From Tannerellaceae bacterium (GTDB lineage Bacteria; Bacteroidota; Bacteroidia; Bacteroidales; Tannerellaceae), in NCBI GenBank assembly GCA_031259845.1, contig JAIRKZ010000005.1, forward strand, positions 1 through 36,434: a DNA stretch of 36,434 bases, in the 5' to 3' direction. Position 1 is the stretch's first letter; every line of letters begins with the position of its first letter. Below are positions 1 to 36,434 of the stretch, piece after piece. Both the position numbers and the translations under genes were made by a program. Under the pieces are notes generated by a model. The model worked only from the letters and a program-made list of their open reading frames with translations, ran no database searches and was not told the origin of the DNA.

Positions 1-187
1 AAGGATTGGAGATAGCGCTTTTGCCTCTTGCCACAGCCTGGCGTCTGTGAACATTCCCCACAGCGTAACATGGATTGGAGATAGCGCTTTTGCCGGTTGG
101 CACAGCCTGGCGTCTGTGAACATTCCCCACAGCGTAACATGGATTGGACGTGAAGCTTTTTCCTCTTGCAGCAGCCTGGCATCTATT
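1..187 (+). repeat. 69-bp tandem repeats inside the BspA gene
   Basis: The repeat unit is 69 bases, one 23-residue LRR. The copy at 50-118 is almost identical to the preceding partial copy at 1-49 and to most of 119-187. Later repeats in the same gene have drifted much more. This suggests recent duplication or gene conversion within the repeat block. Confidence 0.8.
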
Positions 188-622
188 ACTGTGGAAGCCG
201 GTAATCCAAATTATTCTTCGGATAATGGCGTTTTATTCAATAAAGATAAAACAGTGTTAATGCAATATCCGGCAGGGAAAACAGGAGAGTATACCATTCC
301 GCACAGCGTAAGAAAGATTGAGCATTATGCTTTTGCCGGTTGCCGCAGACTTACGTCCGTAGCCATTCCCCGCAGCGTAACAAGGATTGGAGAGTTTGTT
401 TTTTCCAATTGCCGCAACCTGACGGATGTAACCGTAGAATGGGCAACGCCTCTTCCTGTTCCGCCTTATGTATTCAATAACGTACCGCGCCCGCCCTCCA
501 CCCTGCACGTCCCCCCGGGAACGCAGGCGTTGTACAAAGCCGCCGATGTGTGGAAGCGCTTCGAGATGATACGGACGGCGCAGCTGCCGCCGGCGACACG
601 GCCGGGAGTGTCTAATTATTAG
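2..622 (+). CDS. BspA-family leucine-rich repeat surface protein, C-terminal part
   Basis: The reading frame is open from base 2, so the start lies outside the window. It encodes LRR_5 (Treponema pallidum/BspA-type) repeats of 23 residues with the pattern HSVTWIGDSAFAGWHSLASVNIP. An island of the type VEAGNPNYSSDNGVLFNKDKT follows; it is common in these proteins and separates repeat blocks. The end has the usual Bacteroidetes finish, TPLPVPPYVFNNV, then LHVPPGTQALYKAADVWKRF. Such proteins are exported and act in adhesion or surface binding; that role is family knowledge. No C-terminal Por sorting domain is visible. The last codons, including the TAG stop, lie inside a palindrome. The family call is firm; the ligand is unknown. 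Confidence 0.9.
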   Translation, partial: RIGDSAFASCHSLASVNIPHSVTWIGDSAFAGWHSLASVNIPHSVTWIGREAFSSCSSLASITVEAGNPNYSSDNGVLFNKDKTVLMQYPAGKTGEYTIPHSVRKIEHYAFAGCRRLTSVAIPRSVTRIGEFVFSNCRNLTDVTVEWATPLPVPPYVFNNVPRPPSTLHVPPGTQALYKAADVWKRFEMIRTAQLPPATRPGVSNY

Positions 623-646
623 ACACTACTGTCTAATTATTAGACA
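608..646. other. Two tandem copies of a palindrome at the end of the BspA gene
   Basis: The first copy, GTGTCTAATTATTAGACAC at 608-626, has arms GTGTCTA and TAGACAC around ATTAT. The second, at 630-646, repeats the core TGTCTAATTATTAGACA. The BspA stop codon TAG (620-622) lies in the first copy. No T-run follows either copy, so a classical terminator is not obvious. They could be a duplicated protein-binding site or mRNA-end hairpins, between the BspA gene and the promoter at 673. Confidence 0.6.
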
Positions 647-672
647 CTGCCGGAAGGCGCCTTTCCCTGTAA

Positions 673-702
673 TTGCTTAGATAACAGAAGGATGTATTTT
701 TG
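673..702 (+). promoter_or_regulatory. Bacteroidetes-type promoter of the FtsX permease operon
   Basis: TTG at 673-675 is followed by 19 bases and TATTTTTG at 695-702. This fits the -33/-7 signal of the Bacteroidetes primary sigma factor. It lies 52 bases upstream of the ATG at 755. Confidence 0.6.
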
Positions 703-754
703 GCACGCCGTTTGCTTTACTGTATGAAAAAACATAACATTAAAAGACGAACAT

Positions 755-3082
755 ATGAATAATCTGCTGAATTTTACATCCTTTCTTAATTTCCTGAAGC
801 GGAATAAGGCCTTTACGGCTATCAATGTGTTCGGGCTGTCGGTATCGCTGATGTTCGTTATCCTCATCCTGGTGTATGTAAGCCAGGGACTGTCTACCGA
901 CCGTTTCCAGCAGCATGCCGACCGGGTATATGTGATTGGCCACGGCGAGGGGATGGGCTTTGCCTGGCGCATAGGGCAGCGCGTGGCCGAAAAATACCCT
1001 GAGATAGAAAAGATGTGCCCCCTGGCTTTCTTCGCGGGAAGGGGCGTCTTTTTGGGCGATAAGAAGTATAAGGCGGATATAGCGATGGTGGATACTACCT
1101 TTTTCAGCATGTTTACCTTCCCCCTGGCTGAGGGAGACCCTTCTACGGCGCTGGCCACGCGGGAGTATGCGGTGATTTCCGAAACGTTCGCCCGGAAGGC
1201 CTTTGCCGGCAGCAACGCGATGGGGCAGTTCATCCGCGTAAACGATTCGGTGAATGTGATGGTGAACGGGATTATGAAAGACGTCAAAAACTCCACGATT
1301 CCCTACGCCGACGTCCTTCTGAATATAAACAACGTACGCTTCTTTAACGGAAGCCTCGATGCGGAAGGCGGGAACAACGCCGGCGATGCGCATGTGTTCT
1401 TCCAGACGGTTCCGGGGAGCGATATACAGGCCCGGACGGAAGAGATGGCCGCATACCTGAAAGAGATATTCTGGATATACGAACGGGGCCTGTGGCAGAA
1501 GGTGACGTTTACGCCGCTGAGGGATATTTATTTCTCCAAAATCCAGACGCATACGTTGCAGCAGGGAGACTGGACGTTCGTTCTCGTCTTTATGTTTACC
1601 GGCATCCTGATACAGCTGTTTGCCGTTATCAATTATATCAACCTTACGGTGGCGCAGACCGGCCTGCGGGCCAGGGAGATGGCTACGCGGAGGCTGCTGG
1701 GGTCGTCTCGCGGGGAATTGTTCGCCCGCCTGATGCTGGAGTCTGTGGCGCTTTGCTCCGTTTCGTTCCTGATTGGTTTGCTGCTGGCGTTTGCCGCCCT
1801 GCCGTTTGCCAACGAACTGCTCCAAACGGAGATAGACCTGGAGGGCTTCTTTACCCCGGGCCATACGGCGCTGGTGGCGGGGATGGTTTTGGCGGTGGGC
1901 GTTATATCGGGCTTGCTTCCGGCCATCGTCATTTCAAGCGCCAAGCCGATAGACATCGTAAGGGGCGGCTTCCGGACGAAGACGAAGATGGTGTTCAGCA
2001 AAGTGTTTATCACCTTCCAGAATGTGATTACCATCATGCTGCTGGCGGCCTCCATCACCATGATACTGCAAATAAACCACCTCGTAAAAGCCCCGCTCGG
2101 CTATAATACCGCCCATATGCTGTACGTGCCGACCTACCAGTTCGAAAGCCGCGAGAAGGTCAATACCTTCGTAAACGAAGCGCGCCAGCTGGCCTCCGTC
2201 AGGCAGATAGGCCTTTCGCAGGGCGTGCCTTTCACCCGGGGGAACAACCACACCGTGGTATACGAAGGGAAGAATATATCTTTCCAGATATTAACGGGCG
2301 ACAGTACGTTTTTCAATATGCTGGGATTAGAAGTGACCCACCGCAACGGCTCGCCGGAGGGGAGACATTCTTACCTGAACGAGCAGGCCCTGAAAGAAAC
2401 CGGCCTGCCGCCGGACGTTACCGAGGCCTACCTGTGGGGCAGCGAAAACCCGGAACGCATCGCAGGCGTGGTGCGAGACTTCCAGCTGAACAACATCACA
2501 TACGAAAAACGTCCGGTTGTAGTAAGGGTGGAGAAAGAAGCCGACTTTTACCCCTGGAACGTGCTGATAGAAACCCAGGGCAATCCCTTCACGGCCCGCG
2601 ACCAGGTGAAGGAGGTGTTCGAGCGCGTTTCGCAGCTTGAATTTTCCGGCCAGTATACCGAACAGCAGATAGAAGAATCGTATGCCAGCCAGCAACGCAT
2701 GGCCCGCCTGGTGGTAATCTTTGCCGTTATAGCGATTGTCATCTCGTTTCTGGGGCTACTGGCGATGTCTACCTACTTTATCCGGCAGCGTGCGCGCGAA
2801 GTGGCCGTGCGCAAGGTGTTCGGTTCGTCCGTGGCGGAGGCGCTCGTAAAGCTTATCGCTACGTTTATGACGTATGTGGGCATTGCCTTCGTTATCGCCA
2901 CGCCGGTAATATGGTATATCATGAACCGGTGGATAACCTTCTACAGCTACCGCATCCCGCTATATCCCTGGATATTCATAGCCGCCGGCCTGTTCTGCTT
3001 CTTCGTAGCCCTGGTAACGGTATTTTTCCAGAGCTACCATGCCGCAGGCGAGAACCCGGTGAAGAACCTGAAAGTGGAATAA
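755..3082 (+). CDS. FtsX/MacB-type ABC transporter permease (first copy)
   Basis: This is a 775-residue permease. A first membrane helix lies at about residues 21-43. A large periplasmic MacB-like core domain follows to about 265. Three helices of an FtsX domain lie at about 275-390, a further helix at about 415-437, then a second periplasmic part and a C-terminal FtsX domain with three helices (about 650-765). The motif EVAVRKVFGSS before the last FtsX block is typical of Bacteroides permeases of this kind. The protein works with the ATPase at 3134 and the second permease at 3818. Such systems move lipoproteins, peptides or antimicrobials, or use periplasmic conformational change; the substrate cannot be read here. 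No membrane-fusion protein or TolC-like gene is in the operon part seen. The ATG at 755 is the first start after the promoter. Confidence 0.9.
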   Translation: MNNLLNFTSFLNFLKRNKAFTAINVFGLSVSLMFVILILVYVSQGLSTDRFQQHADRVYVIGHGEGMGFAWRIGQRVAEKYPEIEKMCPLAFFAGRGVFLGDKKYKADIAMVDTTFFSMFTFPLAEGDPSTALATREYAVISETFARKAFAGSNAMGQFIRVNDSVNVMVNGIMKDVKNSTIPYADVLLNINNVRFFNGSLDAEGGNNAGDAHVFFQTVPGSDIQARTEEMAAYLKEIFWIYERGLWQKVTFTPLRDIYFSKIQTHTLQQGDWTFVLVFMFTGILIQLFAVINYINLTVAQTGLRAREMATRRLLGSSRGELFARLMLESVALCSVSFLIGLLLAFAALPFANELLQTEIDLEGFFTPGHTALVAGMVLAVGVISGLLPAIVISSAKPIDIVRGGFRTKTKMVFSKVFITFQNVITIMLLAASITMILQINHLVKAPLGYNTAHMLYVPTYQFESREKVNTFVNEARQLASVRQIGLSQGVPFTRGNNHTVVYEGKNISFQILTGDSTFFNMLGLEVTHRNGSPEGRHSYLNEQALKETGLPPDVTEAYLWGSENPERIAGVVRDFQLNNITYEKRPVVVRVEKEADFYPWNVLIETQGNPFTARDQVKEVFERVSQLEFSGQYTEQQIEESYASQQRMARLVVIFAVIAIVISFLGLLAMSTYFIRQRAREVAVRKVFGSSVAEALVKLIATFMTYVGIAFVIATPVIWYIMNRWITFYSYRIPLYPWIFIAAGLFCFFVALVTVFFQSYHAAGENPVKNLKVE

Positions 3083-3133
3083 TATAAAAACAACCTGAAC
3101 ATATCAATTAATTAATTTAAAAAATAGAAAGTC

Positions 3134-3814
3134 ATGATTAAGATTGAAAATTTAAGCAAGTCGTTCCGCACGGAAGAAGTAGAAACCATCGCCCTCGATA
3201 AAGTGTCGCTCGAAGTAAAAGACGGCGAGTTTGCCGCCATCATGGGCCCCTCCGGCTGCGGCAAATCCACCCTGCTGAACATCCTCGGCCTCTTAGACAA
3301 TCCTACCGAAGGAGATTATTTTCTGGAAGGAAAGGAAGTAGGACACCTGAAGGAAAAAGAACGCACCCAGGTGCGCAAGGGGAATATCGGTTTCGTGTTC
3401 CAGAGCTTTAACCTGATAGACGAGTTGAATGTGTTCGAGAACGTGGAACTGCCGCTGACGTACCTGAAAATCAAGTCGTCGGACCGCAAACAGATGGTGA
3501 CGGCTATACTGAAGCGGATGAACATCAGCCACCGCGCCGGGCACTTCCCGCAGCAACTCTCCGGCGGGCAGCAGCAGCGCGTAGCCATCGCCCGCGCCGT
3601 GGTGTCTAACCCCAAACTAATCCTTGCCGACGAACCTACCGGTAACCTCGACAGTAAAAACGGCCTCGAAGTAATGGAACTCCTTACCGAACTCAACAAA
3701 GAGGGAACCACCATCATCATGGTGACGCACTCCAGGCACGACGCCTCCTTTGCCCACCGGGTAATCAACCTCTTCGACGGTATCATCGTATCCTCCGTAA
3801 GCGAATTTATCTAA
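3134..3814 (+). CDS. ABC transporter ATP-binding protein, LolD/MacB type
   Basis: This 226-residue ATPase has Walker A GPSGCGKST (about residues 38-46), the signature LSGGQQQRVAIARA, Walker B LILADEPTGNLDS and an H-loop in MVTHS. The insertion after Walker A, with NIGFVFQSFNLI, is typical of the LolD/MacB/FtsE-like group that drives FtsX-fold permeases. It sits between two such permeases, 51 bases after the first and 3 bases before the second, so the three genes form one operon. It lies in the cytoplasm on the permease pair and powers their conformational cycle. The substrate is unknown. Confidence 0.93.
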   Translation: MIKIENLSKSFRTEEVETIALDKVSLEVKDGEFAAIMGPSGCGKSTLLNILGLLDNPTEGDYFLEGKEVGHLKEKERTQVRKGNIGFVFQSFNLIDELNVFENVELPLTYLKIKSSDRKQMVTAILKRMNISHRAGHFPQQLSGGQQQRVAIARAVVSNPKLILADEPTGNLDSKNGLEVMELLTELNKEGTTIIMVTHSRHDASFAHRVINLFDGIIVSSVSEFI

Positions 3815-3817
3815 CGT

Positions 3818-6172
3818 ATGAAAACGATCCTGCGCAACTTCTTCAGCATAGTCCGGCGTTTCAAGATGGCATCGCTTCTCAATATCATGGGGCTGGCTGT
3901 AGCCTTCACCACTTTCATTGTGATCATGATGCAGGTGACGTACGACCTGGGCTTCAATAAATCGATTAAAGACGCTGACCGTATCTTCCGCATCGAGACG
4001 TTTTACAACGGCCACCGGTATGCCATCAATTCCCGTTTTATGCCGGAAGACCTGGCGCGCAGATCTCCGTCCGTGGTGGAAAGCGCCATTATAGACCCCT
4101 ACTTTGCCGACGTCCGTCTGGGGAGCGCCTTTTTCTCCGTGGAAAGAGAGGGCGAAGAAGCCTGGTTTATGGAAGACGCCCTGAATATAACGCCCGGCTT
4201 TGTGCGCATCTTCTCCTTTGACATGGCGGAAGGGGCGGCGGAGGCCGTGGAAGCGCCCAACACGGTACTGATCCCCCTGTCAATGGCCCGTAAACTGTTC
4301 GGCGACGAGCCGGCCCTGCAAAAGCAGCTTACCGGAGACGGGTTTGCCTGGACGGTAGGAGGCGTATACAGGGATTTCCCCCGGAATACGTCTGTTCACA
4401 ATGTGATCTACAAGGAGATCGCCCCGGAGAAAGACAAGGGGGTAACATACAACAGCCTGAACTTCGTGGCCTACGTCAAACTGGATACGCCGGCGGCGGC
4501 AGAGGGTTTGATAGACACCTACCTCGACCTTGTAAGGAAGGAAGGGATCATAGAGGAGGAGATCCCCGGCTTTGCCCTGACGCCGGTCAGCCGGCTCCAT
4601 TATGATATGAGCAGCGAGTACGATACGGTACCCAAGGCCAGCCGGAGCACCCTCTGGGTATTGATCGGCATAGCGGCGGTGATCCTGCTGATCGCTACGA
4701 TCAATTTCACCAATTACAGCATCGCCCTTACGCCCCTCCGTATCAAAAGCATCAATACGCAAAAGGTATTGGGGGCGACAGACCGGAAGCTGAAGGGGGC
4801 CTTGGTGACGGAAGCGGTTCTTATCTGCTTAATGGCCTGGCTCCTGGCGCTGGGGTTGACGCATCTGCTTACGCTCACGTCCCTGCCTTCCCTGCTGGAT
4901 GTGGATATACATGTGTCGGATCACCTGCCCCTGGCGCTGGGCATAGGCGGCATGGCGCTGCTGGTGGGATTGTTTGCCGGTATTTATCCCGCCTGGTATA
5001 TCACCTCGTTTGCCCCGGCGCTGGCGCTCAAAGGCAGCTTCGGACTGTCGCCCAAAGGGAGGCAATTGCGCAATTCGCTTACAGGCATACAGTTCGTAAC
5101 GTCTTTTATCCTCATTATAACGGCCGTCTTTATGTATTTACAGATCCGGCATATGCAAAACGCTTCCCTGGGATATGATAAAGACCTGTTAGTGATTGCA
5201 GATATCAACAGCGATATCCTCAGGAATGAAGACGCTTTCAGGAACGAGCTGCTCCGTTCGTCAGCCATAGAGCAGGTGGCGCTGGCCAGTGACTTATTAT
5301 CCGGAACCGACGTGTTCAGCAAGTGGGGACGGGAATGGAAAGGGGAAGATATCTTCTTCCAGGTGGCCGGCGCAGATGCGGGTTTCCTGGAAACGATAGG
5401 GATCCGTCCGACGGAAGGACGCGATTTCCTCCCAACGGACAGGGCGGGTAAAGAGGCGCCGCTCTTATACATTTTTAATGAAAAGGCGCGCAAAGAGTTC
5501 GGCTTTTCGGTAGGCGACAAGATAGGAAACGGGCAGGTGATCGGATTTGTGCCCGATATCAATGTTACGTCTTTGCGGATGGGGATCGAGCCGATGGCCT
5601 TTGTGCTATACGATAGCTATTATTTCAGCAAACCGACGTTCGCCTACATACGCGTCAAGCCCGGGACGGACAAATACGAGGCGATGGCGTTCATCAAGGC
5701 TGCGTTCCGGGAATTTTCCCCACACTATACCTGCAACGTACGCCTGTATGATACGGTCTTGCAGGCAGCGTATGATAAGGAGAACAATATGACGTCGCTG
5801 ATCACCTGGTTCAGCCTGATCGCCGTATTGATATCGATCGTGGGCGTGTTCGGGCTGGTGGTATTCGAGAGCGAATACAAGCGCAAGGAAATCGGCGTGC
5901 GCAAGGTGCTGGGGTCTACCACGGCGGAAATACTGGCCATGTTCAACAGGCGCTACATCCGGATACTGGCGATCTGTTTCGCCGTAGCCGCCCCGGTGGC
6001 CTGGTACATCATAGACGGCTGGCTGCAAAGCTTCGCCTACAAAACGCCGGTGTATTGGTGGGTATTCCTCCTCTCGTTCCTGGCGGTGAGTATGATAACT
6101 ACCGCCACCGTCACCTTCCAGAGCTGGCAGGTGGCCAACGCCAACCCGGTAGACAGTATAAAGACGGAATAA
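3818..6172 (+). CDS. FtsX/MacB-type ABC transporter permease (second copy)
   Basis: This 784-residue permease has the same architecture as the product of 755-3082: an N-terminal helix (about residues 18-35), a periplasmic MacB-like core, FtsX helices at about 285-395, a helix near 425-445, a second periplasmic part and a C-terminal FtsX domain with the motif EIGVRKVLGSTTAEIL. The two permeases are clearly paralogous but divergent, which fits a heterodimer around the ATPase at 3134. The gene starts 3 bases after the ATPase stop, so translation is probably coupled. A hairpin directly follows its stop. Confidence 0.9.
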   Translation: MKTILRNFFSIVRRFKMASLLNIMGLAVAFTTFIVIMMQVTYDLGFNKSIKDADRIFRIETFYNGHRYAINSRFMPEDLARRSPSVVESAIIDPYFADVRLGSAFFSVEREGEEAWFMEDALNITPGFVRIFSFDMAEGAAEAVEAPNTVLIPLSMARKLFGDEPALQKQLTGDGFAWTVGGVYRDFPRNTSVHNVIYKEIAPEKDKGVTYNSLNFVAYVKLDTPAAAEGLIDTYLDLVRKEGIIEEEIPGFALTPVSRLHYDMSSEYDTVPKASRSTLWVLIGIAAVILLIATINFTNYSIALTPLRIKSINTQKVLGATDRKLKGALVTEAVLICLMAWLLALGLTHLLTLTSLPSLLDVDIHVSDHLPLALGIGGMALLVGLFAGIYPAWYITSFAPALALKGSFGLSPKGRQLRNSLTGIQFVTSFILIITAVFMYLQIRHMQNASLGYDKDLLVIADINSDILRNEDAFRNELLRSSAIEQVALASDLLSGTDVFSKWGREWKGEDIFFQVAGADAGFLETIGIRPTEGRDFLPTDRAGKEAPLLYIFNEKARKEFGFSVGDKIGNGQVIGFVPDINVTSLRMGIEPMAFVLYDSYYFSKPTFAYIRVKPGTDKYEAMAFIKAAFREFSPHYTCNVRLYDTVLQAAYDKENNMTSLITWFSLIAVLISIVGVFGLVVFESEYKRKEIGVRKVLGSTTAEILAMFNRRYIRILAICFAVAAPVAWYIIDGWLQSFAYKTPVYWWVFLLSFLAVSMITTATVTFQSWQVANANPVDSIKTE

Positions 6173-6191
6173 CCGGGTATGTACTACCCGG
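6173..6191 (+). terminator. Hairpin after the permease operon
   Basis: CCGGGTA, a five-base loop and TACCCGG form a 7-bp stem that starts directly after the stop codon at 6172. No strong T-run follows on the plus strand, so it may be a weak terminator or an mRNA-stabilising hairpin. It lies between convergent transcription units. Confidence 0.45.
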
Positions 6192-6248
6192 CTATATAAA
6201 ATACCCCCAGTATAACAAAAGGTAAAACAAAGAGGGTAACGAGCAGCG

Positions 6249-6650
6249 CTATAAACAGTATGTTACTTCGTTTCGTCGTTCTGATTTATTAGCGGATAAA
6301 TAATGCTTGTATGCTTCAGACAGTTCATCCATGCCGATATCGAGCAGGGTCATCTCTTTAAATAGCGAAGGGAGAACCTCGCCGATAAAGGCCTGGTGGC
6401 GCATTTCCCTTACTTTCTCTCTTGCCCCGGCAGCGATAAAGTAGCCGATACCCCGCTTGTTGTAGATAATCCCATGGCTTTGCAGCCAGTCAAATGAACG
6501 CATAACGGTGTTGGGGTTTACTTCCATTTCTACGCCCAGCTCCCTGACGGAAGGGATACGCGCATCGGGAAGGTATTCGTTGCTTAAAACACGGTCGGCT
6601 ATCCGGTCGGCTATCTGTATAAAGATAGGCAGGTTTGCGTTGTAGTTCAT
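6249..6650 (-). CDS. GntR-family transcriptional regulator, YtrA subfamily
   Basis: This 133-residue protein has the N-terminal winged helix of GntR regulators: PIFIQIADRIADRVLSNEYLP, then IPSVRELGVEMEVNPNTVMRSFDWLQSHGII and the wing KRGIGYFI. It lacks the large ligand-binding domain of FadR or HutC types. The short helical tail is that of the YtrA subfamily, which commonly regulates linked ABC transporters. It overlaps the upstream membrane-protein gene by 4 bases, so it is the last gene of the exporter operon and probably represses it. A possible operator lies at 8210-8231. Confidence 0.9.
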   Translation of the reverse strand: MNYNANLPIFIQIADRIADRVLSNEYLPDARIPSVRELGVEMEVNPNTVMRSFDWLQSHGIIYNKRGIGYFIAAGAREKVREMRHQAFIGEVLPSLFKEMTLLDIGMDELSEAYKHYLSANKSERRNEVTYCL

Positions 6651-7354
6651 CGCAGTTCTTTTTCTTTAAGTTTGAGGTATCCTATATACAATACAACGAT
6701 GGAGGTCGCCAGCATGACCGGTGTAAATAACTGCATCATAAATTTAAACGCCTTTCTGAGGTATGCGGCGTCTGCTACCGACCCATCAATAACCGCAGGT
6801 ACAATCTTCAGCGCTACGCCGGCAAACAACAGTACATAGAGCGCCATCCCCGTAAAGCCGATTAAAGTGGCATGCTTGCGGAAGGTGATATGAGACAGCA
6901 ATATCACAGACGAAATAAAGACCAACAGGACAGTAGGGGTAACTCCATCGTATAAACCGGACGGGGTAATCACACTGAAAGCAGGCGCCAGGAGCTTAAA
7001 CAGGAATAACCAAACCCAGAAAACCACGGTAAACGCCAGGAAGAACAACACGCCTTCAAGCAACAGCGTGAAATACTTTTCCTGGTTGCTGGCCGGAAGC
7101 GTATAATATAAACCTTTCGGCTGGTGGATTTTTTTGCCGGCAAAGCGGCAATAATAAATGAAAGTAACCAGTCCGCCTACATAGAAAAAGTTCCTCTGGT
7201 GGTTTGTTGCCAAATCGCCGGGGCCGGCGAAGTACAGGATAGCGATCCACACGAGCGAAACCCCGCCCAGGCAAAGCAGCAGGCTTTTCCTGTGTTCAAT
7301 CCAGTCGGCCTGCAAAAGATAGCCGATTCGCTTCAAATTAAAATAAGTATCCAT
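6647..7354 (-). CDS. ABC-2-like membrane protein of the GntR-linked exporter
   Basis: This 235-residue protein has about six membrane helices (near residues 27-45, 57-70, 97-123, 138-157, 163-187 and 206-226). No catalytic motif is seen. Its place between an ABC ATPase gene and a YtrA-type regulator identifies it as the membrane subunit of an ABC-2-type transporter. It overlaps the regulator by 4 bases, and the ATPase gene ends 11 bases before its start. The substrate is unknown; related systems are linked to envelope stress or bacteriocin tolerance, which is family knowledge only. Confidence 0.8.
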   Translation of the reverse strand: MDTYFNLKRIGYLLQADWIEHRKSLLLCLGGVSLVWIAILYFAGPGDLATNHQRNFFYVGGLVTFIYYCRFAGKKIHQPKGLYYTLPASNQEKYFTLLLEGVLFFLAFTVVFWVWLFLFKLLAPAFSVITPSGLYDGVTPTVLLVFISSVILLSHITFRKHATLIGFTGMALYVLLFAGVALKIVPAVIDGSVADAAYLRKAFKFMMQLFTPVMLATSIVVLYIGYLKLKEKELR

Positions 7355-7365
7355 TGTAATAAAGA

Positions 7366-8193
7366 TTATGCGTTAAAAATTTGTTTGATTGTATCCTTGG
7401 AAGAAATCGTGGCATTGAACAGCAATTCCAGCGAAACATGGCTCTTTTCGCCCGATTCGTTGCGCGTCACGCCCATTTTCCCTACAGGCGACAATTCGGA
7501 ATAGAGCGCCTCTTCGCCTGCTTCGATTGTGCGGAAATTCAATTTGCCGCTTATTTCGTCGAGCGATTTGTTGAACACGATTTCTTTGTTGTCGAGTATC
7601 ACCACCGAGTCTATCAGGCTTTCCAGGTCGCGCACCTGGTGGGTAGAGATAATGATAGACTGGTCTTCGCGGACAAATGAACCAAGCAGTTTGCGGAAAA
7701 TACTTTTCGACGGGATATCCAGTCCGTTTGTAGGCTCGTCCATAAAGAGAAGCGGCGTATTGGCAGCCAAAGCCAGCGTGATGGCAACTTTCTTTTTCTG
7801 CCCTAACGACAGCCGCGAGATAGCGTCGCCCATATCCAGCCCGAACAAGTCGATACACGTCCGCAACCTTTCATCACTGAAAGAAGGATAAAAGGGAGCA
7901 TACATCTTAATATAATCCGAAACCGTTACATCGGGCAGGTTGATCTCTTCGGGTAAAATGAAAATCTTCCGCAGAAATACAACGTTCCGCTTTCCCGGCT
8001 CTTCGCCAAAGACACGGCAAGCGCCGCTATCCGGGAACAAAAGCCCGCACATAATATTAAGGAGCGTTGTTTTCCCCTCCCCATTCTTCCCAAGCAAACC
8101 GTAAATAACACCCGGCTTGATATCTAAGCTAATGCTGTGAAGCACTTGCTTTTGCTTACGGTATCCAAAACTTACATCTGTTAACTGAATCAT
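7366..8193 (-). CDS. ABC transporter ATP-binding protein of the GntR-linked exporter
   Basis: This 275-residue ATPase has Walker A GLLGKNGEGKTTLLNI (near residue 35), the signature LSLGQKKKVAITLALA, Walker B LLFMDEPTNGLDI and the H-loop STHQVRDLE. The layout matches CcmA/YtrB-type ATPases of exporter operons under YtrA regulators. The final 60 residues lie beyond the core fold and may contact the membrane subunit or dimerise. It is the first gene of the three-gene minus-strand operon, 41 bases from the promoter -7 box. Confidence 0.92.
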   Translation of the reverse strand: MIQLTDVSFGYRKQKQVLHSISLDIKPGVIYGLLGKNGEGKTTLLNIMCGLLFPDSGACRVFGEEPGKRNVVFLRKIFILPEEINLPDVTVSDYIKMYAPFYPSFSDERLRTCIDLFGLDMGDAISRLSLGQKKKVAITLALAANTPLLFMDEPTNGLDIPSKSIFRKLLGSFVREDQSIIISTHQVRDLESLIDSVVILDNKEIVFNKSLDEISGKLNFRTIEAGEEALYSELSPVGKMGVTRNESGEKSHVSLELLFNATISSKDTIKQIFNA

Positions 8194-8209
8194 ATTGTAT
8201 AATTTATTG

Positions 8210-8231
8210 GTGTATTGGTCCAGTAGGACAC
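8210..8231. promoter_or_regulatory. Possible operator of the YtrA-type regulator
   Basis: The site begins GTGTATTGG and ends AGGACAC. It is an imperfect dyad with outer arms GTGT and ACAC and matching inner T/A positions, similar in outline to known YtrA-type boxes (GTGTA to TACAC). It covers the expected transcription start just downstream of the -7 box at 8234-8241, a fitting place for a repressor. Function is inferred. Confidence 0.35.
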
Positions 8232-8233
8232 CG

Positions 8234-8264
8234 CAAATGTAAGTAATCTTTAGTATAAACCAAA
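8234..8264 (-). promoter_or_regulatory. Bacteroidetes-type promoter of the exporter operon
   Basis: On the minus strand TTTG (8264-8261) is followed by 19 bases and TACATTTG (8241-8234), a full match to the Bacteroidetes -33/-7 pattern. The ATG is 41 bases further on. Confidence 0.7.
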
Positions 8265-8337
8265 TGCTTTAACATTTTTTAAAAAGTAAATATGTAACTT
8301 TACGACTCAAATACGATTATATCATATAATTATATAG

Positions 8338-9522
8338 ATGAAAATCATCCATACAGCCGATTGGCACATCGGGCAGACTTTTTTTGATTATGACCGTAAG
8401 GCGGAACATGGTAAGTTTCTGGAATGGCTAAAGAGGCAGGTCTGGGAGTTGCAGGTTGACCTCTTATTGGTTGCGGGCGACGTGTTCGACAGCCCTAACC
8501 CGTCAGCGGAATCCCAGCGGGTATATTATCATTTTCTGCGGGATATTACGGCTGAGAATCCGGACTTGCAGGTAATCATAATTGCAGGCAATCATGATTC
8601 GGCCGCTCGCCTCGAAGCGCCCAGTCCTTTGCTGGAAAGTATGAACGTTTCTGTCAGGGGAGTTATAAAACGGACAAATGAGGGCGAAATTGATTTCGAC
8701 TATCTGACTATTCCGCTCAATAAAGGCGGTTATTGCCTTGCCGTGCCTTATCTGCGGCAGGGCGATTATCCGGAGGCCGGGTGTTATGCGCAGGGAGTGC
8801 AGAAAATGTATGAAATGCTGTATGAACGGGCGAAAGACAAAAAGGGCCCCTGTATTGTAATGGGGCATTTACAGGCTACCGGATCGGAAATATCGGACAA
8901 CGACCGCTCGGAACGCACAATAATAGGAGGATTGGAATGTATATCGCCCACCTCGTTTGCAAAGGAGGCGGCTTATACGGCGCTTGGGCATCTTCACCGT
9001 GCACAGCGGGTTTCAGGCCGTGAAAACGTCAGGTATTCAGGTTCGCCTTTGCCAATGTCTTTTGCAGAGAAGAACAATAAACAAGGCGTTACATTTATTG
9101 AAATAACCGATTCTACCGTAATTAAACGTATCGGCTTCGATGCGCCTGTAAAATTGCTGAGCATTCCCGCAGAGCCGGCGCCTTTCGGCAATGCACTTGA
9201 AGAAATAGTTAATTTGCCCGAAGGGGAGATAACCGGAACGTCTCCCTATCTTGAGATTAAAATACTGCTTACTGAACCAGACCCATCGCTACGGCACAAC
9301 ATCGAAGAGGCGCTGAAAACGAAGTCTGTGCGGCTGGCCCGTATTGCTGCCGTTACTCCAAAACGGGAAACAGGAACGCAGGCTATCACTTATGAACAGT
9401 TACAAACCATTAATCCGATGGATATTGCGACAGATATTTTTCGCCGCCGGTTTAGCGGAGACGAAATGCCCCCGGAGATGAAAACGCTTTTGCAGAAGGT
9501 AATACAGGAGATTGAAATATGA
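8338..9522 (+). CDS. sbcD: Exonuclease SbcCD subunit D
   Basis: This 394-residue protein is the Mre11-type nuclease subunit. The calcineurin-like metal-binding motifs are all present in order: DWHIG (residues 8-12), GDVFD, GNHD, GHLQ and GHLH. The C-terminal third is the SbcD cap and SbcC-binding region. SbcCD cleaves DNA hairpins and protein-blocked ends and degrades double-stranded ends in an ATP-dependent way. The gene overlaps sbcC by 4 bases (ATGA), so the two subunits are translated together. The ATG at 8338 is directly preceded by an AT-rich leader with a weak -7-like TAACTTTA at 8295-8302. Confidence 0.95.
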   Translation: MKIIHTADWHIGQTFFDYDRKAEHGKFLEWLKRQVWELQVDLLLVAGDVFDSPNPSAESQRVYYHFLRDITAENPDLQVIIIAGNHDSAARLEAPSPLLESMNVSVRGVIKRTNEGEIDFDYLTIPLNKGGYCLAVPYLRQGDYPEAGCYAQGVQKMYEMLYERAKDKKGPCIVMGHLQATGSEISDNDRSERTIIGGLECISPTSFAKEAAYTALGHLHRAQRVSGRENVRYSGSPLPMSFAEKNNKQGVTFIEITDSTVIKRIGFDAPVKLLSIPAEPAPFGNALEEIVNLPEGEITGTSPYLEIKILLTEPDPSLRHNIEEALKTKSVRLARIAAVTPKRETGTQAITYEQLQTINPMDIATDIFRRRFSGDEMPPEMKTLLQKVIQEIEI

Positions 9523-12500
9523 GAATATTGGCGATAAGGGGGAAAAATCTCGCCTCCCTGGAAGGTGAATTTGAGATAGATTTTACAGCAGAACCATTAA
9601 AGTCTGCCGGCATTTTCGCAATAACCGGCAGCACCGGGTCCGGTAAGTCTACGTTACTTGATGCGCTTTGCCTCGCACTGTTTGACGATACCCCGCGCAC
9701 CAATCGCGCTTCTGAAAATAATATCCAGATAACAGATGTAAAAGATAAGACAATCAATCAAAAAGACAGCCGCAACATTCTAAGGCGGGGCACAAGCGAC
9801 GGGTATGCAGAAGTGGATTTCGTATCGCTCGGGGGAGAGAAATTCCGGAGCCGGTGGAGTGTAAGGCGATCACGCGATAAGGTAGGAGGCACGTTACAAA
9901 ATTCCGAACTAAGGCTGCTCAATCTTACAACAAATATAGAAGAGCAGGGACGGAAAACAGAATTGCTGGCAAAGATTGCAGGGCTGATTGGCTTGAGTTT
10001 CGACCAATTTACGCGGGCAGTCCTTCTGGCGCAAGGGGATTTCGCCACCTTCTTGAAAGCGACACAAAAAGAGAAAGCGGAACTTCTGGAGAAATTAACA
10101 GGGACAGAGGTCTATTCGCGTATATCTACCGTTATTTATGAAAAATCGAAAAACGCAGAGCAGGAAGTAAACCTGATACGGGAACGCATCAAGGATATTG
10201 AACTTCTTTCCGGAGAAGAAGTAGAAACGTTTGGCAGGGAGAAACTGTCCATTGTCAGGGAGACAGAGAGCCTGAAGAAAGAAATGGAGGCGCTGGCAAA
10301 TAAAATTAAATGGATAACAGACGGGGCTGCGTTAAACGCCGGCGTGAAAGAAGCGGAACAACGCCTGGCCGCCGCAATCAAAGCCATCGAAGAGGCAAAG
10401 CCCCGCTACGATTATCTGGCCCAGGTGGATAGCGTACAGGAAATAAGGGATAGCTTTAATGAACTGAAAACATCGGGCAAACAACTTACGGAATACAAAC
10501 GTAACCTTGCCGCACAGGAAAAGCTGCGGGATACGAATGCTTTGCGATTAGAACAATCAACCGGGGAGGTGGCCCTTTGTGAAAGCCGTTTGCTAAAGTT
10601 CGATGAAGAACTTAAAAACGTGGAACCCGAAATCAAACAGGCAAGAGAATTAGACATTCAGATAGCAGGGACGAAAAACGCCGCAGAAGAGGCTGAAAAA
10701 GAATACAATCAGGCCGCCGCGAAGAAGAGTAAACTTGGAGAATCTATCCTGAAGATACAGGCCTCTATCCTTTCTGCAAAAGAAATGGCTTCACAGGCCA
10801 GACTGTGGTTCAATCAGCATGAGCCATACAGGGAGATTATCCCCAGGGTAGAATTGATTGTTAATTTGCTCGACGATGCAACTGCGGCAAGTAAGCAAAA
10901 AGCGGATAACGAAAAAACCTTAGCTGCTTCCAATACCTTACTTGCCTCGGCAACAGTAAAACGGGCGGAATTGATAGCGGAGTCCGAACGGTTGAACAAA
11001 CTGCTCCCGGCAGAAGTTACCGCGCTGCGGCTAAGGCTGGAAGATGGAAAACCCTGCCCTGTTTGCGGAAGCGAACATCACCCGTATCGCAATATAAGCG
11101 GGGAAAGCCTGGTAGAGGCGGAGCTTAACAGCGCTAAAAAAGAGGTGGCCGGTAAAATAACGTTGCAGGATAACCGGATTGAAAGCCTCAAAAGTGAAAA
11201 CATCCGTTTAGCGTCGGTTATTGAAAACTATGCCAACCAGTGGGCCGAAGCAATGAATAAATTGGACACCTTCCTTGCCTTTCTCCCCGGTTGGAAAATG
11301 GCCTTTGAACAGGGCGCTTTGCAAAACCGGCTAAAATCAGTTGCCGGCGCCTGGAGTAAGAACGAATCAGCCTTACGCCGGGCGAATGAGCAGGAAACTA
11401 CCCTCCAGGCAAGTTTGGAACTGGGAAAAGAACAACTCCTTGAAGCCGGAGAAGCTTTTGCCGCTAAACATGAAAAGTATAAAAACACCCAAAAGGCGCT
11501 GGAGGAATTGCAGGAGAAAAGAGCCGGGATACTTCAGGGGAAAGCCCCCGGCGAGGTAGAGGAACAATATACCCGGAGGAAAAAAGAACTCTCCGCCACG
11601 CTTTCCCGTCTGAAAGAAGAGAAAAGTAAAATGCTTGCTGCAAAAGAAAAACAAGAGGGCGTAATCAAGCAAATCTCGCAGGAGATTTCGAGGCTGTCCG
11701 CACATTGCAATGAGTTGCAAATAGCAGTAGATACGTGGCTTTCTGCCAAGAATAAAGACCTTACAATAGAACGTTTATCCACCCTGCTGTCTGGGGATAA
11801 TACTTGGCTCATCGCCGAAAGAGAGTTGTTAAACCGCCTCCACCAGGGCAAAACCACCGCATTAGCCACGCTGGATGAACGGAAGAAAACACTCGGAAAT
11901 CATCAACTGCTGGAAAGTAAGCCGGCCGAAGGCGAAACGAAAGACAGCTTGCAGGAAACACTATCCGGCCGCCAGGAAGCGATGCGGCGTAACGCGGCCC
12001 GTAATACGGAGATTGATATCCTCTTGGCCAACCATGAGAAGGGAAAAGAGCGGATTGCTTTGTTCGAAAAGGAATTGAACGAAAAGTCCGCCCTGTCCGG
12101 GAACTGGAAAAAATTAAACGAAATGTTCGGTTCGGCCGATGGCTCAAAGTTTAAAGTCCTGGCCCAAGGCTATACGCTGGATGCACTGCTCGCTTATGCA
12201 AACAAACACCTCCGCGAACTTTCCAAACGCTATGAAATACACCGTATACCCGATACATTAGCCCTGCAGGTGGCAGACCTTGACATGCTGGGCGAAGTCC
12301 GCACGGTACATTCCCTGTCCGGCGGCGAATCTTTTCTGGTATCACTGGCCTTAGCCTTAGGCCTCTCATCCCTTTCATCAAACCGGATGAAAGTAGAATC
12401 CCTCTTCATAGACGAAGGCTTTGGTTCGCTCGATATAGACACCCTGCGGATAGCAATGGACGCTTTGGAGCGACTGCAAACCCAGGGACGCAAGATAGGC

Positions 12501-12596
12501 GTCATCTCGCACGTAACGGAAATGACCGAACGCATTAACGCCCAAATCCAGGTGCTTAAAACAGTCAACGGCAGAAGCCGGATCGAAATAAGGTGA
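9519..12596 (+). CDS. sbcC: Exonuclease SbcCD subunit C (SMC/Rad50-like ATPase)
   Basis: This 1025-residue ATPase has the Rad50 layout. Walker A GSTGSGKS is at residues 37-44. Long coiled coils run from about 185 to 860. A zinc hook CPVCG is at 513-517 in the middle of the coil. The signature LSGGES is near 933 and Walker B LFIDEGFGSLD near 960-970. The length is close to that of other SbcC proteins. The protein dimerises through its heads and the zinc hook and gates DNA access to SbcD. It starts inside the sbcD stop region and ends 30 bases from a convergent pseudogene. Confidence 0.95.
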   Translation: MRILAIRGKNLASLEGEFEIDFTAEPLKSAGIFAITGSTGSGKSTLLDALCLALFDDTPRTNRASENNIQITDVKDKTINQKDSRNILRRGTSDGYAEVDFVSLGGEKFRSRWSVRRSRDKVGGTLQNSELRLLNLTTNIEEQGRKTELLAKIAGLIGLSFDQFTRAVLLAQGDFATFLKATQKEKAELLEKLTGTEVYSRISTVIYEKSKNAEQEVNLIRERIKDIELLSGEEVETFGREKLSIVRETESLKKEMEALANKIKWITDGAALNAGVKEAEQRLAAAIKAIEEAKPRYDYLAQVDSVQEIRDSFNELKTSGKQLTEYKRNLAAQEKLRDTNALRLEQSTGEVALCESRLLKFDEELKNVEPEIKQARELDIQIAGTKNAAEEAEKEYNQAAAKKSKLGESILKIQASILSAKEMASQARLWFNQHEPYREIIPRVELIVNLLDDATAASKQKADNEKTLAASNTLLASATVKRAELIAESERLNKLLPAEVTALRLRLEDGKPCPVCGSEHHPYRNISGESLVEAELNSAKKEVAGKITLQDNRIESLKSENIRLASVIENYANQWAEAMNKLDTFLAFLPGWKMAFEQGALQNRLKSVAGAWSKNESALRRANEQETTLQASLELGKEQLLEAGEAFAAKHEKYKNTQKALEELQEKRAGILQGKAPGEVEEQYTRRKKELSATLSRLKEEKSKMLAAKEKQEGVIKQISQEISRLSAHCNELQIAVDTWLSAKNKDLTIERLSTLLSGDNTWLIAERELLNRLHQGKTTALATLDERKKTLGNHQLLESKPAEGETKDSLQETLSGRQEAMRRNAARNTEIDILLANHEKGKERIALFEKELNEKSALSGNWKKLNEMFGSADGSKFKVLAQGYTLDALLAYANKHLRELSKRYEIHRIPDTLALQVADLDMLGEVRTVHSLSGGESFLVSLALALGLSSLSSNRMKVESLFIDEGFGSLDIDTLRIAMDALERLQTQGRKIGVISHVTEMTERINAQIQVLKTVNGRSRIEIR

Positions 12597-12626
12597 CACC
12601 CGTAAAATATCTTCAAACGGTTTCAA

Positions 12627-13285
12627 TTATTCATCCAACAATTCTTTCAATTTTTCGGCATCCGGCAAAATGCCCTTATATTCCGGCGGCAGTTCCCGCG
12701 CAGTACGGTAAGTGGCAACGCCCATCGGTTTGGACGTATCCCGAAAAGCAAATTCCACAATCCTGTTACTTTTTTCCTTGCATAGGATAATCCCGATGGA
12801 AGGATTTTCATGTGGTTTCTTTTCGTATTCGTCCAGCGCCGAAAGATAAAAATTCCCGTTCATCCACTATCAGGCGATGTTGATTGCCGATAAACGTAAA
12901 ATCCGTTCCCAATGCCATGATAAACTTTTTGATATTGAGGACAATTTGATTTTCTATCAGACGTTCGTCTTCTTCGTCGGGGTCATTGATATTGATAAAA
13001 TCAAGCAAATATTCGTCTTTGAACGATTGAAGCGCCTTGCTGATGAAAAAGGTCGGACTTGAGGTTGTATCGCAATTTCTCTTTACTCCAAAATTCGGCG
13101 GCACATTTTTGAATATAAAAAATGCGTTCATCAAGCGAGTTGGTTTTTTCTATAATTTCACAATGGTGTGTAAATCCTGTTTGCAGGAAACAGTACATAT
13201 CCGACTGAGGAAAATCGCCCGCTGGTGGCGGGCGATTTTGAAATACAGGATGCCATGTTTCATAAAACAATCGCATTCGTTTCAT
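12627..13285 (-). pseudogene. Broken YhcG-type nuclease (DUF1016/PDDEXK) gene
   Basis: Three pieces of a DUF1016/YhcG-type protein lie in different frames. The first (13285 down to about 13050) reads MKRMRLFYETWHPVFQN, then LDERIFYIQKCAAEFWSKEKLRYNLKSDLFHQQG. The second (about 13050 to 12855) reads KALQSFKDEYLLDFININ, then ALGTDFTFIGNQHRLIVDE. The third (12863-12627) reads NFYLSALDEYEKKPHENPSIGIILCKEK to the stop. Between the second and third pieces the catalytic strands with the PDDEXK residues (normally FYIDLLFYH to VVIDLK) are missing. The N-terminal domain is also absent, because the piece begins one base after the stop of the neighbour at 13287. The gene is a non-functional remnant. YhcG proteins are PD-(D/E)XK nucleases often found with restriction or mobile loci. 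Confidence 0.75.
13211..13239. repeat. Perfect 12-bp-stem hairpin inside the YhcG remnant
   Basis: AAAATCGCCCGC, the loop TGGTG and GCGGGCGATTTT form a perfect inverted repeat. It lies where the protein reads FQNRPPPAGDF, a loop position between the two conserved parts of YhcG. It is more GC-rich than its surroundings and resembles a small palindromic insertion element that kept the frame. No second copy is visible in this window. Confidence 0.6.
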
Positions 13286-13286
13286 G

Positions 13287-14150
13287 TTACTTGCTGATAG
13301 ACCAACATTTTAGCATAAAGCGTGTATTTATAATTATTGCAGCGAATCCAAATGCTACAAAAGTAACAACATATCCAATCATCTGTTGAACGGAAATAAC
13401 CACTCCATAATATAACTGCACTGCGGACTGACCGATTACCGTAACGGCTATAACCGCTAAAAAAACAAGCATAACCAGCGACAGGATATATCTTGCCTGC
13501 TTTTTTCTCAACAGCATAATACCTCCAATCAGGCAGGTTGGAAAAATAAGACCAATATCAATAATAAAAGTAGGTTCGGTTGTGGATATGTCTATGATGT
13601 CCAAAGATGTATCTGTGAACAGAGTGGGTAGTATGCTCATCAGCCAAACAAGTGTCGTACATCCGGAAATCATTGTAAAGATGGCGGTTCCGGTGTGTTT
13701 TTTATCTTTATTCACAGGTTTAACCGTCTCATTCATGTCAATCATACTGAAAACAAATGTGAAAAAAGCGGCGGAAAATGCCATAAGATACAATATAAAC
13801 ATACGGCTGTAAGTAATGCCAAAGGCGGTTGTTGCCGAATAATAGAGGATAGACACAAGAAGTCCTCCATGTAGAAGTTTCGATTTTGGCCCTGAGTCAC
13901 GTTTCAACGTAGTTATAAGCAGTCCTAACGATACCAAAAGCATCACTAAATCAGAACCTTTGGCAGTAGTAGCTTTCAGCATGGAGTTTTTTGCATAAAC
14001 CCCATTTCCAAACAATTGTACTGTCTCACCATAAATATTTTCAACAAATTCCGGTTTGCCGCCGTCGCTGTAAAACAGCCCCATACACGCATTGCACCAA
14101 ACAAGTATTACAACACAAATTGACAATCTTGAAATAATTCTTTTTCTCAT
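13287..14150 (-). CDS. Multi-pass membrane protein of unknown function
   Basis: This 287-residue protein has an N-terminal signal-like helix (residues 5-25) and about seven further hydrophobic segments. The region after the first helix is a short periplasmic loop (about residues 28-60). I do not recognise the family. It is the last gene of the minus-strand accessory operon and starts 8 bases after the methyltransferase stop. The YhcG remnant begins one base after its stop, so a deletion end may lie here; the gene itself looks whole. Confidence 0.65.
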   Translation of the reverse strand: MRKRIISRLSICVVILVWCNACMGLFYSDGGKPEFVENIYGETVQLFGNGVYAKNSMLKATTAKGSDLVMLLVSLGLLITTLKRDSGPKSKLLHGGLLVSILYYSATTAFGITYSRMFILYLMAFSAAFFTFVFSMIDMNETVKPVNKDKKHTGTAIFTMISGCTTLVWLMSILPTLFTDTSLDIIDISTTEPTFIIDIGLIFPTCLIGGIMLLRKKQARYILSLVMLVFLAVIAVTVIGQSAVQLYYGVVISVQQMIGYVVTFVAFGFAAIIINTRFMLKCWSISK

Positions 14151-14158
14151 GTATCTTT

Positions 14159-14938
14159 CTATTTTCCAATCTTTTTCCCAATATAAAACACATAACCGTA
14201 ATACTGTTTATATCTGGAATACAACTCTGCCTCACGCCTCATAAATCCAATAAAATCCTCAACTGTTTTATTTCCTGCATGTTTTTTCAAAAATTCCTCC
14301 TGTCGTGGTTTTTGCGGAATAAAATAATTATCTATCCAACAGTTTTCAGGCAATGTAAATGCGGCAACAGGGACATAACCTGCTTTTTGCATGATTGAAA
14401 TATTATGCCCTATTGTGTCAATTTCAGGAACAGCGTCAAGCCACCATTTTTCAATTTCATCGGGGCGTTCATCGGTAAACCATGACTCGTATGTTACAGC
14501 AATATAACCGCTTTTTTTTAGAAAGCTTTTCCAATAGTTTAATCCTTTTTCAAAACCTGTATTGGCAATAGCCCCTTCCGACCATATCAGGTCAAATTCC
14601 TCATTGCCGAAAGACAGGTCATCCATCGAACCGATAACGCCTTTTACTCTGTCTTGCAGGTTCAGTTTGGCTGCATTGGCATTAAACAGGTCAATGAACT
14701 TGGGAAACAGGTCAATGCCCGTGATATGCCCCAAAGTATGTTGCGCCATTACCATTGTCTGACCGCCTGTTCCGCAACCGAGGTCGAGTATTTGCGAATC
14801 GACGGTGAGGTTGTCAATAAAGCTCAATGCTTTGACGGTCATTTCGGGACTTCCGGGTCCCTGCCGTTCCAACTGCGAAAAATATTCGCATATTAAATTC
14901 ATATCAAATTCGTGAATGGATTTATTTTCTTCGTTCAT
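14159..14938 (-). CDS. Class I SAM-dependent methyltransferase
   Basis: This 259-residue protein has the Rossmann-fold motifs of class I methyltransferases: motif [14 protein letters not shown] (near residues 56-68), the acidic ligand of the ribose in [14 protein letters not shown], and the motif IV region [15 protein letters not shown]. The remainder ([15 protein letters not shown] and on) resembles small-molecule methyltransferases rather than rRNA or DNA enzymes. The substrate is not predictable. It lies between a DUF7662-like gene (one-base gap) and a membrane protein gene in the same operon. Confidence 0.87.
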
Positions 14939-14939
14939 A

Positions 14940-15146
14940 TCAATCTATTTTTTTGAATGTTACATATTTTTCTTTCAATGAAATTTTACCGTCTTCATAT
15001 CCATATTCTTTTGTTTCTTTCTTATAGTTTAAGAAAGAGTGGTCTATGTCAAAGCCTATAATCGCTTTGATTTCTTCAAACGTGAGCCTGATTGTTTCAC
15101 TCCCGTCGTTTTGAAGATGTTGCCATAATGATTCATATTTGCTCAT
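14940..15146 (-). CDS. Small conserved protein (DUF7662-like)
   Basis: This 68-residue protein begins [12 protein letters not shown] and continues with [24 protein letters not shown], then [16 protein letters not shown]. The pattern KYxxLWxxL, LTFEEI and DHSFL matches a small conserved family met beside GyrI-like and other accessory genes. No enzyme motif is seen. The fold may be a small DNA-binding or partner domain, but this is a guess. It sits between the GyrI-like gene (2-base gap) and the methyltransferase. Confidence 0.7.
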
Positions 15147-15148
15147 AA

Positions 15149-15748
15149 TTATCTATTTACAAAAAATCTTAACACGGTCTTTAGCTTTTCGGGCGACGTT
15201 TTCCTCGCATCCGACAAATAGATTTCGCGGTGTGTGTCCGTCCTGCGTTTCAGACCGTTTTCAGACAGAAAGGCAGTCATTTTTGCGAAACTTTCAGGTT
15301 CATTATCGTAAGAACCTGTGTGCATTATTTGTACCGACAAACCGTCTTCTATTTCTTCCATCTTCACTTCATCAAGTAACACGTTAGGCTTTTTCTTTTG
15401 AGTGATTTCTAATGCTTTCAAGAACACACCGGTATCAACGAAATTCGGTTGTTTAAGCATAATGGTATAGATAAAACTGTTTTTATCAAGCGCATTGCCA
15501 TTCCAAATGCCTTCAAGAGGATACACGGTATATTCAAAGTAGCCGTTGGGCGTAAAGCCATTTCGTGGCATCATTCTTACAGCATAAGCCAGCGAATACA
15601 ATACGCCAATTTTCTCGGCAAATTCCTCGCCATTAGGATTGCCTTTGCCCGAAAGTGTAAAATATTTTGCTTTCGACACAGTAAGCAACATCGGCTTATT
15701 TGTCGGCAAATAAACGTCCTTTTCCGATTTCGTCCATTCGTACTTCAT
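15149..15748 (-). CDS. GyrI-like small-molecule-binding domain protein
   Basis: This 199-residue protein starts MKYEWTKSEKDVYLPTNKPMLLTVSKAKYFTLSGKGNPNGEEF and later has IMHTGSYDNEPESFAKM. This is the stand-alone GyrI-like (SOUL/BacR-related) family common in Bacteroidetes. These proteins bind small, often lipophilic, compounds; some hydrolyse cyclopropanoid toxins. The length is usual for the family. It overlaps the upstream flavodoxin gene by 4 bases, so the two are translationally coupled. Confidence 0.88.
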   Translation of the reverse strand: MKYEWTKSEKDVYLPTNKPMLLTVSKAKYFTLSGKGNPNGEEFAEKIGVLYSLAYAVRMMPRNGFTPNGYFEYTVYPLEGIWNGNALDKNSFIYTIMLKQPNFVDTGVFLKALEITQKKKPNVLLDEVKMEEIEDGLSVQIMHTGSYDNEPESFAKMTAFLSENGLKRRTDTHREIYLSDARKTSPEKLKTVLRFFVNR

Positions 15749-16266
15749 TTTATTTTACTTTTTATGCCCTTTTCAGAGCGATTATTTTTTTGATATTCCA
15801 TTACTAATTTTTCAATCCCATCTTCTTTGATTTGCGAAACGCTTTTATCCGTCTTTGCAATACGCTTGATGATAGCGCGTTCAAAGAAATTCATTTTCTC
15901 AAACTGAAACTCACCTCCAACAAAACACGTTGATGCCGCATGTTGATATAACATTTGCGGATAAGCGTTTGCCAATTCCTGTTGTTGTTTGGCGCTATCC
16001 TGTTCCATTCCACAAACAAATAATGCCAATCGCTTTTGCATCAAAGTTTCAAAGTTTTGCTTGCAGAAGCGTTGCATCATCTTCGATGAGTTTCCTGCAT
16101 AAATAGATGTTCCCAAAATAATACCGTCATAAGAATGGAAGTCGGGATGTCTGTCTTTTTTCAGGTCAATGATTGAGACCTGATTACTGATTAATCGTCC
16201 GGCAATCATTTGTGCTACTTTGGCAGTCGTTCCATATTTGGATATATAGATAATTGCTATTTTCAT
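15745..16266 (-). CDS. Flavodoxin-domain protein (HemG-like)
   Basis: This 173-residue protein starts MKIAIIYISKYGTTAKVAQMIA, the phosphate-binding loop of flavodoxins (S/T-x-T-G-like SKYGTTAKVA). It continues with YDGIILGTSIYAGNSSKMMQRF, the second FMN loop of the protoporphyrinogen oxidase HemG-type group. It probably binds FMN and acts as a small redox protein or oxidoreductase. It lacks a clear membrane anchor. It is coupled to the GyrI-like gene by a 4-base overlap. Confidence 0.85.
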   Translation of the reverse strand: MKIAIIYISKYGTTAKVAQMIAGRLISNQVSIIDLKKDRHPDFHSYDGIILGTSIYAGNSSKMMQRFCKQNFETLMQKRLALFVCGMEQDSAKQQQELANAYPQMLYQHAASTCFVGGEFQFEKMNFFERAIIKRIAKTDKSVSQIKEDGIEKLVMEYQKNNRSEKGIKSKIK

Positions 16267-16299
16267 TTTTGTATTCTCTGATTTATTAATATCTTATTT

Positions 16300-16680
16300 T
16301 TAGAACTTTCTTTTGGCTAATAGAGGTGTACATCCAATGAAAATAACAACAAGCAACCACAAGTTACCTGTAGTTATATCATAAGCCTCTAGTATTTCAT
16401 TGACTGTTTTTCCCATTAAAAAGCCCATGCCTGTTTCAAATATCAGTGTAAGGGATACCCATAGTAAGCCCATATACCAATAAGTTTTCGAATCACCTTT
16501 CCCTAACTTGGGTATAAAAATCATCGAAACGATAAAAATTAGTATACAGAGGGTAATCCCACTTATTGGCAATGAATATTCACTCCCTATCAAAGGAATA
16601 AAGATTCTTTCCCGCAAACCTGCATTCAAAATGGCAAGAGGAATAATAGATAACCAGATAAATATTGATTTTTTAATCAT
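16300..16680 (-). CDS. Four-helix membrane protein of unknown function
   Basis: Starting from MIKKSIFIWLSIIPLAILNAGLRE gives 126 residues with four membrane helices (about residues 3-19, 37-57, 69-87 and 103-119). A longer start at 16770 is possible but would overlap the upstream methyltransferase by 68 bases and add a hydrophilic stretch unlike the family, so I prefer 16680. Similar small proteins with NAGLRE and YDITTGNLWLLVV occur in Bacteroidetes without known function. It is in the accessory operon, 22 bases after the methyltransferase gene. Confidence 0.72.
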   Translation of the reverse strand: MIKKSIFIWLSIIPLAILNAGLRERIFIPLIGSEYSLPISGITLCILIFIVSMIFIPKLGKGDSKTYWYMGLLWVSLTLIFETGMGFLMGKTVNEILEAYDITTGNLWLLVVIFIGCTPLLAKRKF

Positions 16681-16702
16681 GGGATATTGGATTATATTTT
16701 TT

Positions 16703-17407
16703 TTACCAAATAAATGGTAGCAATCTATATTTAACTGTTTGCGAATATTCCAAATATCCTGCCAATTCATTTTTTAGCATTTTATCTTCTAAATACGTCC
16801 TAATCCAAATAATTCCTGTTACAACAAAACTGACAATCCCGACAGGAAATGTCCCAAACATTAAATAACTTGCTATTGCCCATAATACAATTCCTGCATA
16901 TCCGGGATGCCGGATAATTTTATATGGTCCGGTTTTTATTACAGTTTGTCCTCTATTATCTTGAATACGGGAAGTTGCCTCAAAATGTTTATTCTCAATA
17001 ACAGGCCATACCGTAAAAACACAAGAAAACAGATATAATCCTGTCCCCACATAAAAACATTCGATTGGCAACCTGTCCCAATAAAACCTGTTTCCAAGTC
17101 CTGCAACAATATAAATGCCATAATACGCCAATAGAACATATACAGGCAGAATAACTTTATCCCATTTTTTTGTATTATCCTGTTTTCTTCCTCTTTCGCT
17201 TAATGTTTCCTGGTGACCCGAAAACATTATAACGCAGGCAACAATGGAAAGAATCAAATAAAGAGAAACATTTACAATTCCTCTTATATCATTAAATCCA
17301 CCGGCGGCGGCAAAAAACAACCCAATTCCAATTATCCGTTGAAAGAGCAATAAAAATATATATTTAATTGCCCCCTTTTTTTCTGAAATTTTTTCTGTTG
17401 CTTTCAT
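16703..17407 (-). CDS. Isoprenylcysteine carboxyl methyltransferase-family membrane protein
   Basis: This 234-residue integral membrane protein has about six helices. The C-terminal signature is GPYKIIRHPGYAGIVLWAIASYLMFG, followed by RTYLEDKMLKNELAGYLEYSQTVKYRLLPFIW. This is the SAM-binding region of the ICMT/PEMT/NnrU group (RHPxYxG, and EE or ED before the last helix). Bacterial members methylate unknown lipids or small molecules in the membrane. It is the first intact gene downstream of the VOC chimera, 37 bases after it. Confidence 0.85.
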   Translation of the reverse strand: MKATEKISEKKGAIKYIFLLLFQRIIGIGLFFAAAGGFNDIRGIVNVSLYLILSIVACVIMFSGHQETLSERGRKQDNTKKWDKVILPVYVLLAYYGIYIVAGLGNRFYWDRLPIECFYVGTGLYLFSCVFTVWPVIENKHFEATSRIQDNRGQTVIKTGPYKIIRHPGYAGIVLWAIASYLMFGTFPVGIVSFVVTGIIWIRTYLEDKMLKNELAGYLEYSQTVKYRLLPFIW

Positions 17408-17444
17408 ATCTTATTCTTTCTATTTACAAAATAATCATATCATT

Positions 17445-17780
17445 CTAATCAAACGACCAATAGGGATTATAAGTCACTTCTTTATAGTAGCCGTCAGGGT
17501 CGGCAAAGTAGGCATGACAACCACCCCAAAAGACTTTTTTGGGCTCTTTAACAATCCTTGCGCCAGCTTTTTGCACCAAATTGATGGTGTCGCATACTTC
17601 CTGTTCCGACTTTACATTGTATGCTTTGGTGTATTGAGCTACCTGCAAACCGTTCGTACTTAGAGGCGGAACGAAACTCAGATGAAACGGTGCATACTTT
17701 TCTCTGTCTGTTTGAGAAAATAACATGCTGTGAATAGTGATACACAGTGTAATTGCTAATAAAATCTTTTTCTTTATCAT
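17445..17780 (-). CDS. Chimeric ORF: signal-peptide start joined to the C-terminal half of a VOC (glyoxalase) protein
   Basis: The 111 residues fall into two parts. Residues 1-50 have a secretion signal (KKKILLAITLCITIHSML) and then KYAPFHLSFVPPLSTNGLQ, which I recognise as the start of a Bacteroidetes surface-repeat protein (LA_2272-like). Residues 53-111, AYNVKSEQEVCDTI, then KKVFWGGCHAYFADPDGYY and YNPYWSFD, are the C-terminal half of a VOC-fold protein, normally cytoplasmic. The N-terminal half of the VOC domain is missing, so metal and substrate sites cannot form. The frame is intact across the junction near base 17625, so a fusion protein could be made and exported, but it is likely a decay product. 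It may still carry the operon promoter. Confidence 0.7.
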   Translation of the reverse strand: MIKKKILLAITLCITIHSMLFSQTDREKYAPFHLSFVPPLSTNGLQVAQYTKAYNVKSEQEVCDTINLVQKAGARIVKEPKKVFWGGCHAYFADPDGYYKEVTYNPYWSFD

Positions 17781-17807
17781 AATTCAATATCTTAAAAGAT
17801 AAGGGCG

Positions 17808-17815
17808 CAAAGATA
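17808..17815 (-). promoter_or_regulatory. -7 box upstream of the VOC chimera and accessory operon
   Basis: TATCTTTG on the minus strand, 27 bases before the ATG at 17780, matches the Bacteroidetes TAnnTTTG box. No clear -33 TTTG lies at the right distance. It is the only promoter-like signal I see for the operon down to 13287. Confidence 0.5.
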
Positions 17816-17880
17816 GGGCAGTTTAAAATGGCAGGATTGGAAAAAAATGACATTTTTATAGACGGACATGAATCTTCATG

Positions 17881-18747
17881 TTACAACCGCTTCCCCGGTA
17901 TGGCTCTTCTCCATCTGTAATACATTGGAAGAGTATCGGTTTCGGTTATAGCGCCTGAGAAGTAATCAGAATAAGGCGCACAAAGGGCGATATATTCATT
18001 TGGCGTATATCCCGCAAAGGCTTTAAATTCGTTGATGAGATGTGATTGATCATAGAACCCGCAGTCATGCGCCATGTGAGCGAAAGAGATTTGAGGTTGA
18101 GATTGCCATATCGACAGCATTTTTTGAAACCGGATGATACGAAGGAAGTCTTTCGGATTGATTCCTGCATATTCAAAAAACACCCGTTTGAATTGCCTGT
18201 AGCTCAAACAACTTGTCCTGCAAAGATTATCAATATTCATTTCTCCGCTGTTGACAGCCCTGATAACGGCATCCATTCTCCGGTGATTATATTCTTTTTT
18301 TACGTATAGACGTCTCATCAAAAACGCTTCAATCTCCCGGACACATGCCTGATTGTCGAACGTATTCAACAGGCGGTCATGTAACTCACATAACGCCGTA
18401 TCGCCTGCATCTCCGACCGGAACTATTATTTCAAGAAATTCAGGGATGGGCATGGAGAAAAAAGCCTTCGCACCGTGCGGCTGAAAAACGACGGAAATAA
18501 TATCGAGTGTTCCTGTCAGTAAAGAATTCAAATAACCATTATGCTGTCCACTGATGTAAGCCCTGGGTTGAACTTTATTATCGGGCAGGGAACGTATTGT
18601 CCCGCCCCTGTGAAAGTGCAGGCAAACACAACCGATCGGGATAATTCGCCGCGGAGTTTGCAACTCGGTATCCGTCTTCAAAAACCAGTACTGCCTTATA
18701 AATGGGGCAAGTAATGGAGAAGGTTGTATAATCTGAAAAGCTCTCAT
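17881..18747 (-). CDS. AraC-family transcriptional regulator
   Basis: This 288-residue protein has an N-terminal effector-type domain starting QPSPLLAPFIRQYWFLK (a DUF6597-like start). A C-terminal HTH_18 domain lies at about residues 150-245. It includes LCRTSCLSYRQFKRVFFEYAGINPKDFLRIIRFQKML and DCGFYDQSHLINEFKAFAGYTPNEY, the two AraC helix-turn-helix motifs. It probably activates or represses a nearby locus in response to a small molecule. It is upstream of the accessory operon in the same direction, so control of that operon is plausible but not shown. Confidence 0.9.
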   Translation of the reverse strand: MRAFQIIQPSPLLAPFIRQYWFLKTDTELQTPRRIIPIGCVCLHFHRGGTIRSLPDNKVQPRAYISGQHNGYLNSLLTGTLDIISVVFQPHGAKAFFSMPIPEFLEIIVPVGDAGDTALCELHDRLLNTFDNQACVREIEAFLMRRLYVKKEYNHRRMDAVIRAVNSGEMNIDNLCRTSCLSYRQFKRVFFEYAGINPKDFLRIIRFQKMLSIWQSQPQISFAHMAHDCGFYDQSHLINEFKAFAGYTPNEYIALCAPYSDYFSGAITETDTLPMYYRWRRAIPGKRL

Positions 18748-18784
18748 TTATTCGTCGCCATACTTCAAAAAAGTGCAAAGATAG

Positions 18785-18943
18785 TCATTTCAATCCTTTT
18801 GTTATCGTGATAATATTTTTTATTAAATAGTCTCTAACGAGCAAATATTCTATTTTCTTATTTTCCGGGTCAATATAAATATCTTTAACATCTCTTCCCA
18901 AACAAAAAACGATTAAGCGAAGAATTGTAGTTTTACCGACTAG
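18785..18943 (-). pseudogene. Remnant of the ABC-3C ATPase gene
   Basis: The frame without a start codon reads LVGKTTILRLIVFCLGRDV, then KDIYIDPENKKIEYLL and VRDYLIKNI before a stop, 52 residues in all. GKTTILRL looks like the end of a Walker A loop, and the rest fits the first strands of a DUF2326-type ATPase as found in ABC-three-component systems. It overlaps the stop codon of the middle-component gene by 4 bases. The start and Walker A glycines are missing, and everything after the first ~50 residues is lost. The assignment rests on motif and position. Confidence 0.5.
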
Positions 18944-19167
18944 GAACATAAGCAAGCTTCTCCTTTCTTATTTATTGTGACAACGTCCAACAAGTAAAGC
19001 CAATCCAAACATAATATCAGAATTGGATAACTCATATTCTTCTTTTCTTTGACAAGAATATATAATTCTGTAAGCTCAATGCATTTATAATGGATTATCA
19101 ATTCCAACACGATTGCCCCATTGTAATAAATACTATTTTCAGGATGAATATTATCAGGGAGTAACAT
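18940..19167 (-). CDS. ABC-three component system middle component 6-like protein
   Basis: Starting at the internal methionine gives 75 residues: MLLPDNIHPENSIYYNGAIV, then YILVKEKKNMSYPILILCLDWLYLLDVV and a GEACLCS end. This fits the small MC6 adaptor of ABC-3C conflict systems, which begin with M(L/I)LPD and have a conserved L-DWL(Y/F)L core. The start overlaps the upstream gene by 14 bases, as is usual in such operons. A longer reading from 19215 would add 16 residues with no family resemblance. The gene itself looks whole, but its partners are damaged, so function is unlikely. Confidence 0.55.
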   Translation of the reverse strand: MLLPDNIHPENSIYYNGAIVLELIIHYKCIELTELYILVKEKKNMSYPILILCLDWLYLLDVVTINKKGEACLCS

Positions 19168-19477
19168 GACTGTAATCATTAGGGTTTCTGAAAATCTTAC
19201 ACCTAATAAAGGCATCTACAACGAGTATTCCATCACTCATTTCCCTGTAAAAATTCTCCGAATGTATGTGATAATCAAGAATATTTATCATTCCCCTCAA
19301 CTCAACTCGTGCACAAAGGGTTATGAGCCGTTCTTCAATATAATTATAGTATGTTGCCCTATTCATGAAATCACATGCTTGCTTTTTGTTTGCAAAGATA
19401 TAAACTGCAACTGAATTATTCTGTAAATCATCCCAATAAAATTCATGATATATTTGGAGTGTATCGCCATTTATCAT
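19154..19477 (-). pseudogene. C-terminal remnant of the large ABC-3C effector/sensor subunit
   Basis: The frame encodes up to 107 residues, including MNRATYYNYIEERLITLCAR and RGMINILDYHIHSENFYREM, then DGILVVDAFIRCKIF. The form, short and directly upstream of an MC6-like gene with a 14-base overlap, matches the C-terminal domain found on the first protein of ABC-three-component operons. A stop codon lies four codons upstream of the first methionine, and the large N-terminal effector part is absent. I treat it as a truncated piece; the family link is inferred from context and motif memory. Confidence 0.45.
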
Positions 19478-19516
19478 GTAAAACTTATCTTAATATCCGT
19501 TGATTCAGTTACATTT

Positions 19517-19654
19517 TTAACTATTTAATAATGAGAAAAATCCAACAAAATTATCATTTATTAAAGTCGCATTAAAACTGATAATTTCAGGATGTTTTAA
19601 TGAACTTATGAATTTAATAGAATTTACTTGTTGAATTTGCAGTGAGAGAGTCCT
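19517..19654 (-). pseudogene. Coding scrap of unknown origin
   Basis: A 45-codon frame without a start reads IKFISSLKHPEIISFNATLI, then NDNFVGFFSLLNS and a stop. The amino-acid mix looks like true protein, and the frame ends 39 bases before the ABC-3C subunit remnant. It may be the tail of another lost gene or of the same operon. An overlapping frame just upstream (SKQRLRLKGIKSCIKDSL) is also open, so the reading is not certain. Confidence 0.25.
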
Positions 19655-19750
19655 TTATACAGCTTTTTATCCCTTTCAATCGTAATCTTTGCTTTGATAT
19701 TTCACATACTTCGTCTGAGCGAAACGGGTATCAGATAGATACTTACGTTT

Positions 19751-19792
19751 GAAAAAACAGGAGTTATTTCCGAAAAAACAGGAGTTATTACG
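19751..19792 (+). repeat. Two 21-bp tandem repeats
   Basis: GAAAAAACAGGAGTTATT is repeated at 19751 and 19772 with a 21-base period and small differences in the last three bases. They are in frame with the scrap at 19739-19876. Confidence 0.7.
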
Positions 19793-19822
19793 GAGGAAAC
19801 CCGGGTTTCCGGGGGTAATAAC
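19784..19822. repeat. 39-base palindrome with perfect 16-bp core
   Basis: The core GGAAACCCGGGTTTCC (19795-19810) is a perfect palindrome. It is flanked by GTTATTAC (19784-19791) and its exact complement GTAATAAC (19815-19822), so a long cruciform or hairpin can form. No T-run follows directly on the plus strand; an A-rich stretch follows at 19831-19873. Confidence 0.65.
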
Positions 19823-19945
19823 TACACAAAAGGAAAAGAAATAAAAATAAAGAAAAACAAAAAAAAGAAAAAGTAAGAGCTGGAAAAAGTAAAATTCAAA
19901 AGTGTATGGAACAAATCCTTAACATGCACACCCAAAAAAAATCAG

Positions 19946-20055
19946 TATAATGCCTTGAGTAAAGCATTATAGTGTCTTGAGTAAAGCGCTATAATGGTTT
20001 TGTCAAACGGCTATAATGGTTTACTCAAGGCGCTATGATGATTTTTTTAACAATT
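19946..20055 (+). repeat. 22-bp tandem repeats (iteron-like)
   Basis: Units begin TATAATG or TATAGTG at 19946, 19968, 19990 and 20012, with a decayed fifth (TATGATG) at 20034. The period is exactly 22 bases. The inner part changes from TTGAGTAAAGC to TTTGTCAAACGGC and TTTACTCAAGGCGC. A period of two helical turns would place bound protein on one face of the DNA. The period is not a multiple of three, so coding is unlikely. Confidence 0.7.
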
Positions 20056-20075
20056 GTGGGGATTAATCGTATTTA

Positions 20076-20105
20076 CCGTCATTAGCCGTCATTAGCCGTC
20101 ATTAA
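20076..20105 (+). repeat. Three 10-bp direct repeats
   Basis: CCGTCATTAG occurs at 20076 and 20086, and CCGTCATTAA at 20096. They sit between the 22-bp repeats and the promoter of the next gene. The rest of 19655-20175 shows only the palindrome, the 21-bp repeats, an A-rich tract and the promoter. Confidence 0.7.
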
Positions 20106-20130
20106 GAGACAAACGGGTTTTGGGAGGTGG

Positions 20131-20138
20131 TATATTTG
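20131..20138 (+). promoter_or_regulatory. -7 box upstream of the HU-YgiQ fusion gene
   Basis: TATATTTG fits the Bacteroidetes -7 box and lies 37 bases before the ATG at 20176. No -33 TTTG is found at 19-20 bases. A second -7-like TACCTTTG at 20279-20286 lies inside the ORF, 6 bases before the internal ATG at 20293. Confidence 0.45.
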
Positions 20139-20175
20139 CACCGTCAGCAATCAGTAACTTTAAAATTTCACAGGT

Positions 20176-22134
20176 ATGGCATTAAAATTCAAAGCGCGTA
20201 AAGCGCCGGGTGGCGGCGAAAAGGGAACATCCGGGTATTATGCCGTGGCCAAAGGCGTAGGATGCGCCGGAAAAATCACTACCTTTGCCCCCATGAACCC
20301 GTATCAATCAAACGCCTGGCTACCCACCACCAAAAAGGAAGTAGAGGCCAGGGGCTGGGATTACCTGGATGTTATACTCTTTAGCGGTGATGCCTATGTA
20401 GACCACCCTTCCTTTGGAGCTGCCGTAATCGGGCGTTTGCTCGAATCCGAAGGCCTGCGCGTAGCGATCGTTCCCCAACCCGACTGGCATGGCGATTACC
20501 GCGACTTCAGGAAATTAGGCGCCCCCCGCCTCTTCTTCGGCGTATCGCCCGGGGCAATGGATTCGATGATCAATCATTACACTGCCAATAAGCGTCTGCG
20601 CAGCGACGATGCCTACACGCCCCTCCGCCGCCCCGGTATGCGTCCAGATTACCCCAGTATCGTTTATACCAACATACTGAAAGAATTATATCCCGACACT
20701 CCGGTTGTATTGGGAGGAATCGAAGCCTCCCTCCGCCGCCTCACCCATTACGACTACTGGCAAGACAGGTTAAAACCGGGTATCCTCATCGAAAGCCATG
20801 CCGATTTGCTAATCTACGGTATGGGCGAACAACCCCTCCGCGAACTGGTAAAACGAATAAGGAACGGAGAACGCTTTCAAGCGATAAAGAACATCAGGCA
20901 AACAGCCCATATAGCCCCCCACCCCACCGAAGGGAAAGCCGGAAGCGAATCCGGAGGCCCCGACATCCTCCTCCACTCCCACGAAGAATGCCTGAAAGAT
21001 AAACGGAAGCAAGCCGAAAACTTCCGCCACATCGAGCAGGAATCCAATAAATATGAAGCCTCGCGTATCATACAGCAAACCGGCCGCCAATGGATAATTA
21101 TCAATCCGCCCTTCCCTCCCATGAGGCAGGATGAAATAGACGCCTCCTTTGATTTACCCTATACCCGTTTGCCCCACCCCAAATATAAAGGCAAGGAAAT
21201 CCCGGCTTTCGAGATGATAAAACATTCCGTAAACCTTCACCGGGGATGCTTCGGGGGATGCGCTTTCTGTACCATCTCCGCCCACCAGGGCAAGTTTATC
21301 GCCTCACGCAGTAAAGAATCCATATTGAAAGAAGTAAAAGCCGTGATAAATACGCCCGGTTTCAAAGGCTACCTGACCGACCTGGGAGGGCCTTCGGCAA
21401 ATATGTACCAGATGAAAGGAAAAGACGAAGCAATCTGCCGTAAATGCCGCAAACCTTCCTGCATACACCCCATTATCTGCAAAAACCTGCATGCCAGCCA
21501 TACGCCAATGCTTGATATCTACAAAGCGGTAGACAATTTACCGGGGATAAAGAAGTCATTTATCGGTAGCGGCCTGCGTTACGACTTGCTGCTGCACAAC
21601 TATGAAGAGGAAGAACAGAATAAATCGGCCCAAGCCTATATGGAAGAACTGATAACCCGGCATATCTCCGGCCGTTTGAAAGTAGCGCCCGAGCATACAG
21701 AATCCGGGGTATTAAAGATTCTGAGAAAGCCCCCTTTCGAACTGTTCGGTCGCTTCAAACAAGTGTTCGAACGCATCAACAAACAACACGGGCTAAACCA
21801 GCAACTGATTCCCTATTTCATCTCCAGCCATCCCGGCTGTACGGAAGCAGACATGGCTGCGCTGGCCGTTGAAACGAAAGGATTAAATTTCCGCCTTGAG
21901 CAGGTACAGGATTTTACCCCCTCGCCCATGACATTGGCCACAGAAATATACTACACCGGATATCACCCCTACACATTAGAAAAAGTATACACCGCCCGGA
22001 GCAAAGAAGAGAAGTTAGCGCAGCGCCAATATTTCTTCTGGTATAAGCCGGAGTTCCGTAAACAAATAACCCATTCCCTGCAACGTCTGAAGAAGAATGA
22101 TTTAATAAAGAAATTGTTTGGGCGAGCACAATAA
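20176..22134 (+). CDS. YgiQ-family radical SAM protein with an HU-like N-terminal extension
   Basis: The 652-residue reading has two parts. Residues 40-652 are a full YgiQ protein: LPTTKKEVEARGWDYLDVIL and SGDAYVDHPSFGAAVIGRLL at the start, the radical SAM cluster motif CFGGCAFC (CxxxCxxC) after NLHRG, and the C-terminal DUF3362-type end with VYTARSKEEKLAQRQYFFWY. YgiQ proteins carry a 4Fe-4S cluster and SAM; their reaction is unknown. Residues 1-39, MALKFKARKAPGGGEKGTSG, then YYAVAKGVG, look like the first strand of an HU/IHF-type DNA-binding protein of Bacteroidetes. The native start is probably the ATG at 20293 (MNPYQSNAW). Both starts are in the same frame. Confidence 0.9.
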   Translation: MALKFKARKAPGGGEKGTSGYYAVAKGVGCAGKITTFAPMNPYQSNAWLPTTKKEVEARGWDYLDVILFSGDAYVDHPSFGAAVIGRLLESEGLRVAIVPQPDWHGDYRDFRKLGAPRLFFGVSPGAMDSMINHYTANKRLRSDDAYTPLRRPGMRPDYPSIVYTNILKELYPDTPVVLGGIEASLRRLTHYDYWQDRLKPGILIESHADLLIYGMGEQPLRELVKRIRNGERFQAIKNIRQTAHIAPHPTEGKAGSESGGPDILLHSHEECLKDKRKQAENFRHIEQESNKYEASRIIQQTGRQWIIINPPFPPMRQDEIDASFDLPYTRLPHPKYKGKEIPAFEMIKHSVNLHRGCFGGCAFCTISAHQGKFIASRSKESILKEVKAVINTPGFKGYLTDLGGPSANMYQMKGKDEAICRKCRKPSCIHPIICKNLHASHTPMLDIYKAVDNLPGIKKSFIGSGLRYDLLLHNYEEEEQNKSAQAYMEELITRHISGRLKVAPEHTESGVLKILRKPPFELFGRFKQVFERINKQHGLNQQLIPYFISSHPGCTEADMAALAVETKGLNFRLEQVQDFTPSPMTLATEIYYTGYHPYTLEKVYTARSKEEKLAQRQYFFWYKPEFRKQITHSLQRLKKNDLIKKLFGRAQ

Positions 22135-22148
22135 AACGCCTATCTTTG
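22117..22148 (+). promoter_or_regulatory. Bacteroidetes-type promoter of the signalling cluster
   Basis: TTTG at 22117-22120 is followed by 20 bases and TATCTTTG at 22141-22148. The -33 part overlaps the end of the ygiQ-like gene. The LytTR gene starts 37 bases downstream. Confidence 0.7.
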
Positions 22149-22185
22149 TGCACTATTAACAAAAAGGGAAACTCAACAGTTACAG

Positions 22186-22575
22186 ATGGAGCGTTATTTA
22201 ATCATTAAAACAAGAGATGAATTGTTGCGTATAAAGATAGGCCAGATACTTTACTTTGAGGCTGACAGGAATTACACTAAACTACTCTTATCAAATGGAA
22301 TCCAGTTTACATTCGCTATTAATATAGGCAAGATTGAAGAAATATTGGAAAAGCAGGTAGCAGGCAGTAGCAGTATCCTGATGCGCGTGGGTAAAAGCCA
22401 TATCATCAATAAAGACCATATTTTACAGATAAATTTACCCAAGCAACGATTGCTGCTTTTAACAGGCGAAGGGAAACCCAAAGAATTAGTCATATCCAAA
22501 GACCCGCTGAAAACATTGAAAGATTCATTTGAAAAAGAAATGGGAAAAGCAGCCGGAGAGGAAGGAACAAAATAA
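22186..22575 (+). CDS. Stand-alone LytTR DNA-binding domain protein
   Basis: This 129-residue protein is almost entirely a LytTR domain: LLRIKIGQILYFEADRNYTKL at the start, then FTFAINIGKIEEIL, and MRVGKSHIINKDHILQINLP in the final third, matching the LytTR pattern (R-x-x-K-S-x-I-x-N). There is no receiver domain or membrane part, so input must come from a partner or the domain acts alone. It is the first gene after a strong promoter and lies 2 bases before the FHA protein gene, so both are one operon. It may regulate the signalling cluster itself. Confidence 0.88.
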   Translation: MERYLIIKTRDELLRIKIGQILYFEADRNYTKLLLSNGIQFTFAINIGKIEEILEKQVAGSSSILMRVGKSHIINKDHILQINLPKQRLLLLTGEGKPKELVISKDPLKTLKDSFEKEMGKAAGEEGTK

Positions 22576-22577
22576 CA

Positions 22578-23231
22578 ATGGAAATAACAATAGGGAAAGC
22601 CGGAGATAATGATTTCGTAGTAAACGACCCTCATGTAAGCAGGTATCATGCGCGCCTGTTGCGTGATGAAGAAGGATGTCTGTTTTTGGAAGACAGGGAT
22701 TCTACCAACGGTACGTTTGTCAACGGCAGCCAGATTGTAAAGAAAAAAGTGTCTCCCACGGATACCATATTACTCGGGGAAACATACAGGTTGCACCTTT
22801 CCGAAGTATTAAAAGCCGGCAATGATTATAGCGAAGATTTTGCCCGCCTGAAAGAGATATACGATACATATATTGAGCAAAAAGTAAGGATACAATCCAC
22901 CAATCAGTTCAAGACGCGTTTGTTTCAAACCCTGCCGTTTGCTTTTATTGGCGTCACAGGCGTCTTAATCAGCACATTGGGAAAGGGAAGCGCCCTTTTG
23001 TTCGGGATAAGTTTATTTGTTGCGATTTGTGTGCCTGTAGCCGGTATTTACCTGGGAGCAAAACAGTCGGCTAAGATACCCCGCCAGTTGCAAGACCTTT
23101 CCAACCGGTTCAAAATAGATTATGTATGCCCTAAATGCGGAACCTTTCTGGGAGAAGTTCCCTGGGAATCGTTGTCTAACCGGAAGCAATGCCCGGTTTC
23201 GTCGTGTAAGGCTAAATGGGTAAAGGATTGA
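22578..23231 (+). CDS. Membrane FHA-domain protein with zinc-ribbon tail
   Basis: This 217-residue protein has an N-terminal FHA domain (residues 1-80) with the phosphothreonine-binding motifs VSRYHARL (S21, H24) and DSTNGTFVNG (N44, G45). A helical linker follows. Two membrane helices lie at about 115-133 and 139-160. The C-terminal part has CPKC (184-187) and CPVSSC (205-210), a likely zinc ribbon. The FHA domain and the ribbon should both be in the cytoplasm. It may anchor phosphorylated partners at the membrane. The nearby kinase, PP2C and second FHA gene suggest a common phosphothreonine pathway. Confidence 0.88.
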   Translation: MEITIGKAGDNDFVVNDPHVSRYHARLLRDEEGCLFLEDRDSTNGTFVNGSQIVKKKVSPTDTILLGETYRLHLSEVLKAGNDYSEDFARLKEIYDTYIEQKVRIQSTNQFKTRLFQTLPFAFIGVTGVLISTLGKGSALLFGISLFVAICVPVAGIYLGAKQSAKIPRQLQDLSNRFKIDYVCPKCGTFLGEVPWESLSNRKQCPVSSCKAKWVKD

Positions 23232-23323
23232 CACTTTGTATACCAAAACCACCCTTTTGTACAGTAAACGGGATTGTATGATTAATAGGTTACTTTTCGC
23301 AAAAGCGCAATTAATACTTTTTC

Positions 23324-23331
23324 TACCTTTG
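23324..23331 (+). promoter_or_regulatory. -7 box upstream of the acidic protein gene
   Basis: TACCTTTG matches the Bacteroidetes -7 box and lies 30 bases before the ATG at 23362. No good -33 is seen at 19-20 bases. Confidence 0.5.
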
Positions 23332-23361
23332 CCACATAAATTATGAAATAAATAATTTTAT

Positions 23362-23601
23362 ATGCAGGAAGAAGAATATACATTCGTTACGATTGATAGC
23401 GACGATTCCCTGTTTCCGGATGCTGTTGTCATAGATATGGATAGCAACGATGATTTGGAGGGGATAGTAACTATTGATGAAAGCATGGACGCTTCGGATT
23501 TCATTACCCTTGCGGATGATACGATCATGCTTTCAGACGCTGATATGATTGATACCTATTCAAGCGACATCAGCGATATGGACATTTCAATCATGATATG
23601 A
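23362..23601 (+). CDS. Small, very acidic protein without basic residues
   Basis: The 79 residues hold 19 Asp and 5 Glu and no Lys, Arg, His, Cys or Trp. Short degenerate repeats recur: FVTIDSDDS, then IVTIDES, then FITLADDTIMLSD. I know no family for it. The gene is supported by a -7 box upstream and by a 4-base stop/start overlap with the zinc-ribbon FHA gene at 23598. The motif DDTIMLS (residues 52-58) is nearly the same as DDTIVLS in the linker of the kinase encoded at 27825. A threonine followed at +3 by Leu is an FHA-binding type of site. I infer a multi-site kinase substrate or scaffold for the FHA proteins. The function is not known. Confidence 0.7.
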   Translation: MQEEEYTFVTIDSDDSLFPDAVVIDMDSNDDLEGIVTIDESMDASDFITLADDTIMLSDADMIDTYSSDISDMDISIMI

Positions 23602-24116
23602 TTGCTGTTAAATGTCCACATTGCCATGTAGGATTGAAGGTAGATGAAAAGAAGTTGCCTTCCGGTATTACTTCCTTCAAATGCCCTAAATGCAAGCGTC
23701 TCATCCCCGTCTCCATGCTTTCGCAGAAAGAAGGAGACGGGACTTCTTCGCCTGATACCGCCTTATTGCATCCCCAGAAAAAAGGAACCGGCAGGATAAC
23801 CGTCTTGCCGGATGCCGGGACAGCCCAGCAGGTCTTTCCCCTCACTGAAGGCGTTTCCATCATCGGGCGGAAATCTACCAAGCCTTCCCTCGCAACAATC
23901 AGCATTGAAACAACCGACAGGTCGATGAGCCGCGAACATATCCGGATAGAAGTAAAAAAAGACCCAAAAGGAGGCTATAAGCATTATCTTTCCGACAATA
24001 ACAGTAAAAACCATACGTTATATAATAGCAATTACTTAGGAGAAGGTGAAGAGGTAATATTGAATAATAATGAAGAGATTATCATAGGCCGTACCGTACT
24101 CCGTTTTAACGAATAA
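23598..24116 (+). CDS. Zinc-ribbon FHA-domain protein
   Basis: This 172-residue protein starts with a zinc ribbon of the MJ0042 type: CPHC (residues 6-9) and CPKC (29-32). A linker follows, then an FHA domain (about 80-170) with SIIGRKS, SMSREHIRI (S111, H114) and an N-x-x-N-H-T segment in place of the usual N-G. It has no membrane helix or signal. It overlaps the acidic protein gene by 4 bases, so the two are translated together. It probably binds phosphothreonine made by the cluster kinase. Its last 50 codons are repeated downstream of the GH78 gene. Confidence 0.88.
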   Translation: MIAVKCPHCHVGLKVDEKKLPSGITSFKCPKCKRLIPVSMLSQKEGDGTSSPDTALLHPQKKGTGRITVLPDAGTAQQVFPLTEGVSIIGRKSTKPSLATISIETTDRSMSREHIRIEVKKDPKGGYKHYLSDNNSKNHTLYNSNYLGEGEEVILNNNEEIIIGRTVLRFNE

Positions 24117-24142
24117 ACGTATTGCTGTTATGAACATTACAA
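23967..24142 (+). repeat. 176-bp direct repeat, left copy
   Basis: This copy covers the last 50 codons of the zinc-ribbon FHA gene and the first bases of a PP2C start (ATGAACATTACAA). It matches 26817-26992 over 176 bases with 6 differences by eye, five of them in the first third. The repeats flank the GH78 gene exactly. Confidence 0.9.
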
Positions 24143-24169
24143 GTCGAAATATCCTTAAAAAACACACCC

Positions 24170-26812
24170 ATGAAAAAACTATTTTTCCATCTGATTTTAA
24201 TCTGTTTATGTTCATGCCAAGGAAGGAATGCCGGCATATACGACATTCGTTGTGAAAACCTTACAAATCCGTTGGGTATCGCTACCGATGCGCCGCGTTT
24301 CAGCTGGAAAGCCGGTTCGTTTACTGACGGCGACGGTCAGACGGCGTATCAAATTATGGCGGCAAGCAGTCTTTCGCTTTTGCAGGAAGACAAGGCGGAC
24401 TGGTGGGATTCGGGGAAAACCGCCTCTACAGAATCAGTGTTAGTCCCGTATTTGGGCGCCAAACTGTTGCCGGGGATGGTCGTCTATTGGAAAGTCCGGG
24501 TCTGGAATAAAGACGGGAATGCTTCCCTGTGGAGCGAACCGGCTCATTTCAGCATCGGTCTGTTGAATCCGGGAGACTGGAGCAGCAAATATATCGGATT
24601 GTCGAAGGATGACGGCGAACAACAAAGTCCACTGTTACGAAAACAGTTCGATTTAACCGAGGCGTCGGGGATATTTTTGTTACATATCAATTCGTTAGGC
24701 TACCATGAAGTTTATATGAACGGGAAAAAAGCCGGCGATTATGTGCTTGTTCCGGCGGTTTCGCAGTTCGGCAAACGTTCGCTCGTTGTAACTTACAACG
24801 TGTCGGAATATATTCGTAAAGGGCATAACGACTTGGTTATATGGCTTGGAAAAGGATGGTATCATTCGGATTTGCCCGGCGTTGTTCACGAGGGTCCTGT
24901 TGTAAGAGCGCAACTCGAACAGACGCTGGACAAAAAACGTAAGACACTGCTTGTTACCGATGAATCATGGCAGGGGCATGAAAGCGGATATTCCGATTTG
25001 GGAACGTGGAAGCCATGGGGTTTCGCCGGAGAAAAGATAGACGCTTCTATCGTACCGGCTTCGTTTTCGTCTGCCGGGCTGGATAAACTTACGTGGAAAA
25101 ATGCCGCCGTAATCGACGTCCCTGAACACGCGGCGACGCCACAAATGACCGAAAACAACCGGATTATGAAAACGATGAAGCCGGCAGAACTGTCGCGTAC
25201 AGGCGAGGGAGCATGGCTGGCGGATATGAGTGAAACATTGACCGGCTGGGTAAAAGTGAAATTCCCCAAACTGCAGGCAGGACAGGAAATCGTCTTAGAA
25301 TATTGCGACCATCTCGACAACGGAAAATTTGTTGACCAAGGACAGAAAGACATCTATGTCGCTTCCGGTGAAACGGATGAAACATTTTGCAACAAGTTTA
25401 ATTATCACAGTTTTCGTTATCTTAAAATAAGCGGACTGCAACAAATCGAACCTGAAAATATATCCGGTATGTTGATTCACACCGCTTACCGGGCGGCCTC
25501 GTCGTTTGAATGTTCCGACGAGGAAATGAATGCCATTCACAGTCTGGTACAACATGCCTTGCATTGCCTGAGTCTCGGCGGTTATCTGGTTGACTGCAAT
25601 CATTTTGAGCGCCTGGGTTACGGAGGCGACGGTCATGCATCGACTGTTACGGCGCAAACCATGTTCGACCTTGCACCGCTGTATGCCAACTGGTTGCAGG
25701 CATGGGGCGACTGTATCCGCGACGACGGCGGATTGCCTCACACAGCGCCAAATCCTTACGCCGCCGGCGGAGGCCCTTACTGGTGTGCTTTTATAGTGAC
25801 CGCTCCGTGGAGCGCATACATTCACTATAATGACCGCCGTTTTTTGGAAAAATATTATCCGGTGATGAAACATTGGATACAGTATGTGGACGCATATACG
25901 GTTGACGGTCTGTTGAAACGCTGGCCCGACCTTGATTACAGAGCCTGGTATCTGGGCGACTGGGCAACCCCGAAAGGCGTTAATCAAACCGACGCAGCAT
26001 CTGTTGATATTGTAAACAACTGTGTAGTGAGCGAATGTTATGCTATTATGGAGAAAATAGCGCATCTGCTCGGCAAAGACGATGAGGCAAACGGGTTTTC
26101 GGAACGTAAATCAAAACTGAACAGGAGGATACAGGAGACGTTTTTCGATGAAACGATGTCGAACTATGCGAGTGGATCGCAAATTGATCTTGTGTATCCG
26201 ATGCTTGTTGGAGCAACTCCTGCGAATGTGACGGAAAATGTTGTAAAACGACTGTTTGCCGAAACAGAAGAAAAACATAAGGGACATTTCGCTACGGGTT
26301 TGGCTGGTATCCCGACGCTTGTAGAATGGGCTGTCCGGCAAAATCATCCCGATTTTATTTATTCCATGCTGAAAAAACGGGATTATCCGGGTTATCTCTA
26401 TATGATTGACAACGGAGCAACTGCAACATGGGAACACTGGGACGGAGACCGCAGTCATATTCACAACTGTTACAACGGAATAGGCGCATGGTTTTATCAG
26501 GCAATCGGAGGTATCCGGGCCGACGAAAACGCTCCGGGATATAAACGTGTTATTATAAATCCCCAAATTCCTCAGGGCATCGTTTGGGCTAAAACGACGA
26601 AAGATACGCCATACGGCGCTGTTGTTGTCAACTGGCAACTGAATAACAACGTCCTGGATGTGGAAATCGTCATCCCTTCCGGAAGCGCGGCAACGGTAAT
26701 TCATCCAAAAAACGCTCGTGAATATTCGTTGTCAGGCTCTGTCAGGCAAACCGGCGAAGAGAAACAAATGGAGTTGGGTAGTGGAAAATTCAAGATAACG
26801 TACGTCATGTAG
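24170..26812 (+). CDS. GH78 alpha-L-rhamnosidase lipoprotein
   Basis: This 880-residue protein begins with a lipoprotein signal (LFFHLILICLCSCQG, lipidated Cys at about residue 16). It continues with the GH78 start IRCENLTNPLGIATDAPRFSW. The order is N-terminal beta domains, the (alpha/alpha)6 barrel at about 440-770, then a C-terminal beta sandwich. The catalytic loop DCNHFERLGYGGDG carries the conserved acids D475, E480 and D487. Near 755 the usual TATWEHWDGD segment is also present. The enzyme should release terminal alpha-L-rhamnose from plant or bacterial glycans at the cell envelope. It has no susCD pair nearby and interrupts the signalling cluster between two 176-bp repeats, so it is likely a late insertion. 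Confidence 0.93.
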   Translation: MKKLFFHLILICLCSCQGRNAGIYDIRCENLTNPLGIATDAPRFSWKAGSFTDGDGQTAYQIMAASSLSLLQEDKADWWDSGKTASTESVLVPYLGAKLLPGMVVYWKVRVWNKDGNASLWSEPAHFSIGLLNPGDWSSKYIGLSKDDGEQQSPLLRKQFDLTEASGIFLLHINSLGYHEVYMNGKKAGDYVLVPAVSQFGKRSLVVTYNVSEYIRKGHNDLVIWLGKGWYHSDLPGVVHEGPVVRAQLEQTLDKKRKTLLVTDESWQGHESGYSDLGTWKPWGFAGEKIDASIVPASFSSAGLDKLTWKNAAVIDVPEHAATPQMTENNRIMKTMKPAELSRTGEGAWLADMSETLTGWVKVKFPKLQAGQEIVLEYCDHLDNGKFVDQGQKDIYVASGETDETFCNKFNYHSFRYLKISGLQQIEPENISGMLIHTAYRAASSFECSDEEMNAIHSLVQHALHCLSLGGYLVDCNHFERLGYGGDGHASTVTAQTMFDLAPLYANWLQAWGDCIRDDGGLPHTAPNPYAAGGGPYWCAFIVTAPWSAYIHYNDRRFLEKYYPVMKHWIQYVDAYTVDGLLKRWPDLDYRAWYLGDWATPKGVNQTDAASVDIVNNCVVSECYAIMEKIAHLLGKDDEANGFSERKSKLNRRIQETFFDETMSNYASGSQIDLVYPMLVGATPANVTENVVKRLFAETEEKHKGHFATGLAGIPTLVEWAVRQNHPDFIYSMLKKRDYPGYLYMIDNGATATWEHWDGDRSHIHNCYNGIGAWFYQAIGGIRADENAPGYKRVIINPQIPQGIVWAKTTKDTPYGAVVVNWQLNNNVLDVEIVIPSGSAATVIHPKNAREYSLSGSVRQTGEEKQMELGSGKFKITYVM

Positions 26813-26816
26813 GGAT

Positions 26817-26966
26817 AAAGGAGGGTATAAACATTATCTTTCCAACAATAATAGTAAAAAACATACGTTATATAATAGCAATTACTTAGGAGAAGGTGAA
26901 GAGGTAATATTGAATAATAATGAAGAGATTATCATAGGCCGTACCGTACTCCGTTTTAACGAATAA
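26817..26966 (+). pseudogene. Repeated C-terminal fragment of the zinc-ribbon FHA gene
   Basis: Fifty codons, beginning KGGYKHYLSNNNSKKHT and ending GRTVLRFNE and a stop, repeat the end of the gene at 23598 with a few substitutions (D to N, N to K). There is no start codon. The fragment follows the GH78 stop by 4 bases and directly precedes the PP2C gene, so it is what is left of the original FHA-PP2C junction or of the incoming copy. Confidence 0.85.
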
Positions 26967-26992
26967 ACGTATTGCTATTATGAACATTACAA
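26817..26992 (+). repeat. 176-bp direct repeat, right copy
   Basis: The right copy matches 23967-24142 at an offset of 2850 bases. Here the PP2C start continues into an intact gene, whereas after the left copy the sequence diverges within five codons of the same start. So the right end is the native FHA-PP2C border for PP2C. Confidence 0.9.
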
Positions 26993-27786
26993 TAGGAAAA
27001 TCTTGTGCAATCAGTGAGAAAGGCGGCAAGCCAACTAATGAAGACGCTATTTACCCGCAGCCGGAAGCTGTAAAGCTTACGCAGAAATTGTTTTTAGTAT
27101 GCGACGGAGTAGGCGGGGCCGAAAAAGGAGAAATTGCAAGTTCGTTAGCCTGCGATTATTTCCAATGGTACTTTTTAAATATGCCGGAAGAAGACAAGCC
27201 TACCCCTGAATTTGTAAGGAAAGCGTTGCGCTATACGGAAATAAAATTCGATGAATACACCGCCGAACATCCCGAAGCTACCGGAATGGCTACTACGCTG
27301 ACGATGCTGTATGCCGGTTGCCGGGGAATAACATTGGCGCACGTTGGCGACAGCCGGATTTACCACTTCCGCGAAGGCAGGATAATGTATAAGACCGAAG
27401 ACCATTCATTAGTTAATTCTTTGATACAGGCAGGGCGGATAACTCCCGAAGAAGCCCGCAACCATCCCCGGCGAAATGTGATAACACGCGCCCTGCAGGG
27501 AGCCAAACACCCCTCGGAAGCCGACATAGTCTTATTGGATGATATAGAATCTGGCGATTACTTTTTTATGTGTACCGACGGTGTGATGGAAAATTTTACC
27601 GACGAATCCCTGGCGGCTCTTTTCAAAGGCAAAGCGGCTTCGGAAGTTATTAAAGATGCCCTGATGGAAACTTGCGACGGAAAAACCCGCGACAACTTCT
27701 CTTTTTACATTATTCCCATTCAAAATGTGCAAGAATCGGATAGTGTTAAGCAAAATATTCTGTCATTCTTTTATTCTTTTATATAA
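26980..27786 (+). CDS. PP2C-family protein phosphatase
   Basis: This 268-residue protein has the PP2C metal-binding motifs: TNEDA (E21, D22), CDGVGG (D42), GMATTLTML, HVGDSRIYHF, CTDGVMEN (D200) and RDNFSFY (D238, N239). It is a soluble phosphatase of the Stp/PrpC type. The family removes phosphate from Ser/Thr proteins using two manganese or magnesium ions. It lies 38 bases before the kinase gene, so it most likely reverses the action of that kinase. Its start is shared with the truncated copy at the left repeat. Confidence 0.94.
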   Translation: MNITIGKSCAISEKGGKPTNEDAIYPQPEAVKLTQKLFLVCDGVGGAEKGEIASSLACDYFQWYFLNMPEEDKPTPEFVRKALRYTEIKFDEYTAEHPEATGMATTLTMLYAGCRGITLAHVGDSRIYHFREGRIMYKTEDHSLVNSLIQAGRITPEEARNHPRRNVITRALQGAKHPSEADIVLLDDIESGDYFFMCTDGVMENFTDESLAALFKGKAASEVIKDALMETCDGKTRDNFSFYIIPIQNVQESDSVKQNILSFFYSFI

Positions 27787-27792
27787 ATAACG

Positions 27793-27800
27793 TATTTTTG
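27793..27800 (+). promoter_or_regulatory. -7 box upstream of the kinase gene
   Basis: TATTTTTG matches the Bacteroidetes -7 box, 24 bases before the ATG at 27825. No -33 TTTG is at the right distance, so it may be a weak internal promoter of the cluster. Confidence 0.35.
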
Positions 27801-27824
27801 GCGTAAAATAAGTGCGCTACGAGT

Positions 27825-29582
27825 ATGAATTTACCTACCGGGCATTGCCTCCAAAACAGAAAATACCAGCTATTGCATGTAGTTGGACAGGGAGGGTTTG
27901 GTATTACATATAAAGGAATTTTGCATACTGAAGTGAAAGGGCCATTAGGGAAAATAGAAACGGAAGTCCCTATCAGTATCAAAGAATATTTTTTTAAAGA
28001 CTACTGTTACCGGGTAGCGGATACCTGCGCAGTCGGCGTTCATTCGGAAACGGGAAAGCTGCTTTTTGATAAATTCAGGGAAAAGCTTATTAAAGAGGCG
28101 AAAATATTGTCGGACGTACATCATCCGTATATCGTAAACGTGCTTGACGTTTTTGAAGAGAATAATACGGCCTATATCGCGATGGAATATATCGAAGGCC
28201 ATTCATTGAAAGATATACTCGAAAAAAAAGGTATCCTCCCGGAAGAAAAAGCCTTGAAATATATTCATCAGATAGGGCAGGCGCTACAGTTTGTTCACGA
28301 TAAGAATATTCTTCACTTGGATATCAAACCCAGTAATATACTGATTGACAAGAACGATAATGCCCGCCTGATAGACTTTGGGGTAAGTAAAAGGTATGAT
28401 GTGGAGAACAGGGAAACCAGCACGACGATGCTGACTTTGTCGAAAGGTTTTGCCTCTATCGAACAATATGACAATGAAGGGACGCAGGTTTTTTCTCCCT
28501 GCCCGGATATTTATTCGCTGGGCGCTACGATGTATAACCTGCTGACCGGAAAGATACCGACAGAATCTATATTAAGGGCTGCCAGACCGTTGAAGAATCC
28601 TTCGGAACAGAATCCGTCTATAACTCCCAGGACGGAAGAGGTTATCCTGAAAGCCATGCAGATTAGCCCGGCAGACCGTTTCCAAACGATAGCCGAAATG
28701 ATGGAAGCGCTGGATATACCTCCGGTTGAAGATGTAAAGAAGAGTGACACCTCCCGGGAGCCGCCTGAAGAAAATGATGATGACACCATCGTGCTTTCTC
28801 CGCCGAAACAAACGGCCAGGCCAGATGATGAACAGACGATGAAGAAGAAAAAGAAAAAAAAGACATGGATAATAGCGTTAATTTGTATCTTTGCGCTGAT
28901 AGGCTCGTCTGTTGCTTTACTTATAGGGAATAACGGCCCGGATCCGATAGAATTACCGCCGGAAATAGTAAGTAATGAAAACTCCGATCCCAATCAACCG
29001 GTAACGAACGAGCTGTTGCAAACAAGTGAGACAACGGCAAGACAGGTGAATAACCGTGAGGAATCCAAGCCGGCTATACCTTCAGGGGAAGGGAATATAC
29101 AACAACCGGAGGCAGGTATTCGGCAGGGAGAGAATCCGGGAGAAGGAAACGAAGAATTACCGGAACTTTCCCCGGAAGAAAAGGAAAATCAGTATAGGGG
29201 GTTAGTGACTTCGGGAAAGCAGAAAATGAACCAGGCGGATTTTGCAGGAGCGGCCGGAGATTTTAATAAGGCGAAAGAACTTAAATTAACCGAAGAGGTG
29301 ATTCGTTTAAGTGTTGCCAACGAAGAGAAAGCGGAAGAAAAACGTATTGCTGATAAAAAAGCTTTATATGAAGAGAAGATGACTTTTGGAAATTATAAAA
29401 TAGTACGTAAGAAATCGACCGGAAGATACGGGGCGATAGACGATAAAGGCGAAGAAAAAATACCGTGTAAATATGTAAGCGTTGATATCGCCGGCGAAGG
29501 CCGTGCGTTTGAACGGGAAGATAAGTTATTTGATATCTATAATACGAGTGGAGTATTAGTGAAGAGTGATGTAATGTATTAA
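27825..29582 (+). CDS. Transmembrane Ser/Thr protein kinase
   Basis: This 585-residue protein has a Hanks-type kinase domain (residues 12-297). The glycine loop is GQGGFG (21-26), the lysine K53, the helix-C glutamate E91, the catalytic loop HLDIKPSN (D166) and the DFG motif at 184-186. The loop reads HLD, where HRD is common. A linker rich in acids and Pro follows, with DDTIVLS at 319-325. A lysine-rich stop and a membrane helix follow at 348-367. The extracytoplasmic part has a Pro/Glu-rich spacer, a TPR-like helical stretch (about 460-515) and a C-terminal WG-like repeat (GRYGAIDDKGEEKIPCKY). The kinase probably senses an envelope signal with this part. PP2C and FHA genes are neighbours. 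Confidence 0.93.
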   Translation: MNLPTGHCLQNRKYQLLHVVGQGGFGITYKGILHTEVKGPLGKIETEVPISIKEYFFKDYCYRVADTCAVGVHSETGKLLFDKFREKLIKEAKILSDVHHPYIVNVLDVFEENNTAYIAMEYIEGHSLKDILEKKGILPEEKALKYIHQIGQALQFVHDKNILHLDIKPSNILIDKNDNARLIDFGVSKRYDVENRETSTTMLTLSKGFASIEQYDNEGTQVFSPCPDIYSLGATMYNLLTGKIPTESILRAARPLKNPSEQNPSITPRTEEVILKAMQISPADRFQTIAEMMEALDIPPVEDVKKSDTSREPPEENDDDTIVLSPPKQTARPDDEQTMKKKKKKKTWIIALICIFALIGSSVALLIGNNGPDPIELPPEIVSNENSDPNQPVTNELLQTSETTARQVNNREESKPAIPSGEGNIQQPEAGIRQGENPGEGNEELPELSPEEKENQYRGLVTSGKQKMNQADFAGAAGDFNKAKELKLTEEVIRLSVANEEKAEEKRIADKKALYEEKMTFGNYKIVRKKSTGRYGAIDDKGEEKIPCKYVSVDIAGEGRAFEREDKLFDIYNTSGVLVKSDVMY

Positions 29583-29591
29583 TTGTAGTAT

Positions 29592-30503
29592 ATGAAGAAA
29601 CTTTGGTTGTTGATTTTTGCTGTAATTCCATTTTGTGTAATCGCTCAACAGCAAACCGAATATAACAGAAAAGGCGACGAGGCCATGAAACGGCTCGATT
29701 ATAGCGACGCCAGGCTTTTTTATGGAGAAGGCGTCCCGTATTGCGATATATATAGTATTAATCAACTGACAACTATCTGGATTGCCAATGAACAAATGCG
29801 CACTTCCATGCATAACCAGATGAGCCGTTGCCTGAGTTGCCTGAGTGTGAAAGCAACGGAAAACGACGTAACGGCCGTGTCCAAACTCATATTATATTAT
29901 ACGGAAGGTATCGGAACCCCGAAAAGCGAGGAATTGGCTTCCTATTGGGCCGACCGGCTGGAAGAATTGAAAAATCCCGTCCCGGATAATACCGGATATG
30001 AGAAGCCGCCCCGTACCCCCATGCGGTTTTTTGGCGGTTATACCTATTCGCAGTGCATGCCGTTTGGTATTACAGTAGGCGGCGTGGGCGAACGCATCGG
30101 TTGGTATGCCCGCTTTAAAACAAATATGTCTTTCCAACGCTTTGATTCTGAATATTCCGGCAAAGGCCCTAACAGTGTAGATAGATTTATACCTCTCGAA
30201 GAGAAAAGAAATGCTTATGCGGCCACAGCCGGTTTGGTGGTAAAATGCACTTCGTGGCTTTACGCTTCGGTTGGCGCGGGTTACGGAAAGCGGGACGTGC
30301 TTTATCTGTTGTCTAAACAGATAAAGCCTTCAGGGGAGGAGGTTGAAAGGGGATGGTATAAAGTGGCGGATTCGTCACACAATGGCGTTTCGGCCGATTT
30401 GGATATTATGCTGCGTTACGGTTTCCTGTATATAAGCGCAGGCTGTAATACGCAAAATTTTAAATACATAGATTTAAACGCAGGTGTTGGCGTGTTTTTT
30501 TAA
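29592..30503 (+). CDS. Exported TPR/beta-barrel protein of the kinase cluster
   Basis: This 303-residue protein has a signal peptide (MKKLWLLIFAVIPFCVIAQ). A helical part follows with EYNRKGDEAMKRLDYSDARLFYGEGVPYCD, of TPR/Sel1-like character. From about residue 140 it is rich in alternating aromatic beta strands (FFGGYTYSQCMPFGITVGG and on) and ends in Phe (GVGVFF), typical of a small outer-membrane barrel. It starts 9 bases after the kinase stop, so it is in the same operon. It could be an envelope partner of the kinase. I do not recognise a named family. Confidence 0.75.
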   Translation: MKKLWLLIFAVIPFCVIAQQQTEYNRKGDEAMKRLDYSDARLFYGEGVPYCDIYSINQLTTIWIANEQMRTSMHNQMSRCLSCLSVKATENDVTAVSKLILYYTEGIGTPKSEELASYWADRLEELKNPVPDNTGYEKPPRTPMRFFGGYTYSQCMPFGITVGGVGERIGWYARFKTNMSFQRFDSEYSGKGPNSVDRFIPLEEKRNAYAATAGLVVKCTSWLYASVGAGYGKRDVLYLLSKQIKPSGEEVERGWYKVADSSHNGVSADLDIMLRYGFLYISAGCNTQNFKYIDLNAGVGVFF

Positions 30504-30513
30504 TGAAACGAGT

Positions 30514-32682
30514 ATGAAACGTATAGATACATTCTTTTTATTCATTACCGGTATTTGGTTGTTTTATGCTTGCCTGAACGATCCGGAGATGCCGGATATC
30601 ATAAATGGCAGCGAACCGGTAATTCAGATTGATACAATCATGGACATCAAGGCTAATTCCTTGAAAATTCATGCGAGTATAACCGATCAGGGCGGTTTGC
30701 CCGTATCGGAAAAAGGATTTTCATGGACAGACGATAAAGGAAATACGGGAAATCTGCCGGTAGTTGGTAAAAAGGAAGGGGGGCTTATCAGACTTGATAC
30801 GATAATCGCCGGCCTGGAAAAAGAAACGGTCTACACCTTTACGGCATACGCAGAGAATGGAATAGGCAAAGGGTTAAGCGCTTCTAAAACAGAACAGACA
30901 GGGAATGGTTTAGGACTGGTGCGAACACTCAAACCGGATAGTATAAGAGGAACGTCCGTTTGGGCCGGAGGATTGATTCTGGATAAGGGAGAAGGGGAAA
31001 TAACAGAACGGGGTATTTATTTTTATAAAAATGAGGAAATGAAGGAGATGGGTTCCAAGCGTCCGTTTCTTCTTTCACAGGCAGACTCTTTTGTCTTTAA
31101 ATTAGACAGTTTAATGCCCAATACGACTTACTATATAAAAGCATACGCCATGAACGCCTTCGGGACATTTTCCCAAAGCAACGGCGAGACCTTCCGAACG
31201 TCTGACGGAAAACCTTCAATTGCTTTATTCCAGATAACCGGAACCGGATTTGTAGATGCTTCATTTAATGTGGAAATTGAGGATGAAGGCGATTCCCTTG
31301 TCACTGTGCGCGGCGTATGCTGGTCGGAAGCGCCTAAATCGTACCCTACCATTCAGGATGATACGATTGTTGTAAATTCCGGCGATAAATCTTTCTCGGG
31401 AAGTATAAAAGGGCTTAAATCCTACACAAAGTATTATGCCCGCGCTTTTGCAACCAATGCTTTTGGCACGGAGTACAGTAGTAATGTGGCGGAATTTACG
31501 ACGGAAAATAATATGCCGGAAGTAGAAACGGGGGAAGTTGTATTTATAAAAGACGGGACTGCCATGGTCAGAGGAAATATTAAGAAAATAGGCATGGGGG
31601 CTATCGATATATTTGGCTTTTGCTATTCTACCAGCCCGAATCCTACTATCTCAAACAAGGTGACAATCATCCCTAACGAGGGCCAGATAGAAGGCCCTTT
31701 CACCGGTTCCATCATTGAACTGAAAGGCAATGCTACCTATTATGTAAAAGCTTTTTTAAGGAATACAAGCGGTTTGACAGCTTATGGAGAAGAAATTACA
31801 GTGAATACAGCCCCGATATTTACCCAAATGGCCTCTTTTACGGGAGTACGTCTGCCTAATTCAAGCGCTTCGTTCTCAATAGACCCGATAGGATATATGG
31901 CAGGAGGCGATTTAGGCGCTAAATATACGAATGAACTGGTGGCTTATAATTCGATAGATAACAGATGGGATAACCTGGAACCCATGCAGGGCGGCGCCGA
32001 TTCGGAAAGAATAGGGCAGACAGCCGTGGCGGTGAATGGCGTTGCTTATGTACTGGGAGGCGTGAATAAAGCGGGAAAACGGACAAATAACCTGTATCGT
32101 TATTATCCTGCTTATAACAGGTGGGAAACTGTTACGGCCCCGTCGGGCCCGGATTCGCTACGTTCGGCCACAGGGTGTTCAACCGGCTACGATGCTTATT
32201 TTATAGGAGGACGCCGTGATACAGTCATGGATGAAGTATGGCGTTTCAATACATCCGCTTTATCCTGGACGCAGATGGAGAATTTTCCCGTCAAACAGTA
32301 TAGCGGCATAGCCGTTACGATAGACGGCGCGGTATACGCCGGCTTGGGTTTGACAAATTTATCGGGGACAACGTCTCACAAAAGGTTATGGAAATCTACC
32401 GATAACCTGAATAGCTGGACGGAACTGGCTCCCTTATCAACCGGCGGAATTGTCAGGGGGGCAGTTGTTTATAATAATTCCATTTATGTGGTAGATAATA
32501 CGGCAAGTTTGTGGATGTATAATATAGCAGAAAACACATGGTATGAAAAGTCCGAACTTCCCCCTACTCATTTCCGGGGCGATGCACAACATTGCATGTT
32601 TTTATTGAACGAGAAGATTTATATAGGGCTTGGAAGTTCAAACACTACGTTATACCAATACAACCCTGCTTGGGATAATTAA
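30514..32682 (+). CDS. Lipoprotein with FN3-like and kelch repeats
   Basis: The start at 30514 gives 722 residues with a lipoprotein signal and Cys20 in FYACLND. A longer reading from 30484 would put extra residues before the signal, so I prefer 30514. The first 430 residues hold four FN3-like modules with YTFTAYAENGIG, then YYIKAYAMNAFG, YYARAFATNAFG and YYVKAFLRNTSG at their ends. The last 290 have kelch motifs such as GVAYVLGGVNKAGKRTNNLYRY and a six-bladed propeller pattern. It is a likely surface or periplasmic binding protein. It follows the barrel gene by 10 bases. Confidence 0.85.
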   Translation: MKRIDTFFLFITGIWLFYACLNDPEMPDIINGSEPVIQIDTIMDIKANSLKIHASITDQGGLPVSEKGFSWTDDKGNTGNLPVVGKKEGGLIRLDTIIAGLEKETVYTFTAYAENGIGKGLSASKTEQTGNGLGLVRTLKPDSIRGTSVWAGGLILDKGEGEITERGIYFYKNEEMKEMGSKRPFLLSQADSFVFKLDSLMPNTTYYIKAYAMNAFGTFSQSNGETFRTSDGKPSIALFQITGTGFVDASFNVEIEDEGDSLVTVRGVCWSEAPKSYPTIQDDTIVVNSGDKSFSGSIKGLKSYTKYYARAFATNAFGTEYSSNVAEFTTENNMPEVETGEVVFIKDGTAMVRGNIKKIGMGAIDIFGFCYSTSPNPTISNKVTIIPNEGQIEGPFTGSIIELKGNATYYVKAFLRNTSGLTAYGEEITVNTAPIFTQMASFTGVRLPNSSASFSIDPIGYMAGGDLGAKYTNELVAYNSIDNRWDNLEPMQGGADSERIGQTAVAVNGVAYVLGGVNKAGKRTNNLYRYYPAYNRWETVTAPSGPDSLRSATGCSTGYDAYFIGGRRDTVMDEVWRFNTSALSWTQMENFPVKQYSGIAVTIDGAVYAGLGLTNLSGTTSHKRLWKSTDNLNSWTELAPLSTGGIVRGAVVYNNSIYVVDNTASLWMYNIAENTWYEKSELPPTHFRGDAQHCMFLLNEKIYIGLGSSNTTLYQYNPAWDN

Positions 32683-32687
32683 AGAAA

Positions 32688-33572
32688 ATGAACAGGGAAG
32701 AGGCCTTAGGACAGATAAAAAAGAGTATAGAACGGCTGACGGTTTTTGATTCGGACGACTATAAATATATTCCTTTGCACCAAAAACCGTCGCCCTCGGC
32801 AACGGCTGTCCGTGAGTTTATGCGGTTGGTGCAGAGGGTTGTTTTCCCGGGCTTTTTTGGGCCGAAACAGGAAGCGCAGTTCGATTCCATTCAATATTAT
32901 ATGGGAGTTTATCTGGAGCAAATCTACGAGTTGCTCTATGAAGAGCTATACAACAGCCTTTGCTTTGAAACCGAAGTTTGCCGTGATACCCGCGAGAAAG
33001 CCTCGCATATAGCGATTTCTTTTATAAATGAAATACCGGATATCAAACACCTGCTCTCTACGGATGTAAAGGCTATGCTGGATGGCGACCCGGCTGCCAA
33101 TACGGTAAGCGAGGTTATTTTCTGCTATCCTGCCACATTAGCGATTCTGTACCAACGGGTGGCGCATGTTTTATTTAAACTGGATGTGCCCGTGCTGCCC
33201 CGCACGATTACAGAGATGGCGCACTCGCTGACCGGCATCGATATCCATCCGGGAGCGGAGATTGGCGAATATTTCAGTATAGACCACGGAACCGGTATCG
33301 TTATCGGGCAAACAACCATTATCGGCCACCATGTCCGTTTATATCAGGGAGTAACCTTAGGCGCCAAAAGTTTCAAATACAACGACGAGGGCTTGCCCAT
33401 AGACATCCCCCGCCACCCCATCATAGAAGATAACGTTATTATCTATTCAAACACCTCCGTGCTGGGGCGCATCACCATCGGCCGAAACTCCATCATTGGC
33501 GGTAATATCTGGCTCACCTACGACGTCCCGCCAAACTCCAAAATCCTCCAGTCCCGCGCCTCTAAAGGATAA
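32688..33572 (+). CDS. Serine O-acetyltransferase
   Basis: This 294-residue protein has the SAT N-terminal helical domain and a left-handed beta helix. The signature GIDIHPGAEIGEYFSIDHGT, then GIVIGQTTIIGHHVRLYQGVTLGA, includes H187 and H200 and the substrate residues of CysE-type enzymes; D134 is also in place. It acetylates L-serine with acetyl-CoA for cysteine synthesis. It lacks the extra C-terminal tail used for feedback and complex formation in E. coli CysE, and resembles EpsC-type enzymes. It follows the kelch gene by 5 bases. A hairpin between it and the tRNA gene ends the unit. Confidence 0.88.
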   Translation: MNREEALGQIKKSIERLTVFDSDDYKYIPLHQKPSPSATAVREFMRLVQRVVFPGFFGPKQEAQFDSIQYYMGVYLEQIYELLYEELYNSLCFETEVCRDTREKASHIAISFINEIPDIKHLLSTDVKAMLDGDPAANTVSEVIFCYPATLAILYQRVAHVLFKLDVPVLPRTITEMAHSLTGIDIHPGAEIGEYFSIDHGTGIVIGQTTIIGHHVRLYQGVTLGAKSFKYNDEGLPIDIPRHPIIEDNVIIYSNTSVLGRITIGRNSIIGGNIWLTYDVPPNSKILQSRASKG

Positions 33573-33628
33573 AAAAATCGGAAGAAATGTGTAACTGTTT
33601 TATTTTCAGTCGTACATTTCTTCCGATT
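33571..33628 (-). terminator. Terminator of the tRNA-Arg gene
   Basis: The arms AATCGGAAGAAATGT (33576-33590) and ACATTTCTTCCGATT (33614-33628) pair perfectly over 15 bases. A smaller ACTG/CAGT stem can form in the loop. On the minus strand the hairpin is followed by a run of seven T (33577-33571), so it is an intrinsic terminator for the tRNA. It can also slow plus-strand transcription after the acetyltransferase gene. Confidence 0.8.
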
Positions 33629-33629
33629 G

Positions 33630-33703
33630 TGACCGCGACAGGATTCAAACCTGTAACCGGCTGATCCGTAGTCAGCTACTCTATTCAATTGAGCTACGCG
33701 GCC
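33630..33703 (-). tRNA. tRNA-Arg (anticodon ACG)
   Basis: The minus strand folds into a full cloverleaf of 74 bases. The acceptor arm is GGCCGCG with CGCGGTC plus the discriminator A. The anticodon stem is GCTGA/TCAGC with loop CTACGGA, so the anticodon is ACG. The T loop is GTTTGAATC. CCA is not encoded. The terminator starts two bases later. Confidence 0.95.
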
Positions 33704-33721
33704 ATTAGATATTTGCGTGGG

Positions 33722-33752
33722 CAAAGGTAACGCTTTCTTTGAAAGGTGCAAA
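33722..33752 (-). promoter_or_regulatory. Bacteroidetes-type promoter of tRNA-Arg
   Basis: On the minus strand TTTG (33752-33749) is followed by 19 bases and TACCTTTG (33729-33722). The mature tRNA starts 18 bases downstream. Confidence 0.75.
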
Positions 33753-33774
33753 CTTTTTTGTGGTTTTTAATTAT

Positions 33775-36087
33775 TTAGTCCAGCATTTTGGGGTTAAATA
33801 GCAGGTAACCGATATTCAATCCGAAGTTAACGTGTTTCTTTGGATAGCTATAACCATTGGCATACACACTGATAGAGGCAAAGGGCAATTGGATAACGAA
33901 TGCCGTTTCACCCATATATTGAAAGGAATGCATAAACTTTCCATAATAAGGGATGTTTATATATTTACCGGCTTCGGTATGGTTTTCTTTTTTTATTTCG
34001 TAAAAGGGGACAAAGCAGTATAAGTCTGCACGCAGATGAACTATTTTGCTCAATTTCACGATGGGCGATATGCCTGCTGCGGCATATTGATTGGCCCGGA
34101 ACGCTTCGTTGAAAACGATTTCGCTATGGGGAGTAGGCGTAAAAGCCGGCGCCTGCAATATGGAGGCTGTATAATTGTTCATGAGGTTTTTACTTGAAAG
34201 CGTCACTTCGCCTGAGAATCCCACGTTAACCGTTGGGCACATCACATGATAATGCTGCCAATGCGCTTTAACCTGCAGCCAGGAGTGCGTTTTTTTCTCA
34301 AACGGGGGGCAGGTACTTAAAGCCGGTTTATAATTCTCGGAGGCACGGACATACATCGCCCGGAGGAATTGCTTCCTTCCGCTTGTGGGATATTGCTTGA
34401 AGTCTAACGAATTACGTTCGATGTTCAATGAACCGCTGAACGTATTATACCAGCTATGGTCGGAGGAGGCATTCGGAAAAGAAATACTGGACGTCTGGAA
34501 ATAATAATCATCCTGTTTGCCGTATGAAAAGTTTATTTCCGATTTTGCTTTGTTCAGGAAGGGGAATCCGAAATCCAGGCTCGCATAAAGCTCTTTTTGC
34601 TTAATGATGGAAGGGACGATATCTTCATAAAAGAGCGAACGGCTTTCGGAATATTTTTTATTGGAAAATACTCCCCGTACATTGATGTATGAAGGAATGC
34701 GTGTTTGCAGGTAGGAGCGGCTGTTTAACAGTATTCCGTCGAATGAATTTCCCTTTTGGAAATTAGCGTTTAAGTCTGTGGCAAAATTTGATATGTTCTG
34801 GTATCCCAATCCCAGGAAAAGCTGGTTGGCCTGATGTGATGAGATGTTTCCCCCAAAGCTTACTGCTATTTCATCCTTTATCGTTACATCAAGATAGAGG
34901 TCGAACTTTTTTTCTTTCCGGTTGTACACGGCATGCGGGACGATTTCTTTTATTTTAGAAGAGGTAAGCATCTTGAAATAAGCGCGCCTGAATTCTTCCA
35001 TTGTAAACTCCCCGTAAATGTCGCGATGCAGTTGGGCTTCTATATATGCTTTTTGCGCTTCATTCACGCCGGTAACGTGTATGTTGCGGAAAATGAGCGG
35101 GGGGAGGCTTTCCTTATACGCTTTTCTCCGCTTGGTTATTTCGGCGGGCGTTACTTCGCGCGATACCCTGCCCTTGATAGAATCCATTAGCTCTAAGGTT
35201 CTTTTATAGCCGGTGTCCATTAACTCTTTTGCCCGTGGGAAATCGAGCAGCGATACGTCGGGGAAGCTGAATTTGAGCATCATTCCTTCGTTTTCAGGGA
35301 TATCGTACTCTGTTTTTTGCATAACGAGGGCTTCCATCTGGCTGTAAATATTCTCCGACGGTTTGGTTTGCGTGCCTGCTACGGCGCATCCGAATATAAA
35401 ATCAGGATGAAAAGCTTCCCTCATTGGGTTTACCGGAAAGTTGTCGTAGATTCCCCCGTCGAAGAGCGGTACGCTGTCTTTCCATATCGGCTTGAAGACG
35501 AAAGGGAACGACATGGAGGCCCGTACGGCGTCGCCCAGGTCGCCGTTTTTAAACAAGACAGGCTTTTTATTGTACACATCTGCGCCTACGCAGCGGAAGG
35601 GGACAAACAGGTTGTCAAAGTTCCATCCGGCCCTGGCTGTGGCCTGTGCGAAAAGCTTCATAAAAGCCTGGTTCATTTGTATGGGATTGATCAGGCTTTG
35701 GGGTAAAAAATTTGTTTTAATTTGAAATGTATTTGATATATCTATAGGAAAATGAACGATTTCGGGAGTAGCGTCTGTTTTTTTAAAATAATAAATATAC
35801 TCGCTTTCCACTCTGCCCGACTGCCAATAGCCAAATTCGTCTGACAGGAGTAATTCCAGCATTTCGTCTGGCGAATATCCCATGGCATATAAACTGCCGA
35901 TAATGGCGCCGATGGATGTGCCTGTGATATAATCGATGGGGATATTGTTTTCTTCCAGGGCTTTGATTACTCCTATGTGCGCTGCTCCTTTGGCTCCGCC
36001 GCCGCTCAGCACCAGGCCTACCTTCTGTGCAGGCAGCGATTGGGCAATCAGTAAAAGGAGAGTAACGAGGACGGTTATTTTTTTCAT
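33775..36087 (-). CDS. Patatin-like phospholipase with POTRA and outer-membrane barrel domains
   Basis: This 770-residue protein has a signal peptide (MKKITVLVTLLLLIAQSLPA). A patatin domain (about 22-310) follows, with the oxyanion motif SGGGAKG (28-34), the nucleophile GTSIG (S58) and the dyad DGG (D210). A POTRA-like part (about 335-405, FRNIHVTGVNEAQKAYIE) and a C-terminal beta barrel (about 410-770) of the BamA/TamA group close the protein. The last residues, NIGYLLFNPKMLD, include a final strand plus a short tail. It is an outer-membrane serine hydrolase that acts on lipids; whether the patatin part is exported to the surface or stays in the periplasm cannot be told. It is a single-gene unit. 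Confidence 0.93.
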   Translation of the reverse strand: MKKITVLVTLLLLIAQSLPAQKVGLVLSGGGAKGAAHIGVIKALEENNIPIDYITGTSIGAIIGSLYAMGYSPDEMLELLLSDEFGYWQSGRVESEYIYYFKKTDATPEIVHFPIDISNTFQIKTNFLPQSLINPIQMNQAFMKLFAQATARAGWNFDNLFVPFRCVGADVYNKKPVLFKNGDLGDAVRASMSFPFVFKPIWKDSVPLFDGGIYDNFPVNPMREAFHPDFIFGCAVAGTQTKPSENIYSQMEALVMQKTEYDIPENEGMMLKFSFPDVSLLDFPRAKELMDTGYKRTLELMDSIKGRVSREVTPAEITKRRKAYKESLPPLIFRNIHVTGVNEAQKAYIEAQLHRDIYGEFTMEEFRRAYFKMLTSSKIKEIVPHAVYNRKEKKFDLYLDVTIKDEIAVSFGGNISSHQANQLFLGLGYQNISNFATDLNANFQKGNSFDGILLNSRSYLQTRIPSYINVRGVFSNKKYSESRSLFYEDIVPSIIKQKELYASLDFGFPFLNKAKSEINFSYGKQDDYYFQTSSISFPNASSDHSWYNTFSGSLNIERNSLDFKQYPTSGRKQFLRAMYVRASENYKPALSTCPPFEKKTHSWLQVKAHWQHYHVMCPTVNVGFSGEVTLSSKNLMNNYTASILQAPAFTPTPHSEIVFNEAFRANQYAAAGISPIVKLSKIVHLRADLYCFVPFYEIKKENHTEAGKYINIPYYGKFMHSFQYMGETAFVIQLPFASISVYANGYSYPKKHVNFGLNIGYLLFNPKMLD

Positions 36088-36110
36088 ACGGTAAATACGT
36101 TTTGCGGAAA

Positions 36111-36118
36111 CAAATATA
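36111..36118 (-). promoter_or_regulatory. -7 box of the patatin-like gene
   Basis: TATATTTG on the minus strand, 23 bases before the ATG at 36087, matches the Bacteroidetes -7 box. No clear -33 is present; the tandem repeat array begins about 43 bases further upstream. Confidence 0.5.
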
Positions 36119-36160
36119 ATGAATATTTCGCAAGCGACCGCCGGGAGATATCAATTATTC

Positions 36161-36434
36161 CTGAACGTTCAGAAAACTTCCCAACGGTATTTTCAACGTT
36201 CTGAAAACTTTCAGAAACCTCCCAACGGCATTTTCAAACTTCTGAAAACTTTCGGAAACCTCCCAACGGTATTTTCAACGTTCTGAAAACTTTCGGAAAC
36301 CTCCCAACGGTATTTTCAACGTTCTGAAAACTTTCAGAAACCTCCCAACGGTATTTTCAACGTTCTGAAAACTTTCAGAAACCTCCCAACGGCATTTTCA
36401 ACGTTCTGAAAACTTTCAGAAACCTCCCAACGGC
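36161..36434. repeat. 41-bp tandem repeat array, continues past the window
   Basis: The word CCAACGG recurs at 36181, 36222, 36263, 36304, 36345, 36386 and 36427, always 41 bases apart. Each full unit holds a palindrome TTCTGAAA-AC-TTTCAGAA (or TTTCGGAA in two units). The first unit is shortened. The variation between units is limited to a few positions (GGTATT or GGCATT, CAACGTT or CAAACTT). The period is not a multiple of three and no ORF crosses it. It lies upstream of the patatin-like gene; apart from it, 36088-36434 holds only the -7 box. Confidence 0.9.

Follow-up and report, generated by a model that had tools for sequence, protein, structure and literature searches.

A gene for a predicted alpha-L-rhamnosidase of family GH78 separates, in the genome of a Tannerellaceae bacterium, an FHA gene and a PP2C-type phosphatase gene that adjoin each other in its relatives, and the reading preferred here (probability about 0.7) is that this gene came from another Bacteroidales lineage and was inserted at the FHA–PP2C junction by a joining that duplicated 176 bp of the target. 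The stretch of DNA analysed, called the window (36,434 nucleotides), is one contig of one MAG, whose assembly comprises 204 contigs and 3,662,425 bases and is 87% complete. The locus contains the following features:

23324..23331, plus strand: TACCTTTG, a match to TAnnTTTG, the consensus of the Bacteroidales -7 promoter box, and the sole such match within 23200–24200
23362..23601, plus strand: acidic ORF of 79 aa, the first gene after the box at 23324, with no Pfam match
23598..24116, plus strand: complete FHA gene, with zinc ribbon and FHA domain (PF00498, 1.4e-10)
23967..24142, plus strand: left copy of the 176-bp direct repeat, spanning the final 150 bp of FHA, the spacer and 13 bp from the beginning of PP2C
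24130..24255, plus strand: duplicated and now dead PP2C start, at which an out-of-frame ORF of 41 codons begins, overlapping the start of GH78
24143..26816, plus strand: insert of 2674 bp, missing at the same site in relatives
24170..26812, plus strand: GH78 alpha-L-rhamnosidase gene (predicted activity), 880 aa, assigned by its Pfam families, with a lipoprotein-type signal (LCSC) read by eye
26817..26992, plus strand: right copy of the 176-bp repeat, in which a dead piece of the FHA end is followed by the spacer and start that PP2C uses
26980..27786, plus strand: intact PP2C-type phosphatase gene (PP2C_2, 8e-12)
27825..29582, plus strand: serine/threonine protein kinase gene (Pkinase, 3.4e-42), next in the cluster after PP2C

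Elsewhere in the window, a pair of SbcD-like and SbcC-like genes lies at 8338–12596, and a tRNA-Arg (acg) is found on the minus strand at 33629–33703, with the signalling cluster on one side and a patatin/Omp85 gene on the other. The segment 13001–20000 is low in GC (0.31–0.41 per kb, against 0.40–0.57 elsewhere) and carries minus-strand genes that include a methyltransferase, a GyrI-like protein and an AraC-type regulator; it is possibly another acquired block.

The direct repeat that the initial annotation had reported at 23967–24142 and 26817–26992, with six mismatches counted by eye, is exact as described: 176 bp are aligned without gaps and with 6 substitutions (96.6% identity). A repeat-finding tool gave 183 bp, the extra 7 bases bringing 3 more mismatches. 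The repeat breaks off sharply at both edges of the insert, which is composed of 27 bp, one GH78 gene (880 codons and the stop) and 4 bp, and the space between the copies is indeed occupied by this gene. Also as annotated, the right copy continues into a complete PP2C gene, and the left copy retains only the first 13 bp of it; since the left copy preserves the whole FHA gene and the right copy the whole PP2C gene, neither gene has been broken. A search of the whole genome with the repeat returned the second copy (E 5.3e-79) and no third site. No second direct repeat of at least 60 bp and at least 85% identity, with copies 400–9000 bp apart, accompanies the 176-bp pair in the window, nor does any of at least 60 bp and at least 85% identity, at a spacing of 300–10000 bp, occur in 11 further stretches of this genome (206,629 bases, each scanned alone), picked because earlier matches had fallen on their contigs. 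In line with the remark that the repeats contain no transposase or inverted ends, the insert ORFs of at least 100 aa are GH78, the only sense one, and three antisense to it, and no inverted repeat of at least 30 bp lies within 20000–32000. The marks of an integrase or a transposon, looked for in this way, were thus not found.

The comparison proposed with the annotation, a search for an empty FHA–PP2C site in relatives, found that site. Among 123 genomes of the family, an FHA match at E 1e-25 was obtained in 105 (18 have none) and a PP2C match at E 1e-70 in 104. Both matches lie on one contig and in the same orientation in 104 genomes, and the gap between them is 11–203 bp in 103 of these; the sole exception is the window's own genome, with 2866 bp. 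Three gaps, assessed from match coordinates, exceed 100 bp, namely 116 (G017), 151 (G146) and 203 bp (G105), the latter two between partial matches (the FHA match of G146 is cut at residue 127, and the PP2C match of G105 starts at residue 76). A further genome, G012, has an FHA match and no PP2C match above the threshold, but a weaker, broken PP2C match is found 27 bp away. The two relatives L004 and L005 cross the site uninterrupted, with 94% and 89% identity on both sides. The GH78 gene therefore does sit in a conserved junction that the window's genome, alone of the 104, has filled, and the locus combines an empty, unduplicated site in close relatives with a 176-bp target repeat at both edges of the insert, two features of insertion with long target duplication. 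The insertion would date from after the split of the species from its nearest sampled relatives.

The inserted gene matches five Pfam rhamnosidase families along its length (best 1.3e-90), and relatives of its protein with solved structures are 6i60, 3w5m and 6gsz. In the 17 other genomes of the genus, several of them incomplete, no full-length GH78 above 34% identity was found; 14 of the 17 give some GH78 match, with a few short pieces at 38–49%. Over the 123 family genomes, the best other match reaches 83% (G121, on the same contig as L036), followed by matches of 61% and below, and among 393 genomes of the order, drawn evenly, five besides the window's own match the insert DNA, partially and at 66–69%. 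Closest to the inserted gene are L035 (labelled Prevotellaceae, Nc350_bin194) and L036 (Tannerella, Nc350_bin189); each has 83% protein identity, and the DNA identities are 86–87% and 85%, respectively. In a quick-method tree of 60 rows, these two (L036 with its duplicate L063) and the window's GH78 form one group with support 100, and the GH78 genes of the genus itself fall elsewhere. The available DNA of L035 and L036 has no match by blastn at E 1e-10 to other DNA of the window beyond GH78 and its immediate upstream, and the ORFs neighbouring GH78, read by eye, are unlike in all three genomes. Against L035, dN is 0.089 and dS 0.43, and the dN/dS near 0.2 points to purifying selection in this clade (the branches measured include the relatives). 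Because the dS of GH78 to L035 and L036 (0.43–0.52) exceeds the 0.17–0.20 found for the window's FHA and PP2C against L004, neither L035 nor L036 would be the immediate donor; we infer that the donor was another Bacteroidales lineage, of an unsampled clade near these two. The window's genome also holds two adjacent further GH78 genes (G000:C26:34585-37131 and 38607-41180, the first partly in L135), which share 49% and 33% identity with the insert's GH78, and a genus relative has GH78 pieces with stops between them, 35–48% identical (G008:C70:83624-84845), apparently a broken gene.

The relatives are also informative about the left edge of the insert. When positions 24143–24162 are aligned with the L035 upstream, 18 bases match and two single-base gaps are needed; the score, 28, is higher than any that 2000 shuffles reached (26 at most). 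No match to the L036 upstream was obtained (1781 of 2000 shuffles score as high). In the alignment with L035, the following stretch of L035, with the box TAACTTTG, is absent from the window. Given that blastn paired the 12 bp just before the start codons of the window and L035 directly, that is, in a different way, loss of the box stretch in the window is likely rather than shown. The insert being without the TAnnTTTG box that relatives carry 34–37 bp before the gene, GH78 is probably read from the promoter of the signalling cluster.

The six sites at which the copies differ (23975, 23981, 23994, 24002, 24011, and 24127) bear on the origin of the duplicate. The nearest relatives (L004, L005, and L085) have C A G T C A at these sites, the left copy C G G C C G and the right copy G A A T A A; after the duplication both were altered, each departing from the nearest-relative haplotype at three of the six. 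In the left copy, two changes are silent in FHA and the third puts G for A at 24127, position -3 relative to the dead PP2C start, where A is found in 12 of 12 genus loci examined. In the right copy, one change is silent and the other two are D133N and N138K in the FHA fragment, where all 35 distinct relatives have D and N (sequences left from 48 loci after 13 identical rows had been dropped, the loci being best matches out of the 105 genomes with an FHA match). As the changes are silent or fall in the jobless half of each copy, they fit one in-place duplication followed by decay, and these sites, only six in number, favour an origin of the duplicate in the recipient's own target and not in the donor. 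The copies differ from each other at 6 of 176 sites, against 10 differences of either copy from L004 and 8 from L005, which makes the duplication younger than those splits and not very recent.

These sites also weigh on the rival that survives best, an improbable one in our judgement, in which a donor molecule, circular or other, already bore GH78 beside the FHA–PP2C junction of a related strain and entered by a single homologous crossover (Campbell type), so that part of one repeat would be foreign. Such an integration would give the same end structure. Three of the changed states also turn up in less close relatives of the 35 (6 have G at 23975, 2 have C at 24002, and 18 have G at 24127), so that the direction of these three changes rests on the nearest relatives. 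Moreover, five of the six differences are within the first 45 bp, a bunching at one end that a crossover inside the repeat could leave; the resulting identical run of 115 bp (probability 0.010 under random placement, calculated post hoc) needs either gene conversion or chance, and hints at later gene conversion between the copies. Against a foreign repeat stand the three departures of each copy from the nearest relatives and also D133N and N138K, which alter invariant residues and would be odd in a working donor gene but are expected in a dead fragment. In addition, in the available DNA of L035 and L036 nothing matches the window at E 1e-10 outside GH78 and its immediate upstream. The entry by homologous recombination from a partly diverged donor with the same FHA end, as initially suggested, is consequently not favoured.

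Another alternative, which we regard as quite unlikely, is that the end of FHA and the beginning of PP2C were first duplicated as a short tandem repeat and that GH78 was inserted between the copies later. Small tandem duplications are common in bacteria and this order of events gives the same end structure, but it requires two events with coinciding edges, and none of the 103 other genomes has a gap suggesting a bare 176-bp duplication (by match coordinates, the three gaps above 100 bp included). An assembly artefact, with a collapsed repeat, or an excised circle and an empty site, rendered as an integrated gene, appears very improbable: the genome is an incomplete assembly of many contigs, the 115-bp identical core is close to the word length of short-read assembly, and a circle plus an empty site would give the same joins, but a plain artefact should yield identical copies, and the six differences fall on the sides that an integrated gene leads one to expect.

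Returning to insertion with duplication of the target, the structure would require joins at two target points 176 bp apart, with the intervening stretch retained left and right of the insert. Candidate routes are template switching, staggered breakage, and illegitimate joining to the sister chromosome, and in our reading the joining would be illegitimate joining or template switching at the staggered points 24142/24143 and 26816/26817, with no transposase involved. Ku-dependent end joining was considered and is less likely: no Ku gene was matched in 18 of 18 genus genomes, many of them incomplete and four at least 90% complete, the controls of this search being positive in 1 of 14 genomes (Bacillus subtilis). 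Once in place, GH78 could plausibly be excised by a single crossover between the repeats.

Mobile carriers of GH78, and comparable repeats at its relatives, have also been sought. A phage search gave no match to GH78, no viral contig matched its peptide patterns (which reach close relatives only), and the two plasmid matches were to other GH78 genes (64–65% over 35–38% of the query). At 58 GH78 loci (L024–L081; two are the same contig and many have short flanks), 56 have no repeat of at least 60 bp and at least 85% identity at 400–9000 bp, the exceptions being L035 and L078. The L035 pair (43–119 and 6666–6742, 77–78 bp, 6.6 kb apart, with shorter kin nearby) is rejected as a flanking duplication, since it belongs to an interspersed repeat. 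The 230-bp pair of L078 (97% identity; L145:4982-5211 and 5971-6200, in G107) lies just upstream of the GH78 relative, holds the end of a 318-aa neighbour gene, and looks like a remnant of tandem duplication of that gene's end. Just after the GH78 gene of L036, a tandem array with a period of about 20 bp is found (L036:4043-4253), and two weak short pairs occur in L036 as well. Three genomes with three unrelated loci allow the tentative, rather doubtful proposal that GH78 genes of this small clade move among Bacteroidales as bare single genes with no mobile element, the move into the window having left a long target duplication, kept both neighbours whole and placed the enzyme under the promoter of a signalling operon.

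On its sequence features, the locus fits best the class of insertion with long target duplication, known mainly from restriction-modification genes. The cases of this class in Helicobacter pylori are not known to involve recombinases. The class was reportedly described there by Nobusato et al. in 2000, and later papers describe such insertions in H. pylori as often tied to restriction-modification genes (PMC1643837, PMC4978471, PMC3031569, PMC3154945). As in the cases that these papers describe, the gene is present in one of two compared genomes and has a long direct target duplication on both sides; those, however, are frequently restriction-modification genes and come from strains of one species, whereas in the window, part of a Bacteroidales MAG, the gene encodes a carbohydrate enzyme and the age of the copies allows them to be polarised. 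Among the matches listed in a literature search, by title and abstract opening, no glycoside hydrolase case of such insertion in Bacteroidales appeared. Transposed genes of Arabidopsis are likewise single genes at new sites with flanking direct repeats that match the orthologous target site, although this is movement within a plant genome, which the authors prefer to explain by circles arising between tandem repeats (PMC2869330). Homology-facilitated illegitimate recombination also puts foreign DNA into a chromosome with an illegitimate join, but one end is joined by homology, and the window case has no known homologous anchor in the donor (PMC3240628). Finally, incoming DNA causes tandem duplications during transformation of Streptococcus pneumoniae, but these require pre-existing repeats and span about 100 to 900 kb (PMC3784515). 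In the window one can read how a gene for a carbohydrate enzyme entered a conserved operon where no mobile element is seen, and how a foreign enzyme gene can sit inside a host operon without breaking either neighbour. Since each copy of the repeat seems to have aged in its jobless half, it is possible to place the event in time and to test the donor-homology model against it. Set beside these systems, it looks like a clean, fairly old instance of a known but rare route of single-gene entry, ordinary in kind and unusually readable.
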